A DNA stretch of 64,000 bases, from assembly GCA_029263415.1 (NCBI GenBank), contig JAJCXN010000048.1:1-64000 (forward strand), read 5' to 3'. Every line of letters starts with the position of its first letter. Within the stretch, counting starts at the first letter, position 1. Shown piece after piece: positions 1 to 64,000 of the stretch. Below the pieces are notes generated by a model. It was not told where the DNA came from. It did no database searches and was given only the letters and a program-made list of their open reading frames with translations. The position numbers were made by a program, and so were the translations under genes. Origin of the DNA: Acidobacteriota bacterium. Lineage in GTDB: Bacteria > Acidobacteriota > Thermoanaerobaculia > Multivoradales > Multivoraceae.

Positions 1-134
1 TGACTCCTCGCTTCGATGCTTAGAATTGTTTGTCTTGATAACTACAATTCTACCGGCTAACGAAACGAAATGATCAGCCCGTTTCTACGCTCAAACCTCC
101 CAGTTCCAACCCTTAGAGAGTTTCTGGACAGGAT

Positions 135-2267
135 CTAGCTAGAGTCGGCGTAGGTATAGCCGAAGTTCGCGCGCAAGGAGTTGCCAAGCCTGGCAGCAAG
201 CTCAAGCTCTAGGCCCTGGCTCTCAGCGGTAGGTACGTTGAACGTAACGAACTGCACACCAGTGAACTCGAGGACCTGAAAGTCTTCGATGTCGTAGTCG
301 AATGCAGTGATGTTCAAGCGTGCCCGACGATTTGCGAACTCAGACTTGAAGCCGATCTCGATGGAGTCCACCTTCTCTGAAGCGAACCTTGGATCGCCAC
401 CGCCTGCCGCAGCGGTCGAGTCCAGGTTGAATCCACCAGACTTGAAACCGCGGGTGTAGCTAGCGTAGGCGCTGGCCTTGTCAGTGAATTCGACGACTGC
501 CTTGCCGGTGTACACCAACTCTTCGTCTTCGAACTTGTCGCTGAACTCAGCAGGCAATACGCTGATACCGAGCGCTGGAGTTGCGAAGGGGAAGCACGAG
601 AAGCCAACTGAGAAGTTGCCAATAGTCCCAGCAACTACCTCGAGTCCAGTGCCTGCGGCGCCCGCGGCCAGTGCGCCGGCATTGGCAAGAGTTCTTAGGC
701 AAGCGTTGTTGCTCGCGCCTAGTTGGTTGAAGCTACCCTCCTTGGTCTCTTCCACGTAGCGCGCACCTCCAACCAAGCTGAAGGAGTCGGATACTCGCCA
801 AGTGTTGTGAGTGAAGATCGAGGTTGACTCGCCCTGCTGGCGGAAAACATTCTGGGCAAATGCGCTGGCCGAATCAACACCACCAGCGAACGCCAGTGCT
901 TGGTTGTCTGCGCCAAGAACGTCTGCGAAGGTGCCACCGGTCGCCAGTGGCACCTTGCCTAGCAGCGGGGCTGCACCCAGAACTGGCCCGAAAGCGAAGT
1001 TCCAAAGCACCGCGTCCATGTGTGCAGTGAAGTCTGTACCCAGACCGAAGCCCACCTCTTCGAGGATGTCCTCGTCGGAGTAGTATCCACCGAGCATCCA
1101 GCTCAAGGAATCGCTGTCGCCGGCAATCCGGAGCTCGTGGCTTGATGACTCGATCTCATCAAAGGTGTCGAATCCGGCAGCTTCTTGAGGGGACACTTCG
1201 TAGACCTTGATGCCTACGAAATCGTTCTGAACGCTTCCAGCGAAGAATTCGCGGTAGGAGCCGATGTAGGTCAGAGTGCTTGACCTACCGAAGTCAACGT
1301 TGAGTTCAGCAGAGAAGCCAGTCTGGTCGAAGGGGTTTTCGAATTGCTCACCGTTGGAGATTCGGTCTTCGAAGGCCGAGTCGCCGGTGCGGAGCACACC
1401 ACCGTTCGCCGGTAGACCAGCTGCGGAGAACGAGCCCAGCGCGACTGCAGGAGATTCAACCAAATTGATTGCATCGCAGCATTGTTCGTCGGCATCTGAG
1501 TAGTCACCGATCAAGCGAAGGCTGGCGCTATCGTTGAGTTGGAACAACAGTTGGCCGCGCAGCAAATAGCGGTCTCGGTTGAGGCTCTCGCCACCGGTTG
1601 TGTTCTCGACGAAACCGTCCTGGCTACGGATAGCGCCAGAGAGCCGATAGCCAACGGAGTCGCTGAAAGGACCAGTCACGCCGAGTTGAGCGTTGTAGGC
1701 GCCGAAATCGCCCACTCCGAAGTTGGTGAAGACATCTGTACGCGAAAGACTCGGTCTCTTGGTGCGAATATTGAGCGCACCGGCTGAGACGTTTCGGCCA
1801 AACAGAGTGCCCTGAGGGCCGCGCAGGACCTCAATCGCTTCCAGGTCCAGTTGATCTCCGAGCGCCACGCCGGGTCGGCTCAGGTATGTGCCGTCGATGA
1901 ATACGCCGACAGAGCTTTCCAAACCGATGTTGTTGCCAGTGGTACCCACCCCACGAATACGAAGCGTCGATCCTTGCGACTCGGTCTGAGTCGAGTTCAT
2001 GTTGAAGCTAGTCGCCAGGAGCGGCAGATCGCGAATATCTTTAAGGCCGGAGCGCTCCATTTGCAACTCGCTCACTGCTGTGACCGCGATTGGGACGTCT
2101 TGAAGGGACTCCTCACGCTTGGTTGCGGTGACTGTTACGACATCTAGAAAAGTGTCGTCTTGGGTGGTGGCCTGAGCTGCGGCTGGTTGTGTTTCAGCCT
2201 CTTCTTGTGCCGCTAAGCAGGGAGAAAGAGCGAGAGCTCCTGCGAGTAGTAGAACGGTAGATTTCAT
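135..2267 (-). CDS. TonB-dependent outer-membrane receptor, C-terminally truncated
   Basis: Outer-membrane receptor that would import a siderophore or another large substrate using TonB energy. The ATG at 2267 starts a clear signal peptide (MKSTVLLLAGALALSPCLAAQ). A frame-open TTG at 2351 lies further upstream, but it would put 28 non-signal residues in front. A plug domain follows (VVTVTATKREESLQDVPIAV, then the RGVGTT and LRGPQGTLFGRN motifs), then beta-barrel strands. The ORF stops at about 710 aa, right after FGYTYADSS. In this family that strand is normally followed by some 70-100 more residues ending in an aromatic residue. The sequence beyond the TAG (134 down to 1) translates to unrelated residues. 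The barrel is therefore incomplete and the gene is probably non-functional, although the family assignment is secure. The substrate is unknown. Confidence 0.85.
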   Translation of the reverse strand: MKSTVLLLAGALALSPCLAAQEEAETQPAAAQATTQDDTFLDVVTVTATKREESLQDVPIAVTAVSELQMERSGLKDIRDLPLLATSFNMNSTQTESQGSTLRIRGVGTTGNNIGLESSVGVFIDGTYLSRPGVALGDQLDLEAIEVLRGPQGTLFGRNVSAGALNIRTKRPSLSRTDVFTNFGVGDFGAYNAQLGVTGPFSDSVGYRLSGAIRSQDGFVENTTGGESLNRDRYLLRGQLLFQLNDSASLRLIGDYSDADEQCCDAINLVESPAVALGSFSAAGLPANGGVLRTGDSAFEDRISNGEQFENPFDQTGFSAELNVDFGRSSTLTYIGSYREFFAGSVQNDFVGIKVYEVSPQEAAGFDTFDEIESSSHELRIAGDSDSLSWMLGGYYSDEDILEEVGFGLGTDFTAHMDAVLWNFAFGPVLGAAPLLGKVPLATGGTFADVLGADNQALAFAGGVDSASAFAQNVFRQQGESTSIFTHNTWRVSDSFSLVGGARYVEETKEGSFNQLGASNNACLRTLANAGALAAGAAGTGLEVVAGTIGNFSVGFSCFPFATPALGISVLPAEFSDKFEDEELVYTGKAVVEFTDKASAYASYTRGFKSGGFNLDSTAAAGGGDPRFASEKVDSIEIGFKSEFANRRARLNITAFDYDIEDFQVLEFTGVQFVTFNVPTAESQGLELELAARLGNSLRANFGYTYADSS

Positions 2268-2757
2268 CGATTGCACGGGACAACTCCTATGAGCGGTAAA
2301 AGTAGGGCCCTTAGCCTTCAAGCTGTTCGGAGGTTCACTGAAGGTCTTCAACGACGTTACTGTCGCTTAGGCTCTTACGCTTACGAAGATAGCAAAGTTC
2401 TTGCGAGGGGGCGACAGACGTGCTTTGGCTAAGCCAATCTGCCGACATCCCTGAGACACGAAGGCCTCGCTAGACCAATAGACCGGAATCAGCGAGTGCT
2501 TGGCTTTCAGGTGCTATGAAGACTGGCTGGTCGCTGGATCAATCGGACTAACACTACGAGGTTGAGCGAAGTACGCTCCCTCACTAGTTATGGCGAAACA
2601 GCAAGGACAAGCGGCAGACGAGGCGATCGTGGTTCGTTTGTTGCCGCGAATCGTTTCGGGTACCGGCCGCCCTTTGTGTACACCTTGTACCCTCTGCCCT
2701 TGACCGACACTCAACGTCAACGGTGAAACCCTCTCATACTCGGACAACCTGCGAAAC
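2268..2757. other. Intergenic region without a recognisable gene
   Basis: About 490 bases lie between the start of the TonB receptor and the end of the FG-GAP gene. Both genes run on the minus strand, so this should hold the receptor promoter. An AGGAG-like stretch occurs some 16 bases before the receptor ATG, which is far for a ribosome site. The short ORFs here do not look like coding sequence. Confidence 0.4.
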
Positions 2758-5661
2758 CTACGGTGCCCACGCCCCAGTATCACCAGACTCAAAACCATCT
2801 ACAAAGATGACGGTTGGGTCGGCCTCGGAGCGAAATCGAGCATCGAGGTCCGTGAAGCTCAAGCGGTTAACTGGAGCATCGAAGTCACCGCTGACTACCA
2901 GAGGATCCGGCGATGGACGAATCCGAAAATGGGCGGTGGGAGCAAGGGACTGCAGAGTGATCGTGACGAAGGCGCGTGGTGCAAACATACTCGGGGCTGC
3001 TGCGACCGAGCCCGGTGGGAGGACGATCTCCAGAGCTTGCCCCGCGAAATCGAGCGTGTAATCGTCGAAGACCAGCATGTCGACCAAAGGGTCAAACAGA
3101 TCGTCTCCATCGTCAACATAGACTGCGATCGACTCAACCAAGGCGCGAACTTGATGAGGCTCCATGAGGACCGTGTTTTCCTCCGGAAAGTCGGGGAAGT
3201 CATCCCATAGCAGTCGCGCCACTCGTAACTCAATGGGTAGATCCATCGGGCTGGCGAAGCTTCGAATCTGCAGTGTGATCACGTGCGTTTCCTGCTGTCT
3301 CGGCACTAAGGATTCGAACGTTGCAGGGATGGTTCCATTGAAGCGCCCAACTGTGCCTGCCAGCGGCTTCGTCAGCACCAGATCGTTGAAGCGATCCAGG
3401 ATGGCAAGTTCCTCGAACCCATCTCCGTTGACGTCTGCGGCGACAAGCAGCCGATCAGGATCGGCCTCCAGCTCGAACGACACATTGGAACCCGGTCCGC
3501 TCTCCACCCGCGCCAGTAGGGGAAGATCAATGGTCGGATGAACTTCGGTGCTCGACGCCACCAATTCGGGTCTTCCATTCTGGTCGAAATCGCCAACAAC
3601 CACACGGTCATAGCTGTTGTCCGCTTCACCCGGCAACAAAAGAAGACTGATGTCATGACGGGTGTAGCTTGGAATGCCTCCACGAATCGGCGGCAGGGGG
3701 AGGGTTGGGTTTTCGTACCAGAGAATTTCCCCAGGGTCAGTATTGACGCCAATGATGTCTAGGTCCCCATCCTCATCCCAGTCGATGAGCCGGATGTCGT
3801 CGAGGGCGGTGCTCTGGTCTAGCGTGGTTTCGCTCCAGCCGCCCGGAGTTTGCGCGAACAACACCAGTCCAGCGTCCCCGGGGTTTGGGGGCACCAAGGG
3901 GCCTCTGCCTCCCACCACCACGTCGAGGTCGCCGTCGAGGTCCATATCGCCAACCCGCAGCGCACTAGCAGCATGGTCGCCGATGAGTTCGGCAGTTTCC
4001 GAATTTGAGAAGGCTCGGATCGCAGTCCCGAAGGCTCCGCCTGAGACTATTGCTCGAGAGGTTCCCTCACCGAACAGGTCTGCCACTTCGATGTTGGTGT
4101 AGTCAATATTGGCGCCAACCGTGTGACTGTCCCAAACTCCTCCTGTGCCATCCATGTTCTCCCACCACCGAAAAAGGCCGGTGACGTTGTGGCCCCAGAC
4201 GGAGAGGACATCGAGGTCACCGTCATCGTCGTAGTCGACGACTTCGATATCCACGTTGGAACTAAACCCGGTGGGCTGGATCATGGTGAACGTTGCCGCA
4301 TCGTCCGCTTCCACGCCACTCCACCAGCCCAGTTCAGCTGAACTGCCGGTGCCAGCAGCCACGATGTCGAGATGGCCGTCTTGGTTGATGTCACCGAGTG
4401 CCATGGAGTCTAGAGTCCGGACAGACGTGGCCGCCGCGGGCACCAGCTCAGTCGTCGAAGCGTCGAATTCAAACCTGGAGTGAGGTGCATCGTTGCGAAA
4501 CCAAATCACCGGATCACCCGCGGCGGCGTCGATTGCTCGAGCGACGACTAGGTCTGGATCGCCGTCAGCATCAAGATCACCAATGTCGAAGCTCCACGCG
4601 TCGCCGAGTCCTGTACCGAGGTTCCAGCGCTTCCATGAATAGGCACCCTCGGAAGCGGTCGAATTCAGGTTCTCCCACAAGACCAAATCGCCGGCGTCGG
4701 AGATGCCCACGATGTCGAGATCTCCATCGACATCAAGATCGACGAGCTTCAAATCCCTAGCTCCGCTGAAGGAGGAATCAACACTGGATTGCACAAACCC
4801 ACTTGCCGACGTGCGTTCCAAAGCGATTACATCTCCGTCCTCATTAGCACTCGCCACAACATCAATATCTCCATCGGGCTCAATATCCCCAGCGGCCACT
4901 CCCCAGGCGCCATCGAGGCTGCTGGCAAGGGTGGTGCCCTGGTAGATGCCGACTGTGAAGAAGCGGAGCTGCCTGAGATTGTCGCTCTCGTTGCCCGTGA
5001 CGAGAAGATCCATATCCCCGTCGAGATTAATGTCGACTGGCTCAATGCGTGCCGCTCCATCCACAATGATTGAAGCGAGGGTTGACCAGGCGGAAGCGTC
5101 GCCATTTGTGTTGGTCGCAATCAGCACGCGATCAGCGACGGCGCCGGTTGCTACTACGTCCAGATCGCCGTCGTCGTCGGTGTCGGTAAAGCGCACGTCG
5201 GTGGCACCATTCAAGCTGGCGACGGTGCTCTTGGTCCACAGCACTGAGGGGTCGAGTGAAGCGCGGCGGTAGAGATAGACAGCGTTGTCCGTAGTTTTCG
5301 CTACCACCACGTCCATGTCACCATCGCCATCCACATCGCCGATGTCGACTCCGCGGCCATTGCCGTCTGAGCTAGTGATTGGGTAGCGAGCAAAGGCCCC
5401 AGCACTGCCATCGTTGGCAAACCAGGCCACCTCGCTGCTCTCGGCGGTGGCAATCACATCTAGGTCGCCGTCTGAATCGAGGTCGGCAATGCGCACCGTT
5501 CTCGCGTCGGTGAGGTCGGTGGACACCGGCGCCGGAGCAGCGAAGAACCACCCCTGAGCAGCGACGGGGCTTGAAGCCAAGATTCCGATCGCGGCGCTGC
5601 ACAGGAGCGAGAGTAAGCCCTGCGCGGCGAGGCGTCTAAGGTTGGATTGTGGTGCGAGCAT
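2758..5661 (-). CDS. Secreted FG-GAP/VCBS repeat protein with C-terminal DGFESG motif
   Basis: Exported beta-propeller protein of about 967 aa. The start at 5661 is chosen because AGGAGGT-like Shine-Dalgarno bases (CCTCC on the plus strand, 5669-5673) lie about 7 nt upstream and a signal peptide follows (GLLSLLCSAAIGILASSPVAAQ). Some fourteen repeats are visible, twelve with a DxDxDGDxD calcium loop, such as IADLDSDGDLDVIAT, IGDVDGDGDMDVVVA and LIDWDEDGDLDIIGV. They probably make two seven-bladed propellers. A non-repeat beta-rich region follows, and the protein ends VDGFESGDTGAWAP. A similar DGFE..G....W ending occurs on the lectin-like protein near 58.2 kb, so it may be a sorting or anchoring tag. 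The ligand is unknown. These propellers often mediate adhesion or act as secreted scaffolds. Confidence 0.85.
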   Translation of the reverse strand: MLAPQSNLRRLAAQGLLSLLCSAAIGILASSPVAAQGWFFAAPAPVSTDLTDARTVRIADLDSDGDLDVIATAESSEVAWFANDGSAGAFARYPITSSDGNGRGVDIGDVDGDGDMDVVVAKTTDNAVYLYRRASLDPSVLWTKSTVASLNGATDVRFTDTDDDGDLDVVATGAVADRVLIATNTNGDASAWSTLASIIVDGAARIEPVDINLDGDMDLLVTGNESDNLRQLRFFTVGIYQGTTLASSLDGAWGVAAGDIEPDGDIDVVASANEDGDVIALERTSASGFVQSSVDSSFSGARDLKLVDLDVDGDLDIVGISDAGDLVLWENLNSTASEGAYSWKRWNLGTGLGDAWSFDIGDLDADGDPDLVVARAIDAAAGDPVIWFRNDAPHSRFEFDASTTELVPAAATSVRTLDSMALGDINQDGHLDIVAAGTGSSAELGWWSGVEADDAATFTMIQPTGFSSNVDIEVVDYDDDGDLDVLSVWGHNVTGLFRWWENMDGTGGVWDSHTVGANIDYTNIEVADLFGEGTSRAIVSGGAFGTAIRAFSNSETAELIGDHAASALRVGDMDLDGDLDVVVGGRGPLVPPNPGDAGLVLFAQTPGGWSETTLDQSTALDDIRLIDWDEDGDLDIIGVNTDPGEILWYENPTLPLPPIRGGIPSYTRHDISLLLLPGEADNSYDRVVVGDFDQNGRPELVASSTEVHPTIDLPLLARVESGPGSNVSFELEADPDRLLVAADVNGDGFEELAILDRFNDLVLTKPLAGTVGRFNGTIPATFESLVPRQQETHVITLQIRSFASPMDLPIELRVARLLWDDFPDFPEENTVLMEPHQVRALVESIAVYVDDGDDLFDPLVDMLVFDDYTLDFAGQALEIVLPPGSVAAAPSMFAPRAFVTITLQSLAPTAHFRIRPSPDPLVVSGDFDAPVNRLSFTDLDARFRSEADPTVIFVDGFESGDTGAWAP

Positions 5662-6005
5662 TGCTGACCTCCGGGGGTGAAGCGATCCAGATTGTGGGAC
5701 AAACGTTGCTCCTGACACAGACGCATGGAAAGCGGCCTGAGCGCCGACTAGGGCATCCGGAGCTAGCGACTGCGGCCTACTAGTGCATTGGCTGTGCCAA
5801 GTGGACCCGCCCGCAGCAAGTTGCTCTGGGGCAACAGGTACGGTGGATTCGCGACGACCAGCCTGCGCCCTCGAAGTTGAGCCACTCCCAAATCTGAGAA
5901 CTGACGGGCATCGCCTCCCACGGCTGAGAACGGGCAGCTATGACCCGGATCCAACAGCCCTTATCGGTGCCTCTGTTTCTCTCTTGAGATAACTCGGAAC
6001 CCGCA

Positions 6006-6045
6006 ACGATCGAAGCGGAACGCACTGGCGCTCCGCTTCGATCGT
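6006..6045. repeat. Near-perfect 18-bp hairpin
   Basis: The arms 6006-6023 and 6028-6045 are reverse complements with one mismatch, separated by the four bases ACTG. No T-run follows on either side, so this is not a textbook terminator. It could still end transcripts or be a REP-type or recombination element. Confidence 0.7.
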
Positions 6046-6569
6046 CACCCTTGAGGACTTCGGGAACCGGTGGGAACCGATGGGTGGGGCGGATTGGCAG
6101 AAACTAGGGCCCGGTTCTGACGGTCGACCCCACCCCAGAATGGGCGACCTGCAAGACGTCCGCGTCCTTGGGTCGTTCAGCAAGGAAGCAGCGTCCATTG
6201 TCGAAGTCGTGGGCGGCTAAGAGGTGCGCTTGAGCGGCTCAGCTATCTGGTCAAGTACCGACGAGCTATCGCTACCGTGCGCCGAGACTAAAGAGAGCTC
6301 TCTGCGATCGCAGTCAGTTCACCTATCGCCCAGAATCACCAAACGCGGCGTAGAGCCGCGTCTCGCGTCTTCGAGTGTTGGCGACGCTCGGATCCAGAAC
6401 CGCCCAAACGGTCGAGAAAGGCGACCAAGTAGGTCTTGGTCCAAGATGCCCGGAACCAACGATGACTCAATCAGATGAACGTTGAACTTTCTCTAAGAAC
6501 CGTCCCAGCGATTTTGTCGCTACACCCCTGTTTGGTGGTGGCTCCGAAAGTGGCACCCCTGTCTGGCGG

Positions 6570-6632
6570 TGGAACGCTGGCCAGCGCACATTCTGCAAAT
6601 CCGCGATTCGGCGCAAAACACCAAAAGCACCC
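6570..6632. repeat. 63-bp direct repeat, copy 1
   Basis: This stretch starts TGGAACGCTGGCCAGCGCAC and ends AAAGCACCC. It recurs at 6844-6906 with roughly 85 percent identity and the same length. It is probably a remnant of insertion-sequence flanks. Confidence 0.6.
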
Positions 6633-6843
6633 GATGCACCCTTCCAGGATTTGCGCGGCCTTCCGGATGGTTGCGCGTCTAACCCTATCGGGACGACTAG
6701 AAAGATGGTGCGTAAGCCTCCTGTGGGACATCAGCCTCGGCGATGTCTAGGATGTGACCCTGAAGACCTACCAAGCGCGGTACTTCTTCACCTCCCACGG
6801 GAAGCTTCGCACCCGTGGTACAGGCTCAACGACATCGTCAGCG

Positions 6844-6906
6844 TGGAACGTTGGCCAGCGCACAATCAGCAAATCTGCGGTTCGGCGCAGAACGCCGAAA
6901 GCACCC
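6844..6906. repeat. 63-bp direct repeat, copy 2
   Basis: This is the second copy of the repeat at 6570-6632. It is followed directly by an inverted repeat: CCAACTAGC at 6913-6921 and GCTAGTTGG at 6948-6956, extended by further pairing outside. Confidence 0.6.
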
Positions 6907-7070
6907 AGCTGGCCAACTAGCTCCCGCTTTCTCGCTTGAGGTACGGGGCTAGTTGGCTGGAAGGGTGCCGTCTTCAATAAGAGGCCGAAAGCGGACCGCA
7001 GCTACACAGAGACTTGAGGTGCAGCGCGGCACGCAGTCGCCAGCTGTACTGGCGCCCTCTCGAAGCGTGT

Positions 7071-7946
7071 TTAGCGACGCTTGACAAAGATGAGCGCAAG
7101 GCCAGCCAACAGCGCGCCGAAGGCCGCAAGTCCGAAACCACCAAGAGCTGGCACTTCAAGAGTGGCCGCGCTGATCACAGAACCATCGCAAAAGAAGGGA
7201 AAGCCCTGAGCTGTAGCAAGGCCCCCGTCAACGAACGAAGCCCAGGTGGCACCGTCGTCGACACTGACGAGACCATTCCCGGTTACGGTTTGGCCATTGA
7301 TCGTGATCGGCGGAGCCCAGGGGCCGGAACCCAGTGTGCCGTCTGTTTGCCAATCCAGCCAGTAGGTACCTGGACCCAATACGGTGTCGATGGTGATTTC
7401 CTGGGCCATGATCGGCCGAGTGGTGTCTCCGGCCGTGCTTTCGGCAGCGCGGTAGATCCCGCTCCAATCGGTGGAGGCCATACGATTTGTTGCATTGTCA
7501 CCGAACACTACGGTCGACCCGGGAAGATCCGGCGAACCGTCCCAGATCTGGAGGTTGACAGCGGTAATCGTCGAAGTGGTGGTTGAACCCGTTTGGTAGC
7601 CATAGAGAGTGCAAGAGTCGATCTGCCAACCGAGCGCATCAGGGATGACGAATTCGTCCGACGCCCGATCCGTAAGGGCCAAAGAATTCCGAATACCCAG
7701 TGTGGTCAACCCGAGGCTGTTGTTCTGAACCAGGCTTTCGTCCGCACCGCCTGCACCCGTGCCTGGGCTGTTGATTAGCGGGCCGTTGTCGTACAACGAG
7801 CCGCCACCGCCACGGACGACCGGAGCAGTGGGATTGGCGCTGGTCACAGTCACCCCGTCCGGAGTAATGAGGTCATGCACCTGGGCGTATGAGCCACTCG
7901 CAGCCACCAACGTTGCTACTAGGCTCGCAAAAACAGTCTTCTTCAT
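7071..7946 (-). CDS. Exported protein with VPxLG-type C-terminal membrane anchor
   Basis: Hypothetical exported protein of about 291 aa. The start ATG at 7946 has AAGGAA about 9 nt upstream and begins a signal peptide (MKKTVFASLVATLVAASGSYAQ). The mature part has no family I recognise. It contains repeated references to aspartate-rich beta strands and phrases such as PGTYWLDWQTDGTL that suggest an extracellular beta-sandwich. The C-terminus has the tripartite layout of the IPTL/PEP-CTERM sorting signals: a short VPALGGFGL motif, one hydrophobic helix, and a basic tail FVKRR. Such tails are known to hold proteins in the inner membrane for processing by an exosortase-like enzyme, which is not in this window. 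It is transcribed divergently from the TPR lipoprotein gene. Confidence 0.75.
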   Translation of the reverse strand: MKKTVFASLVATLVAASGSYAQVHDLITPDGVTVTSANPTAPVVRGGGGSLYDNGPLINSPGTGAGGADESLVQNNSLGLTTLGIRNSLALTDRASDEFVIPDALGWQIDSCTLYGYQTGSTTTSTITAVNLQIWDGSPDLPGSTVVFGDNATNRMASTDWSGIYRAAESTAGDTTRPIMAQEITIDTVLGPGTYWLDWQTDGTLGSGPWAPPITINGQTVTGNGLVSVDDGATWASFVDGGLATAQGFPFFCDGSVISAATLEVPALGGFGLAAFGALLAGLALIFVKRR

Positions 7947-8083
7947 ATTCACATTTTCCTTGTTCAAATCAAAAACGGCTCTGCGCAGACGAAGAAGACG
8001 CAGACACAGAAAACCCGGCCGGGCACGGAACGCCCGTCGCCAATTCTCACCGTCCCTTTCAAGATGTCGAGTAGTGTAGCGAT

Positions 8084-9532
8084 ATGTTGTTGCGCTCGTC
8101 AATCGAACGTTTGGCTCCCGACTCGTTGAGAAGGACCGGCTTGAGCAGGACCGGTTGGGGTTGGGTTTCTGCGACCATAATGGTCCTAGTGGCTGCCTGT
8201 GCTCCTGCGCCTCGGCTCCCGTCCCAAGCCGAGAGCGGCACTCAGGGATTTCTAGCACTCCAAGCTCAACTCAGTGAAGCGGTTCAGAGCGACCGACGCG
8301 CGGTTGCTCCCCGTCGAGCCCTTGCCCTGGCCTTGCTAGCCAACGGATATCCGAGTCTCTCTGCCGACGCATGGTCGGAACTCCTACCCTTGGAAGACTC
8401 CCCATCGATCAGTAGGTGGTACCTCTGCAGAGCACTGCTCGCTGCTGGCAGGCACGCTGAAGCATTGCGCGAGCTGTCTTCAGCGGCGAAGAACCCCAAG
8501 GCCATCGCGCCTACGCTGTTCGAGCTCGCGCGCCTGCGCTTATTGGAGGGCGACCTGGCAACGGCTCAAAGGCTCTACACTCGGCTCCAAGAATTACGGC
8601 CCGACCTCGCTCTGGCCACAGTAGGGCTGGCCGAGGTCGCCCTAGCGAAGGGCCACTTCGACAAAGCAGTTGCTTTGGCTCAAACCGCTCTTGACCAGGA
8701 TCCAAGCTCGCCCGCCGCGCCACACTTGCTCGCCAGTGCGCTACGTTCCCTCGGTCAGCTGGAAGAGGCATCCGTTTGGATGGCCAAAGCACCTAAGAAC
8801 CAAAGCAAGTTCATACCTGGACCGTGGGACTCGCGCCTTTACCCTCTAATTAGAAGTCGGGCCGCTGCCCTTGTGCAAGTGCGCCTGTGGCTCGAAGAGG
8901 GCTCGTTCGAGAATGCGGTGCAGCTGGCAAGTGCGGCTGTGACCTGGCCAGAAACCACCCATGAGCCAGAACTTCGCGAAGCTCTTGCGGTGGCCCTGAT
9001 CGCTTTGCGGCGCCCTTCGTTGGCACTCGAAGCGCTCGTGCCTCTAGCCGACAACCCGCTCTTTGGCACCGCCATCAATAGCGCTACTGCGCATCTGGCG
9101 CTCGGTGACTTTGACAGTGCCCTTCGCGCGGCCTCACTGGCCACAGAGATCGCTCCCCAACGAAGCCGGTCGCACCACTTGCTGGGAAGAGCCCATTGGG
9201 CGAGCGGTGCTCTCGAGCAGGCACTGCTCTCGCTACGTCACGCGTCGGAGCTAGAACCGACCAACGTAGACGTGCTCCGTGATCTCGCCTTCATCGAGCT
9301 GGCAACCGGCAACACACACGTAGCGCGCGGCGTGAGTGAACGCATAGTGAATCTAGCGCCACATTTAGCGGTTGGATATCTCGGTTTGGCAGAGGTCGCG
9401 TTGGTTGATCTTCGATGGGAAGAGGTGACGACTTTCTTGCTCGACGCGGAGCGACACGAGCCTCAGCATCCCGGCATAGCGAACGTGCGCGGCCGCCTCC
9501 AGGTCGCGACGAAAGCAGCGTCAGAGCCATGA
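8084..9532 (+). CDS. TPR-repeat lipoprotein
   Basis: A 482-aa lipoprotein with a membrane-spanning signal and lipobox (LVAAC at about residue 39). It consists of at least eight TPR helical hairpins; PSLSADAWSELLPL, GDLATAQRLYTRLQELRPD and GALEQALLSLRHASELEPTN are clear examples. TPR arrays bind partner proteins. The stop codon overlaps the start of the downstream CRTAC1-like gene (ATGA at 9529-9532), so the two are translationally coupled. The pairing of a TPR protein with an FG-GAP/UnbV_ASPIC protein is common in Acidobacteriota and Planctomycetes. The function of the pair is not established. Confidence 0.85.
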   Translation: MLLRSSIERLAPDSLRRTGLSRTGWGWVSATIMVLVAACAPAPRLPSQAESGTQGFLALQAQLSEAVQSDRRAVAPRRALALALLANGYPSLSADAWSELLPLEDSPSISRWYLCRALLAAGRHAEALRELSSAAKNPKAIAPTLFELARLRLLEGDLATAQRLYTRLQELRPDLALATVGLAEVALAKGHFDKAVALAQTALDQDPSSPAAPHLLASALRSLGQLEEASVWMAKAPKNQSKFIPGPWDSRLYPLIRSRAAALVQVRLWLEEGSFENAVQLASAAVTWPETTHEPELREALAVALIALRRPSLALEALVPLADNPLFGTAINSATAHLALGDFDSALRAASLATEIAPQRSRSHHLLGRAHWASGALEQALLSLRHASELEPTNVDVLRDLAFIELATGNTHVARGVSERIVNLAPHLAVGYLGLAEVALVDLRWEEVTTFLLDAERHEPQHPGIANVRGRLQVATKAASEP

Positions 9533-11211
9533 TGACCGCTACCCGCTTCGTCGCGATCCTCCTGGGAATCAGTTTCATTGCTTGCGCGGCGGACCCTGGC
9601 GAACCTCAAACTTCCACTGAAGCAACACCCAGCAAGGCCTGGTTTCTTGAGGTTGCTGAAGAGGCCGGCATCCAGTTTAGTCATCGATCAGGCGCCCGAG
9701 GTGAGTACTACTATCCGGAGAGCATGGCCGGAGGCGTGGGTCTATGTGACCTCAATGGCGACGGGCACCTGGACCTTTTCTTTCTTCAGGGCCGCGACCT
9801 GGCACCCGACAGCAGAGAGAACCACCCAACGAATCGCTACTACCAGAACAGCGGCGACGGCCACTTCGAGGATCAGACCGCGGCCAGCGGTCTCGGCGCA
9901 ACAGAATTTGGCATGGGGATCGCTTGTGGTGACATCAACGGCGACGGCCATACGGACGTCTATCTGACGAATGTGGGGCGAAATCGCCTCTATATGAATC
10001 TGGGCAACGCGCGCTTCGAAGACATCACGGACGACGCGGGGGTTGGCGACGACGGCTGGGGAGCGAGTACCCTGATTGCCGACGTTGACGGCGACGGTGA
10101 CGAGGACATCTTCGTAACCAACTACCTTCGCTGGTCTCCCGAACATGAACTCACCTGCCACGACCAAGAAGGGCTCAGGGAGTACTGCGGACCATCGAGC
10201 TATGGAGCGCCCGCAAAGGACGTGTTCTATCGGAACCTGGGGAATGGAACGTTCAAGGACGCTTCCGACGAGCTTGGTCTGCACACGGCCTTTGGCCCAG
10301 GACTTGGCGTAGAACTAGGCGACCTTGCGGCAGAAGATGGTTTGGAAATCTACGTCGCCAACGACCAGACAGCGAACCACCTGTGGTTTGGTGATCCTTC
10401 TGCGCGTGCAAGAAACGACGCCCTCGCCCTGGGACTCGCCCTCAATCGGTCGGGAGCTGCCGAAGCGGGTATGGGGGTACAAGCGTTCGACCACGACAGC
10501 GATGGCGATCTGGACTTGTTGGTTACCCACCTCGACGGTGAATCACATACGCTCTACCGGCGTGACCCACACGGTTATAGCGACATTTCGGATCAGGCGG
10601 GTCTCGGATACTCCACACTAAAGAACACCGGCTTTGGACTGGCAGTAGCGGATTTCGACCACGATGGGCAACTCGATCTGTATGTCGCCGGCGGCCGGGT
10701 CACCCGAACATCATCGGAAGGACGGGACGATCCCTATGCCGAGTCCGATGCACTCTTCCAGGGAACCCAGGAACAACGGTTCGTGGCGGTTGATCTTCAA
10801 CTCCCTTTGAGGACTGGACGCGGACTCGCCTCGGGTGACATCGACAATGATGGGGACATTGACCTTGTTGTTGCAAATCGGGACGCGGCACCTCTAGTGC
10901 TCAAGAACGTTGCGGCCACCGGTGAATGGCTCAAGCTGAGTCTTCAAGACGGACCCCGGGTGGCCACCGGTTCAACCGTCCTCGTTCGCGCCTGCGACAG
11001 AACCTGGACGCGACGCTCTGCCCCTTGGGGCGGGTACCTGGGCAGCAGCGACCCGGGCGTGCACGTTGGGCTTGGCAACTGCAAACAGATCGACGAGGTT
11101 CTAGTGCACTGGTGGCCGGGGCTGACGTCGGAGAGCTTCGGACCGTTTACCGCCGGCTCGACACACACGCTCTTGAAGGGCAACGGCCTCTCAGTTCCCA
11201 GCAGCGATTAG
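9529..11211 (+). CDS. CRTAC1-family FG-GAP/UnbV_ASPIC lipoprotein
   Basis: About 560 aa. The start is the ATG overlapping the previous stop (ATGATG, so 9529 or 9532). It opens a lipoprotein signal with lipobox FIAC. Six to seven FG-GAP repeats with calcium loops follow (LCDLNGDGHLDLFFL, CGDINGDGHTDVYLT, IADVDGDGDEDIFVT, AFDHDSDGDLDLLVT, VADFDHDGQLDLYVA, SGDIDNDGDIDLVVA). The last 90 residues match the ASPIC/UnbV domain (GSTVLVRACDRTW, GYLGSSDPGVHVGLG, VLVHWWPG). The family is related to cartilage acidic protein 1 and is usually surface-exposed. Coupling to the TPR gene suggests the two proteins form one envelope complex. The physiological ligand is unknown. Confidence 0.9.
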   Translation: MMTATRFVAILLGISFIACAADPGEPQTSTEATPSKAWFLEVAEEAGIQFSHRSGARGEYYYPESMAGGVGLCDLNGDGHLDLFFLQGRDLAPDSRENHPTNRYYQNSGDGHFEDQTAASGLGATEFGMGIACGDINGDGHTDVYLTNVGRNRLYMNLGNARFEDITDDAGVGDDGWGASTLIADVDGDGDEDIFVTNYLRWSPEHELTCHDQEGLREYCGPSSYGAPAKDVFYRNLGNGTFKDASDELGLHTAFGPGLGVELGDLAAEDGLEIYVANDQTANHLWFGDPSARARNDALALGLALNRSGAAEAGMGVQAFDHDSDGDLDLLVTHLDGESHTLYRRDPHGYSDISDQAGLGYSTLKNTGFGLAVADFDHDGQLDLYVAGGRVTRTSSEGRDDPYAESDALFQGTQEQRFVAVDLQLPLRTGRGLASGDIDNDGDIDLVVANRDAAPLVLKNVAATGEWLKLSLQDGPRVATGSTVLVRACDRTWTRRSAPWGGYLGSSDPGVHVGLGNCKQIDEVLVHWWPGLTSESFGPFTAGSTHTLLKGNGLSVPSSD

Positions 11212-11413
11212 CTTCTCTGCGACCCAGGGGTCCCGTCTCAAGGGTGTCTCAAGCGTGCCGGGCAAATGTTCTTGGGCGGCGGGATTGAACCAGACTTCCG
11301 TCGCGCATCCTCCTTTGCTGATCGGTTCCACGCTCCTGTTCCTCAGCTACTCCGCGCTTCTTCCTAGTCTGTGTTTTCTTCCTCTGTGCCTTCTTCCTCT
11401 GTATGGCCCTTGT

Positions 11414-12040
11414 CTAGTCCGTGCCATCACCTCGCACCGTGGCCTCGGTACTGAGCATCTCATTGCGTAGCAGCGTGCGATGGAGGAGAAACCGAAGATG
11501 CCGTTCTACTTCCGCGGCTGACCATCCGCGATCCTCAGCAAGATAACCCCAATTTGCAAACGAGGTGAGTGCGTAAAGCCAGTCCGTTGCCGTTTCGACG
11601 GTCCAGTGCTCGGCCAACACCCCTTCCGCGGCCAGTCGTTGGACCAGGATCCGATTCCCTTCACTGCGGGCGTCAGTCCGGTCCTGCCAAGCTTCTGCCG
11701 AGTCTTCATCGACTCCACGTAGCTTCTCGACCGACCACGCAACACGATAGACCTTCGGAGTGTAGGAGGCCCAAAACTTCGCCAGGGCGGCGAGCGCCTC
11801 AACCCCGCTATTGGCCGACCTCAGCGGAGCCAGCTCCTCTGCGATGCCGTGTTTCTCGTCTATATGGCGGGCGTACTGGACGAACAAATTTGAACGGCTG
11901 CCAAAGTGTAGATAGAGAGCTTGGCGCGACAGTCCGGCCGCCTGAGCCAGGCGAGACATTGCGATCGTGGCCATTTCGTGGTCTTCGAGCAGCGAGGTGA
12001 TAGCGCCGAAGACTCGTTCCTGAGTGGGGTGGAAGGACAT
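11414..12040 (-). CDS. TetR/AcrR-family transcriptional regulator
   Basis: A 208-aa repressor. The N-terminal helix-turn-helix is clear (MATIAMSRLAQAAGLSRQ, then ALYLHFGSRSNLF). The C-terminal part is a helical ligand-binding domain of unknown specificity. It is divergent from the cupin gene at 12184. The 143-bp gap contains two perfect palindromes at 12063-12079 and 12105-12121, which are natural binding sites for this protein. Autorepression plus control of the cupin gene is the simplest model; this is inferred from layout. Confidence 0.9.
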   Translation of the reverse strand: MSFHPTQERVFGAITSLLEDHEMATIAMSRLAQAAGLSRQALYLHFGSRSNLFVQYARHIDEKHGIAEELAPLRSANSGVEALAALAKFWASYTPKVYRVAWSVEKLRGVDEDSAEAWQDRTDARSEGNRILVQRLAAEGVLAEHWTVETATDWLYALTSFANWGYLAEDRGWSAAEVERHLRFLLHRTLLRNEMLSTEATVRGDGTD

Positions 12041-12062
12041 TCGCGGGTGACTCTTGCAGCCA

Positions 12063-12079
12063 CTTGACAGCCTGTCAAG
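12063..12079. promoter_or_regulatory. Palindromic operator 1 (TetR/cupin gap)
   Basis: The sequence CTTGACAGCCTGTCAAG is a perfect 7-3-7 inverted repeat 23 bp upstream of the TetR start. Size and symmetry suit a TetR dimer. Confidence 0.6.
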
Positions 12080-12104
12080 CGACCACTACGCTCACCCATG
12101 CAAG

Positions 12105-12121
12105 CTTTACACCGTGTAAAG
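12105..12121. promoter_or_regulatory. Palindromic operator 2 (TetR/cupin gap)
   Basis: The sequence CTTTACACCGTGTAAAG is a perfect 8-1-8 inverted repeat, of the TTTACA...TGTAAA form common for TetR regulators. It lies between the TetR and cupin genes. Of the two palindromes this is the stronger operator candidate. Confidence 0.7.
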
Positions 12122-12183
12122 TCGGTGTTACGGAGGGGCGGTGACCCGAAGTATCGAAGAGAACGACCACAAGGAGTCCGATC

Positions 12184-12888
12184 ATGACCAATTCGAGAAA
12201 CGCCTCTGAACCGAGTCGAGCCACGCGCCGTCTGCGGCGCCTCGCCCTGACAGCCGCCGCCGTGGCGGGCTATCTCACAGTTGGAGCCGTTCTGCATCAG
12301 TTCGTCTTTGCCCAGTCAGTTCCCGATTCCAGCAGCTATCCTCGGGCCGGCGACGCACTGATCAGCCGGGCGGAGGGCCTTCAACAGGTACTACTCCGAG
12401 TAGAGCAAGGGCAGGCGTACACACGTACGGTTTTTGAGCCCGGTGCCACTGGCCCTCCGATTCACTGGCACCGCGACTTCGACGAAGAGTTTTTCGTCAC
12501 CGAGGGGACGCTCCATATCTGGCATCAAGGCCAGGTCGTTGAGGTTGGTGCGGGAGACTCCTACCGCATCCCAGCTCGCAGTCGCCACCGGCCGTTCAAC
12601 CCCACCGAGTATCAAGCCGTAGTCGAGTCCTCAGATCATCCGAGCTACCCGATTGAGTTCGCTGCCTGTCTCGCTCAGGTGTACGGATACATGGATGAGT
12701 CAGGGACGGGGCCGTCGATGCTGGCTCAGATGGCCGTCTTCGGCCCGGTTTGCGACACCCATGTCATGCCGGAAGCAGTGGAAGGACTGGTCGCGAACCT
12801 CGTCGCTCCGACAGCTCGTCTCCTTGGCATGAAGAACCACTACGAGCGGTTCGAAGCCAAGAGACGTTCTACTCAGCTCGACTACTAA
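12184..12888 (+). CDS. Cupin-domain protein, membrane-anchored
   Basis: A 234-aa protein with an N-terminal transmembrane or signal segment (residues 21-43, LALTAAAVAGYLTVGAVLHQ), so the cupin faces the periplasm. One cupin barrel is visible. The first metal motif is IHWHRDFDEEFFVTEG (two His and a Glu) and the second is GDSYRIPARSRHRPFN. The upstream AAGGAG at 12171-12176 supports the ATG at 12184. The enzyme activity is unknown; small metal cupins include dioxygenases and sugar isomerases. It is controlled in all likelihood by the divergent TetR regulator. Confidence 0.85.
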   Translation: MTNSRNASEPSRATRRLRRLALTAAAVAGYLTVGAVLHQFVFAQSVPDSSSYPRAGDALISRAEGLQQVLLRVEQGQAYTRTVFEPGATGPPIHWHRDFDEEFFVTEGTLHIWHQGQVVEVGAGDSYRIPARSRHRPFNPTEYQAVVESSDHPSYPIEFAACLAQVYGYMDESGTGPSMLAQMAVFGPVCDTHVMPEAVEGLVANLVAPTARLLGMKNHYERFEAKRRSTQLDY

Positions 12889-13172
12889 GACCGACAAGGA
12901 GCCAGAGGACTCCGCGCAGATCGGACACCAATCGTCGGCAGCTTAACGGGCTGACGGCGACCAACAGAAAGGCTGGGGTGGTCCACTTTCCGATGACCGA
13001 AGTGGGTCAGTTTCCGATAGTCATTGACACCTGCGCCGGTGAAGCGCCGGTGCCGGGCTGTTCGGCAGCCTGACACTCCTGCACACCTCACTCAGTACTT
13101 GGACTCGCTCAACATTTGGGCGGCACTTCTTGTGGGGCTGTGGGGCGACACATTCTGTGTGAGGAGAGCCGG
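12889..13172. other. Intergenic region with insertion-sequence debris
   Basis: No gene is visible. The stretch GGTCAGTTTCCGATAGTCAT and its neighbour CCACTTTCCGATGACCGA, near 12,975-13,025, resemble repeated terminal sequences of transposable elements. Confidence 0.3.
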
Positions 13173-13390
13173 TTGATCGTGTTCAACCAAGGAGCACGGT
13201 CAGCTTCGCCGTGCCTGGAGTTCGAGGATGCCTCCTGCCATTGTTCCGAGGAGGGCTGCGGGCGCGGCGGCCTTTCCGGTTCGAAGCGGCGACTAACGCA
13301 CGTAGGCCGCCTTGGAGGGAGGTCAGGGGACTGCGATCGTTCTACCGGCTACCGTTTTGCTTGCCGAGTTGGCCGGCATAGTTCGTTCAG
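13173..13390 (+). repeat. Dispersed repeat family A, copy 1
   Basis: This is a roughly 215-bp repeat that starts TTGATCGTGTTCAACCAAGG, continues through GAGCACGGTCAGCTTCGCC, and ends TTGCCGAGTTGGCCGGCA. Related copies lie at 15661-15872 and 17375-17600, with partial ones at 21581-21640 and 28926-28992. No ORF is conserved among the copies, so it behaves as a non-coding mobile repeat. Confidence 0.75.
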
Positions 13391-13509
13391 TCTGTTCTGA
13401 GTACGACTCCTTCTACCCGTAGACTCGGCAACCGTCATGCCGTGTCCGGCTCGGCACTCAGCTCCTACCACTCTTCGGCTCTTACCACTCTGGCGAAGGA
13501 GACAAAGCG

Positions 13510-13959
13510 ATGAAAGATTACCTTCCACCTACACTCGACTGGGTCCGCGAACAGGTTGAACTCTACGAGAACAGTGGCGGCACGCAGGGCACGACCCTGC
13601 GGGACACCGGCCTACCGTGCATCATTGTCACCCACGAAGGAAAGAAGACTGGTGGTATCAGAAAGATCCCGCTGATGAGGGTCAAGGTAGAGGAAGGCTA
13701 AGTCCTGGTGGGCTCCATGGCCGGGCAGCCCAAGCACCCGTCGTGGGTCTACAACTTGAGAGCCAATCCCGAAGTCGAGATTCGCGATAAGACGGAGGTG
13801 TTCGAGATGGGTGCCCGCGAAGTCAGCGACGAGGCCGAGCGCGCCCGCCTCTGGCAGGCTGCCGTGAAGGCGTTTCCCACTTACCACGACTACCAGAAGA
13901 AAACGTCTCGGAAGATTCCTGTCTTCCTTGCCGAGGAGATCACAAAGAACACCGCGTAG
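13510..13959 (+). pseudogene. Deazaflavin (F420)-dependent nitroreductase-family protein with in-frame TAA
   Basis: The two ORFs 13510-13698 and 13702-13959 are in the same frame and are separated only by a TAA at 13699-13701. Read through, they give a 149-aa protein of the deazaflavin-dependent nitroreductase (DDN/Rv1155-like) family: GTTLRDTGLPCIIVTHEGKK, then KIPLMRV, then LVGSMAGQPKHPSWVYNLRA, NPEVEIRDKT and a helical C-terminus. A good ribosome site (GAAGGAGA) precedes the ATG. The stop falls where homologs have an ordinary residue before VLVGS, usually aromatic in my recollection. TAA cannot encode selenocysteine, so this is a nonsense mutation or a base error. The family uses F420H2 for reductions. 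Confidence 0.8.
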
Positions 13960-14052
13960 CTCGCTAAACACGGGATGTCGAACGCGCTGGAAGAGCCGCG
14001 CTAGGATGGTAAGACAGCATCTTTCTCAACCTCTGCGGAGCCCGGGTGCTGG

Positions 14053-14138
14053 CTGGAACAGAGCCAGACAAGTGTAGAGAGCCGGCACTTTGCGCGAGTC
14101 CAGCGCCCCTTCGCGTCTAAATTCGTGGAGGGATACTC
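14053..14138 (+). repeat. Dispersed repeat family B, copy 1
   Basis: It contains TTTGCGCGAGTCCAGCGCCC, then TTCGCGTCTAAATTCGTGGA and GGGATACTC. The same block occurs at 14905-15034 and at 15121-15250, where it leads straight into the start of the Y1 transposase remnant. Here it lies just upstream of the HAD gene and brings a Shine-Dalgarno-like GGAGGG. Confidence 0.7.
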
Positions 14139-14167
14139 CTTTGTCTGTGATTGCCACCACTCGAGCC

Positions 14168-14836
14168 ATGAGGAATGCAAGCCCCCCTGCAACGCATCTC
14201 ATCTTCGACTGCGATGGTGTACTTGTTGACAGCGAGGTCATCGCGGTGGAGGTTGAGTCGGAGCTGCTCACCGAAGCAGGCTTCCCCATCACCGCAGACG
14301 AAATAGCCGATCGATTCGTCGGGCTGACCTATACCTCGATGCTTGAGGATCTAGAGGCGCAGTTCGAGCGCCCTCTGCCATCCGAGCTGGTTCCGTTGAT
14401 TGAGCGCACCGTGATTGAGAAGTTTCCTTCGCGGCTGCGGCCGGTAGCTGGCATCGAGGCCTTTCTGCAACGCTCCTCGCTCCCCCGCTGTGTCGCCTCC
14501 AGCAGTGACCTCGATCGATTACACCACTCGCTAGCCCTGACTGGTCTGGATCATCACTTCGTTCCGGAGTTGGTGCTTTCCGCGCAGATGGTGGCGAGAG
14601 GTAAACCCGAGCCCGATCTGTTCTTGTTGGCTGCCGAACGGCTCGGAACCCAGCCGTCGTCCTGTTTGGTCATCGAGGACAGCCCACACGGTGTCAGGGC
14701 GGCGGTTCGCGCCGGCATACCGGTTGTGGGGCTGGTGGCCGGTGGCCACGCGCGGGCCTCGCTGGCCGAGCGTCTTCTTGCCGCCGGCGCAGACCACATT
14801 GCCCAACGGGCCGAGGACCTCGACGCGCTAATCTGA
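14168..14836 (+). CDS. HAD-superfamily phosphatase (beta-phosphoglucomutase-like)
   Basis: About 222 aa. The ATG at 14168 is preferred because the HAD fold begins at once ([14 protein letters not shown]), and the open frame further upstream is only family B repeat. Motif I is DCDGV (nucleophile and acid/base Asp), motif II is ASSSD, the conserved Lys is in GKPEPD, and motif III is [10 protein letters not shown]. An alpha-helical C1 cap occupies residues 20-90. Enzymes of this subfamily dephosphorylate or isomerise small sugar phosphates in the cytosol; the substrate cannot be read from sequence. The final 98 bases and 80 bases beyond the stop are duplicated at 28996-29173. Confidence 0.88.
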
Positions 14837-14916
14837 GCGGGGGTCTCGGACTGCGGAGGCTGCACGCGAGGTGGTGAAAGCTGGAAGAGCTGCCAGAACG
14901 GCAAAGCTGGAAGAGG
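14739..14916 (+). repeat. 178-bp segment (HAD 3' end plus flank), original copy
   Basis: It covers the last 98 bases of the HAD gene, including the stop, and 80 bases downstream ending AAGCTGGAAGAGG. It matches 28996-29173 over the same length with only about ten differences. Confidence 0.9.
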
Positions 14917-15034
14917 TGTCCGGCAAGTGCATAAAGCCGCGGCTTTGCACGAGTCCAGCGCCCCTTCGCGTCTAAGTTCGCGGAGGGTACCCATGCACCC
15001 AGTCCGTTTTCCTCAACGACGCTCAAGAGAACGG
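14905..15034 (+). repeat. Dispersed repeat family B, copy 2
   Basis: This copy includes CACGAGTCCAGCGCCCCTTC, then GGAGGGTACCC and an ATG at 14993 followed by the codons for MHPVRF, the same first residues as the transposase remnant at 15207. The frame is lost soon after, so this is a second decayed 5' end of the same element. Confidence 0.7.
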
Positions 15035-15043
15035 CCGCCGGAG

Positions 15044-15118
15044 CATTCTCAATCACTTGTGTGACACCTCTTTCTGTGCCCTCGATCTGTCTCCTTGCCC
15101 GAAGTTCACTTGTTAGGG
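15044..15118 (+). repeat. Dispersed repeat family C fragment plus 34-bp repeat
   Basis: 15044-15076 resembles the family C core (TCAATCACTTGTGTGACACC). 15085-15118 is a 34-bp block identical to 18982-19015, from ATCTGTCTCCTTGCCCGAAG to CACTTGTTAGGG. Confidence 0.7.
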
Positions 15119-15120
15119 TG

Positions 15121-15250
15121 CGGAAGAGGTGCCAGGCAAGTGAAGCGAGCCGTCACTTTGCGCGAGTCCAACGCCCCTTCGCGTCTATGTGCGTGGAGGG
15201 ATACTCATGCACCCAGTCCGTTTCCTCAACGGAGTTCAAGAGAACGGCAA
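15121..15250 (+). repeat. Dispersed repeat family B, copy 3
   Basis: It starts with GGAAGAGGTGCCAGGCAAGT and runs into the coding start of the Y1-type transposase remnant, with the Shine-Dalgarno GGAGGG six bases before its ATG. Family B is therefore probably the 5' end of that transposable element. Confidence 0.7.
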
Positions 15251-15612
15251 GAGCACCGTCGAGATCACAGCGAAGACGCTTCAAGGCCGATTTACTGCTC
15301 AAGCCAGACACGCACGTCACCAGCATCATCGTCGGCGTCATCGCGCGTGCCAAGGACCACTTCGGCGTCGAAGTGCACGCCCACGTCGCACTCACCTCGC
15401 ACATGCATCTGATGATCAGCGTCGACGGCGTCCGCATGCAGTCGCGTTTCATGCAATACGTGATGTCGAACGTCGCGAGGAAGGTCGGGCGCTACCTCGG
15501 CTGGCACGGAAACTTTTGGCATCGCCGGTACCGCAGCATCGGAGATCAACCGGGACGAAGAAGGCCATCCGGGATCGCGTTTCGGCTCACGACAGGCTTT
15601 CCACCGCCCTAG
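15207..15612 (+). pseudogene. Y1 (IS200/REP-type, HUH) transposase remnant
   Basis: The ATG at 15207 begins MHPVRFLNGVQENGKSTVEI TAKTLQGRF. The frame then shifts near 15,290 to LLKPDTHVTSIIVGVIARAK and VEVHAHVALTSHMHLMISVD. The His-x-His pair of HUH single-strand transposases is visible as HMH, and the downstream block RFMQYVMSNVARKVGRYLGW plus FWHRRYRSI is typical of the REP-associated transposase group. The frame is lost again after about 15,545, and the usual C-terminal helix cannot be followed. At least two frameshifts make it inactive. Its 5' flank is repeat family B, which suggests this lineage of elements seeded the local repeats. Confidence 0.8.
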
Positions 15613-15660
15613 TCGCGCTGACTGCCCCGGCCGCTCTTGTGGCCCGAAAGAACGCACGTC

Positions 15661-15872
15661 TTGATCGTTTTCAACCAAGGAGCACGGTCAGCTTCGCCGG
15701 GCCTGGAGTTCGAGGATGCCCTCAAGTCATCGTTCCGAGAAGGGAATCGGCGCCGATTTCCGGTTTGAATCGGCGACCAACGGACGCAGGCCGGCTTAGG
15801 AGAGGTCACGGGACTGTGCGCGTTTTAATGGCTGTCGCTTTGCTTGCCGAGTTGGCCGGCACAGTTGGTTCC
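15661..15872 (+). repeat. Dispersed repeat family A, copy 2
   Basis: It matches copy 1 at 13173-13390 across its length: TTGATCGTTTTCAACCAAGG, GAGCACGGTCAGCTTCGCC, and the ending CTTGCCGAGTTGGCCGGCAC. It lies about 50 bases after the transposase remnant. Confidence 0.75.
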
Positions 15873-15928
15873 GCGGCGCGCAAATGGGTGCCACCTCAAT
15901 CTGTAGGGCCGACCGCCACAATCTGAAC

Positions 15929-16090
15929 TTATTGGTCGCCTTGCCAAAACTCGGCCGCGTCCTCGCCCGAAGAGAGCATCACCAACGCGCGCTCTTTAAT
16001 GCGAGAACCTCTCAGCTGTTCAAGCGCCTCGGCAGCTAGTACGTAGCCTGCAAACAGGATGGCCGAATCCGTCAGTATCGATTTCAACAT
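15929..16090 (-). CDS. Small hypothetical protein (53 aa)
   Basis: The ATG at 16090 opens a 53-codon frame that reads MLKSILTDSAILFAGYVLAA and continues EALEQLRGSRIKERALVMLS. It ends 35 bp downstream of the 343-aa membrane protein gene on the same strand, so the two could be co-transcribed. The N-terminal 20 residues are moderately hydrophobic. The ribosome site is weak (AAAGATAAAG). There is no recognisable family. It may be a real small protein or chance. Confidence 0.35.
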   Translation of the reverse strand: MLKSILTDSAILFAGYVLAAEALEQLRGSRIKERALVMLSSGEDAAEFWQGDQ

Positions 16091-16124
16091 TTGCTTTATC
16101 TTTAATCCAATGGGCTATGGCTAT

Positions 16125-17156
16125 TCATCCGGTTTGAGGTGGAGACCAAGAGATCATGTCGAGAATCGCGTGGAGTGCCTCGAAGTCTCGGTTGGTGTCT
16201 GAAGTCCTCTCGACGAGCCAGAGCGGCTCCGTGAGCCCAGGCCTGTTCGGCGGGAAACTCTGGAACAGACACCAATCTTGTGTAAGCAGTACCCTCTCGA
16301 CGGGCACGTGACTCAAGAGGTAGAGATTCGTTCTCTTTCCTTTGGATTGCCGCTTCGTCTTGAGTTCGCGAAACCATCTTATTGTGTCTGCGTGAGCATC
16401 TGTTGTCGAGCCCCTGGGGAAATCTATCGTGGCAGCACGCGCCGCCACTACTGCTCTGACCTTGCGATTCCTACTGTCTGGTACGAATAGGTGTATCGGT
16501 GCATTCACCTTTTCGGCATGAGCCTGGGCGGCCCACGCTCCTGCTGCCGCTGCTTGCAGCCCTTGAGAAGCCACATTGTCTTCGATCTTCTCACCCCACT
16601 TGTTCGACAATCGGTCTGCGATAAAGAACGTGGCAACGCACGTCCAGATATACACAGGGCAATCGTCCTGTTCCAGTGCCAGGAATCTGGTCTGAAACGT
16701 ATTGTGAGGCACTTCCTTCGCGTGCTGATCTTGGCGAAGGCTGTGGAAGATTTCGTCAAGTCGTTTGTCGGCTCGGAGTTCGACAACCTTGCGGCGCCTT
16801 ATGCCCAAGCCAACAAGGGCGGTCGGAATTGCAGACAGTGCCAAGAGGACCACGATACCCACTACAGACAAGGTCCACTCAAGCGCGGTTGTGTGTAGCC
16901 AAGGGACGAATTTGCCGAGCTGTTCCGCATGACTTCCTACAGCGTACATGCCGAAGCTCGCCAATACGAACTGATAGGAGTAGCGCCATGTCCGCGAATT
17001 TTGCACGACGATGAAGAAACGCTCGCATTGGACTTGGAACCAACGAGCACGCGACAGGAGGCCCGGAAGTTTCTGAGCCGCGCGGATGATGTGGGCTGGA
17101 GTAGGTGTGGGCAAGGTTTGGCGCGTTGCAGCGCCAGAGACGCTTGACGAGAACAA
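16125..17156 (-). CDS. Hypothetical protein with two membrane segments
   Basis: A 343-aa frame without a family I recognise. Two hydrophobic segments are visible, at about residues 58-80 (YSYQFVLASFGMYAVG) and 92-118 (WTLSVVGIVVLLALSAIPTA). They are followed by a basic stretch (IRRRKVVELRADKR) and a soluble domain of some 200 residues with alternating strands and helices. The first possible start is a TTG directly after an in-frame TAG, without a visible ribosome site, so the 5' end may be cut or the true start lies further in. It is flanked by repeat family A copies on both sides, typical of recently shuffled DNA. The function is unknown. Confidence 0.55.
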   Translation of the reverse strand: MFSSSVSGAATRQTLPTPTPAHIIRAAQKLPGLLSRARWFQVQCERFFIVVQNSRTWRYSYQFVLASFGMYAVGSHAEQLGKFVPWLHTTALEWTLSVVGIVVLLALSAIPTALVGLGIRRRKVVELRADKRLDEIFHSLRQDQHAKEVPHNTFQTRFLALEQDDCPVYIWTCVATFFIADRLSNKWGEKIEDNVASQGLQAAAAGAWAAQAHAEKVNAPIHLFVPDSRNRKVRAVVAARAATIDFPRGSTTDAHADTIRWFRELKTKRQSKGKRTNLYLLSHVPVERVLLTQDWCLFQSFPPNRPGLTEPLWLVERTSDTNRDFEALHAILDMISWSPPQTG

Positions 17157-17374
17157 CTATCAATTGAGGGGTGTTGAACGTGATTGTAGTTGACGGACTC
17201 TGTTCTCGCAAAATTCCGGCACTTTCTGGGTTCGCAGCCCCTTTGGCCAAATCCAGGCCGACGAGCGGATGCTAGCTTCGGCTGAAGGAGGAGCCGCCAC
17301 CACCCACCTCAACTCAATACGCCGAGGCAAATACAGGCTCACATCTCGCTCTTCGTCCCCTTGCAGTAGTAGTC

Positions 17375-17600
17375 GGCGGGCAAGCCCGCAGCAGCTAGGA
17401 ACACGGTCAGCTTCGCCGCGCCTGTCGTTCGAGGGCGGCCTCCAGTCATCGTTCCGAAGAGGGATCCGGCGCGATTCTCCGTCCCGAAGCCGCGCCTCAA
17501 GGAGGCATACCGGCCTGCCCAAGGTCAGGGGGCTATGCTCGTTCTACCGCCTAACGCTTTGCGTGCCGAGTTGGCCGGCACCGTCGATTGCACAGTTGAT
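17375..17600 (+). repeat. Dispersed repeat family A, copy 3 with hairpin head
   Basis: The 22-bp head at 17375-17396, ending CAAGCCCGCAGCAGCT, contains a GCGGG/CCCGC hairpin and recurs exactly at 21029-21050. From 17397 on it aligns with the other copies (ACACGGTCAGCTTCGCCG to GCCGAGTTGGCCGGCACC). The gap 17157-17724 holds nothing else I can identify. Confidence 0.7.
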
Positions 17601-17724
17601 TGTAGGCCAACTACTAGTAGTGTTAGTACTAGAATCGGCCTTGCGTGAACTCGTGAACTCCCGGGCTGCACAAGTGCCTCCGATCCTCAACCGTGGCCCG
17701 CTAGCCAAACCGAAAGCCCATCAG

Positions 17725-18263
17725 ATGAGCACAAAGAGAATCTACGAGCTGAGCGAGCAAGATGTGGAGGGAATGTCTCAGGAAGAGCTACAGCGGCTTG
17801 TCAAGCCGATCATCGGTAGCGCGCGGGAGTTTAAACTTGCGTTCATAGAAGGAAAGGTTGATATTCTTGCGCTGCGGGAGGACTGCAATGCGGTTCTTGC
17901 TGGCTTTGGGTTAGAGATCCCGCCCAAAATGCGACTGCCTTGCAGCGAGAAGTCCTTTCGGAGTTGGACGCGGTAGGGCTAACCGAAAACAGGGAAGGTG
18001 GCCTCAAGGACTATGGCTGTACGGGATGCCAGATTGCTCTCAAGATAGCCTTGTATGCCGCAATGGTGTTGTTGATTGTGGCTGTCATTGTTGCCGTGGT
18101 TGTGGCGTTCGGCCTGGGTGGACCTGCGGCAGGGGAGCTCGTTATAGCAGCTGTCACTGCTGAACAAGCACAGGTGGTCCTGGGGATCATTCTCGGCGTT
18201 GGAGTCGGAGTGTACTTTACATATCTTGCGGGAAAAGTGTGCCTAGCACTCAACGAATGCTAG
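17725..18263 (+). pseudogene. Small Cys-containing membrane protein with NHLP-like N-terminus, frameshifted
   Basis: Two overlapping frames appear to be one gene. Frame 1 starts at the ATG at 17725 (MSTKRIYELSEQDVEGMSQE) and reads to about 17,925, including DILALREDCNAVLAGFGLEI and PP. The other frame continues with ATALQREVLSELDAVGL and KDYGCTGCQIALKIALYAAM, then a second hydrophobic helix, and ends CLALNEC at 18263. The join would lie in the CCCGCCCAAAA run near 17,920-17,930. The first part resembles nitrile-hydratase-type leader peptides (NHLP) of RiPP precursors in its spacing of acidic helix, LAGFG and LEIPP. The second part has a CTGC motif and two long hydrophobic helices. No modifying enzyme is nearby, so a precursor role is only a suggestion. 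Confidence 0.5.
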
Positions 18264-18474
18264 CGAGTGCCGTCGCTCGCACAGCAGCCGAACGGCTCTG
18301 CCAGCCCACAGTGCAAGGAGGTCTCGGCATTGGGGAGCCTCTCGCCCACAGCCTTTTTGTGGCCCCTGGACATATCCGTAGTCACTAGTTGAATCTGCGA
18401 GCAACGTGCCTAGCCAGGGAGATCGAAGAAGGCGCTCGCGGCGGATGCCCCCGTCCCACACCCGTCCAGATCAC

Positions 18475-18696
18475 TCGCTTGCGGTAGCTGAACTCGTCGA
18501 TTCCGATGCTCGCAGCTCCGTCGAAGCGGGTCGTATCCAGGCGCTCTGCAATCACTCGTTCCACGATCGAGCCCACGGCAGACCAAGAGAGTCCCAAGAG
18601 CTTGGTGACTTTGGTCTTGTCCTTGGTCTGCGCCAGGTATGTAGTCATTCCTCGAACGCGCCGAGAAGGAGTCGAAATGGAGCGATGAGGGCGCAC
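18475..18696 (-). pseudogene. ISL3-family transposase fragment
   Basis: It encodes MTTYLAQTKDKTKVTKLLGL, SWSAVGSIVERVIAERLDTT and RFDGAASIGIDEFSYRKR. This is the helix-turn-helix and the first DDE aspartate region (GIDEFSYRKRH) of ISL3 transposases, which are normally about 400-450 aa. Everything downstream of SYRKR is out of frame or missing. Repeat family C begins where this fragment starts. Confidence 0.75.
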
Positions 18697-18812
18697 AAGC
18701 GTCCGACGAGTCGCTCAAGGACTACCACGGCAACCAAAACCGTGCGGGAGCTCCAGAACTCAAGACTTCAGGCACACTCTCAATCACTCGTGTGACACCC
18801 TATATCTGCCAC
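18681..18812 (+). repeat. Dispersed repeat family C, copy 1
   Basis: It contains GAGGGCGCACAAGCGTCCGA, CGAGTCGCTCAAGG, CCGTGCGGGAGCTCCAGAA and CACACTCTCAATCACTCGTG followed by TGACACC. The best match is 24561-24703. Partial copies are at 21461-21538 and 15044-15076. Confidence 0.75.
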
Positions 18813-18981
18813 CATAATTTCTGCAGGTGAGTGCTCGCCTTTGCCCAAAACACTGCCCGGCACCCTTTGAGAGGGGGAATTCCCAAGCTCGCCACTTCTT
18901 CATTCCGTCGAAGGAGCTCAACGAAGTTGTGCTGGGCGCTCTCGCCCATTCCGTGCTTCCTTCTTCCGATGCTTTGAACTC

Positions 18982-19015
18982 ATCTGTCTCCTTGCCCGAA
19001 GTTCACTTGTTAGGG
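18982..19015 (+). repeat. 34-bp exact repeat of 15085-15118
   Basis: All 34 bases are identical to the earlier copy. It sits just beyond the 3' end of the tautomerase gene, within the gap between family C copy 1 and that gene. Confidence 0.85.
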
Positions 19016-19044
19016 CGGCACCCTCGTCCCGCCCTAATCCGAGT

Positions 19045-19263
19045 TCAGCCGCCGGCTTGCAGCGCCTTGACATCGGCCGTGGTCAGGGCTTTACCCCCGA
19101 TCGCCCACTGTCCGCTGGGCACGTCAATGACTCGCACCCAGGTGACGCCGCGCATGGCCTCGCCTTCGATGGACACCATGACTTCGGTAACCTTGCTGAT
19201 CATGTCTTGCTTGTCGGCGTCGTTGAATACACCTTCTATGACTTGGATATCTACGAGTGGCAT
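19045..19263 (-). CDS. 4-oxalocrotonate tautomerase-family protein
   Basis: A 72-aa protein starting MPLVDIQVIEGVF. Met removal exposes the catalytic N-terminal proline of the tautomerase superfamily. The remainder (DKQDMISKVTEVMVSIEGEA, then VTWVRVIDVPSGQWAIGGKA) fits the beta-alpha-beta fold of the small hexameric members. AGAGGAG lies 7-8 nt before the ATG. The natural substrate is unknown; the family handles enol/keto isomerisation in aromatic degradation. It is divergent from the CadC-like regulator at 19373 with a 109-bp shared gap, so the regulator may control it. Confidence 0.88.
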   Translation of the reverse strand: MPLVDIQVIEGVFNDADKQDMISKVTEVMVSIEGEAMRGVTWVRVIDVPSGQWAIGGKALTTADVKALQAGG

Positions 19264-19372
19264 GTTCGAATCTCCTCTTGTCGGTAATGGTCACGGCGGA
19301 ATGCACGGGACCGACTGGCAAACCATATGGGCGGCCGAATCCATCCGCTTGAGGCCTAAGTGGAGGTAACGT

Positions 19373-20983
19373 GTGGAAAGCGTGGTGAGCACGCCCGGCA
19401 ACTCAGCGACAGGAGAGGTGATGGCCGAGGTCTTTAGCTTTGGCGATTTCCAACTGGACAAAGCGGCGTTTGAGTTGCGTCGCGGACCAGTGATCATCCC
19501 TGTAGAACCGCTGGTGTTGGATCTACTGACCCTATTGGCGGAGCACCCTGGGGTCTTGCTGAGTCGTGACCGGCTGGTCGATGCCGTTTGGCAAGGACGG
19601 ATCGTGTCCGAGAGCACCGTTTCCACCGCCATCAAATCGGCGCGGCGGGCGCTCGGAGACACCGGCCGTGATCAGAAGTACATCCGGACCATTCGCGGGC
19701 GCGGTATCCAGTTATCGGTTCCCGTAGCCACCGGCGGCTCCATCGCATCCGGTACCCACCCGGCGATGCCCCATATCGCCATGGAGCCGGCACTTTATAT
19801 CCGCCCCTTCCAGGCCATGAGCGAGGCGAGACTCGAGAACCTCTCCTACGCCTTGCGGATCCGCACGGGGTCGATCCTGGCGCGGATCCCGCTCCTACAC
19901 ATCGCCTCTGCGTTTCCCGAGGCAGACCAGCTAACGGATCCGCGCGAACTGCGGGCCCGGTTGGCGATCACCCATGTCCTCGATGTCCGCCTGGAACGAA
20001 CCGGGGCCATGCTGACCGCAGACGCCGCCCTAACCGAAACGCTCGGCGGTCTCCAGATCTGGGCGCAACAGTTCAGAACCGCGGCCGGGGCGGGCGATCA
20101 AGAGATCTTGCTGCACAAGATGATCAGGCGGCTCGAGCCGCGCCTGATGCAGGCCGTCGCGACCGCAATGCGAACGGACGGCGGCGAGCCGAGTGCGCGC
20201 ACCATTCTGATGGAAGCAATCGTAATGTTGGCACTCAAGGGATGGCACCGCACGACGTTCGTAGAGGCCACCCGGTTGATCGAGAAGGCCATCGTACTGG
20301 ATCCGGACCTGGCCTTGTCCCATGCGCATCTCGCTCTGCTCATGGCGCTCGGACATCGGGTCGGACTGCTGCAGGAGAGTGAGACGACCGTGCCGGCGGT
20401 CATCGCGTCGGTGGAAAGGACGCTGGCATTGGAGAGCCAGGATTCGACGATCCTCGGCCTGGTCGGGTGTGCGCTTACCGACGTGGGGCAGGTGGACAGG
20501 GCTCTGCCGATCCTGCACAAGGCGATCGATACGAACCCACAGAACGGGCAAGCTAAGACCGCGCTCGGGGCCACCTTCTTGGTCAAACGCGACTACGCCT
20601 CCGCGGTCCGGTTCCTATCTGAAGGCATCGCCTGCAGCCCGGCTGATAGCCGGTGTGCGGTCTGGGGGTCCGCGCTGGCGCTGGCGCTTCTAGCGCAGGG
20701 CAAACTGGACGATGCACTGGAAGCTGCCGAGCACGCCTGCCAAGAAGACGACCGGTTGTACCTTCCGCGGCTGTCCCTGGCTGCGGTTCATCTGGTACGC
20801 AAGGATCAGGCGAACACGGTAGCCGCGATCCTGGAATGCGTGCGCACCAAGCCGGACCTTAGTCGGCGCGAAGTGTCCGCCGTGTTGGGTGGAAGGCTCG
20901 GAGTCCGTGTCTGGGCCATCGCCCAATCCCTGACGGAGAGAGGAGTACCGAATGCTGGCGAGCCCATTTCCCGCCCGTCGTAG
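19373..20983 (+). CDS. CadC-like winged-helix regulator with C-terminal TPRs
   Basis: A 536-aa protein. The GTG at 19373 is chosen because GGAGG (19362-19366) lies 6 nt upstream; an ATG at 19421 is a possible alternative. Residues 20-115 form an OmpR/CadC-type winged helix (FSFGDFQLDKAAFELRRG, VLLSRDRLVDAVW, SESTVSTAIKSARRALGD, YIRTIRGRGIQL). There is no receiver domain and no obvious membrane helix. The C-terminal 300 residues are TPR-like helices (ILGLVGCALTDVGQVDRALP). Such proteins are one-component or adenylate-cyclase-associated regulators that sense through the TPR part. The signal is unknown. The neighbouring tautomerase is the likely target. Confidence 0.85.
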   Translation: MESVVSTPGNSATGEVMAEVFSFGDFQLDKAAFELRRGPVIIPVEPLVLDLLTLLAEHPGVLLSRDRLVDAVWQGRIVSESTVSTAIKSARRALGDTGRDQKYIRTIRGRGIQLSVPVATGGSIASGTHPAMPHIAMEPALYIRPFQAMSEARLENLSYALRIRTGSILARIPLLHIASAFPEADQLTDPRELRARLAITHVLDVRLERTGAMLTADAALTETLGGLQIWAQQFRTAAGAGDQEILLHKMIRRLEPRLMQAVATAMRTDGGEPSARTILMEAIVMLALKGWHRTTFVEATRLIEKAIVLDPDLALSHAHLALLMALGHRVGLLQESETTVPAVIASVERTLALESQDSTILGLVGCALTDVGQVDRALPILHKAIDTNPQNGQAKTALGATFLVKRDYASAVRFLSEGIACSPADSRCAVWGSALALALLAQGKLDDALEAAEHACQEDDRLYLPRLSLAAVHLVRKDQANTVAAILECVRTKPDLSRREVSAVLGGRLGVRVWAIAQSLTERGVPNAGEPISRPS

Positions 20984-21711
20984 CGGCGGCGCAGTCGGAA
21001 CGCAGTAGTTGGCGCTGGCGCAGTAGTTGGCGGGCAAGCCCGCAGCAGCTGCACGAGTCCAGCGCCTGAATGGCCCGGCATGCACTGTGCCTGGGACTAC
21101 GCTCAAGGGCAGTGGGACGTCGACGGCCACTGGGACGATCTCACCAAGGCCTATCGAATGCGACAAGCCGGCAGCCGAGTCAGACGCCCCGGCTACCGAT
21201 CTTGCGAGTCGTTCGAACTCGATCCACTCCCCTGCTGGCAGCACCTCGATCGCAACGAGATCCGGCGATGGGTGCTGAGCGCCTCGAACAAATCCGAGAC
21301 GACTACTCGGACCTCGAGTTCTCGGACCTCGAGTTCTTGGGCGAACGAAAGATATTCGCTCAACCCATCGAAGATCGCCCTATGAACCCGAAGCGCTCCG
21401 CTGCCCCGCGGTCCACTGCAAAGACTCAGCCCGTCGCAAGTAAATGCGAGATGCCTACCGGTCAATCACTCGTGCGACACTTTCTGCCAGGATTTCGCCG
21501 GCACACTCTCAATCACTCGTGTGACACCTCTATCTGCCGACATCCTCAAATGGGTGGACACTGGTGGACACCTCTATCTGAGCGGCTGTTGCTTGCCGAG
21601 TTGGCCGGCACCGTTGGTTCCCGCCGTTGGTTCCCGTTGGTTCCGGGTTCGCCATTATCCCGAATCCGGCGGCGCTGAGCCGAGAACGAAGCTTGGCGTA
21701 GAGTTCCAGGA
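20984..21711. other. 728-bp repeat mosaic without genes
   Basis: Pieces of families A, B and C lie head to tail. 21029-21050 is the family A head and 21050-21068 is a family B scrap (CACGAGTCCAGCGCC). 21307-21336 holds two exact 15-bp units TCGGACCTCGAGTTC. 21461-21538 carries two family C cores and 21581-21640 is a family A tail with GTTGGTTCC three times. The ORFs drawn across it run through repeats and are not credible. Confidence 0.65.
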
Positions 21712-22839
21712 ATGACGCACCCTGCTAGGTCCCCACCGAACCCTCGTCAGCACAAGACCTTTACGGCGGCCCGTAAGGCTACTGTGCTTGTGGTGCTTGG
21801 GGCGCTGGTTGGCACGGTGGCGGTGCACATAGCGGTGAGCGCCACAGTGGAGCGATGGCAGGTCGAGACCGATCAGGTGGGAGCCAAGATGAACCGCTGG
21901 TCGAGAGAGAGCAGGGCCACAACTGACACGCTGCTGATTGGTTCGAGTCAGATCTATCGTCACGTAATCCCTTCTCTATTCGAACAGGAAGTTCGTTCCT
22001 ATGGTCGATCGGTTGATGCGTACAACTTTGGTGTGCCCGGCATGCACTGTTTGGAACTTCTGTTTCTAGTGGAGTGGGTACTAGAGTCGAAGCCAGATCA
22101 ACTTCAACGGATGGTGCTTCATTGCCAAGCGGGTGAACTGGAGCTAGGTGGGGCCAACTGGGAGGCGGAGCGCACGCTACGCTGGCACACTGGCAGCGTG
22201 TTGGCTCGCATCCTTCACTGGTATCGAAGGCAGCCAGACTGGCCGTCTTCGTGGCAAGCCCAGTGGCAGCACATCTCGCTCTTCCTACAGCGAGAGAGCA
22301 ACCTTGGAGAGGGAGTAAAGAGGATCGCTGCGGCACGCGCCAACGGTCAACAGCACGATCTTTTCTACCGGCAGGATGCCCTCGGGACCGACAAGGGATT
22401 CTTGGCGCTGGACCGCGAACTATCCCAATCTAGCGGCCGTACCAAGGCCGACATCGAACGCCGCGTTGCGATGGTTGACGAAGCATTTATGAATCGGATG
22501 GTTCGCTGGAATCGAAGCGCTGCCCCGGAGAACCTAGAACCATTCCGAGTCGAGTTGATGGTGGAGATCGAGAGGCTGGTGCGCACCGCCGGGGTTGAAC
22601 CATGGTGGTTGGTTCCGCCCAAACCGCGGTCAATGCCGGATCTCCTGTACGCCCACCAACAAGGATGGATCAAGAACCTCATTCGCTTGGATCGACCGCA
22701 AGACTACCCAGAACTGTTCGAACGGCGCCTACGCGCAGATCGACATCACCTCACCGAGGAAGGGGCACGCTTGCTCACCAAGCTGGCTGCCAAGACGATG
22801 TTTGAGAAGCCAGCCCAACCTGTTCGCCGTGAACCGTGA
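21712..22839 (+). CDS. SGNH/AlgX-like protein, partner of MBOAT acyltransferase
   Basis: A 375-aa protein with an N-terminal membrane segment (ATVLVVLGALVGTVAVHIAV). DTLLIGSSQIYRHVIPSLF resembles the GDSL-type block (xGSS) of SGNH-fold proteins, and RLRADRHHLTEEGARLLTK resembles the terminal D-x-x-H block. This is the usual pattern of periplasmic proteins encoded beside AlgI-type MBOAT enzymes, where they pass acyl groups to an exported polysaccharide. An MBOAT gene follows 279 bp later on the same strand. The match to the family is partial, so the acylation role rests on motif blocks plus context. Confidence 0.7.
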   Translation: MTHPARSPPNPRQHKTFTAARKATVLVVLGALVGTVAVHIAVSATVERWQVETDQVGAKMNRWSRESRATTDTLLIGSSQIYRHVIPSLFEQEVRSYGRSVDAYNFGVPGMHCLELLFLVEWVLESKPDQLQRMVLHCQAGELELGGANWEAERTLRWHTGSVLARILHWYRRQPDWPSSWQAQWQHISLFLQRESNLGEGVKRIAAARANGQQHDLFYRQDALGTDKGFLALDRELSQSSGRTKADIERRVAMVDEAFMNRMVRWNRSAAPENLEPFRVELMVEIERLVRTAGVEPWWLVPPKPRSMPDLLYAHQQGWIKNLIRLDRPQDYPELFERRLRADRHHLTEEGARLLTKLAAKTMFEKPAQPVRREP

Positions 22840-22856
22840 GTCCGTGATCCGGCTCA

Positions 22857-23102
22857 CTAGCAGCCCGTGGTGAAACTCCCGTGGGCTGAGTTTGTACGCC
22901 GTTCCACGGGAGGCTTCGCACTGGCTTCAGCTGCGGCGCGCCGTGCGCGAGGGCGATGCGGTGGTCCCGCGGGACCGGAGACTCGTCAACGATACTGTGT
23001 GCCAGCCTCTCGTGGGACCAGCATCGCCTCCTCGCTACGGCGCGAACTAACCGTCCAGATCCCTGCGCTCAGTCCCGCGGGAGTTTCACCACGGGCTGCT
23101 AG
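22857..23102. repeat. 246-bp palindromic element with 25-bp terminal inverted repeats
   Basis: 22857-22881 (CTAGCAGCCCGTGGTGAAAC and 5 more) is the exact reverse complement of 23078-23102. With one gap and a few mismatches the pairing extends to about 34 bp. Inside, CCACGGGAGGC near 22906 and GCCTCTCGTGG near 23010 also pair, and there is a central TCCCGCGGGA. No ORF fits. It has the layout of a MITE or a large folded RNA, inserted exactly between the SGNH-like and MBOAT genes. Confidence 0.8.
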
Positions 23103-23117
23103 CGGCAGCGACCGTCC

Positions 23118-24554
23118 ATGATTTTTACTGAGTTCCGTTTCTTCGCATTCTTTGCGCTGGTCTTCGGGGTGTACTGGACCGTGCGTTCGCACACCGCTCG
23201 CAAGGTGTGGTTGTTAGTAATGAGTTTTGCGTTCTATGCAGCCTGGGATTGGCGGTTCCTCGGGTTGATCGTGCTTTCCATCACCGTCGACTATCTAGTG
23301 GCACGAGGCCTATCCACGAGCGATGTTGCGTCCAAGCGCAAGCTGCTGCTCACCACCAGTTTGGTGGTGAACCTGGGCATGCTCGCTCTGTTCAAGTACT
23401 TCGATTTCTTCATCGACTCTGCGGCGGCGCTGCTGTCGAGCGTGGGGTTCGAGCCGCATCTACAGAGTCTGCGCTTGGTGTTGCCGGTGGGAATTAGCTT
23501 CTATACCTTTCAGACGCTGAGCTACTCCATCGATGTCTATCGCCGTCAGTTGGAGGCAAGACGCAGCCTGCTGGATGTTGCTTTGTTCGTCGCCTTCTTC
23601 CCGCAACTGGTAGCGGGGCCCATCGTGCGGGCCGCAAGCTTCTTGCCCCAGCTCGACCGTCGGGCGCTATTCAGCAATGTCGCCGTGCGCTCCCATCTTG
23701 CGTTGTTCTTGTTCGGCTTCATCAAGAAGGCCTGTGTTGCGGACAATGTGGCGGTGGCGGCCGACGCATTCTTCGCCAACGTTACAGCGTACGGCTCGGC
23801 ATCGGCGGTGCTGGCCACACTGCTGTATGCGATCCAGATCTACTGTGACTTCTCGGGCTACTCGGACATGGCCATCGCCTGCGCAGGTCTGCTCGGCTTC
23901 GATCTGGGAGCGAATTTTCGAGCACCCTATTTGGCAAGGAACTTGCGCGAGTTCTGGCAGCGATGGCATATCTCGCTGTCGACCTGGCTGCGCGACTACC
24001 TTTACGTCTCGCTCGGTGGTAACCGATTGGGAGCATTCAGAACCTACGTGAACCTGATCGTAGTCATGGTGCTGGGCGGCCTGTGGCACGGAGCCGCGTG
24101 GCGGTTCCTCGTGTGGGGGGCATTGCATGGAATAGGGCTGGTGGTTTACCGACTGTGGTCGAGAAGCTCCGCAGCACAGCCCGGGCATGATCGCTCAGCT
24201 TCCGTCCGCTGGTTGAAGGGAATGCTGGCGTGGACCCTGACTTTCGCCTGGGTAGCACTCGGCTGGATTTTCTTTCGCGCCCAAGATCTCGGTTCGGCAT
24301 GGCTAGCGGTCCGTTCGATCCTGGCCCTGGTGCCCTCGACGGCTACCGTCGTCTCCCAAACACAGCTCGACGCAGCCTGGTGGATCGTGATTCTCGGTTT
24401 TGCTGTCGCCCACTTTGTAATGAGTCGCGTCTCGCTGAGGCGGCTCGACGGTATGCCGCCGATTGTCTTTGGCCTTTCTTGGGGTGCCCTCTTTGCCGCT
24501 GCTCTGGCTTTTGTTCGTACCGAAGCCCAACCATTCATCTATTTCCAGTTCTAG
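23118..24554 (+). CDS. MBOAT-family O-acyltransferase (AlgI-like)
   Basis: A 478-aa polytopic membrane protein with about ten helices. The opening FTEFRFFAFFALVFGVYWTV is typical of AlgI/DltB-type enzymes. Hallmarks are FVAFFPQLVAGPIVRA, the conserved region NLREFWQRWHISLSTWLRDY with the first His, and GGLWHGAAWRFLVWGALHG with the catalytic His. These proteins move an acetyl group from a cytoplasmic donor across the membrane for O-acetylation of an exported polymer. The SGNH-like gene upstream is the expected partner. The polysaccharide itself is not encoded nearby. Confidence 0.92.
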   Translation: MIFTEFRFFAFFALVFGVYWTVRSHTARKVWLLVMSFAFYAAWDWRFLGLIVLSITVDYLVARGLSTSDVASKRKLLLTTSLVVNLGMLALFKYFDFFIDSAAALLSSVGFEPHLQSLRLVLPVGISFYTFQTLSYSIDVYRRQLEARRSLLDVALFVAFFPQLVAGPIVRAASFLPQLDRRALFSNVAVRSHLALFLFGFIKKACVADNVAVAADAFFANVTAYGSASAVLATLLYAIQIYCDFSGYSDMAIACAGLLGFDLGANFRAPYLARNLREFWQRWHISLSTWLRDYLYVSLGGNRLGAFRTYVNLIVVMVLGGLWHGAAWRFLVWGALHGIGLVVYRLWSRSSAAQPGHDRSASVRWLKGMLAWTLTFAWVALGWIFFRAQDLGSAWLAVRSILALVPSTATVVSQTQLDAAWWIVILGFAVAHFVMSRVSLRRLDGMPPIVFGLSWGALFAAALAFVRTEAQPFIYFQF

Positions 24555-24560
24555 GAAAGC

Positions 24561-24703
24561 AGCGACGAGGGCGCACAAGCGCCCGACGAGTCGCTCAAGG
24601 GCTACCGCGAAAACCAAAAACCGTGCGAGAGCTCCAGAAATCAGGACTTCGCCGGCACACTCTCAATCACTCGTGTGACACCTCTATCTGACACCTCTAT
24701 CTG
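24561..24703 (+). repeat. Dispersed repeat family C, copy 2
   Basis: Best-preserved copy. It includes the hairpin GGGCGCACAAGCGCCC, CACACTCTCAATCACTCGTG and TGACACCTCTATCTG, with the last eleven bases doubled. It begins six bases after the MBOAT stop. The next 20-50 bases add a family D scrap (AACATGTGCCTGCCACC). Confidence 0.75.
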
Positions 24704-24803
24704 CGAGCCCTGCCAGTGTCGAAAACATGTGCCTGCCACCCTTTGAGAGGCAACCCTTGAGAGGTTGTTGTGGATTCGCGCGGCGCCCCCGTTGGCGCCG
24801 TCC

Positions 24804-25223
24804 TCAGTCGAAGCCTGTGATGAAGGGGTTGCCGTTCTGGCTACTGCTGGACTCAAGCTTGCCCATCGTCTTCAGCCGGAGGGTTCGGACGACCGTGATC
24901 ACCAGGGCGACGACGAAGAGAACGCCGGCGATCCAGATCGACTGCGTGCGCAACGCGTCGATCTCGGCTTCGAGCTCGATCAGGCGACCGGTCTTCGTCT
25001 TGCCCTCTTCGATCAGGCGCTCAAGATCGGCGCGGGCGTCCCGCGACCCGGTAAAGGTTCGATTCCCCGCTCGCGTTGCGCTCTGGATGAGTTCCTGGGT
25101 CTCTGCGCGCAGAGTTTCTGACTCCTCTTGGAGGCTGGCGGAACGTAGCTGGTAGACCAGCCAGCCGCCGGCGGCGCCGATGCCAAGCGCGAGCAGAAGC
25201 CCCAGGACGAATCTCTTCACCAT
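24804..25223 (-). CDS. Hypothetical membrane protein with coiled coil
   Basis: About 139 aa. The ATG at 25223 is preferred because GGGGAGG lies 8-9 nt before it; the ATG at 25250 has no such site. It has one helix at residues 3-23 (RFVLGLLLALGIGAAGGWLV) and a periplasmic or cytoplasmic coiled coil of about 65 residues (SLQEESETLRAETQELIQSA, ADLERLIEEGKTKTGRLIEL). A second helix follows (SIWIAGVLFVVALVITVVRT), then a short polar tail. No family is recognised. It stands alone between repeats, so nothing in the context suggests a role. Confidence 0.6.
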   Translation of the reverse strand: MVKRFVLGLLLALGIGAAGGWLVYQLRSASLQEESETLRAETQELIQSATRAGNRTFTGSRDARADLERLIEEGKTKTGRLIELEAEIDALRTQSIWIAGVLFVVALVITVVRTLRLKTMGKLESSSSQNGNPFITGFD

Positions 25224-25390
25224 CGGATTGAGCCTCCCCTCTCCTTTCATGCATAGAGTGAATCGGAGTATATCAAGGGCAGTATCCGAGGGTACTGGCT
25301 CAGTTAGTTGTTAGTAAGGAGACTGCATGGTTCTATCCAAAACATTTGCCAGGCTCCCCTGGGCGACCGCACCTCTGGGGCACCGCACCC

Positions 25391-25445
25391 CTGGCACCTG
25401 GCACCTGGCACCTGGCACCTGGCACCTGGCACCTGGCACCTGGCA
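25391..25445. repeat. Tandem array of the 7-mer CTGGCAC
   Basis: Seven full units plus six bases of an eighth run without a mismatch. The array lies in a 440-bp gap upstream of the PadR gene. The unit matches the GTGCCAGGCAC core of family D on the other strand. Confidence 0.95.
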
Positions 25446-25633
25446 AGGTACCCTGCCCTTAGCTCCGCTACCTAGCATGGACGACATGTCGGCCAAGGAG
25501 CGCCAGGCGATCGCCCACGAGCTGTGCTCATCGATCTTGATGGAGCACAAAGACAAGATCGCGAGCTGCCGGGGTGTGTCCAGCGGTTCGTGAACCAACC
25601 AGTTCCACCTGTTTGGCGGTGGGAAAATCGCAA

Positions 25634-25660
25634 CCACTATTATGATTTTGCGTATAGTGG
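25634..25660. promoter_or_regulatory. Putative PadR operator/promoter
   Basis: CCACTAT and ATAGTGG form an inverted repeat with 13 bases between them, ending 3 bp before the PadR start codon. It spans a TATGAT that could serve as the -10 box. PadR proteins usually repress their own operon from such a site. Confidence 0.55.
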
Positions 25661-25663
25661 ATC

Positions 25664-26065
25664 ATGAGCAGTTCCAACGCTTCTCCCGCCCTCCGCTCTC
25701 ATGAGGAGGCGCTTCGCCACCTCCCGGTTAAGCCAGTCGACCTTCTGGTCATGCTCTCTCTCGCAAGCGAAGAGCTGCACGGCTACGGCCTAGTCAAGGC
25801 GATTCAGGAGAGAACTAACGGTCAAGTGGTGTTGGTACCCACCAATCTCTACGCGATGCTTCGGCGCCTTCAGCAGACCGAGCTGATCGTTCGGTGCGAC
25901 GCCACGGCGGCCCCTAACGCCGACGATCGACGGCGCTACTACCGGTTGACAGGCCTCGGCCACGTCGTACTACAAGCTGAAGCGGAGCGTCTTCGAAATC
26001 TCTTGAGCGCGGCCGACGGCCAAGGCCTGATCGACCTTGGCAGTGCCGGAGGAGTCTCGCGATGA
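25664..26065 (+). CDS. PadR-family transcriptional regulator
   Basis: A 133-aa repressor with the PadR winged helix (VDLLVMLSLASEELHGYGLV, then NLYAMLRRLQQTELIV, and RRRYYRLTGLGHVVLQ in the wing). No Shine-Dalgarno is visible before the ATG, and the likely promoter is very close, so the message may be leaderless. Its stop overlaps the start of the ADOP permease (ATGA at 26062-26065), a pairing that is very common in Acidobacteriota. It probably represses the permease and itself through the inverted repeat at 25634-25660. Confidence 0.88.
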   Translation: MSSSNASPALRSHEEALRHLPVKPVDLLVMLSLASEELHGYGLVKAIQERTNGQVVLVPTNLYAMLRRLQQTELIVRCDATAAPNADDRRRYYRLTGLGHVVLQAEAERLRNLLSAADGQGLIDLGSAGGVSR

Positions 26066-28806
26066 GTTTGCAACGGCTAGCTGTGCCGGCTTATCGAATG
26101 GCACTCATCGCGTTTCTTCCGCGCTCATCGACGGTGGAACGGGAAGAGATCGTGCAGTGCTTTGAAGACGCGGTAGTTCACCGCCGCGCCGATTCGCGGG
26201 TTGCAGCAGCCACATACGTCGCTCGCTCGTTTGCGTCCCTACCAAAAGCACTGCTTCTGACGATCTTTCAATCCTTCGAACTAACCAAATCGGATGCGGC
26301 AGAACGGCCGGGCATGCCGGTTCAACCCACCAACCGGCATTCAGCCCAGCAGGAGACAACAATGAGCGGTCTGATGAGTGACTTCAAGTTCGCGGCACGG
26401 GGGCTTGCGCGAAGGCCAGTGTTTGCAGGACTGGCACTGCTCTCTTTGGCGCTGGGTATCGGTGCCAATGCCTCGATCTTAGGAATGGTCGACGCAGTTC
26501 TCTGGCGAACGCTGCCAGTGCCAGACGTGGAGCAAGTCGTGCGCGTGTTTCAAACCGATGAGCGTGGGCATCGCAGACTGTCTTACGCCAACTATCGCTT
26601 GCTTGCCGATCAACCAGACACCGCCCTCGACGGGATCATGGCGCATCGCCTCCAGACGTTCGGGCTGGGTGTCAACGATCGAGTCTCGGTGGTACACGGT
26701 GAGCTAGTTTCAGGCACGTACTTTGATGTATTGCAGGTGGAGGCCCAACAAGGCAGAACTTTCACCGCAGCAGAAACGGCGCACACCGGAGCCGCGCCGG
26801 TGGTAGTGCTGAGCCATGACCTCTGGGTCCGAGAGTTCGACCAGGACCCGAACATTGTTGGGACTATTGTTCGCCTGAACGATCACTCCTTCCAGGTGTT
26901 TGGCATTGCCGAAGCAAGTTTCAACGGAACCAAATTCGGTCTCGGTATGGACCTTTGGGTGCCCATTTGGGCCTGGGCCGATGCGGAGCAATGGACCGAG
27001 GGCTGGAACGAGCAGGCCTCAGGGAGTTCGTGGCTGGCGGTTGCACGCTTGTCGTCTGACCTCTCGCTGCGTAATGCGGAACCGGCATTCGAACCCCTCG
27101 CAGCGCGGCTGCGCGATGCACACCCCGAAGCCAACCGCGATCTGCGGCTGTCGCTATTCGGCGAAGTGGAAGGTGGCATTTCGCCTCATGCAGCGGGAAT
27201 ACCAAAACTCATCGGCACACTTGCCTTGGCAGGCTCCGCGCTGGTTCTGTTCGTCGCGTGCGGCAACGTCGCCAGCCTCTTGTTTGCCAAGGCCATCGGA
27301 CGGCGCCACGAGATGGCGATTCGCTACGCCATGGGCGTGCGGAGGGCACGCCTTATCCGTCAACTATTAGTCGAAAGCGTGCTCCTTGCGATGTTGGGAG
27401 GGGCGCTCGGCCTGGCCGCCGCTTGGATGACCTCGGGAGTATTGAGCACACTCACTCCTAATCTGCCCTACCGCTTCGCCGTCGACGCGAGTCCGGACTT
27501 CAGCGTGGCACTGATTTGCGCACTGATCGCGCTTTCCTCGGCACTGGTATTCGGTCTCGCTCCTGCACTACAGGCTTCGGCGGTTGATCCCGCGTCAGCC
27601 TTGGGCAGCGCTCGCACTCTCAGTTCACGGCGGGGCCAGCGCGGTCTGTCGGTGGTGGTTGTTTGCATGGTCGCCTTCTCATTGGCCTCGCTCGTTACCA
27701 CCGGCCTCCTACTGCGCAGTTTGGATGCAGTGCGCGACGTGGCACCAGGCTTCGAACCCGCCGGGCGCGTTGTTGCAGAGTTCGATGTCTCTTTAGCCGG
27801 TGATCCGAATCTCGACGTGCCTGGATTTTTCGACGCGCTCAGGAGCAAGGTTGCGGAGTGGCCTGGCGTCGAGGCGTCGGCGGTATCTAGCCTCATACCA
27901 TTGGGTGATCGAGCTGCAAGTGCGCAGCTCTTTGCCCACGAAGATGGCCTGACCTATGAAGACAAGGGCACCGAGAGCTGGCGCGCTTCGATTAGCCCCG
28001 GCTACTTCGCAGCGATTGGAACCGAACTCACCGTGGGACGCGACTTCGGATTGCACGACCAAGCAAACGGCGAACCTGTGGTGATCGTCAATAGTGAGTT
28101 GGCCGAACTATTGTGGCCCAAGGAGAGCGCAATCGGAAAACTGGTGCGTTTTCAACAGTCTGCAGACGCACAGACATTTCGCGTGGTTGGCGTCGCGGCC
28201 AACAGTCGCTATCTCTTTCTCAACGAACCGCCACGCCCAGCCATCTTCAGACCGTTGGCACAAAGCCCACGAGGCCAGGCGGTCCTGATTGCCAACACAC
28301 AACACACAGCCGGTCTCTTGGAAGCGTTGCCCGAAATCTTCAGCGCCATCGACCCACGAGTACCCGTTATCGATGGCAAAACCATGGATGAGCATGTGGA
28401 GAGTTCTTTGTGGATGTTCAAGCTGGGAGCAAAACTTGCTGGGGGCCTCGGACTCATGGCCCTAGTCCTATCGGCGGCTGGCCTATACGGCGTGATGGCG
28501 CACGCCGTTTCTCAACGACGTTTCGAGTTCGGTGTTCGCGCGGCATTGGGCGCAACCCAGCAAAAGCTGGTCACGATGATGCTGAGCAGAGGGCTCAGGC
28601 TTTCCTTGGTGGGTGCTGCTCTCGGCGTTGGCATCGCGCTGGCTCTTGGTTCGGCGATGGGTAGCGTGCTGTATGGCGTCTCGTCTACAGACCCAGTGTC
28701 GATGGCCGCTGGAGTACTCGCACTCGCCGTGGTGGTGCTACTTGCTGTACTCCTTCCTTCGCTGCGAGCAGCACGGCTGGACCCATCGACAACTCTGAAA
28801 CCTTGA
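26062..28806 (+). CDS. ADOP-type ABC transporter permease (MacB/FtsX-like)
   Basis: A 914-aa permease. Residues 1-95 form the soluble helical prefix seen on acidobacterial duplicated orphan permeases (AYRMALIAFLPRSSTVEREE). From about residue 100 there is a MacB_PCD-type unit, with a helix at GLALLSLALGIGANASILGM and a periplasmic domain. A first FtsX domain follows (LALAGSALVLFVACGNVASL, RRHEMAIRYAMGVRRARLIR). A second MacB_PCD/FtsX unit ends the protein (SQRRFEFGVRAALGATQQKL). No ATPase gene is adjacent, as is usual for these orphan permeases. The role may be export or mechanotransmission of an unknown substrate. Translation is coupled to PadR. Confidence 0.9.
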   Translation: MSLQRLAVPAYRMALIAFLPRSSTVEREEIVQCFEDAVVHRRADSRVAAATYVARSFASLPKALLLTIFQSFELTKSDAAERPGMPVQPTNRHSAQQETTMSGLMSDFKFAARGLARRPVFAGLALLSLALGIGANASILGMVDAVLWRTLPVPDVEQVVRVFQTDERGHRRLSYANYRLLADQPDTALDGIMAHRLQTFGLGVNDRVSVVHGELVSGTYFDVLQVEAQQGRTFTAAETAHTGAAPVVVLSHDLWVREFDQDPNIVGTIVRLNDHSFQVFGIAEASFNGTKFGLGMDLWVPIWAWADAEQWTEGWNEQASGSSWLAVARLSSDLSLRNAEPAFEPLAARLRDAHPEANRDLRLSLFGEVEGGISPHAAGIPKLIGTLALAGSALVLFVACGNVASLLFAKAIGRRHEMAIRYAMGVRRARLIRQLLVESVLLAMLGGALGLAAAWMTSGVLSTLTPNLPYRFAVDASPDFSVALICALIALSSALVFGLAPALQASAVDPASALGSARTLSSRRGQRGLSVVVVCMVAFSLASLVTTGLLLRSLDAVRDVAPGFEPAGRVVAEFDVSLAGDPNLDVPGFFDALRSKVAEWPGVEASAVSSLIPLGDRAASAQLFAHEDGLTYEDKGTESWRASISPGYFAAIGTELTVGRDFGLHDQANGEPVVIVNSELAELLWPKESAIGKLVRFQQSADAQTFRVVGVAANSRYLFLNEPPRPAIFRPLAQSPRGQAVLIANTQHTAGLLEALPEIFSAIDPRVPVIDGKTMDEHVESSLWMFKLGAKLAGGLGLMALVLSAAGLYGVMAHAVSQRRFEFGVRAALGATQQKLVTMMLSRGLRLSLVGAALGVGIALALGSAMGSVLYGVSSTDPVSMAAGVLALAVVVLLAVLLPSLRAARLDPSTTLKP

Positions 28807-28925
28807 CCTGGCCGACTGTCGAGAAAGGTGTCCGGCTTCGACAAAGTTTTCAGAGGCCTGTTTGGCAGCTTGAACGCCTCTCAGATAACGGTGTCAGAGG
28901 CCTGTTTGGAGACCGGCTTCTGGAG

Positions 28926-28992
28926 GCCAAGGGACTGTGCACGCTCTAGCGGCTATCGCTTTGCCTGCCGAATTGGCCGGCAGTTGGTTCCC
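28926..28992 (+). repeat. Dispersed repeat family A, partial copy 5
   Basis: GGGACTGTGCACGCTCTAGC followed by GGCTATCGCTTTGCCTGCCG and AATTGGCCGGCAGTTGGTTC matches the tail of family A copy 2. It abuts the duplicated HAD fragment at 28996, so both probably arrived or recombined together. Confidence 0.7.
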
Positions 28993-28995
28993 CTA

Positions 28996-29173
28996 CCGGT
29001 GGCCACGCGCGGGCCTCGCTGGCCGAGCGTCTTCTTGCCGCCGGCGCAGACCACATAGCCCAACGGGCCGAGGACCTCGACGCACTAATCTGAGCGGGAG
29101 TCTCGGACTGCGGGAGCTGCAAGCGGGGCGGTGAAAGCTGGAAGAGCTGCCAGAACGGCAAAGCTGGAAGAGG
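28996..29173 (+). repeat. 178-bp duplicate of the HAD gene 3' end
   Basis: The first 97-98 bases repeat the last codons of the HAD phosphatase gene, including its TGA, and the rest repeats its downstream flank up to AAGCTGGAAGAGG. There is no upstream HAD sequence here, so it is a non-functional fragment. Confidence 0.9.
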
Positions 29174-29248
29174 CCTCGTGCAGGGTGGAACTTCTCCGTT
29201 AGGTTTTCGTATACAAAATACAAAACCTCAAGCAGAAGGCCATCACCG

Positions 29249-29908
29249 ATGATCCAACGAATCCCACTCCGCCAAGAAATCTCAGCAATTCTGCGAAACC
29301 GTATCCTCGACGGCAGCCTTCCGGCGGGTTCCCCTATCAGAGAGGAACCGCTGAGCGCGGAGCTCGGCGTCAGCAGGACGCCGGTGCGCGAAGCCCTTTA
29401 CGGGTTGGAGAACGAGGGGTTGGTGGAGGCGAAGCTCGGTTGCGGGTTTAGCGTTACATCAGTCGATCCTGAGGCCGTCGCCGACCTCTACCCGATCGTG
29501 GGAACGCTGGAAGCTCTGGCGGTTCGTATCGGCTTCGATTCCGCTCGAGCCGACGTCGACCGTCTCCGCCAGCTCAACAAAGACATGTCCACATCGACTG
29601 TCCCAAGACGATTGAGCGAGCTCGATCGTGCTTGGCATGAGAGCCTTTGGATCAACGGTCCCAATCGGGAGCTGATCAACTTGCTCTCGACGCTCTACGA
29701 TCAAGTCCGGCGAGTCGACGGCTCACTCACGCGGGGTCTCGCTGATGTGCCCGGCTCGTGTGGGCAGCATGAAGCTGTCATCGTTGCGCTTGAGCAGGGC
29801 AACAGCCGCACGGCCGCGACCGCGATCGAGCGCCACTGGAAGCAAGGACTCAAAGTGGTGCAGGGTTGGATCGCTGATCTGCCGTCCGGCGAGAAGGGCA
29901 CCCGATGA
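29249..29908 (+). CDS. GntR-family transcriptional regulator (FCD type)
   Basis: A 219-aa regulator. The winged helix is clear (LRQEISAILRNRILDGSLPA, then EEPLSAELGVSRTPVREALY and LENEGLVEAKLGCGFSV). The C-terminal helical domain (DPEAVADLYPIVGTLEALAV) has the layout of the FCD effector domain, which normally binds small carboxylates through a metal. The stop overlaps the next start (ATGA at 29905-29908), so it forms an operon with the amidohydrolase. GTAT-N5-ATAC near 29,210, some 30 bp upstream, is a weak operator candidate. It probably senses a substrate or product of the amidohydrolase. Confidence 0.88.
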   Translation: MIQRIPLRQEISAILRNRILDGSLPAGSPIREEPLSAELGVSRTPVREALYGLENEGLVEAKLGCGFSVTSVDPEAVADLYPIVGTLEALAVRIGFDSARADVDRLRQLNKDMSTSTVPRRLSELDRAWHESLWINGPNRELINLLSTLYDQVRRVDGSLTRGLADVPGSCGQHEAVIVALEQGNSRTAATAIERHWKQGLKVVQGWIADLPSGEKGTR

Positions 29909-31539
29909 GAAACGGATCGCGGAGCTTGATGACGACCCGATTGCTGTTGGTTGCCCTTCTCTCTTCTTGCGGAGGCCAAGCCGGCGACGCACAGGCCGGC
30001 GCCAAAGCTGGAGAGGCACCGCGACTCAAGGCCGACGCCCGGCAAAGTCAAAGGTGGAACTTCTTCCTGGCCGAAAACCAGATCGATCAACTCTGGCTCG
30101 ACCTCTCTCAGAGGCATCGAAGCGAGCCCTTCGCGATCACCGACGTCAACCTGATCGATCCTTCCAACTCCGCCATTCGCACTGATCAGACCGTTCTGGT
30201 CGATGCGGGAATGATCCAGCGGATCGGCCCTACCGCACAGGTCCGGGTCCCGGACGGTTGGCGTCTCATCGACGGCACCAGCCGCTACTTGATGCCCGGA
30301 TTGGTGGACATGCACACCCACCATCTGGTCACCAACAGCCAACACCTGCTGAATCTCATGCACGGCGTAACAACCGTTCGCGACATGAGCGGGTTTAAGT
30401 GGATGCTCTCTGTCCGAGACCGGATCTCCACCGGTCAACTGCTTGGTCCAACCATGTACCTCGCCGGCCACATTCTCAGCAGTAGTCCCTTGCAGTACTA
30501 CGCGACCGTGGTCGGCACGCCGGACGCTGCCCGGCAAGAGGTTCGTGAGCAAGTGAGAGCCGGTTTCGACTTCGTCAAGCTCCACAACGGTCTCCAGCGC
30601 GACGTGTACCAGGCAGTCATCGGCGAAGCCAAGCGCCTGCGGGTCGCGGTGATTGGACACGTTCCGGGAGGGATCACACTCGCCGAAGCCATTGACGCTG
30701 GCCAGCGGACTATCGAGCACTTCAAGGGATACATCGTAGATAGCACCCTCGCAATCACCGACGAGGACTACCTCGCTGCTACGCAGGGAAGGGAACTATG
30801 GAACTGTCCAACCCTAGCCGTTCACTACACCGTGTTGCGCGGCGAGGAAGCGCGAAGTCGTCTCGCAGGAATGCCACTTGGGCTGGTGAACCCCAGCGAC
30901 CGTCACGACTGGGGAAGCCTCGCCGAGGGGGCACCGCAGCGGATCGACCAAATCCGAGGCAGAGTGCTCGAACACTCGAAGAAGATACTCGGCGAGCTCA
31001 CCCAGATCGACGCGAAATTCGTTGCAGGCACTGATTCGGGTGGTGGACTGCCGTTTCTGATTCCGGGTCTTGCCCTCCACGAGGAGTTAGCAATGCTCTC
31101 CGAGGCCGGACTTGACCCCTGGCAGGTGCTTCGGACCGCGACCGTCGAAGCCGCGGCGGCAATGGGCCGCAGTGACGAGTTCGGCACTGTAACAGTGGGG
31201 AAACGCGCAGACTTAGTGCTGCTCGAAGGCAACCCGCTCGAAGACCTCACTCACCTCAACAGGCCAAGCGGCGTTGCAACGAGGGGACGTTGGCTCAGCG
31301 CCGAGGACATCGCCGAGATTCTGGCTGCCATCGCTGACGCCTACCGCCTTGCCGATTCGGTCGCCCTGGACGACCCTCCTCTCGTCACCGATGTGGAGGC
31401 CCTGGTAACGCGAATGGAGGAAATGCGCTCAGAGGGCTTCATCTTTCGTGGTTTCGATCTCGGCGAGTTGGCGCGATTGCTCACCGCCGCAGATCGCGAT
31501 GACCTGTCGCGGCGTGTGCGGTTCTTGAGGTCACGCTGA
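29905..31539 (+). CDS. Amidohydrolase-family lipoprotein
   Basis: A 544-aa exported metal-dependent hydrolase. The signal ends in a lipobox (LLSSC at about residue 20). The amidohydrolase signature is complete: MPGLVDMHTHHL (metal His pair), FDFVKLHNGLQ (bridging Lys), VIGHVPGG and TIEHFKG (metal His), and VAGTDSGGGLPFL (catalytic Asp). The composite beta-sandwich is present at both ends (ITDVNLIDPSN and GTVTVGKRADLVLLEGNPLE). It is closest in style to the imidazolonepropionase/prolidase-like group that cleaves cyclic amides or dipeptides; the substrate cannot be inferred. The last 80 residues, after GRWLSAEDI, are an extra helical tail. Confidence 0.9.
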   Translation: MRNGSRSLMTTRLLLVALLSSCGGQAGDAQAGAKAGEAPRLKADARQSQRWNFFLAENQIDQLWLDLSQRHRSEPFAITDVNLIDPSNSAIRTDQTVLVDAGMIQRIGPTAQVRVPDGWRLIDGTSRYLMPGLVDMHTHHLVTNSQHLLNLMHGVTTVRDMSGFKWMLSVRDRISTGQLLGPTMYLAGHILSSSPLQYYATVVGTPDAARQEVREQVRAGFDFVKLHNGLQRDVYQAVIGEAKRLRVAVIGHVPGGITLAEAIDAGQRTIEHFKGYIVDSTLAITDEDYLAATQGRELWNCPTLAVHYTVLRGEEARSRLAGMPLGLVNPSDRHDWGSLAEGAPQRIDQIRGRVLEHSKKILGELTQIDAKFVAGTDSGGGLPFLIPGLALHEELAMLSEAGLDPWQVLRTATVEAAAAMGRSDEFGTVTVGKRADLVLLEGNPLEDLTHLNRPSGVATRGRWLSAEDIAEILAAIADAYRLADSVALDDPPLVTDVEALVTRMEEMRSEGFIFRGFDLGELARLLTAADRDDLSRRVRFLRSR

Positions 31540-31767
31540 GTGAGGCCACTAGGAGCAAGAACTGCTGCGTAGGCCTACCTGGGCCTGACACGGCAGGGCC
31601 TCTTGATTGCAAAGGGGTTTACAGAAGGGGTTGCGTGCGACACCGGTGCGGGCTGTTCGGGAAGGGGTTGCTCATTCCGTCTAAGTCCTATGCGGCCAGG
31701 AATAGTTCGATACATCGTGCCGGGGCTCTTCCGAGTCGGCCGACATCTGTGTCTTGCTTAGGCTAGG

Positions 31768-32355
31768 CTAGTGCTCTGCAACTTCAGCGTTGCAGGGCTC
31801 ATTCAAGACGGCATCGATAGCCTGTCCGATGTCGGAGGCTTGGCCATTGCGAAAACGATACGTCTTGCATTTCGGCGCCCCGTCACCTTCGGCAAGCGCC
31901 ATGCGGCAAGAACCATACTTGGTCGTTACCTCGAACACGACCTCATCATGGCCAAGTCGTCGACAGCGCAGACCACGGCGGGGCTTGAACCGTTGGCTCA
32001 AGCGCTTGCCCTTCGTCCAGAGCTGGGACTCGCAGCGCACACCGCTTGTCGTCAGGTCCCGAGCCAGATGGCGCCCCGGACCCACCGCTCCATGAAACAG
32101 CATGTCCACCGGGTTCATGTACACCTCTTCGAGCCGGTATGGATTGGCCGTCGCCATGAACAGCACGTCGAAAAATGGGGTGTCGCTATCTGACGGTTCG
32201 ACGCCGCCAACTGCCGGTCGGTACTCCAAGACACAGTGCAGGTTGCGCGCAGCGTCAGGTACCGGCCGAGTGCTCTCGTAGAAGAGCGAACACCCGGATA
32301 CCGCGAGCAGCACGGCGATCATCGCGCCCAATGCCGGCCAGCTGTTCTTCTGCAT
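31768..32355 (-). CDS. Hypothetical lipoprotein
   Basis: A 195-aa protein with a clean lipoprotein signal (LGAMIAVLLAVSGC, Cys at about residue 22). The mature part contains paired cysteines (NLHCVLEY, VRCESQLW, RGLRCRRLG, GSCRMALA, PKCKTYRF and EPCNAEV), which suggests disulfides in the periplasm. No family is recognised. It is isolated on the minus strand between two plus-strand operons, and the gaps on both sides (31540-31767 and 32356-32746) contain no genes. Confidence 0.65.
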   Translation of the reverse strand: MQKNSWPALGAMIAVLLAVSGCSLFYESTRPVPDAARNLHCVLEYRPAVGGVEPSDSDTPFFDVLFMATANPYRLEEVYMNPVDMLFHGAVGPGRHLARDLTTSGVRCESQLWTKGKRLSQRFKPRRGLRCRRLGHDEVVFEVTTKYGSCRMALAEGDGAPKCKTYRFRNGQASDIGQAIDAVLNEPCNAEVAEH

Positions 32356-32538
32356 AACGGTTCAGACTGGTTCAGACCTTCGTTTCCGGTCTTGGCGAGA
32401 CACGTCGTTCGCGGCAACCGAGATCACATAGTACGCCGTTGCGAGAACTCGACCGCCCAACTGCCTATTCCGACGAACCCAACCACCTGTTCCGAAGTTA
32501 TCCGACCAGTTTTGGTGGTTCACAGAGATCTACCAGCG

Positions 32539-32575
32539 AGCAAAGGGTGCCAGGCACATGTTGCGGCAGTGATGC
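32539..32575 (+). repeat. Dispersed repeat family D, copy 1
   Basis: AGCAAAGGGTGCCAGGCACA followed by TGTTGCGGCAGTGATGC recurs with small changes at 35976-36016. A diverged copy in reverse lies at about 24,724-24,746. The core GTGCCAGGCAC is a palindrome. Confidence 0.7.
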
Positions 32576-32746
32576 TGATCTCTTACATAGAGCGCTTGAG
32601 GGCGGCGCCTTTCTCTCCTTGCCGGCTTGCTGGCATGCTCGCCGACAACGACAACTGACGCAAGGAAACTGCCCCACCGGTCCGTCTCACTTGTCACCTA
32701 AGCCTTGCCGCCACGGAACACTTGCCAATGCAGAGGAGACAAATCC

Positions 32747-33862
32747 TTGAGAAAGACACCAAACCGCTCTCGCCTACCACAGCACCTGCTCGCGCCACTC
32801 CTCCTACTCCTCCTCCTGGCCGCACTCCCGGCCACCCTCACCGCCAACATGAAGATTCACCTGATCGACGTTGGCCAAGGCCATGCCTCATTGGTCGAGT
32901 TCCCCTGCGGGTCCCTCCTCATTGACACCGGAGGCGAGAAGACTCGCAGGTGGCGATCCGGAGCGAACGAAGATGGAGCAAAGAAACTAAGTGCATACCT
33001 GCTCGATTTCTTCGACACCCGCCCTCACCTTGGTAGCCGCCTAGACCTGCTATTACTCACACACCCTCACCTAGATCACACCAGAAGCGTGAAGCATGTG
33101 ATCAGCCAGTACCGACCTCACAACCTCGTGGACAACGGTCAGACGACCGGCTCAGGGAAGGCGGGGCAGAAAGCCCTGCAAAGGTACGCGAGCGACACCG
33201 GCACCCCCTACTGGTACGTCAAGACAACCACTTTCACGAGCGCAGGGTTCACCAACCGAGTCATTGACCCGATCGATTGCTCCGCAAGCGGTTCGGAAGA
33301 TCCGAAGATCAGCGTCTTGTGGGGCCAGACCACGGATCCCGGTGATTGGGGTAGCAATCACTTCGATGACGAGAACAATCACTCCATCGTGCTTCGCGTC
33401 GAGTGGGGCAACGCTTCGGTTCTCTTCCTGGGAGACCTGGAGGAGCCTGCAATCGAAGATCTTCTCGAGAAGTACAAGACCTCACCCGAACTGCTCAAGG
33501 CGGACGCGCTCCAGGTGAGCCACCACGGTTCAGCCAACGGCACGACAGCAGACCTGGTTGCTGCAGTGGCTCCGCACGTCGCCCTGATTGGCGCTGGGCA
33601 ACCCTGCAAGCGGAAAGGCTACTCAGCATGGACGCACGGTCACCCTCGCACTGGCGTGATCGACGACCTGGTCGCGAGTACCACGAGTGCACGAGCCACA
33701 ACCTCTGTTCGAGTCGCCGATGGCGTCAGGACCTTTAGGCCGTACTCCCTGGACAAAGCGATCTACAGCACAGGTTGGGATGGTCACGTGGTGGTCGAAC
33801 TCGACAGCAGCGGTACTCTGGTCTCAGTTTCTACCGATCCGCAGCCTCAGTTGTGTGACTAG
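32747..33862 (+). CDS. Secreted ComEC-like metallo-beta-lactamase-fold hydrolase
   Basis: About 371 aa. The TTG at 32747 is chosen for its Shine-Dalgarno GAGGAG (32733-32738) 8 nt upstream; it begins a signal peptide with a leucine core (HLLAPLLLLLLLAALPATL). The mature domain matches the ComEC/Rec2 C-terminal hydrolase: IHLIDVGQGHASLVEF, LLIDTGG, the metal motif THPHLDHTRS, SIVLRVEWGNASVLFLGDLE and VSHHGSANGT. Free-standing secreted members are thought to be nucleases or phosphodiesterases. The metal-binding residues are all present. It is not next to other competence genes. Confidence 0.85.
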   Translation: MRKTPNRSRLPQHLLAPLLLLLLLAALPATLTANMKIHLIDVGQGHASLVEFPCGSLLIDTGGEKTRRWRSGANEDGAKKLSAYLLDFFDTRPHLGSRLDLLLLTHPHLDHTRSVKHVISQYRPHNLVDNGQTTGSGKAGQKALQRYASDTGTPYWYVKTTTFTSAGFTNRVIDPIDCSASGSEDPKISVLWGQTTDPGDWGSNHFDDENNHSIVLRVEWGNASVLFLGDLEEPAIEDLLEKYKTSPELLKADALQVSHHGSANGTTADLVAAVAPHVALIGAGQPCKRKGYSAWTHGHPRTGVIDDLVASTTSARATTSVRVADGVRTFRPYSLDKAIYSTGWDGHVVVELDSSGTLVSVSTDPQPQLCD

Positions 33863-34608
33863 CGGAGAGGCTACAGATTGGCAGTCAGCTCGCCAAGATC
33901 CTGCGCCCTGGCCCCTGCTTGTTGAACGCGCTTGCGTTGGTTGCTGTCGATCACTGGAGCGATAGCAACGAGTTCTTGTTTCCAGTGCTGGAACCTCCGA
34001 TGAGTTTCGATAAACCGGCCGACGCTTGCTCGCAGGGGTTCCAGACGATCTAGACGACGATCTGCGTTGCGTTCACAGGTTCCAAAACACCACTTCGCTG
34101 TCCTCGTGCAGTGCAAGAAGATCAATGTCGGCCCAGACACGTGACTCCACTAAGGCAAGAACTTTTGCGTTATCCAAGCACGCTCGTGAAACCGTTGAAA
34201 ACAAAGGGCCCTTCCTGCTTCCCTAAGAAACGAGCCGCTCCATCAGGAGGCCTCCTTGCCTTAGGTGGCCTGCTGGGCCACCTGCTACCAGCCCCTAGTT
34301 GCTTCTAGTGCCCGCAACCCTCAGCAGTCCGCGGCCTGCCCCCGCTGACTCAGCGTTCGAAACCGAGAAAGGACTTCGTCCCTCGCGCCCAAAGAGCAGG
34401 CAACGCCAGGCACCCGAGGCCTCGCCCGCCCACGCTCAGCTGATCGACGACCACTTCATGTCGACGGATGAACTACACAAACGTAGTTCTACCGTCCATA
34501 TGAACTCCAGGAGACACCTCCCCGAAAGAACCCGCCGCTCCTCACCCCCAACCCCAACCCCCTGTGATCTAGTCCCACTCCCCAACCAACCTCCACAGGA
34601 GCACAGGA
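33863..34608. other. 746-bp region, mostly non-coding
   Basis: A minus-strand frame 33871-34140 (89 codons) has no known relative and no ribosome site I trust. AGGTGGCC and GGCCACCT at 34263-34283 form a perfect 8-bp hairpin with loop TGCTG, preceded by AGGAGGCCTCCT. From about 34,500 the plus strand becomes very C-rich (CCCCAACCCCAACCCCC) up to the methyltransferase. Confidence 0.4.
34263..34283. repeat. Perfect 8-bp hairpin
   Basis: AGGTGGCC-TGCTG-GGCCACCT, next to the palindrome AGGAGGCCTCCT at 34245-34256. No T-tract follows. Confidence 0.7.
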
Positions 34609-35670
34609 ATGACCGAAGAGATCAACGAAGAAGTACTAGGCGAACTAGCCGGCAAAGTGATCGGCGACGTAGCCGGCGCCCTCAGCCTCTTCATGTCCTA
34701 TATCGGCGACCAATCCGGCGTCTACACCGCCATGGACGAAGCCGGCCCCTCAACCCTCGAAGAACTTGCCTCGAAGACCGGCCTCAACCCAAAGTACCTG
34801 CACCAATGGCTAGGCTCGAACGCCGCAGCCGGCTACGTCACCTATGACGCCGACGCCGAAAAGTTTTCGCTGTCCCCCGAACAGGCGTTGATCTTCACGC
34901 GCGAAGGCCAGCCCGCCTGCATGCAGGGCTTCATCCAAGCTGTGGTTTCGCAATACGCAGAGCATGAGAAATCCGTTGCAACGTTCAAGTCGGGCGAGGG
35001 ACGGCCGTGGAGCGACCAGTCCTCCTGCTGCTTCTGCGGCACCGACCGCTTCTTCCGTCCCGGCTACGCCGCCAATCTCGTGGACAACTGGATCCCCGCG
35101 CTCGGAGGCGTGGAGGACAAGCTGAAAGCGGGCGCAAAGGTTGCCGATATCGGCTGCGGCCATGGCTCGTCAACGGTACTCATGGCTGAGGCCTATCCCA
35201 ATTCGACGATCCACGGCATCGATTTCCACGCGCCTTCGATTGAGGCAGCCCGGGCCAAGGCGGCGGCGGCAGGCGTCACCAATGTCGAGTTCCACGTCGC
35301 CGAGGCGCAGGATTTCGCGGGAGGTGAGTTCGATTTCGCCTGCATCTTCGATGCGCTGCACGACATGGGCGATCCGGTTGGTGTGGCAGGGCACATCCGC
35401 GAGGCAATGAAGCCCGATGGCACCTTCATGCTGGTCGAACCGATCGCTGGCGACACCATGTCCGAGAACATGCACCCGCTCGGCCAGATCTACTATGCCT
35501 TCTCCACCACCGTCTGCACACCCGCGTCGCTGGCGCAGGAAGTGGGACTAGGGCTCGGCGCGCAGGCCGGCCAGAAGCGGCTTACTGAAGTGCTGAACGA
35601 GGCCGGTTTCAACGACGTGAAGCGCGCGGCGGAAACGCCCACCAACATGGTGTTGGAGGTTCGCGTTTAG
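34609..35670 (+). CDS. SAM-dependent methyltransferase with N-terminal winged helix
   Basis: A 353-aa enzyme. Residues 1-95 form a dimerising winged-helix domain (VYTAMDEAGPSTLEELASKT, GLNPKYLHQWLGSNAAAGYV) like those in O-methyltransferases and the Rv2258c group. The SAM-binding fold begins at VADIGCGHGSSTVLMAEAYP (motif I), followed by IHGIDFHAPSIEAARA, FDFACIFDALHDMGDPVGVA and LVEPIAGDTMSENMHPLG. CCxCG at about residue 138-142 is unusual and may be structural. The ATG has AGGAG 13 nt upstream. The first third uses CTA leucine codons and C-rich codons, while the remainder is CTG/GC-rich, so the gene may be a mosaic or transferred. The methyl acceptor is unknown. Confidence 0.88.
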   Translation: MTEEINEEVLGELAGKVIGDVAGALSLFMSYIGDQSGVYTAMDEAGPSTLEELASKTGLNPKYLHQWLGSNAAAGYVTYDADAEKFSLSPEQALIFTREGQPACMQGFIQAVVSQYAEHEKSVATFKSGEGRPWSDQSSCCFCGTDRFFRPGYAANLVDNWIPALGGVEDKLKAGAKVADIGCGHGSSTVLMAEAYPNSTIHGIDFHAPSIEAARAKAAAAGVTNVEFHVAEAQDFAGGEFDFACIFDALHDMGDPVGVAGHIREAMKPDGTFMLVEPIAGDTMSENMHPLGQIYYAFSTTVCTPASLAQEVGLGLGAQAGQKRLTEVLNEAGFNDVKRAAETPTNMVLEVRV

Positions 35671-35680
35671 GTCCGGGTTG

Positions 35681-35748
35681 GTAGATCCGGCTCCAGTAGG
35701 TCTGGGCCGGTAGGTCTGGGCCGTAAGATCTGGGCCGGTAAATCTGGG
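35681..35748. repeat. Tandem 14-bp repeat (GTAGGTCTGGGCCG type)
   Basis: Two perfect units at 35696-35723 are flanked by degenerate ones (GTAGATCCGGCTCCA before, TAAGATCTGGGCCG and GTAAATCTGGGA after). It starts within 15 bases of the methyltransferase stop. Confidence 0.8.
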
Positions 35749-35797
35749 AAGAGCGACGTCGAGATCGGGCAAAGGAATCTCGAGTCGCCCTGCTCTG

Positions 35798-35874
35798 TGT
35801 GACTAAGCCGCGTGACGAAGCGGCGTGACGAAGCGGCGTGACGAAGCGGTGTGACGAAGCGGTGTGACGAAGCG
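35798..35874. repeat. Tandem 13-bp repeat (CGTGACGAAGCGG), six units
   Basis: The units at 35811, 35824 and 35837 are identical. Those at 35850 and 35863 differ by C to T at the first base, and the first at 35798 is more diverged. It lies in the same gap as the 14-bp array. It resembles a small variable-number repeat. Confidence 0.9.
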
Positions 35875-35975
35875 CGTGCTCAGCGATTGAAGCCGAGAGC
35901 GACCACCGTCCTTGGCAGCATGGCATCGGTGCACCACCTCGCGGAGACTCCAGCAGCAGCAAAGGGTCAGCAGCA

Positions 35976-36016
35976 GCAGAGGGTGCCAGGCACATGCTGC
36001 GGCTGCAGCAGTGATG
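35976..36016 (+). repeat. Dispersed repeat family D, copy 2
   Basis: GCAGAGGGTGCCAGGCACAT, then GCTGCGGCTGCAGCAGTGAT and GC, with an additional CAGCAGCAG run in front. Confidence 0.7.
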
Positions 36017-36116
36017 CACCCGAAGGTCCCGTTCTCTGGCCACTGGTCGTCCACGTGCATCCAAGAGCTCTGCACAAGAGGACCGTCTAACTTCGGTGCC
36101 GATCGCCATAAACATA

Positions 36117-36145
36117 TCGACATATAATTTACACTTTCGTATAAT
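36117..36145 (+). promoter_or_regulatory. Strong sigma-70-type promoter
   Basis: TCGACA (-35, five of six consensus bases) and TATAAT (-10, perfect) are 17 bp apart, and both stand out in an AT-rich island. The expected transcription start near 36,152 lies about four bases before an ATG at 36156, so the message would be nearly leaderless. Confidence 0.7.
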
Positions 36146-36155
36146 AACTGTCGAC

Positions 36156-36438
36156 ATGAAACTCCTCTCCGATCACCACCCTGATCAATGCGACGATCGA
36201 CAAGGAGCGCCTCGATCAACGCTTGTCCAAGTTCCAATCAAGGCTGCCGAAGTTTCGCTCGCGTCGATCAATGAGCCGAGGCGTGTTCACAAAAGAGCTA
36301 TTGTTATGGCACGAAAATGCCGACGACGAGGCACTGCTCGACGAGCTTCGTCCTCTCCTACCATCCACCGAATTGCCGGGTTTGCCTCTGAAGATTCGAG
36401 TGGCGATTGCTCGAATCGCCGAAGACCTGGCCGAGTGA
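36156..36438 (+). CDS. Small ribbon-helix-helix-like protein, possibly frameshifted
   Basis: Downstream of the promoter the ATG at 36156 reads MKLLSD and then leaves frame. The +1 frame reads TTLINATIDKERLDQRLSKF, then RSRRSMSRGVFTKELLLWHE, and ends LKIRVAIARIAEDLAE at 36438. The second part alone has no good start before a TTG at 36223. The order of a short strand and two helices (INATIDKERLDQRL, then SRGVFTKELLLW) resembles CopG/Arc ribbon-helix-helix DNA-binding proteins. That would suit an antitoxin or small repressor. A one-base indel near 36,172 is the simplest explanation. No toxin partner is seen. Confidence 0.4.
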
Positions 36439-36468
36439 TCGGCTCTCGGGAGAAGTAGGGAAACGCAC

Positions 36469-36508
36469 GTGGGCTCTCCACCCTGAATCCACCCAACCCC
36501 GAGCCCAC
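36469..36508 (+). terminator. Possible terminator hairpin
   Basis: GTGGGCTC (36469-36476) pairs with GAGCCCAC (36501-36508), and the flanking AGTAGG and CCTACT can add an outer stem. It lies 30 bp after the small gene. There is no T-run, so intrinsic termination is uncertain. Confidence 0.45.
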
Positions 36509-36657
36509 CTACTCCCAAGCCATCCCGACTCTCAAACCCATGCGCAAACAACGGGCACCTCATTCACCGGGCCTCGCGCACGATTGGAGAAGGCTGCTCA
36601 CGGCCGCCCAGAAAGCTCGTCCAGCAGGCGTCAGAACCCACGCGGGTCAGGCCACTG

Positions 36658-36968
36658 TTAGCCTGAGCTAGCAACCGCGTCGTTGCCCAAATCACAGCAC
36701 GCACCGAGGGCGACCAATTCCTCCGCAAGCCTGACGATGAGGTCAACGCCAGGATGACCCCGGAACCTAGGCACGTTCATTGAGAATCCGGAGCTACCTG
36801 CCGAATTTTCACGCACACGATCTCCATGAACTCCCGCCAATCCCAGCTCCGCAAGATCTCATCTGCTCCGGCAGTTGCCACGGCAGGCTGTCGGGCTTGG
36901 TTGTCAGTATTTCCTGCAGGACCCAGGTCGCTAATCTGAAGTGCAGCAGGTGCAGGACTACTCGGCAA
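36658..36968 (-). CDS. Two small overlapping ORFs, possible immunity gene remnant
   Basis: A 63-codon frame (36968 to 36777, TTG start) ends ADEILRSWDWREFMEIVCVK and IRQVAPDSQ. Its stop overlaps an ATG at 36780 that opens MNVPRFRGHPGVDLIVRLAE and ELVALGACCDLGNDAVASSG, ending at 36658. They might be one frameshifted gene or a coupled pair. They follow the toxin-bearing RHS gene on the same strand by 77 bp, the usual place for an immunity protein. There is no family match, so this rests on position only. Confidence 0.3.
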
Positions 36969-37045
36969 CTAACTGACCATACGAGGAGGTGGCAACTACT
37001 ACGCCCGCTGGGCAACACTCGGTTCAGATCGCGCGGCCGAACTGG

Positions 37046-40000
37046 CTACGGCGGATCGATGCCCAGCTTCGGCAAGACCTCTTGGCAGTTGTCGCAAGGC
37101 GGGATTTCTACCAGTTTGCCTTCCTTGCGTCGGAGCGGCGTGCCAACTTTGAAGCTACCCGGCTCCACCGTCCCTGAGTCGAAAAGCTCGTCTGCGCAGC
37201 GTTGTTCAGCGCAGCCGCCCAGGGTCTCGGGTCGGTTACTGGTGGGTCTTACATCGTCTACAGCCTTTTGCACCTTGTCGGTAATGAGCATTCCGGTGTC
37301 AGCGGACTCCTCCACGACGAGCTTGCGTTTGCCATTGACGGTGGCCTCCATGGCTACCACGACGCCGCCTTCTTGGCTCGCTGTCGGGACACCCTTGAGT
37401 TTCTCAGGGTCGCCTTTCTTCAACGCTTCGGTGGCCTCTTCGACGTTGTCGAAAAGATCTGTGCAGTCGACGTTGTGGGTGCGCAGGCGCAGTGGCCCTA
37501 CGTGGTAGTTGTCGACATCCTCAACGTTGAGGTTGTAGACGGTGAATGAGCCTTGGAGGCTGGTATTGGATCGCACAAGCGCACGGCCACCGGTCATCGT
37601 GACCAGAACATCGCCGGGTCGGAGGTTGCCCGCCGGTAGCCATCCTTCCTCGCTCACCCAGAACGGATGTTCGGGCGTGACATCAACACTTGAGGTTGAT
37701 CCCTTGCCATCGATTGAGGTGAGTTCTAGTCGTCGCAGTTGGGCCACTTCATGCGAGACGTGTGCCTCGACTTCGGCCTCTCGTTCCCGGTCTTTGACGG
37801 GATCCCAAGCGAGAACATTGTCGCCCCTTCTCACAGTTTCGATGGCAACCGGTCCGGTGCTCGTCCACACCTGAGTACCCGCGGCAAAACACTCGCTGCT
37901 GCCCGGCCTACAGGTACTGCCACTACAGGTGGGTGTGCCGCGACTCGCCCGAGCAGCGTCTCCGGCGGCATCAAGACCGTCCGCCGCGCCCTCCGCAGCG
38001 CGCAACGCCTTCTTTCCTGCACGCAATGCTTGCACCGCGGCGGTTCCTGAACCGATGACCAAGGCTGCGGCCATGATGGCTCGCTCGGTCGGGCTAAGCC
38101 AGTCGAGGGTAGCTACGTCGAAACCCACGATGACTCCGATGCCGTCGAGGATGTCCCCGACGATTGGTACGAAACTAGCTGCAGTCACCACACCTGCCCA
38201 CACGCCGCGGGCGAGCTCCTCCATGCCGTCCCAATCCACTTGCCAACCGCCCTTGCGGGCACCCTGATTGCGGGTGGCGTTGTATCGCTCGGCAACGCTC
38301 TGCTTCAGTTTGAAGATCGTTTCGTCCAACTTGCGCAGCTTCTCTTGCTTGAGGGCTTCGCTCAGGTTGGGGTCTCGAAAGAGTTTGAGCCCCTTTGCAC
38401 GATAGAGCTGGTTGATGGAGTCCATCAGTTGGTCAAGCTGAGCCCGACTCATAGCCGGCCCTTGGGCGCTACCGTTGGTGCGGTGGGTCGAGGTGCCGGC
38501 GAGGTCGACGAAGTTCACCGGGTCTCCACCCGCGTACTGGTACAGATTGCTACCGCCGAGCAGACCGAGCCCGTCGCGTTGGACGAACCGACGCAGCCTT
38601 GGATCTAGATCGCGACTCACAGCGTGGTAAAGGCCACTCTCGAACTCGTACCGATAGCCGGTGAACAGATCGCGATTCGCGATCCGCGAGCGCGGCATCT
38701 CTTGGCCTGCCGCATCGAGAATTGTCGGGGTACCGTACGCGTCGTAGCGATAGCTCTCGAGCACCGTGCCGGCCGCGTCGATTGCGAACACCGCGCTGTC
38801 CAAGAGATCGTGGGCGACCCAGTATTCGAGCGTTTCCGAGCGGTCTCCGTCACTGTCGACGTCGTTGCGGTCGGCGAACTGGCGGTAATCGTCGCCCACA
38901 GCACGGTGGAGCAGGATGCTTGAGGAGGAGGCCGGGGAGCCAGTGGTAAAGAGCAGCCACTCTTCGACCACAGCAGCGCCCCAATACACCAGCTCACGGG
39001 TTTCCGTGCTACTACTGGCCGCGCCGCCGTAAGTAGCAAAGCGCCGGCGATTCTCGGTGTCATAGCGGTAACCAGCCAACGCTTGGCCGGTGCTTGCGTC
39101 GGTCACTCGCCGCAACCGCCCGAAGGCGTCGAAGGTGTAGTTTTTGGAGCCGTCGCCGGCAGGTAAACCGTCAGCGTTATAACTCAGCGGCGTGCCGTCT
39201 GCTTCGCGGAGTTCGTTCATCGCATTAGCGACGTAGGTTTCCGTCGAGGACCCACTAGCGTCGGTCCGGCCAACTGCAACGATATTGCCCGAGCCGTCTA
39301 GGTCGAACTGCTCGCGTAGTTCCGGGTTGCCTCCGCTGCCGGGAACCGCCAGTTCGGCGACTGGGTCGGGGACAGAGTAGACGGTGTCTACGAGGCGCCC
39401 AGCGCTGTCGAAGCGGTAGACATCGCCAGTGTCATTTTGGTGATGCCGAATCGAAGCGCGCCGCTTGCCGCTTGGTTCATAGATGTGCTCAGTGTCGTAG
39501 TACGGTGCCGTAGGGCTGCTACGCGGAAAGTGGGACACTCTGATCGGTCTGGCAGCAGAATCAAAGACCGCACGCGATTCGGCAGCGGGCCCAAGGGATG
39601 CGGCACCGGTCCGGGTGCGATCGGAATAGCGATAACTCATGATCTGGCGGAAGGGAACGCCTGCCTGCTCGCGAAAGTGGGTCGCGACTACTCGGTCATT
39701 CGCGTCGCGACTGTACTGGGTGACGGCTCGGTCGCTGTGGGTAAACAGCGAGACGTGATCATCGTCCGCGTACTGCGCGCTCACTGAGCGGTTGTTCGAG
39801 CGGGTCTCTAGCAGTCGACCGAGAGAGTCGTATCGCCAGTCAACCTGGACATCATCGGTCGGATCGGCGGGGTCATTGTTGTCAACGCTCGAGGTCATCA
39901 GACCACGACCCTCGTAACGAAAGGTCTGTTTTGTTGTGCCTTCGATGCCGGGTCCTCGTGCGACACTGACGCCGACCTTGCGCTCGAGGTCGTCGTATTG

Positions 40001-43000
40001 ATAGCTGATGCGGTTCTGGTTGCCATCGATCAGTTCGAGCAAGTTGCTATCAGCGTCGTAGCGGTACTCAACCCGCGTGCCATCTGGCCGAACCTTCGTC
40101 TTGACCCGATTGCGTCGGTCGTAGATAAAGGTAGTAGTGCTGCCCGGCGCTAGGTCGCCGTCGTCGGTGAGTTCCACTAGGTTGTGACGGTCGTCGTAGC
40201 GCTTGCGTTCCACGACTCGGCCGTCTGGGTTGGCAGGCGGCTGGGCGGGCGCACCATCGCCTTGGCCGTCGGCGCGTAGTTGCAACTGTTTGCCGACCTC
40301 GAGGCTGAAGGCATTGAAAAAGTACGACGTTTCATTGCCCGGGGCATTGATCGGAACTGGAACGATGCTCATCGGATCAGCCTGCAGGGGACCACGACTG
40401 TCGGCCTGCCAAATCAGGTTGGCACGGCTGTCGTAACGTTGGTAGGTGGTGTCCCCGGCCCATCCGGTCCGTCGTATCGGTCGGTTCTGGGTGTCGTAGA
40501 CAACGTAGACACTGCGTTGGACGGTGCCGCCGCCGAGCGATGGATCGACGAGGTCGGTAGTGGTGGTGCGGATGATATTGTGGGCGCCGTCGAAGGTATG
40601 TTCCGTGCTATTGCCCAGCGGATCGGTGTACCTCACAGCTCGATGGAGGCCGTCGTAGTCCACCGTCGTTGCCTCCCCTTCCGCGTCGATGACCCGGGCT
40701 GCGAGTCCGACTCGATTGAGTTCTACACGAGAGCGAAGACTGCGCGGTGCGCCCGCGGTGCCGGGTTCAAACAACTGTCGTTCGGTTGCAAAGGATCGGC
40801 TGGCCTCGTCGTAGTGTCGTTGCTCCGATTCGAGGAGCCGAGCTCCATGGCCGACAAACAGGCGATCTGGGTTGCGACCATCCTGCCCGTCATAGCGGCG
40901 GCTGGTGAGCAGTCGTCCCGCGACATCGTAGGTGTACTCGTTGACGTTGCCCAAAGCGTCGACCGCGCCGATCAGGCGGTCATGGCCATCGTAGTACCTG
41001 AAGGTCGGATCGCCACCCAGACTATCGATCGCACCGTTGTCGAAGCCGTCCACCGACAGGGTCCGATTGTTGTTGCGATCGTAGTGAAAGGTCTCCACGG
41101 ACTCATCGACCGTTCCCGCGGCACGTCTGACCTTGAAGACTCGATCGAAGGCGTCGAACTCGCGCTGTTCGGTAGTGCCGTCGGCCCAGACGACCTCGAT
41201 CTCGTTGCCATTGGCGTCGTAGCTGTACATCTTGGTGCGGAAGGCTTCGGAAGGAACCGGCTCTCCTGGCATCGCGGGTAGGGTCGACTCCTCTTGGACC
41301 ATGACCACTTGATCCAAAATGTCATAGCCATAGAGAGTGCTGAAGGCAGGATTTGCTGCGACCGCACCATGGCTTCCGTCCGCAGCCTCTAGCTTGTTCT
41401 CGATGTCGAGACGGATGAGATTGTCGTTGTGATCGTAGAAGTACTCGATCTCATAGTTGTGCGGTGCAGCCGAAATGCTGCGCACTACTTGGCCGATTTG
41501 ATTGTAGATCTGGCGCGATGTGTTGTTGCGCCCGTCAGTGTTGCCGGTGAGATAGCCGAACTGATCGTATTGGTAGCCGCGAGAAAGAGCAGCAGGAGGC
41601 ACACTTGACTGACGCGTCGGTGTGGTTTGTGCGTCGCGAATCAGGGCTTTTAGATACCCGCCATCACCCGGGAGGGCGAGGTCAGTGGGTTGGCCATCGC
41701 CGTCGGGGTCGCTGTTGGGGTAGAACACGGAACGGGTCAGCACCCCGGCGGGGTCGGTTTCGGTGAGCACCTGTCCGAAGTCGTTTTGGGTGTAGAGAAT
41801 GCGAATGGGCTGCTCGTTGCCACCCTCCACCAAGCGCTGGGTCGACCAGTCCGGTAGGAGAACGCTCGGGTCTTGATGGATGATCACGTTGCCGGAAAGT
41901 TGATCGGTGCGGCCGTCGCCATTGACATCGCCGAGGCCGACGGCGATCCCGCTGCGAGTTAGCAGCATTTGCACGTCTGCCACCGAGCGGTTGAGTTCAC
42001 CGGCCAGGCCAGTCAGGTCAGTGCCTTCCTGATAGTCGTAGGTATAGGTCGTTGTGTATCGTCTGGCGCTCCAGGACCCCACCGAGGGAACATAGTTGGG
42101 ATCGTTACCCGGTGCTTCGATGATGCTGACCAGCTGATTGAAAATCGGCTCGTAGCGCATTTCTTGAACTTCAACGACGCCGCCTCGCCGCTGATCTGGC
42201 ACCAGCTCTTTGCGCAACACGTTGCCGCGTTGCAGCGGGTCCGGATTGTTCTCGTCGTAGGTGTAGCGAATCTCATTGCCTTCGCCGAGCTGTTGCCTAA
42301 CCACTTGCCCGGTTGGGTTGTACTCGTTCGACACCACAATCTCTGTCGGGTCTGTGCCCGGCGTTGGGTCCGCAGTGTCGTCGATGGGTCGATGGTTGCC
42401 GGAGCGTGCAGCAACCCTGAGTTCGGCACCCCGGGCGTTGTGCTCGTAGATCGACACGTTGCCGTTGCCGTCGGTGATTGTGGTGCGGTTCCTGATGATG
42501 TTCAGATTGTCCGGCGAGGTTCCTTGATTGAGCGCTTGGTATTGATAGCCGATTTTTCCGCCCGCTCGGATTCCGGTGCGGTTGACGCCTCCCATCCGTT
42601 GCGTCGTCACCTTGTCGAACTGGTAGGTACCCTGCTTCTCCCCGTAGCTGTTGATGAGGTAGGGCGGCCCGCCAGAAGCGACCTCGTTCGGACGTGTCAC
42701 AGTAAGCAGGTTGTTGTTGAGTTCTTGAAGGCGAGCACAGCAAGAGTAGGTATAGCGCGTGGTCTTGCCGAACGGGAAGTCGTTGCCGTTGGGCGTGCCT
42801 TGGACAGCGTGGGTGGTCACCGACACCAGTTGGCGAGAACCGTTGTACTGGTACACCACTGTGCGACCGCCAAAGTCTTCAATACGGGTCAGAAGATCGT
42901 CCTGGTAGGTCAGGCGTAGTGCCCTTCCGTAGGGGTCTCTGACCACCTCTAGTCGGCCTGCTGGGTTGTACTCGAGGGTCACTTGATTGCCGTAGCGATC

Positions 43001-46000
43001 CTCCTTCGACAACAGTCGGCCGTCTGTTCCGAACGTCTTCTTGAAGCCGTAGCGAGAGCGCAGGACAACACCGCCAACAGGCAGTTCATTGAGTTCGTCG
43101 AAACTCCCTGGTGGCGACAGCAATGTACCGTCGGGCTGTCGGGTATAGCGGGTGATAGCACCACCGCCGGAGTGAAGGTCGTAGTGGCCTTGGGCGACCA
43201 GCAACATGCGTTCGTTGTAGTTGTGATCCCAATTGTGGCCGAGGACGCCAAGGTACCGAATGCGGCTGCGGTAGGAACGGATGAACGAAAGATCCATACC
43301 GCCGCGACCGCTCAGCATGTAGTCGGTTTCCGAGAGGAAGAACTCACCGGAATTCAGATGCACTGGATCGCCCGCATCTCCCGGCCCGTTCGACGGGTTC
43401 TCTTGATCATCCTGATCATCCGGTTCGAGCGGGACCGGGTCTCCGTGGGTTGTCGAACCTGGTCTGATGACCGGCTCCCGTTCGATGGGTGTCTCCGGCG
43501 GTGCGGTGCCGGTTGTGCTTTCCTCAGTCCTTCTCTTGCGCCGAGTTGTGGAGGTGTAGTGGATGCCACTAGGCCCAGTAGTGGAAACCAAACCCACCGC
43601 GCCGGTCGTAAGGTCGATGCTGTGCACTGCGCTCGAGGGCTCGCCCTCGATCGTGCCACCGGCCACCCAGATGGTGTTGTGACCTTTGTTAATGAGCACT
43701 GGTTGCTCGAGGCCGTAGGGAAGCTCAGTGAGAATAGTTCCGGCCCCCTCCCGCAGGTCCCAAAGCTCCACCGTAGCGAGCGAAGAAGGATGGGTTGCAC
43801 TTGAGACCAATGCACCCCGGCCGCCGACCAACACCGCACGATCGTCGCCCAGGGCAAGCGCTGCGAATCGACTGCGGGGCTCGATCAGTTGCCCGACAAC
43901 CTCGAAGGTCCCGCGCTCGGGATCGTAGCGTTCCACTTCAGCTACCGGCACTCCTTGGTTCTCACCGCCAAACACCAGGACCGCTCCACTGGACGCTACA
44001 ACCATCTGGTGATGGCTGCGGGGTTGCTGCAGATCACCGGTCGGCTGCCAGGTACTGATCAGCCGGTTGAAGATCTCAGCACTTCCCGACGGGGGCCCGG
44101 AAGGGCCGGGGTTGCCACCGCTGACCAAGACATTGCCGCACTGCTGGAGGGTTTGCGAGGCTGCGCTCGAACGGGCGACACCCATGTCGGGTAGAGGTGT
44201 GAATCGACGACCGTCAAACAACTCCGTTTGCTTCAGCGAGCGCCCCTGGGCATCTCTCCCTCCGGCGATCAAGACGTCGCCGTTGGGCAACGACTTTGCC
44301 AGATGAGCGGTCCGTTCGACGGACATTGGCGGCCCGGTGCGAACGCTGCGCGTGTATGGGTCTACCAACGCTGTTTCTTTCAGCAGTCGCCCCTGAGAGT
44401 CGCGGCCGCCGACGAACAGGATGTCATCGTAGCCAACCGCCGTGCCCTCGTCGTCGGGGTCGAAGTGTGGCGCCGGGGATATCAGGCGACCCGTCGCGGT
44501 GATCTCGTCGATGGCCGCTGGCCCGAAGCCGGGTATCCAACAAATTTCTGGATCGTCACCACCGTTGCGGTCATCCGGGTCCTTGCCGTTCTCATCTTTG
44601 TTCGAATCGTCAGCCGAGCAGTACCCGTCCAAGGGAAGGAAATCCTGGTCGGTGTCGGTGCGCGTGGAGCTAGAGGGATGCCAGAGGTCGACTGCTCCTT
44701 GTGGAAAGCCCTCGAGCTCGTGATCGCGCCGACTGGTGCCTTCCCAGGTGGAGAGGGTGAATCCAGATCGGGCTGGATCTTTGGTCAGAACCACGAGCGC
44801 CGGCCCGGTCACAGACCTGACAAACGCACGATGCAACAGCGTGTGCGCACCATCTGCAGCGCCGGCCGGGTAGAGCAATGGGCCGTCTCGGGAGATCAGC
44901 AGAGCGTCGACTCCCGCAGTCAATGCGCCTGGAAGGGGTAGTTGCTCCAGGGTTCCGCTGGAGACGTCGAAGCGCACGAGTGTGGCCTTGGCGAAGAGGT
45001 CGCCGCCCTGGGCAAGTACCGCGATTTCGCGATCGCCTGGCAGCACGATCAGATCTGTGGAACCGGGAACGAAGCCGGGCAGCGGGAACAGATCCACCTG
45101 TTGGTTGTCGAGCCTGACGCGCACCAGCGTCTCAGCCGCTGCGATGACCGCAAACTGATCCTGGTGGACCAAAACCACATCCGAGTCCGCGCGGACACGA
45201 TCGGGCAGGTCGACGGAACCCACCTTCATGCTCGCGAGATCGACCATCGCCAAACGATCGAAGAGTCCAGCTCGATTCGAAATAGGGAGCACCACCTGCT
45301 CTTCGAGTTTGGTGAGCTGTGGGTCGTCGCCGGGCACCGGCTTACCTGGCAGGCAGACCGTGCGCACCGCTCCAGTGGCGAAATCGATAATCGCCAAGAA
45401 GCCCAGTTGGCCATCGAAACTCGATGTTGCGATCATTGCGAGGTCGCTGTGTTGTAGGAGCACTAGATCCTGGTCGCCCACCAGAAGGCCGGGAACCTGG
45501 TATGTCTCAACTATTCGACCGGTCGCCGGCTCCACGCGATCAACGTACGAACCGGCGAGATCACCGTCGATTGTTGGTATCAGCAGGTCTCCGTTGGAAT
45601 GCACAACGACATCCACCCCAGGTTGTATGTAGCCCGAGAGTGCAGTGTCCACAATGCTGGCCGAAAGCGGTTCAACCTGGATCAGGCGCCCACTGATTTC
45701 GTCCTGTACCGGCAACGCGATCCAGTCGTTAGGCGTTGCCACCAAGTCGACATCTCGGACTGGTCGCCCAGGCAGGTCGATGGTCCCAGGCGCCGCGTCG
45801 TTGGCCAACCAAAGATGCAGTGTGCCAGCGTGCCTGCCGGTACGGATGGCTGCTGCAAACAGATCGAGGGCAGGGACTGCTAGCGGGTCGACTCCAACGA
45901 CTACTGAGCCCTTGAGGTTGGCTGATCTTGGGGTGCCAGCCGTGCTCGCGGTTGTGCTCGCGGTGTCGAGCAGATGCAAATGAGCCGCAGTGGAGTCGGC

Positions 46001-46264
46001 GGAGCGCAGCAATAACGCAATTTGTCCTAGCGAATCGGCGACTGCGAGGTCGACATCATCGACGGGCAACCCGAGCACCGTGGTGGGGACGGCTGCCGTC
46101 GAGGTAGGAGCGAACTCCGCCGCAACGATTCCCGAGAGGAGCCATTGAGTGTTGGCGCGGTAGCCGCTCAGCATTACCGCGGCGACCACGATCCCAGAGA
46201 GCACAGCCACAGTTCGAATGAGCCAGCGACGGCGCGGGTGGCGACGGGGGTCGTTGGTAGTCAT
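37046..46264 (-). CDS. Giant RHS polymorphic toxin: beta-propeller/Kelch, RHS core, Hint, deaminase-type tip
   Basis: About 3,070 aa, with ATG at 46264 (GTG at 46267 or TTG at 46273 also possible; AGAGGAG upstream). The N-terminal membrane helix is RTVAVLSGIVVAAVMLSGYR. Residues 45-530 are propeller repeats of about 60 aa (PGVDVVVHSNGDLL type), and residues 570-960 are Kelch repeats (GDVLIAGGRDAQGRSL). A DUF6531-like block follows (VHLNSGEFFLSETDYML), then some 1,500 residues of YD repeats up to the RHS core end DPRLRRFVQRDGL. At about 2794 a Hint domain runs from CFAAGTQVWT through TPEHPFW to LRTHN, likely releasing the tip. The last 135 residues carry GGCAEQRCADELF and IPPCDNCQEVL, the (H/C)AE plus PCxxC zinc site of deaminase-fold toxins such as YwqJ-like. 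A toxin role is inferred from this architecture. Confidence 0.9.
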   Translation of the reverse strand: MTTNDPRRHPRRRWLIRTVAVLSGIVVAAVMLSGYRANTQWLLSGIVAAEFAPTSTAAVPTTVLGLPVDDVDLAVADSLGQIALLLRSADSTAAHLHLLDTASTTASTAGTPRSANLKGSVVVGVDPLAVPALDLFAAAIRTGRHAGTLHLWLANDAAPGTIDLPGRPVRDVDLVATPNDWIALPVQDEISGRLIQVEPLSASIVDTALSGYIQPGVDVVVHSNGDLLIPTIDGDLAGSYVDRVEPATGRIVETYQVPGLLVGDQDLVLLQHSDLAMIATSSFDGQLGFLAIIDFATGAVRTVCLPGKPVPGDDPQLTKLEEQVVLPISNRAGLFDRLAMVDLASMKVGSVDLPDRVRADSDVVLVHQDQFAVIAAAETLVRVRLDNQQVDLFPLPGFVPGSTDLIVLPGDREIAVLAQGGDLFAKATLVRFDVSSGTLEQLPLPGALTAGVDALLISRDGPLLYPAGAADGAHTLLHRAFVRSVTGPALVVLTKDPARSGFTLSTWEGTSRRDHELEGFPQGAVDLWHPSSSTRTDTDQDFLPLDGYCSADDSNKDENGKDPDDRNGGDDPEICWIPGFGPAAIDEITATGRLISPAPHFDPDDEGTAVGYDDILFVGGRDSQGRLLKETALVDPYTRSVRTGPPMSVERTAHLAKSLPNGDVLIAGGRDAQGRSLKQTELFDGRRFTPLPDMGVARSSAASQTLQQCGNVLVSGGNPGPSGPPSGSAEIFNRLISTWQPTGDLQQPRSHHQMVVASSGAVLVFGGENQGVPVAEVERYDPERGTFEVVGQLIEPRSRFAALALGDDRAVLVGGRGALVSSATHPSSLATVELWDLREGAGTILTELPYGLEQPVLINKGHNTIWVAGGTIEGEPSSAVHSIDLTTGAVGLVSTTGPSGIHYTSTTRRKRRTEESTTGTAPPETPIEREPVIRPGSTTHGDPVPLEPDDQDDQENPSNGPGDAGDPVHLNSGEFFLSETDYMLSGRGGMDLSFIRSYRSRIRYLGVLGHNWDHNYNERMLLVAQGHYDLHSGGGAITRYTRQPDGTLLSPPGSFDELNELPVGGVVLRSRYGFKKTFGTDGRLLSKEDRYGNQVTLEYNPAGRLEVVRDPYGRALRLTYQDDLLTRIEDFGGRTVVYQYNGSRQLVSVTTHAVQGTPNGNDFPFGKTTRYTYSCCARLQELNNNLLTVTRPNEVASGGPPYLINSYGEKQGTYQFDKVTTQRMGGVNRTGIRAGGKIGYQYQALNQGTSPDNLNIIRNRTTITDGNGNVSIYEHNARGAELRVAARSGNHRPIDDTADPTPGTDPTEIVVSNEYNPTGQVVRQQLGEGNEIRYTYDENNPDPLQRGNVLRKELVPDQRRGGVVEVQEMRYEPIFNQLVSIIEAPGNDPNYVPSVGSWSARRYTTTYTYDYQEGTDLTGLAGELNRSVADVQMLLTRSGIAVGLGDVNGDGRTDQLSGNVIIHQDPSVLLPDWSTQRLVEGGNEQPIRILYTQNDFGQVLTETDPAGVLTRSVFYPNSDPDGDGQPTDLALPGDGGYLKALIRDAQTTPTRQSSVPPAALSRGYQYDQFGYLTGNTDGRNNTSRQIYNQIGQVVRSISAAPHNYEIEYFYDHNDNLIRLDIENKLEAADGSHGAVAANPAFSTLYGYDILDQVVMVQEESTLPAMPGEPVPSEAFRTKMYSYDANGNEIEVVWADGTTEQREFDAFDRVFKVRRAAGTVDESVETFHYDRNNNRTLSVDGFDNGAIDSLGGDPTFRYYDGHDRLIGAVDALGNVNEYTYDVAGRLLTSRRYDGQDGRNPDRLFVGHGARLLESEQRHYDEASRSFATERQLFEPGTAGAPRSLRSRVELNRVGLAARVIDAEGEATTVDYDGLHRAVRYTDPLGNSTEHTFDGAHNIIRTTTTDLVDPSLGGGTVQRSVYVVYDTQNRPIRRTGWAGDTTYQRYDSRANLIWQADSRGPLQADPMSIVPVPINAPGNETSYFFNAFSLEVGKQLQLRADGQGDGAPAQPPANPDGRVVERKRYDDRHNLVELTDDGDLAPGSTTTFIYDRRNRVKTKVRPDGTRVEYRYDADSNLLELIDGNQNRISYQYDDLERKVGVSVARGPGIEGTTKQTFRYEGRGLMTSSVDNNDPADPTDDVQVDWRYDSLGRLLETRSNNRSVSAQYADDDHVSLFTHSDRAVTQYSRDANDRVVATHFREQAGVPFRQIMSYRYSDRTRTGAASLGPAAESRAVFDSAARPIRVSHFPRSSPTAPYYDTEHIYEPSGKRRASIRHHQNDTGDVYRFDSAGRLVDTVYSVPDPVAELAVPGSGGNPELREQFDLDGSGNIVAVGRTDASGSSTETYVANAMNELREADGTPLSYNADGLPAGDGSKNYTFDAFGRLRRVTDASTGQALAGYRYDTENRRRFATYGGAASSSTETRELVYWGAAVVEEWLLFTTGSPASSSSILLHRAVGDDYRQFADRNDVDSDGDRSETLEYWVAHDLLDSAVFAIDAAGTVLESYRYDAYGTPTILDAAGQEMPRSRIANRDLFTGYRYEFESGLYHAVSRDLDPRLRRFVQRDGLGLLGGSNLYQYAGGDPVNFVDLAGTSTHRTNGSAQGPAMSRAQLDQLMDSINQLYRAKGLKLFRDPNLSEALKQEKLRKLDETIFKLKQSVAERYNATRNQGARKGGWQVDWDGMEELARGVWAGVVTAASFVPIVGDILDGIGVIVGFDVATLDWLSPTERAIMAAALVIGSGTAAVQALRAGKKALRAAEGAADGLDAAGDAARASRGTPTCSGSTCRPGSSECFAAGTQVWTSTGPVAIETVRRGDNVLAWDPVKDREREAEVEAHVSHEVAQLRRLELTSIDGKGSTSSVDVTPEHPFWVSEEGWLPAGNLRPGDVLVTMTGGRALVRSNTSLQGSFTVYNLNVEDVDNYHVGPLRLRTHNVDCTDLFDNVEEATEALKKGDPEKLKGVPTASQEGGVVVAMEATVNGKRKLVVEESADTGMLITDKVQKAVDDVRPTSNRPETLGGCAEQRCADELFDSGTVEPGSFKVGTPLRRKEGKLVEIPPCDNCQEVLPKLGIDPP

Positions 46265-46287
46265 CACTAGCAATTCTCCTCTGCAAC

Positions 46288-46764
46288 TTGTTTGTTGTGT
46301 TGCCCGATCATCGTACCGGCACTGTCAGGTTAACAAGACGCCTGAGAGACTCAGCTCATGGACACGGGCACGTCAGCTATCGTAGGCATCGATTCCCGCC
46401 CGAGATCATCAGTCACACCATCTGGCTGCACTGCTGGTTCTGCCTGAGCTTCCGTAATGTTGAGGACCTCCTGGCAGAACGCGGAATCACGTGGTCGGAG
46501 CTGCGGGACAAGTACGTCGAGTGCTCTAAGGTCCTCGATTCGTTTCAGCAGTACATGAAGGAAGCAGGACATCAGGTAACGAGAGCGCAGTTCGAAGCCA
46601 GCCTTCACGCCAAAACGACCAGGACACCAGGTTTTCGAACGGATATCGAGCCCTTGTTGCGGTCCGGGGTGCCTTGGATTTTCGATCAGGCTATGAACCT
46701 CGTGGAAGAACGCCTCATAACGGCGCTTCCAGGTGATCCTTGGCGCCGCGGCGCAAAGAACTGA
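46288..46764 (+). pseudogene. Chimeric remnant: IS6 transposase 5' part joined to AbiEii-like 3' part
   Basis: The first half of the frame reads HRFPPEIISHTIWLHCWFCL and SFRNVEDLLAERGIT. This is the unmistakable N-terminal helix-turn-helix of IS6/IS26-family transposases, which are normally about 230 aa. The next residue begins a different protein: WSELRDKYVECSKVLDSFQQ, RAQFEASLHAKTTRTPGFRT, DIEPLLRSGVPWIFDQAMNL. That part resembles the C-terminal segment of AbiEii-type nucleotidyltransferase toxins (PGFxxDIxPLL). Both halves are truncated, so a deletion or insertion fused them. The product is most likely inactive. It lies immediately upstream of the giant RHS gene on the opposite strand. Confidence 0.7.
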
Positions 46765-47012
46765 CCTGCCAAGCCCACGACGACGCTCAATGAGCACAGG
46801 TGCCGCGCTATTCGGCAACTAGGCCCAGCCACGTCGCCCTAAGAACGTCGAATGACATGATTCCGAAGAACGCTGCTTGACGCAGTAGCAACTGGACAAC
46901 CGATCGAACCGAAATGAACACACTCAGCCACAGCTCCCCCACCCCGCACACCATCTCCCTCGCCTTGACGCGACTCCACGGTAGCTGACGACGGAACCGA
47001 CCCTTTGGCCTA
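46765..47012. other. Gap without features
   Basis: About 250 bases after the chimeric remnant. I see no gene and no repeat in it. Confidence 0.4.
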
Positions 47013-47246
47013 CTAGGGCTCCCTTCCGGAGCCTTCGCAGCGGTGGCATGCCTCTCCTGCAGGGCCGAGAATGTACGAAATCTCCACAACAAGCTCTTCG
47101 GCCAGGCGCCTCGCATCCTCATCGGTAGTCTCATCGACGTGCTGCAGCCTGTAGTGCTTCACGAGTTGCAGGGCTGTTCGAATCTCATTTCCTCTGCGCA
47201 GGTTAAACATTTGCTGGCTCCGGCCAGCGTCGTTCATCGGTTCCAT
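47013..47246 (-). CDS. Small hypothetical protein with CxxC
   Basis: A 77-aa protein with an AGGAGG ribosome site four to five bases before the ATG at 47246. The middle is one long helix (DEDARRLAEELVVEISYILG) and the end carries a single zinc-knuckle-like CHRCEGSG. It follows the 193-aa membrane protein by 22 bp on the same strand, so they form a likely operon. No family is recognised. Confidence 0.6.
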   Translation of the reverse strand: MEPMNDAGRSQQMFNLRRGNEIRTALQLVKHYRLQHVDETTDEDARRLAEELVVEISYILGPAGEACHRCEGSGREP

Positions 47247-47268
47247 GTGTCCTCCTCAGTGTTGTTGG

Positions 47269-47850
47269 TCATTCTTGCGGGTCCGCGAGTGCGTTGGAAA
47301 CTTGCACGACGCGAGAAGACAGCAGGTGGCTACAGGCCACCGTCAAGCCTGGAGGTACCTTGGAGCACCCCTTCAACTCGCGGACTAGCGTCCGATAGTC
47401 TTCGCCGTACCTTTGTACGAGCGGCCGGTTCAGAGGCTCAAACTCCCACAGCTCTGCGGTCGTCTCTAAGGCCTCCACCGCTCGTCTCACGTCGGGCGTG
47501 ATGAGCGCTTCACAGTCGATGTGGTTCGCGTTCTTCCACACTTGACGCAGCGTCTCGCGCGCCTGAAGTGGCCCGTTCACCAGCCAGGGTGCTCGGAGAA
47601 CAACGAGCAGTACGCCTATTGCAACCAACGGCACTCCAACGCCAACCCGATAGGAGGTTGAGAAGGAGGAGTTGGCAAAGCCGACCTCCAGCTCGGGCCA
47701 CATTGCCTTCAGCACCGCCGCGGCCAGGTCCCAGAACTGATCCCCGCTGAGCAAAGCGACTCCGCCTGAGACGAGTATTAGCGCGACGGCGGCCCTGCCC
47801 TTGCGAAGTAGGTAGTCCACCAAGAGTCTCGACCATGTCTGCAAACGCAC
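47269..47850 (-). CDS. Hypothetical membrane protein
   Basis: About 193 aa starting at the GTG at 47850, which has GGGAGAGG about 6 nt before it. A longer open frame reaches 48045 but shows no coding character. It has two membrane helices, GRAAVALILVSGGVALLSGD and GVGVPLVAIGVLLVVLRAPW, the latter after a 40-residue loop. A soluble C-terminal helical domain follows, with ALITPDVRRAVEALETTAEL. It is transcribed divergently from the PadR/ADOP operon at 48082, so the double operator at 48022-48060 might also affect it. The function is unknown. Confidence 0.6.
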   Translation of the reverse strand: MRLQTWSRLLVDYLLRKGRAAVALILVSGGVALLSGDQFWDLAAAVLKAMWPELEVGFANSSFSTSYRVGVGVPLVAIGVLLVVLRAPWLVNGPLQARETLRQVWKNANHIDCEALITPDVRRAVEALETTAELWEFEPLNRPLVQRYGEDYRTLVRELKGCSKVPPGLTVACSHLLSSRVVQVSNALADPQE

Positions 47851-48021
47851 GTTTACCTCTCCCTTCTCTAACGTTAGACGGACACAGACCACACGTTGGG
47901 ACATCCGGCTATCGTGGAGTCGCCTCAAGGGGCTCGCCCTCGGCATGAGGAACCCGGCAGCAGCTGGGTTCAATGCGGCTTCGCGCCTCGAAGTTGAAAC
48001 CCTTCGCCCTTGCACCCGTAC

Positions 48022-48060
48022 ACCTAGTTCACTAAGGTATAACACCTAGTTCACTTAGGT
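48022..48060. promoter_or_regulatory. Double PadR operator
   Basis: Two 17-bp copies, ACCTAGTTCACTAAGGT (48022-48038) and ACCTAGTTCACTTAGGT (48044-48060), differ at one base. Each has dyad symmetry ACCTA-N7-TAGGT. Their centres are 22 bp apart, about two helical turns, so two dimers would bind the same face. The PadR start is 22 bp downstream, with the Shine-Dalgarno AGGAG in between. Confidence 0.8.
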
Positions 48061-48081
48061 ACACCCAGCAAGGAGCGAACA

Positions 48082-48405
48082 ATGGCAGGGAGCAACCTCT
48101 TTGTAGGTACTCTGGACCTTCTGATTCTTCGAGCGGTCCGACAGCAGGCCCTACATGGCTATGCAATCGGCGCATGGATTCGAGATCAAACCGACGGTGT
48201 TCTGGATGTTGCGGAAGGCGCTTTGTATCCAGCACTGCATCGACTCGAAGGGAAGGGGCTACTGGGTGCCGACTGGGGGCAGAGCGAGACCGGTAGGCAA
48301 GCAAAGTTCTACAAGCCAACTAAGTCCGGGCTCAAGCAACTGAAGTCCGAGAGCGCACGTTGGCAAGAGCATTCCAAAGCTGTGACGGCAGCTCTTCAGA
48401 GCTAA
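48082..48405 (+). CDS. PadR-family transcriptional regulator
   Basis: A 108-aa regulator of the short PadR type. FVGTLDLLILRAVRQQALHG and YAIGAWIRDQTDGVLDVAEG are followed by ALYPALHRLEGKGLLGADWG and AKFYKPTKSGLKQL. AGGAG lies 6 nt upstream. The ADOP permease begins 12 bp after the stop. It most likely represses this operon by binding the double operator at 48022-48060; the signal is unknown. Confidence 0.92.
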   Translation: MAGSNLFVGTLDLLILRAVRQQALHGYAIGAWIRDQTDGVLDVAEGALYPALHRLEGKGLLGADWGQSETGRQAKFYKPTKSGLKQLKSESARWQEHSKAVTAALQS

Positions 48406-48416
48406 AGGGGAACAGC

Positions 48417-51104
48417 ATGTGGCACCCACGTCCAAAGCGTTCGCTCCGAGTGACGAAGTATGCGCCCAACGTTGAGCGCGACGTTCGAGATGAACTGAAT
48501 CTGCACATTGAACTCCGGATTCAAGAGTTGGTCGACTCGGGCAAGAGCCCAGAGGACGCAAAACGAGAAGTGCTGAGAGCCTTCGGTGACCACGACAGGA
48601 TCACTCGCGAGTGTGAAAGCGCGTCGCGCGCCAACCAGGGGACGCAAAGGATGAAGGACTTTTTGGCGTCGATCGCAACGGATATCCGATACGGAGTCAG
48701 GCACCTGGCGAAGCGCCCGAGCATGGCACTTGTGGTGTTAGCTGTTTGGACGCTCTGCATTGGAGCGAATGTGGCGATCTTCAGTTTGGTGAACGGGATC
48801 TTGCTACGCCCACTGCCCTATCCAGAGGCCGACCGGCTGGTTGCGATCTACGGCAGCATGCCGAAGGCGAATGTGGACCGACTCAATAGTGATCTGGCGC
48901 AGTTCTTGTCCATGCGAGATCGCCTTGATTCGCTGGAGTCACTGGCTCTGTACAACAAGGTCTCCACAGGTGTCGGCGAACCGGGCGCGGTACGCAACAT
49001 TTTCAGCATGGACGTGTCGACGGGTTTCTTCGACACTCTGGGTGTGCCCCTTTCCCTGGGACGTGGGTTTACTGCCGAAGATGGCAGAGCAGGTGCTGCA
49101 CCGGTGGTGGTTATCAGGCAAGACCTTGCAGAGTCTCAGTTTGGTCCCGGCACTAACCCGATTGGTATGACCCTCGATACTGAGCCTGGTAGTTACACGG
49201 TGGTTGGAGTGCTACCACGCGAGTTTCTGTTCGCCGACTGGGAGGCAAAGCTCTGGTTCCCTCTGACGATCCAAGAAGAGCTGCCGTTTGAGGAACTGAG
49301 TAGAGACAGCGGTTATGCCACGGTCGCTCGACTTCGCCCTGAAGCCAATCTCTCCGATCTTGATACGGAACTGACGGCGTACAGCTCGGACTACCTCGAA
49401 CGGGTCACTGCGGAAGCAAGGCTTCGGGCCATCGAGGGTGGCTTCAGCACTCGCGGGTATCTACTGAAGAGTGACTTGGTCAAACAGGTGAGGCCCGCTC
49501 TTTACCTCTTGTGGGTCGGCGTGCTATTGGTCCTGGTACTCGGGTGCGTGAACATTGCAACCTTGCTTCTGGTCAGGAACACCGTGCGTCTGCGAGAGCT
49601 CGCCATTCGGTTCTCTGTAGGAGCCACCCGTACCCGGATCGCCAGACAGCTGGCCACAGAAAGCGTGCTTCTAGCACTGGCCGGTGGAGGGCTTGGCCTG
49701 GTGCTGGGCGCTTGGAGCCTTCGCTTTCTGACGGTGTTCGAGGCGTACGAAATTCCTCGAGTGAACGATGTTGGTCTAGATTATCGAGCTGTTGGTTTCA
49801 CGCTGCTGGTGACTGCGGGCGTGGGCCTGCTCGCTGGATTGATACCGGCTCTCTACGGCCCCTTTCGTGGGCTTCAATCGTTTCTGCGAAATGGTGAACG
49901 TGGCGGGGTCGGTCAAGGTACCGGAGCGCTCCGGAGTTCGCTGGTTGCGGCGCAAGTAGCGTTGGCCTTTGTTCTCTTAGTGGGGGCGGCACTACTCAGC
50001 ACAAGCCTGTACAACGTGATGTCTGTAGATCCTGGTTTTGACACGGACAGCGTCCTGGCTGCTGCCACTGTGATTCCTTGGGATCGCTACGGTTCGATGC
50101 CTGAACGCAATCAGTTTATTGACGAGCTGCTGAGCCGGTTCGAGGCGACACCAGGGGTGGCCAGCGCGGCGGTGGTCAGCCAGTTGCCGTTCTCAGGTAG
50201 TAATGGCAAAGACTTCGTGGTTCCAGAGAACGCTCCCACAGGCGACGTGCAGTTGCTCTCCTGGCGCAACACTGTGAGCCCGAGCTACTTTGCCACCATG
50301 GGCATTCCAATCAAGGCAGGTAGAGGTTTCACAGCCGACGACAGCGCACGCGTGAATCCTGCGGTCATTGCGGACGAAACCCTGGCTGAGAAACTGTGGC
50401 CCGACCAAGATCCGATTGGACGTCGAGTTCGCATTGGACTTGACGACGCTGACAACCCCTCTTGGGCGACGGTGGTGGGGATCGCTGGCGCGATCGTGCA
50501 AAACGATCCCACCGAGGAATCCAAACTGGGGGCGATCTATCTTCCAGCACGTGACAGCGGGATCACCTTTGCACGCCTCGCGTTTAAGACCGAGACCGAG
50601 CCGTTGGCAGCGTACAAGGGGCTAAAGGAAACACTGCTCCGGTTGGACCCCAACGGCAGGATGTTCTGGGTGCTGAGCATGGAGGATGCACTCAGTGAAC
50701 AACTCGTGTTTCGACGCCTTCCAGCACTCATGATCTTGTCCTTTGCAGCCATCTCGCTGCTGCTGTCTGTCCTGGGCGTGTACGGAGTGCTAGCTCACAC
50801 GGTAGGCCAGCGTTCGGCCGAGATTGGACTCAGGTTGGCGCTGGGAGGCAAGCCGATGGCCATTGTCGCTCAAGTTCTCCGCCACGGTCTGATGGTGGTG
50901 GCGGCGGGCGCTTTTGTTGGGATTGCTATTGCTGTAGGGATGTCGAGGCTGGCAAGCGGTTTGCTCTATGGAGTGCATCCAAACAGCCCGTGGATCTACC
51001 TCGCTGTGGTGGCGGTCGTTCTGTTCAGCACGCTGCTTTCCTGCCTGGTGCCAGCAAGAAGGGTTTTGAGTGTTGATGTGGTCGCAACGTTGAAAGGTGA
51101 CTGA
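48417..51104 (+). CDS. ADOP-type ABC transporter permease (MacB/FtsX-like)
   Basis: About 895 aa. The ATG at 48417 follows GGGGA and comes 12 bp after the PadR stop. The N-terminus is the permease prefix domain 1 (NVERDVRDELNLHIELRIQE, then SPEDAKREVLRAFGDHDRI). Two MacB_PCD plus FtsX units follow. Helices include MALVVLAVWTLCIGANVAIF and LYLLWVGVLLVLVLGCVNIA; RLRELAIRFSVGATRTRIAR marks the first FtsX domain, and QRSAEIGLRLALGGKPMAIV the second. Like the gene at 26062, it lacks an adjacent ATPase. The prefix domains of the two permeases differ, so they belong to different subgroups rather than being a recent duplication. Confidence 0.92.
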   Translation: MWHPRPKRSLRVTKYAPNVERDVRDELNLHIELRIQELVDSGKSPEDAKREVLRAFGDHDRITRECESASRANQGTQRMKDFLASIATDIRYGVRHLAKRPSMALVVLAVWTLCIGANVAIFSLVNGILLRPLPYPEADRLVAIYGSMPKANVDRLNSDLAQFLSMRDRLDSLESLALYNKVSTGVGEPGAVRNIFSMDVSTGFFDTLGVPLSLGRGFTAEDGRAGAAPVVVIRQDLAESQFGPGTNPIGMTLDTEPGSYTVVGVLPREFLFADWEAKLWFPLTIQEELPFEELSRDSGYATVARLRPEANLSDLDTELTAYSSDYLERVTAEARLRAIEGGFSTRGYLLKSDLVKQVRPALYLLWVGVLLVLVLGCVNIATLLLVRNTVRLRELAIRFSVGATRTRIARQLATESVLLALAGGGLGLVLGAWSLRFLTVFEAYEIPRVNDVGLDYRAVGFTLLVTAGVGLLAGLIPALYGPFRGLQSFLRNGERGGVGQGTGALRSSLVAAQVALAFVLLVGAALLSTSLYNVMSVDPGFDTDSVLAAATVIPWDRYGSMPERNQFIDELLSRFEATPGVASAAVVSQLPFSGSNGKDFVVPENAPTGDVQLLSWRNTVSPSYFATMGIPIKAGRGFTADDSARVNPAVIADETLAEKLWPDQDPIGRRVRIGLDDADNPSWATVVGIAGAIVQNDPTEESKLGAIYLPARDSGITFARLAFKTETEPLAAYKGLKETLLRLDPNGRMFWVLSMEDALSEQLVFRRLPALMILSFAAISLLLSVLGVYGVLAHTVGQRSAEIGLRLALGGKPMAIVAQVLRHGLMVVAAGAFVGIAIAVGMSRLASGLLYGVHPNSPWIYLAVVAVVLFSTLLSCLVPARRVLSVDVVATLKGD

Positions 51105-51494
51105 CACCTTTGGGGATGAGCAACGTTTCGGCGGGCCCGCGATGCGATCTTGACTGCCAACAACACCGATCAATCGGTGGACGGTCGTTAGCGGCTCACA
51201 AAGTGAGTGAGCACTGAACGAGCACTGCTACGCTGTACTGGAAAGCGGCGCACGTCGATCGATGAGCGGTGACGGCCCGGTTGCTGGTGGTCGATGTGGC
51301 CGAGTTGTGAAGCGTTGATTGCATGCCTTAAGTGCGTCCTGGTGCCTCCCGCTTTCTGGTCACCTTTGGTCAAGGTTCGTCGCGCGTCAGAACGTTGAGG
51401 TGAGAACCACTCCCAAAGAGGGTTTTGCCCCCTGTCCACCACCCCTGTGTAGTGAGGCGACTCCTCAGCCACTCAGCGTGGATACACTCTCGCC
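51105..51494. other. 390-bp gap
   Basis: No convincing gene. A 94-codon minus-strand frame (51188-51472) is open but has no relative I know. The promoter of the sensor gene should lie near the right end. Confidence 0.35.
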
Positions 51495-54400
51495 ATGTGT
51501 GTGAGACAGGTCACGTTTCTCGACCGGCTGTTCCGTTTTTGCTGCAGCTTGCAGCGTCTCGTTCCCTACCTGATCGCGGTTGCATGCTTGCTCGCGGCGA
51601 TTGCGACTTCAGCCGCTGAACGTCGCTTTGAGCGGACTTCGACGGTGGCCGGAGTCGAGGGAGCGGTGGTGCTCGACATCGTGCAGGACGACCTCGGATT
51701 TGTCTGGTTCGGAACGTCCGAAGGCCTCTACCGCTTCGACGGCTACAGCAGCCGCATTTTTAGTGCCGGGAAAGACTCTGACGGCTCCTTACATTCGAAC
51801 CGGGTGTCGTCTCTCCTGTTGTCTCGCAACGGAACGCTCTGGGTCGGCACAAGAGGTGGCGGTGTCAGTCGCTATGACGCCGCGACGCAGACGTTCGTCG
51901 CGTTTCGGCATCAACCAGACAACCCTCTGAGTCTCGCGCACGACGACGTGCTCGATCTCACCGAGGACGCCGAAGGACGGATCTGGGTGGCCACAGCGCG
52001 TCAGGGTCTGAGCAGGCTCGATGACCCCTTGACCGACGCCGGCACTTTCCAGCACTTTGTCCACGACCCAGACAACCCCAAGAGCTTGTCGGACGACCGA
52101 ACGCGGACTCTACTGTTCGACCAATCTGGCAGTCTTTGGGTGGGTACCATGGGAGGCATCAACCGCGTCGGCGACCCGCTCGCTCAGAACCCCGAATTTG
52201 AAGCGTATCGTCACGACCCCCAGCGTCTAGGTTCGCTTCCGGACGATGAAGTTTGGTCGCTCAAGCAAGACAGCGAGGGCAATCTGTGGGCTGGAATGTG
52301 GGGAGGAGGCCTTGCCCGGCTCGACAATCCCGACGCTGTCCCCATGGACGCAACGTTCACCAGGTTCGCAGCCGATCCGGACGACAGCACATCTCTCAGC
52401 GACAACCGAGTGATGAGGATCTTCGAGGATCGCGCTGGATCGTTGTGGATCGCGACGCTCTCGGGGCTCAATGAGCTCACAGCTGCGCAGCGGCTAGGTT
52501 CGAATCCCCGGTTCCAGCGTTCTGTGCACGACCCGCGCTGGGACTTTTCGCTCTCTTCAGGAGGGATCCATGCGATCTTCGAGGACCAACGAGGCGACCT
52601 ATGGATCGGTACTGATGAGGGCGTGGACCGTCTTGACCGTCGGGTTCAGCAGGTCGAAAGCTACCGGTTCCAACCGGGGCTCGAAGGGGGCCTCTCGGAC
52701 TACCCCTGGGATGCACTGATTGACCGCAACGGAGTGCTTTGGGTGGCTCACGGGTCTGGGCTGAATCGCATCGAGCGTCCAAGTGATTCTCTTGAAGTTG
52801 CGCAGGTACTGAACATCAGGTTCGCTCCCGAGATCAACGGCGTCAAGGAGGGGGCGGCATACTCGCTCCTGGAAGATCGCTTCGGGTATCTCTGGTTTAC
52901 AACGTTCGATGGTCTGGTGGGTATGGCTCCAGCTCAGCAGGCCCAGGACCAACCGGCACTTCTGAAGTACCTAGAAGGGTTGAGTTCCAACGCCGTGCTC
53001 TCCTTATTCGAAGACGAAGTGGGAGCCCTCTGGGTAGGTACCTATCGGGGCCTGCACCGCGTTGAGCGCGATGAGACTGGCGCGCCAATTGGCTTTCCTG
53101 AGTACCACGGCCGCGTTGACGAGAAGGACCGGCTTCAAGGTAGCGCCAACGCCATCGCGGCGGATGCTTCTGGTCGCCTTTGGATCGGAACCTACTCCGG
53201 GCTGTACGAGGTCGACTCAGCGACCAAGCGGGCCGTCCTTCATATGCCCGATATTAGGAAGTCCGATGCGCTGAGCAATGAGTTCATCGAAACACTGCTG
53301 CTGGACTCTCAAGATCGGCTTTGGGTCGGGACCCGCTCCGGTGAGCTAAACCTGCACCTCGGCGAAGGTCGCTTTGAGCAGATTGGTGTGCAACAGGGCC
53401 TCCGAAGCAACACGGTCCATTCAATTGCCGAGTATGGGGGCTACCTATGGCTCGCTACCAGCCGCGGGCTGGTCAGGCTTGACCCGGAGACACAAACGCT
53501 GAGTTCGCTCGGCGTGGACAAAGGAGTGTCGGCGAACGAAGTATTCAAGGTCCGATCCCGGCCGGGAGGACTTCTGGTAGTCGCCAGTCCGGCTGTCGAT
53601 CTGCTGCAGTCGTTGTCGGCCGGGCAGACGGCTTCTTCACAGCCCGTCGTACTTAGCGGGCTAAGAATTCGGAACAGGCCAGTCGTCCCTGGAACGGCGC
53701 TTCTGCCGCAGGCGTTGGAGAGGATGAACGAGATTGTCTTCGATCGCTCCCACGATCTGGTGACCTTTGAATTCGGCTCACTCGACTACCGGCGGGCCCA
53801 GTCCGTGGCGTATCGCTACCGACTTGAGAATCTTCACAACGACTGGATCGAGACCACGGCCCAGGATCGCAGAGCGGTCTTCTCGACGCTGCCGCCCGGC
53901 GCCTACACCTTCCGCGTTCAGGCCAGTGGTGACGGCTCGTTCGATCAGCCGGCGGAATCCTCGATCCGGGTGGTCATGGTTCCAGCCTGGTGGCAAACCG
54001 GGTGGGCTCGACTCTTGGCTCTCATCACTCTGCTTGTGGCCGTGGTCGCGATTCCGATTCTTCGGCTCGCCACTGCGCGAGTACAGACCAGGCGCTTAGA
54101 AGAGCAAGTCCTCAAGCGCACTTCTGACCTCGCTGCAGCCAATCGTCGCCTTGAGGAGCTAGCAACCACCGACTCAACAACGGGGCTCTTTAACCGTCGT
54201 CGTTTCTTAGAAGCGGTGAGCGCAACCCAAGCTGCCATGCGTCGCCACCAAAGGACCGCTGCGATTGCCCTAGCTGACATCGACGACTTCAAGGCAGTCA
54301 ACGATACCTGGGGACACGAAGCCGGGGACAGAGTGCTCTGCGTCGTAGCAGAGCGACTTGCAGACAGCATCCGAGAGGTCGACGATCTGGCGCGGTGGGG

Positions 54401-54644
54401 AGGCGAGGAATTCATCTTCCTATTTCCCGAGACCGACCTCAATGGTGCCCTGATTATCGCGGAGAAGATACGCGACGCGGTGTCTTCCCGGCCTATTGTT
54501 TGGAATGGTCGCGACCTCGCGGTGACGATTACCATCGGCGTCACGACGATGGAACCAGGCGATGAGTTTCATGCTCGCGTCGCCGCAGCTGATGCTGCTC
54601 TTTATGGTGGAAAGCGCACCGGCAAGAACAAGGTTGTAGGCTGA
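51495..54644 (+). CDS. Periplasmic propeller sensor with GGDEF diguanylate cyclase
   Basis: A 1,049-aa receptor. A signal or first membrane helix (LVPYLIAVACLLAAIATSAA) is followed by about 14 two-component-propeller repeats, with typical LWVGTRGGGVSRYD and LWIGTYSGLYEVD strands, that make a large periplasmic sensor. A Y_Y_Y domain (YRYRLENLHNDWIET, TLPPGAYTFRVQASG) and a membrane helix (LLALITLLVAVVAIPILRLA) follow, then a coiled coil and a GGDEF domain. The active site is WGGEEF, and the inhibitory RxxD (REVD) lies five residues before it, so both catalysis and product inhibition look intact. It should make cyclic di-GMP in response to an outside ligand, perhaps a glycan by analogy with this sensor type. 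Confidence 0.92.
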   Translation: MCVRQVTFLDRLFRFCCSLQRLVPYLIAVACLLAAIATSAAERRFERTSTVAGVEGAVVLDIVQDDLGFVWFGTSEGLYRFDGYSSRIFSAGKDSDGSLHSNRVSSLLLSRNGTLWVGTRGGGVSRYDAATQTFVAFRHQPDNPLSLAHDDVLDLTEDAEGRIWVATARQGLSRLDDPLTDAGTFQHFVHDPDNPKSLSDDRTRTLLFDQSGSLWVGTMGGINRVGDPLAQNPEFEAYRHDPQRLGSLPDDEVWSLKQDSEGNLWAGMWGGGLARLDNPDAVPMDATFTRFAADPDDSTSLSDNRVMRIFEDRAGSLWIATLSGLNELTAAQRLGSNPRFQRSVHDPRWDFSLSSGGIHAIFEDQRGDLWIGTDEGVDRLDRRVQQVESYRFQPGLEGGLSDYPWDALIDRNGVLWVAHGSGLNRIERPSDSLEVAQVLNIRFAPEINGVKEGAAYSLLEDRFGYLWFTTFDGLVGMAPAQQAQDQPALLKYLEGLSSNAVLSLFEDEVGALWVGTYRGLHRVERDETGAPIGFPEYHGRVDEKDRLQGSANAIAADASGRLWIGTYSGLYEVDSATKRAVLHMPDIRKSDALSNEFIETLLLDSQDRLWVGTRSGELNLHLGEGRFEQIGVQQGLRSNTVHSIAEYGGYLWLATSRGLVRLDPETQTLSSLGVDKGVSANEVFKVRSRPGGLLVVASPAVDLLQSLSAGQTASSQPVVLSGLRIRNRPVVPGTALLPQALERMNEIVFDRSHDLVTFEFGSLDYRRAQSVAYRYRLENLHNDWIETTAQDRRAVFSTLPPGAYTFRVQASGDGSFDQPAESSIRVVMVPAWWQTGWARLLALITLLVAVVAIPILRLATARVQTRRLEEQVLKRTSDLAAANRRLEELATTDSTTGLFNRRRFLEAVSATQAAMRRHQRTAAIALADIDDFKAVNDTWGHEAGDRVLCVVAERLADSIREVDDLARWGGEEFIFLFPETDLNGALIIAEKIRDAVSSRPIVWNGRDLAVTITIGVTTMEPGDEFHARVAAADAALYGGKRTGKNKVVG

Positions 54645-54878
54645 ATCGCAGCTGGCCGAAAACGTGAGCGTCGACATCGCTAGCGGCGTCTCTGACCCGC
54701 TCTGGGGGAGTGGCTGATCACCGTTGTCGATCCCGGTCTGCCGGCGCTTGCATCGTCCGACCTCGAGTTCTCGTTCGATCCCACTCTGTCCGTGGCGATC
54801 TCCACCCTCGGTGAGGCGGGTCTGCTCGCCTTGACGGTGTTGCTGGCTTTGGGAGGTCTGGCGACGCTTGGACGTTGA
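54645..54878 (+). pseudogene. 3' remnant of a gene with IPTL-like C-terminal anchor
   Basis: One frame reads AENVSVDIASGVSDPLWGSG and stops; the next frame carries on with LITVVDPGLPALASSDLEFS, FDPTLSVAISTLGEAGLLAL and TVLLALGGLATLGR, stopping at 54878. STLGEAGLLALTVLLALGG has the form of an IPTL/VPTL-CTERM sorting tail (short motif, helix, basic end). There is no start codon and a frameshift, so this is a gene fragment. Confidence 0.55.
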
Positions 54879-55115
54879 ATACAACTGCGGCCCTTGACCC
54901 AACGGCCTGAACTACGCGGCACAGTTTGTTCGTTCGCAAGGCGCCGATGTTTACGGTTTGGGGGGGGGCGCTCTCTACGTTCTGTTGGCGGGGAACGCTA
55001 GCGCTGGAGTTGGCATTGCTGAGCGGATCTTGTGAGCAACGGGCCGCAATCAACAGTCCTAAGGTCGTCGACGGGATCGCTGCGATACAGTCCGGCGACG
55101 CAACCTGGAGCTACG
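54879..55115. other. Gap upstream of the PLP enzyme
   Basis: A run of nine G residues (54960-54968) stands out. I see no gene. The ribosome site for the next gene is GGAG at 55106-55109. Confidence 0.4.
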
Positions 55116-56471
55116 ATGCCGAACCACACGACACGAGTCTACGAGGGAATGTTGGAGATGCTCTCCAACCAGGAGAACCCCACTCCGATGGTTCGGTTGA
55201 ACCGAGTCGTTCCCTTAACGCAGACCAAGGTCTACGCCAAGCTTGAGTGGTACAACCCATTCGGGTCGGTCAAGGACCGCGTGGCGCACAACCTGATCCG
55301 GGACGCCGACGAGAAGGGGTTCCTTGCTGACGGACAGCAGCTGGTGGAGCCGACGAGCGGCAACACCGGCATGGGGCTGGCGATGGTTGCCAACGCTAAG
55401 GGTTACAAGCTGACCACGCCCCTGTCCAACAAGATACCGGCGGAGAAACGGGTCATGCTGCGTTTCTTCGGTTCCCACGTCGAAGAGCTGGACGACGACC
55501 TCTGACCGGACCCTGGGTCCCCGGAGGGGGCCATTGCGCGGGCGAGCGAGCTGGGCTCTCAGCCCGAGTTCTACATGCCCAACCAGTACGAGAACGAGGC
55601 CAACCTCGACGCTCACCTTCGCACAACCGGTCCTGAGATTTGGCGCCAGACGGAGGGCGGGGTCACCCATTTCGTGGCCGGCCTCGGCACCTGCGGAACC
55701 ATCACGGGCAATGGACGCTTCCTCAAGGGCAAGAACGCAGGGGTCCAGGTGATCGGCGTGCACCCCGAGGAGGGTCACGACATTCCTGGTGTGCGCTCCT
55801 TGAAGCAGCTCGAGCTGACCAAACTCTTTGTGCCCGAGGAATACGACACACTCGTGGAAGTCAGCGACCGCGAGGCCTTTGACATGTGCCTGCGCTTGAA
55901 CCGTGAGGAGAGCCTGGTCGCCGGGCCCAGCTCGGCTATGGCGCTGGTAGGCGCTCTCAAGGTGATCGAGGACCAACCCGACGCGGTGGTTGTGATCATC
56001 TTTCCGGACAATGCATTCAAGTACGCCTCCACCTTCGAACGGCACTTCCCTGAAGTACGCGCCGCACGCCAACTAGACGGCGCTCAGTCAGGCGAGGCCA
56101 GTCCGAACGAGCAGCTCTTCAGTACCCTGGTAGCGAACTCTCGCAACCCGCACAACACCTGCGAAGTAGACGGCCTTCGCGCCGCCCTCGAAAGCGACGC
56201 ACCGCCACTCCTGCTTGACGTGCGCACGGTAGAGGTTCACGCCAAACAGCACGTAAGAGGCGCGAAGAACATTCCGCTTGCTGAGTTGGGCGCGCGCCGT
56301 GGCGAGTTGCCAGAGCAGCTCGAGCACCCGATCGTCACCGTGTGCAACCTGGGCAACCTATCGATTTCGGGCATGCTGGTCCTGCAATCGCTCGGCTACC
56401 GCAATGTTCGCAGTCTGAACGGCGGCACCGTCGCGTGGGCGAAGCAAGGGCTCGCGACCAACGCTGAGTGA
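55116..56471 (+). CDS. Cysteine-synthase-like PLP enzyme with rhodanese domain and in-frame TGA (possible selenoprotein)
   Basis: Read through the TGA at 55503-55505 this is a 451-aa protein. The ATG at 55116 has GGAG 6 nt upstream. Residues 1-310 are a fold-type II PLP enzyme: NPTPMVRLNRV, the PLP lysine in NPFGSVKDR (Lys53), TSGNTGMGLAM, FVAGLGTCGTITGNG and VAGPSSAMAL. The TGA is codon 130 in ELDDDL-x-PDPGSPEGAI. In homologs I recall this as DDLCP with a Cys, to be checked. Residues 350-448 are a rhodanese domain (PPLLLDVRTVEVHAKQHVRG, active-site Cys in CNLGNLS). The two parts would make cysteine or move sulfur. Every other codon is in frame across the break, unlike the frameshifted remnants nearby. 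Either selenocysteine is inserted, or this is a nonsense mutation or base error. Confidence 0.75.
55516..55532 (+). promoter_or_regulatory. SECIS-like hairpin after the TGA
   Basis: GGTCCCC (55516-55522) pairs with GGGGGCC (55526-55532), giving seven base pairs including one G-U. The apical loop is GGA (55523-55525). The loop begins 17 nt after the TGA and its first base is G, within the known limits for bacterial SECIS elements (16-37 nt, G in the first two loop positions). A competing hairpin, GGACC-CTG-GGTCC, overlaps it at 55508-55520. GC-rich sequence forms such stems easily. Confidence 0.4.
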
Positions 56472-56839
56472 CTCGTAACGACTGTCATGGCTGCAAGTCG
56501 GTTGCTACAATCTTTGATTAATGCCATCCAGAACGATTCACACATGGCTCGCGAGCTCAAGGTCACTTGAGAAGGAAGTCTCGATCAACAAACGTCGACT
56601 GGTACCGGTCCATCAGGAAGGCTCCCTACTTAGCTGAAGGACGTCTTCCCAAACGCCGCTGAGCGTCCGGCCTCGGCCACCCACGCTCGGTTGGAGCTAG
56701 CTCCCCCCAGAGACTTCAAGCGGCGACGACACGCACTTCTGGTAGCCCTTGTTTTCGAAACCGTAGTCTGTAGCAGACCCTTTGTTTTGCATTCCAGCTA
56801 GCGACAGCGCTTAGTCAATAGCCTCAGGAGCGTCTCGCA
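56472..56839. other. 368-bp gap
   Basis: I see no gene. TTGCTACAATCTTTGAT near 56,500 includes a TACAAT that could be a -10 box, but no ORF follows it within reach. Confidence 0.35.
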
Positions 56840-58214
56840 ATGAAGCCCCCTCGCCCATCCCATTCTCATCTTGGTTTCTTGGTCACACTCTTTCTTACCG
56901 GTTCCATCGGCTCGTCTGCGCTGTTCGCTCAAACCCGTGGCGAGGTGGACGTTAAGGAATTTGGTGGGCACAGCTACCAGATCGTCCTTGAGGTGGGCAA
57001 CTGGACGCAAGCGCAACAAGGCGTGGCAGCTAGGCCTTTTGGTCGGTGCGGTGTCGGTCATCTTGCAACCATCACTTCTCAAGAAGAGAACGTCTTCTTG
57101 CAAAACCTGGTCGACAGTGTGGAACGTCTGTGGATCGGTCTGGAACGCGCAGATTCGGGCAGCCCATGGACTTGGGTAACCGGAGAAGCTTTTGACTATG
57201 ACAACTGGGCCGTCAACGAACCGTCGGGTGATGGAGACAAGGCGGACATGTGGGGTAGCGGCGCCCTCTTGGGGCAATGGAAGGATGAGTCTGCGTCCAA
57301 CGGTGAGGTCAGTGGCTACATCATTGAGTGGGACCAACCGCTCTGCGACCTTGAGATCGTCGAACCCGGGTTCACTGTAGTCAACTTCTTTCAGGGCACC
57401 AGCTTGACCAACCTCGTAGGCCTGACGTGCGACCTAGCCTTCAGCCCCGATGGCACTGTCGCTTATGTGACACACGGATGCGAAGGAACGAATGCCGGTG
57501 CCCAAAGCGCGGCCGTAGTCCGAGCAGCGACTGGGGAAGTCACCGGCTTTGGCCCGTTCTCTCCGCTGTTCGACGAGGCGTTTATCGATGCAGGCCTGGT
57601 GCAGCCGCCGGGCACTGCCACCTTCTTGTTTTGGATCGCCGGCCAGGGCATCGGCCCAACGACCGACCGGGGGACCGACGGAGCTCACTGTTCCCACGGG
57701 ATACAGCTTCTTTAACGGAGGCCTCGACCTTTTGCCTGCTCACATCCTCAACGCGGGCGATATCGTGCACTCGAACCACAACAACGGAAAACTGTTTCGT
57801 CATCCAACAATCGATGACCTCGACGGCACGTTCACCATCGATCCTGCCGGGGTTCTCTTAGCGGATCTGTCCGCGAGCATTAGCACCGATGTTCTCGGCG
57901 ATGTGGAGTTCGTCACTGATGGCGCACTGGCAGGGAATGCCCTGTTGGCAAACTATCTAGGAACCGACTCGCTCTCATACTTTCCCATGGACGCGGCAAC
58001 CGGACTGCCGAGCGCAGGGATTGAGCCAACTCCGACGGTCTTCGCCACCGGCACTACCGAGAGCTGGGGCGTTGCACAAGACCCAATCACTGGATACATC
58101 TGGTCTATTCAGTACAGCGGAGCAACGAGACTGATACAGATCGCAGATTCGGGGATCTTCTGGGACGGATTCGAGGACGGCACCACCGACGTCTGGAGTT
58201 CCCAGTCTCCATAG
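56840..58214 (+). pseudogene. Secreted C-type-lectin-domain protein, frameshifted, with C-terminal DGFE motif
   Basis: The ATG at 56840 begins a signal peptide (FLVTLFLTGSIGSSALFAQ). Residues 35-165 are a C-type lectin-like domain: GGHSYQIVLEVGNWTQAQQG, GHLATITSQEENVFLQNLVD, WIGLERADSGSPWTWVTGE, and DNWAVNEPSGDGDKADMWGS with the carbohydrate-type EPS loop. After FLFWIAGQGIGPTTDRG the frame is lost. A second frame continues from about 57,680 with GPTELTVPTGYSFFNGGLDL and runs to the stop at 58214, ending FWDGFEDGTTDVWSSQSP. A one-base indel near the G-run at 57,670 explains this. The intact protein would be 457 aa. It shares the DGFE-G-W ending with the FG-GAP protein at 2758. Confidence 0.75.
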
Positions 58215-58355
58215 CAGCCGAGTTCAAAGGCTCCGCCCGAGTGCTGGGGATTGAGATGAGGGGATTGGTCGGCGCGTCCTGAAGCCATTCAACGACTTCA
58301 GTCCAAGGACGAGCGGATAGGGAACTCAGCGGTTCACGAGGCAGGCGGCTTCTCC
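58215..58355. other. Short convergent gap
   Basis: 141 bases between the lectin-like gene and the convergent hydrolase. No feature is recognised. Confidence 0.4.
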
Positions 58356-59603
58356 TCAAGGGGGCCCAGGCGTCGACTTGGCGGCCTCGACTAGTTTCTC
58401 GAACTGAAAGAGGAGGCCGTTGTGTCCTGGCGGCTCCACTGGGAAGGCAAAGTAGGCAACGAAACGGTCCACGGGGTCGACCCACAACCGTGCATAACCA
58501 CCACCCACCCAGCCGTATTGGACCAGCGTTTTGCCGCCGGCATCGCCGGCTTCAAAGCGCACGGCCGAACCGAACCCCCAACTCCGCCCGCGGCGAGCGA
58601 GATCACCGAGCTGATCGCTCATCATCTGCTCGACGCTCGCTTGCTGCAGGAGGCGTACACCGCCCGCGACGCCGCCCGTAAGGAAGATCTCGGTGAAACG
58701 CGCGATGTCCATCGCAGAGGCCTCAACCCCTCCTCCACCGTGGAAGAACGTGCTGCGTGGAAAGTCGACGCCATGGGCACGCTCGAGCTGGAGCTTCTGG
58801 TCGACCCGTCGGTAGAACGCGGGCATCCGGTCTTCCTTGCCCGCAGGCAGGTAGAAGTGCGAGTCCTTAAGACCGAGCGGCTTGAAGATGTTCTCCTCCA
58901 TAAAGCGCTCCAGCGTCGTTCCGCTCGCGATCTCGATGACTGCCCCGAGTACTTCGTAGGACGCGCCCGTGGGGCCATACAGGTAGGCCGTGCCGGGCTG
59001 CGAGATGAGCGGAAGTGCAGCGAGGGCGCGGGCGAACTCCGTGGTCGTCGTTTGGCCTGAGTGGGAATCCCAAACTGCCCAGAAATCGTCACCAGTTACC
59101 TGTAATCCCCCGGTGTGCGTCAGCAGGTGGCGGACCGTGATTCCGGTCTGGGGCGGCACCAATCGGGCTTCGCCGCCATCGTCTGAAACCGCGACGCGAA
59201 TCTGCGAGAACTCCGGAATACTCTTCGAGACTAGGTCGTCGAGCGCGATCGCACCGCGCTCCAAGAGAAGCATGGCGGCGGTTGCGGTGTACATCTTGCC
59301 CACCGAGGCCAGCGGCATGATCGCATCATCGCGCATCGGATACCCAGGCCCCATCTCTCCTGCGGTGGCGCTCCAGACGATCTCACCATCTCGCGCAAGC
59401 ATGGCGATCGCCGATGGAATTTTGCCCTCGCGCACAGCGTCTTCCATCAGGTCATGAATAGCCGCCAGCCCCGAGCGCGAGAAACCGTCGACAGGAGCAA
59501 TTGCGCCCGCACGCTCCGTTTGGACCGCTATCACCACCTGAGCCGACCCGAGCGCTGCTACTGCTAGCGTAGCGATCGCATCTCTGATGCCCTTGTACCT
59601 CAA
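58356..59603 (-). CDS. Beta-lactamase class C-like serine hydrolase
   Basis: About 415 aa. The TTG at 59603 is chosen because GGAGG (59611-59615, reverse) lies 7 nt upstream; it opens a signal peptide (RDAIATLAVAALGSAQVVIA). The catalytic SxxK is SVGK in PLASVGKMYTATAAMLL. The next block is YGPTGASYEVLG, where class C enzymes have YxN, so the base is not the classical one. HGGGGVEASAMDIARF replaces the usual KTG box. These differences point to an esterase or D-amino-peptidase rather than a resistance enzyme. It is exported to the periplasm and convergent with the lectin-like gene. Confidence 0.87.
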   Translation of the reverse strand: MRYKGIRDAIATLAVAALGSAQVVIAVQTERAGAIAPVDGFSRSGLAAIHDLMEDAVREGKIPSAIAMLARDGEIVWSATAGEMGPGYPMRDDAIMPLASVGKMYTATAAMLLLERGAIALDDLVSKSIPEFSQIRVAVSDDGGEARLVPPQTGITVRHLLTHTGGLQVTGDDFWAVWDSHSGQTTTTEFARALAALPLISQPGTAYLYGPTGASYEVLGAVIEIASGTTLERFMEENIFKPLGLKDSHFYLPAGKEDRMPAFYRRVDQKLQLERAHGVDFPRSTFFHGGGGVEASAMDIARFTEIFLTGGVAGGVRLLQQASVEQMMSDQLGDLARRGRSWGFGSAVRFEAGDAGGKTLVQYGWVGGGYARLWVDPVDRFVAYFAFPVEPPGHNGLLFQFEKLVEAAKSTPGPP

Positions 59604-59947
59604 TGTTGACCCTCCGCTCCTAACCGACAGTTTTTCCAAGCGGTTCGTACTACGAAGGACTCAGCAATAGGTTCTGGATCGACAGACTCGTCCAGGCCAG
59701 TTCATCTCAGGGTCCCAGGACTTGGGGCTCATGTGACCGATATGTGGGTCGCTGAGAGCTGCGGAACCCAGAAATCTTGAGGCGGCTTCAAGTTGACGGA
59801 ATGGAGACTTCCCGAAGCGAATCTTGCAACCCCCTTGTGCGCCAAGGGTTCACCCACTTCGGGGGAGGAGAAAGCCTCAACCGTAGCTTAAGAAGCGTCC
59901 ACAACGTAGACACTCATCACAAGCTACCCGCACGATACTCTCAGCCT
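59604..59947. other. Divergent intergenic region
   Basis: About 340 bases between the hydrolase and the DUF2911 gene. It must hold both promoters. TTGACG near 59,793 is a weak -35 candidate. I see no repeat or small gene. Confidence 0.4.
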
Positions 59948-60547
59948 ATGAAGCGCGGTTACAAGGGCAGAACGGCATGGATCACGGTTGCCCTGCTGTG
60001 GCCGCTTCTCGGGGCTCTGCCTGGGCCGGCTCTGCCTGGGCCGAGCGCCGCGCAACCAGGCCCCGTGCCGCTCGAGAGCCCGAAGGCCACGGTCTCGCAG
60101 GTTGTGGGTTTCGAGCCGATCGTTCTGACCTACCACAGTCCGGGTGTCAAAGGCCGCAAGATCTGGGGTGAGCTCGTGCCGTACGGCCAGAACTGGCGCG
60201 CCGGGGCCAACGACAAGACGACGGTGCAGTTCTTCGAGAAAGTCCGCATCGGAGAAACTGAGCTCGATGCTGGCATCTTCGGCCTATACGTCCTGCTACA
60301 CAGCGATGAACGGTGGGAGCTGGTGCTCAATAGCGACGCGGAAGGCAGCCCCAACACCTTTGAGCCGAGCAACGATGTGGTGCGAGTGGAGGTCACTCCG
60401 CAGGAGGTTGAGTTCCGGGAGCGCCTGCTCTACTCCATCGAGAACTTCACCGACTGGCCGCCCTTTCGCGCCGAGATCGCGCTGCATTGGGAGAAGAGGC
60501 GAATCGTGTTGCCGGTTGTCGTGCTGAACGGCTGGAAGGCGCCTTAG
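59948..60547 (+). CDS. DUF2911-domain exported protein
   Basis: About 199 aa. The ATG at 59948 is preferred over the longer open frame because a signal peptide follows at once (RTAWITVALLWPLLGALPGP). The DUF2911 domain is recognisable: ITYHSPGVKGRKIWGEL-type strand (here LTYHSPGVKGRKIWGELVPY), GQNWRAGANDKTTVQF, ELDAGIFGLYVLLHSDERWE and ALHWEKRRIVLPV. The family has unknown function and is widespread in Bacteroidetes and Acidobacteriota as a periplasmic beta-sandwich. It appears to be a single-gene unit. Confidence 0.88.
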   Translation: MKRGYKGRTAWITVALLWPLLGALPGPALPGPSAAQPGPVPLESPKATVSQVVGFEPIVLTYHSPGVKGRKIWGELVPYGQNWRAGANDKTTVQFFEKVRIGETELDAGIFGLYVLLHSDERWELVLNSDAEGSPNTFEPSNDVVRVEVTPQEVEFRERLLYSIENFTDWPPFRAEIALHWEKRRIVLPVVVLNGWKAP

Positions 60548-60824
60548 CTCGCTCTGGTGAAGTACTCGTTGCGAGGCTAGGCCTGCAGGAGAAACAGCAC
60601 TTCTCAAGGCGCTGCCTACCGTAGCTCCCAACCGGGGTCACCGTCCCTTTTGCCTACTCCGCCGCTCCCAAGCCGTTCTTCCACTAAACCTGGACGCCGC
60701 AGTCGATCGCGGACACAGCTTCGCCAGGCGACAGTGCCTCCTGATCGCTCGGCCTCTTCTTTATGAGTCACAGCACCGAGTAGGGACGAGACTACTCCGG
60801 CGGCCGAGTCATGGACACTTCTGC
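60548..60824. other. Gap before the TetR operon
   Basis: No gene is visible on either strand. The promoter and operator of the TetR gene follow at its right end. Confidence 0.4.
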
Positions 60825-60853
60825 TTGACATGCCCTCAAAGGGTTGCCATTAT
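60825..60853 (+). promoter_or_regulatory. Promoter of the TetR/CPBP operon
   Basis: TTGACA (60825-60830) is a perfect -35 box. After 17 bp follows CATTAT (60848-60853), a four-of-six -10 match; TATAAG at 60851 is an alternative with longer spacing. The transcript would start near the palindrome at 60857-60877. Confidence 0.6.
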
Positions 60854-60856
60854 AAG

Positions 60857-60877
60857 AACCAGAATTCTGATTCTGTT
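60857..60877. promoter_or_regulatory. Putative TetR operator
   Basis: AACCAGAATTCTGATTCTGT plus T contains the palindrome CAGAATTCTG and an outer AAC...GTT symmetry. It covers the expected transcription start, suitable for autorepression by the TetR protein encoded 20 bp downstream. Confidence 0.5.
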
Positions 60878-60897
60878 TCAACAAGAGGAGTCATGCC

Positions 60898-61605
60898 ATG
60901 CCACGCGTCGCCAAGCCACAGGATCGACAGGGGTTGAAGGAGCCACAGCAAGACCGGAGTCGCAGGACCTTAGAACGGATGCTGGACGCGGCTGTGGATC
61001 TCATGGACGAGGGTACCTTCGAGAAGGCTCGGGTCACCGAGGTGGTGAGCCGCGCAGGATGTTCAGTGGGCGCGTTCTATGCCCGCTTTTCCGGCAAGGA
61101 AGCGTTGTTCCTTGCGGCCCAGGATCACTTCTTCGGCCGCCTGGAAGATGTCATTGAAGGGCTCATCGATGCGGAGCGTTGGAAGGGCCGCACCTTGGAG
61201 TATCGGGTTCGAGGAGTCCTCGATGAGGTACGCACGATCTTTCACAAGCACGCCGGCATTCTGGCAGCGACTTCGCTTCATCTGAGGAGTCGCAACGACG
61301 CCGAATCACTGGCGCGAGGGCGCAAGCTCAACCGCACCGCCTGGAGCCGGATCGGGTCGGTGTTCCTTGCGTGTCGTTCCGAAATGTCTCACCCCGACCC
61401 CGATCAAGCCGTTGCGGTGTCGCTCTCCTTCACATTCTCGGCGATGCGGGAGCGGATCGTGTTCGGCAAGACCGAGCTGGTCCCACTCCAAATCTCCAAT
61501 CGTGGTTTTGTAGAGGAGCTGGCCAGAGCCTGTCTCGCCTATCTGCAAGTAGAACCGCAAGAAGAACCCCAAAAGAACGCATCTCGCAAAGGAAAATCAA
61601 GATGA
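60898..61605 (+). CDS. TetR/AcrR-family transcriptional regulator
   Basis: A 235-aa regulator; AGAGGAG precedes the ATG at 60898. The DNA-binding domain reads SRRTLERMLDAAVDLMDEGT and VTEVVSRAGCSVGAFYARFS, then GKEALFLAAQDHFF. The ligand-binding domain spans the rest; AVSLSFTFSAMRERIVFG suggests the usual helix 8-9 dimer face. The stop overlaps the start of the CPBP protease (ATGA at 61602-61605), so they are co-translated. It likely represses its own operon through 60857-60877. Confidence 0.9.
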   Translation: MPRVAKPQDRQGLKEPQQDRSRRTLERMLDAAVDLMDEGTFEKARVTEVVSRAGCSVGAFYARFSGKEALFLAAQDHFFGRLEDVIEGLIDAERWKGRTLEYRVRGVLDEVRTIFHKHAGILAATSLHLRSRNDAESLARGRKLNRTAWSRIGSVFLACRSEMSHPDPDQAVAVSLSFTFSAMRERIVFGKTELVPLQISNRGFVEELARACLAYLQVEPQEEPQKNASRKGKSR

Positions 61606-62336
61606 ACGAACCCACCACCACACCTTATCGATTTGCCCCAACGTCGAGCCTGAAGGACGCGCTAGCAGCGATCGCTGAAATCGTCTTGGTTGTACTCGCT
61701 GTTCCGGTGGGCGGGTTCGTGGGCAAGCTCACAGGCCAACTTGTCTTCTCACCGGTCCTGGGGGCTCTCGCAGGAGTGGGGGTGGCGACGTTCTTCCTCC
61801 GCCGTCATGGCAAGACCTGGGCCGATATGGGGCTGCGAAGGCCAGAAAAATGGCTCCGGGCGCTCCTGTTGGCAATCGCCGGGATCGTCGTCACCAGTGT
61901 CATCGTCAGCTTTGTCGTAGCTCCATTGCTCGGCGCGTTGGGCCTTACTCCACCAGATTTTTCCATCTTCGCCGATTCTGTCGAGGGCAATCTGACGAAC
62001 TATCTGCTATTCCTCTTCCTGGTGAGCTGGGGCAGTGCCGCGTTCGGCGAGGAGATGCTGGCGCGAGGATTCATTCTGAACCGGGTTTCCTCCGTGAGCG
62101 GCTACAACCGCATTGGAACCGTGGTTGCCGTCGTCGCTCAAGCGCTTGTCTTCGCACTGGGTCACTTGTATCAAGGGGCAGCCGGCGCCATCGTTGTGTT
62201 CTTGACCGCCTTAGTCTTCGGTGGTGTCTACACAATCTCGAAGCGCAACCTTGCATCTTGCATTCTGATGCACGGCCTGATCGACACGGTGGCGATCACG
62301 GCGATCTATCTGGGGTACGCAGATGTCATGGGCTAA
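61602..62336 (+). CDS. CPBP-family intramembrane metalloprotease
   Basis: A 244-aa membrane protein with about seven helices. The three CPBP motifs are visible: EEMLARGF (EExxxR) with the catalytic Glu pair, FALGHLYQG (His), and LMHGLID (His, with Asp in place of the usual Asn). Members of this Abi/CAAX-type family cleave peptides within the membrane, and in bacteria some give self-immunity to bacteriocins. The start overlaps the TetR stop. The substrate is unknown, and no bacteriocin gene is nearby. Confidence 0.9.
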   Translation: MNEPTTTPYRFAPTSSLKDALAAIAEIVLVVLAVPVGGFVGKLTGQLVFSPVLGALAGVGVATFFLRRHGKTWADMGLRRPEKWLRALLLAIAGIVVTSVIVSFVVAPLLGALGLTPPDFSIFADSVEGNLTNYLLFLFLVSWGSAAFGEEMLARGFILNRVSSVSGYNRIGTVVAVVAQALVFALGHLYQGAAGAIVVFLTALVFGGVYTISKRNLASCILMHGLIDTVAITAIYLGYADVMG

Positions 62337-62756
62337 AGCCGGCGCATGCTGCAGGCAAGGCGTTGCTTGGATGGCGAGGAACCGACGTTGCATTGCAAAG
62401 AACTTGCTGCCGTCTGGCTGCGCCACCGAGTTGAAGGACCAGGATTGGCCGTGAACCAGTCATGCGGACACCCCGGTAGAGGATGATCGAGAAGGGATAG
62501 CGGCCTTGTCGTCGGCCTACTTCAGGACGGTCCTGTTTGCGCTTCAAGCGCTGGTCTCTCGCGGGAATACCTCAACTCCATGCGGGCCGAGGTGATCGCA
62601 AATATCCACCGTAGAAAACGTGGCAGAAAGTCCATGTTCAACGCTTCTTCGTAGCCGTTAACCGCCCCGAAAGAATATCGACGCCGGCAATATCTAACCC
62701 CATTCGTTTGTCATCAGCGGACCCAAACCGCAATTGACCAGACCCTGGAGAATTCG
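62337..62756. other. 420-bp gap
   Basis: No supported gene. A minus-strand frame at 62326-62547 reads GRYPFSIILYRGVRM, vaguely like a RelE/ParE toxin end, but no flanking residues fit. Confidence 0.35.
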
Positions 62757-63332
62757 ATGGATGATCGCGAAAAAGCCGCCACACCCGGCCAGGCCAAAGA
62801 GAACGAGGGCGCGAAGCTGGGCACCGTCGCACCGACTCTCGCCGACGGCGAGGAGCATCCCGTCGATCCGCTTACGGTGCGAGTCGCGCGCATCGCCAGT
62901 TTCTTGGTGATTCTCCCGATCGCGATGATCCAGCTGATCTTCCTCACCATCGGCTGGGCTACCGGAGGCATGGCCCCGCCGCTCTATCTCGGAATCCTTG
63001 GGGTCTGGCTGATGCTGTTCGCGCCGGTATTTCTGTTGACTTACCGTTGGCCCGCGGCGCGCTACCGGCATCTGCGCTACCAGGTCGAAGAGGACGGTCT
63101 ACGCATCCGCCGCGGTGTCTTCTGGCGCAAGGCAATCTGGGTTCCAATCACACGAGTCCAGCACACCGACGTCGCGCAGGGGCCGCTGCAGCGAAGGTAC
63201 GACCTTGGCACGCTCACGGTCCACACCGCCGGCACTGCGGGGGCGGCGATCTCCCTGGACGGTCTTGAGCACGGGATCGCCTCACGCCTCAGCGACCATC
63301 TCCGACCCGCCCCTGCCACCTATGCGAACTGA
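62757..63332 (+). CDS. Bacterial PH-domain membrane protein (YdbS-like)
   Basis: A 191-aa protein. A charged N-terminus is followed by two membrane helices (IASFLVILPIAMIQLIFLTI and LYLGILGVWLMLFAPVFLLT) and a bPH2 domain (YRHLRYQVEEDGLRIRRGVF, WVPITRVQHTDVAQGPLQRR, YDLGTLTVHTAGTAGA). This is the standard layout of YdbS proteins. They occur beside a larger YdbT-type protein, which follows here with an 11-bp overlap (63322-63332). The pair is linked in other bacteria to envelope stress resistance; its exact job is not known. Confidence 0.92.
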   Translation: MDDREKAATPGQAKENEGAKLGTVAPTLADGEEHPVDPLTVRVARIASFLVILPIAMIQLIFLTIGWATGGMAPPLYLGILGVWLMLFAPVFLLTYRWPAARYRHLRYQVEEDGLRIRRGVFWRKAIWVPITRVQHTDVAQGPLQRRYDLGTLTVHTAGTAGAAISLDGLEHGIASRLSDHLRPAPATYAN

Positions 63333-64000
63333 AGCCCGCCGACTACACCGCTGGTCCTGGCCTTTTCTCGCTGCGGGCACGATCCGGGCGCTCATCGTTC
63401 CGGTGGTCGGTGCCGTTGTCGCCTCCCGCGGAGTCCTGTTGTCGCGCCTGGATCTGCTATCGGTGCTTTTCGTCGTGCCGGCTCTGGTTCTTGCGTTCAT
63501 GAGGCAGCGGGTTTACAACTATCGGTTCACGGACAGCGGGCTGGTAGTACGCAACGGGCTATTGACGAAGAACGTGCGGCACATCGCCTACGAGCGCATT
63601 CACAACGTCGCGCTCGTGCGCAATCCGATCCACCGCATGCTGGGAGTCACCACTGCGCGGATCGAAACCGCGGCCGGTGGCAAGCCCGAGGCATTGTTGC
63701 GGGTGCTGTCGCTGGAGGCAGCCGAGGACTTGAGGCGCTACACGCTGAGTGAGGCGAGCGAGGCAGCGGCGCTGGACTCCTCTGGGCCGGCAGAAGCAGA
63801 GGCGCCAGAAGCAGGGACGCAAGAACCCGAGACAGCTCGGGCAGAGACGACAACGGAAACCGCCCCGCTCTTGCAGGTCCCGGATCGCGACCTGTTGCGC
63901 CTCGGCCTGATCAGCAACCGCGGCCTTCTTGTGGTCGCTGCGGCGCTGGGCGTCGGCGCCCAGATGCGATGGCTGGAGTTCGCTCGCACACCCAGAACCA
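63322..64000 (+). CDS. Bacterial PH-domain membrane protein (YdbT-like), cut by window end
   Basis: The ATG at 63322 overlaps the end of the YdbS-like gene. The visible 226 codons read two membrane helices (SWPFLAAGTIRALIVPVVGA, LSVLFVVPALVLAFMRQR) and a first bPH2 domain (YNYRFTDSGLVVRNGLLTKN, IAYERIHNVALVRNPIHRML, GVTTARIETAAGG). A long Glu/Ala/Thr-rich acidic linker follows (residues 150-190), then a third membrane helix. YdbT proteins usually have about 500 aa with two or three PH domains, so the remainder lies outside the window. Confidence 0.9.
   Translation, partial: MRTEARRLHRWSWPFLAAGTIRALIVPVVGAVVASRGVLLSRLDLLSVLFVVPALVLAFMRQRVYNYRFTDSGLVVRNGLLTKNVRHIAYERIHNVALVRNPIHRMLGVTTARIETAAGGKPEALLRVLSLEAAEDLRRYTLSEASEAAALDSSGPAEAEAPEAGTQEPETARAETTTETAPLLQVPDRDLLRLGLISNRGLLVVAAALGVGAQMRWLEFARTPRT

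Follow-up and report, generated by a model that had tools for sequence, protein, structure and literature searches.

A probable Sec-exported RHS toxin from an Acidobacteriota bacterium combines a Kelch front half, a Hint domain and a divergent deaminase-type tip

The analysed stretch of DNA (the window) comprises 64,000 nucleotides of an Acidobacteriota contig. Between positions 37046 and 46264 its minus strand carries the complete gene of an RHS polymorphic toxin, a frame that is open throughout and encodes 3072 residues. The frame begins with an ATG at 46264, with a GTG at 46267 and a TTG at 46273 likewise in frame, and ends with a stop codon at 37046. An AGGAG can be read directly at 46276-46280. 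Codon-position base composition and codon score resemble those of the other window genes over the full length of the gene, including the C-terminal 141 residues, which we refer to as the tip. From N- to C-terminus the protein is composed of a hydrophobic helix, a series of weak repeats, an acidic linker, a Kelch region, DUF6531, an RHS shell with its core, a segment similar to PT-TG, a Hint domain and the tip. A giant RHS toxin gene had been predicted at this position, and the single intact frame with the confirmed domain order bears this out. All parts of the protein described below are encoded on the minus strand.

The N-terminus consists of an Arg-rich stretch followed by a putative membrane helix or signal anchor (residues 13-37, 46154-46228). 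The hydropathy profile of the whole protein, computed over 19 residues, peaks within this segment, which agrees with the inner-membrane helix that had been proposed for the N-terminal half. It is followed by about nine weak repeats at residues 62-492 (44789-46081). With repeat starts set by hand at approximately residues 62, 115, 164, 209, 257, 305, 353, 395 and 444, the spacing is 42-53 residues, so the period of 60 residues given in the original prediction was wrong. When each of the 10 hand-set units was left out in turn, 6 scored higher than all 1000 of their own shuffles; the repeats are therefore real, if weak, and they probably form a β-propeller. No PDB sequence matches the weak-repeat region (residues 45-560), and no relative of it was detected at E 0.001 among 147 genomes of the class besides its own. 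Single-sequence AlphaFold modeling of residues 45-928 resulted in a mean pLDDT of 35.4.

Downstream of the acidic linker lies a Kelch propeller at residues of about 604-888 (43601-44455). The signal in this region is strong, as evidenced by scores above the Pfam cut-offs for Kelch_6 (58.0 bits) and Kelch_4 (56.0 bits) and by 92 PDB sequences matched with phmmer at E ≤ 0.001, and the Kelch blades that had been proposed here are thus found. Using residues 580-1100, which reach from the Kelch region to the start of the shell, we obtained matches in 113 of 396 genomes of the phylum at E 1e-8, its own included. Considering single alignments, the window protein is the only one among the matches listed in which Kelch and DUF6531/RHS are covered together. 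The Kelch-RHS junction therefore appears to be rare or private within the genomes sampled. A frame of 27,346 residues in a genome of the same order (G230) was discarded as an artefact created by runs of N. In the open-licence literature we found no report of RHS combined with Kelch, and none of the sampled genomes yielded a relative of the double front, in which repeats and Kelch stand ahead of RHS. The expectation that the front half is unusual thus holds within these genomes. Sec-exported RHS toxins with β-propellers are, however, already tabulated in PMC3482391, and variable adhesion modules ahead of the shell are described for bacterial teneurin-like proteins in PMC13018210.

The shell is introduced by DUF6531 (residues 965-1039, 43148-43372; 55.6 bits, above the Pfam cut-off) and extends over residues 1050-2590 (38495-43117). 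It is recognized by RHS_repeat (PF05593; 125.7 bits in 11 stretches, above cut-off), by TIGR01643 and by sequence similarity to Rhs shells in the PDB. At their end the RHS/YD repeats run into an RHS-associated core (residues 2507-2590, 38495-38746; Rhs_assc_core TIGR03696, 51.5 bits), and this combination, seen with Pfam and NCBIfam, marks polymorphic toxins. The RHS shell of the original prediction is thus recovered. For the bacterial RHS core, PMC13018210 describes two Asp, one Arg and DPxG motifs as autoprotease residues. In the window protein D2564, D2587 and R2551 occupy the corresponding places, assigned by position. They are spaced by 23 and 13 residues, where the protein of that study has 24 and 13. 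Both DPxG-type motifs lack the usual Pro.

These features invite a comparison with bacterial teneurin-like proteins, which according to PMC13018210 place variable adhesion modules before an exported YD shell and end in a variable C-terminal toxin, with HINT among the predicted types. The window protein resembles them in a YD shell that is probably exported behind a front of putative adhesion modules, in two Asp and one Arg of the RHS core, assigned by position, and in its putative C-terminal toxin, and by likeness it may work in a similar way. In contrast to the teneurin-like proteins, it has Kelch and weak repeats ahead of DUF6531 and no downstream immunity gene. NHL gave no Pfam match in the window protein at E 1, which is a weak test as it used Pfam models rather than the FN-plug/NHL HMMs of PMC13018210. 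The protein could be a teneurin-like surface weapon built on a different plan, in which a type II helix, stacked propellers (the second of them Kelch) and an RHS shell would bring an antidote-less deaminase into non-kin cells. If true, propeller and YD shell would have been joined a second time, independently, for cell-cell contact. We consider this unlikely.

Between the core and the tip lie two further domains. A segment similar to pre-toxin TG (residues 2693-2753, 38006-38188) scores just below threshold with PF14449 (23.2 bits, cut-off 23.5). The Hint domain (residues 2792-2931, 37472-37891) scores above cut-off with PT-HINT (PF07591, 55.2 bits) and matches the bacterial intein-like domain 2lwy from the PDB over its full length (E 1.5e-16). 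Hint domains depend on their first Cys, a TxxH motif and a C-terminal His-Asn pair. These residues are kept as C2792, TPEH at 2863-2866, and H2930 and N2931. In intein-like chemistry the lack of a nucleophile after the Asn leads to cleavage without splicing. Since Val, which is not a nucleophile, follows Asn2931, cleavage without splicing is the expected outcome here as well. Compared with 2lwy, the window domain differs in this Val and in its place between an RHS core and a tip. The sequence comparison and the intact residues are in accordance with the release domain that had been proposed.

The tip comprises residues 2932-3072 (37049-37471) and is not matched by any Pfam, NCBIfam, PHROGs or PADLOC model, even at E 10. 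Searching 72,556 plasmid records with 143 residues by tblastn yielded a single match (E 0.1, 29% identity, query residues 32-141). This match occupies the same position in an RHS protein from Streptomyces and exceeds the cut-off of PF14431 (YwqJ-deaminase) by 0.9 bits. Four further Streptomyces plasmid loci contributed five more tips, all above the PF14431 cut-off (27.5 to 76.3 bits). The profile built from these six, and thus from Streptomyces plasmid tips only, scores the window tip with 32.2 bits, compared with 13.0 bits for the best of 5000 shuffles and 3.1 bits for the best stretch in the rest of the window protein. Leaving out one member at a time gave 26.7 to 38.4 bits. With hhalign, the tip and the profile align over 73 columns at 93.5% probability (E 2.3e-7).

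A joint profile searched against 177,635 PDB sequences returned three matches at E ≤ 10 (1zab, 1mq0 and 3dmo). All three are cytidine deaminases, the matches are weak (E 0.27-0.45), and in the alignments CAE lies over CAE and PCxxC over PCxxC. CAE at residues 3018-3020 (37205-37213) would accordingly provide the first zinc ligand and the catalytic Glu. The second and third zinc ligands would come from CDNC at residues 3057-3060 (37085-37096), aligned with PCGAC of the cytidine deaminases and part of the PPCDNC motif at residues 3055-3060. Both zinc-site motifs, [HC]xE and CxxC, are therefore present in the tip. These comparisons give good support to a homology with the YwqJ deaminases in which CAE and PCxxC are conserved, and judged by its sequence the tip is a divergent YwqJ/cytidine-deaminase-type domain with intact zinc-site residues. 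The original prediction had named a deaminase-type tip and both motifs, and had asked for deaminase homology with conserved catalytic residues. The profile score and the aligned zinc motifs answer this in the affirmative.

That the tip is not a deaminase and carries CAE and PCxxC by chance would fit the lack of any library model, the weak pairwise scores and the mean pLDDT of 39.9 from single-sequence AlphaFold. The profile score far beyond 5000 shuffles, the hhalign probability and PDB matches that are cytidine deaminases only make such a coincidence very unlikely. The predicted order of secondary structure elements (two strands, a helix, a helix with CAE and a helix with PCxxC) is compatible with a deaminase and was given no evidential weight. 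Unlike the fused tip, 1zab, 1mq0 and 3dmo are free-standing metabolic enzymes. As its zinc motifs are similar to those of free cytidine deaminases, one might think of an RHS protein with a housekeeping or cell-surface role, its tip being a deaminase of the nucleotide-salvage kind rather than a weapon. The tip is, however, part of a fusion in which it follows PT-TG-like, RHS-core and Hint domains, and its nearest relative sits in the same place in another RHS protein, which leaves this the least probable of the explanations weighed here.

With YwqJ-like toxins (PF14431) the window tip has in common the profile homology, the motifs C[AG]x and PCxxC and the position behind RHS/Hint; it differs from them in scoring below the Pfam cut-off and in lacking a SUKH-type neighbor. 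The window tip keeps the Glu of CAE, whereas four of the six Streptomyces tips replace C-A-E by C-G-L (L014:1435-1842, L016:2501-2905, L017:2501-2902 and L022:1501-1905). The CGL tips lack the catalytic Glu and retain PCxxC and a SUKH-3 neighbor. They are either inactive enzymes or catalyze another chemistry. At the locus L021 both copies of the tip retain CAE. A profile of these two CAE-type members alone does not find the window tip (9.8 bits, best shuffle 11.7), so the six-tip signal rests on the four other tips.

Closer to home, relatives of the tip are missing. Only the tip itself was recovered from 148 genomes of the class, and PF14431 returned nothing besides it in 247 genomes of the phylum and nothing above cut-off in its own genome. 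Three matches in the 396 phylum genomes besides its own (E 0.001-0.008) were rejected as the underlying frames show no deaminase motif by eye; one of them (L010) reads like a phosphoribosyltransferase. Searches of genome contigs yielded 108 pattern stretches with the tip as query, none of which was confirmed, and 134 stretches with a four-row alignment as query, again without a relative. Viral contigs searched with the window tip or the L014 Streptomyces tip returned nothing, and neither did phages. As far as sampled, the tip is an orphan within its phylum.

In all five Streptomyces loci fetched, a SUKH-3 gene lies directly 3' of the YwqJ tip or overlaps its end; at L016 and L022 the tip itself has no gene annotation. 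The corresponding site of the window is the 1375-bp stretch 35671-37045, across which the 3' end of the toxin gene faces a convergent methyltransferase gene. All frames scored in this stretch have negative codon scores (-0.10 to -0.18), compared with 0.089 to 0.189 for the nine window genes that formed the training set, the toxin among them, and 0.124 for the tip. Searches for SUKH-3 with tblastn and HMM gave only noise in the window and no match across the genome, SUKH-3 being the one immunity family searched genome-wide. We thus found no immunity gene next to the tip, neither among the frames of 35671-37045 nor by the SUKH-3 search.

Further features of the surroundings are as follows. At 35669-35887, where the methyltransferase gene ends and the non-coding DNA 3' of the toxin gene follows, there are short tandem repeats whose periods are 13 and 14 bases. 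A fragment of the N-terminus of an IS6-family transposase (NF033587, 39 residues, 34.5 bits) is encoded at 46288-46764 (plus strand), immediately 5' of the toxin gene and in divergent orientation; no IS6-type ends were detected above chance. Upstream on the strand of the toxin, 47269-48045 holds a 258-residue frame with two hydrophobic stretches by eye, a near-zero codon score and a weak match to the PADLOC '2TM effector' (E 0.024). On the plus strand, a PadR-type regulator overlaps a 914-residue MacB/FtsX-type permease (48082-51104), and 51495-54644 encodes a 1049-residue protein with a C-terminal GGDEF whose N-terminal part matches the NCBIfam PorZ model.

The missing immunity gene bears on two other explanations. 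The same architecture could end in a decayed or non-toxic tip, an orphan cassette that lost its antidote since the producer is no longer harmed. Apart from the lack of an immunity-like frame in 35671-37045 and of SUKH-3 in the genome, the transposase fragment adjoining the gene start and the tandem repeats in the downstream non-coding DNA are in line with such decay. However, the entire 9.2-kb frame is intact, as are the residues for zinc binding and catalysis, and the codon signal of the tip is that of the rest of the gene, which renders decay improbable. Alternatively, the tip may target cells that pose no risk to the producer, such as eukaryotic predators, so that an antidote is not needed; Wolbachia has RHS deaminases that lack immunity genes, and in PMC3482391 these are inferred to act on the host. 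Against this, YwqJ-type relatives adjoin SUKH-3 at every locus fetched, which argues for bacterial targets of the family, and an antidote of an unrecognized family may lie elsewhere in the genome. We regard targets of this kind as doubtful.

Three other RHS frames are present in the genome (3758 residues on C5, 2386 on C54 and 1767 on C51; L018, L019 and L020). Each is a gene of its own, and none matches the front half of the window toxin. Those on C5 and C54 each lie directly 3' of a large ORF on the same strand (1024 and 1420 residues, respectively). A partial 16S rRNA recognized with RF00177 reaches at most 79.6% identity among the 15 listed rows of 569 matching plasmid records, while a few records have higher identity over shorter matches or outside the list. 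PAAR was detected neither in the toxin protein (Pfam) nor in the genome. The protein lacks this adaptor in contrast to T6SS Rhs effectors, and its absence agrees better with export by Sec than by a T6SS. Export by Sec, for which the protein offers one hydrophobic helix, is the likeliest route because of this helix, the absence of PAAR and the tabulation in PMC3482391 of a class of Sec-dependent toxins that combine propellers, RHS and Hint. Table 1 of PMC3482391 lists Sec-exported RHS polymorphic toxins with β-propellers among their repeats. They likewise combine a signal or membrane helix, an RHS shell, Hint and a C-terminal tip acting on nucleic acids, while the window protein has two different repeat modules before the shell, one of them Kelch, and no immunity gene was found for it.

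Overall, the protein is an RHS/Hint toxin of a known type that lacks one usual feature, the immunity gene. With a probability of roughly 0.68, the comparisons point to a Sec-exported RHS polymorphic toxin with a Hint-released tip of the YwqJ/cytidine deaminase type. The N-terminal helix would insert the protein into the inner membrane or lead it across, and may serve as its anchor. The repeats and the Kelch propeller ahead of the shell would bind a surface partner or the target, and the RHS shell would enclose the C-terminal end. The Hint domain would then cut after Asn2931 and release the 141-residue zinc enzyme, whose predicted action in a foreign cell is the deamination of a base or nucleotide. 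All steps past export, that is surface display, cleavage, delivery, toxicity and substrate, we infer.

What this weapon is directed against is a testable question that arises from the absence of an antidote gene and from the way Kelch and RHS are joined. Base-editing enzymes are known to come from bacterial deaminase toxins, with DddA and SsdA as examples (PMC7901873), and a base editor has been made from SsdA (PMC12628173). For YwqJ-type toxins we found no functional characterization in the literature searched. The tip looks like an intact, divergent deaminase that is invisible to the model libraries, and because no library model detects it, surveys based on such models would miss it.
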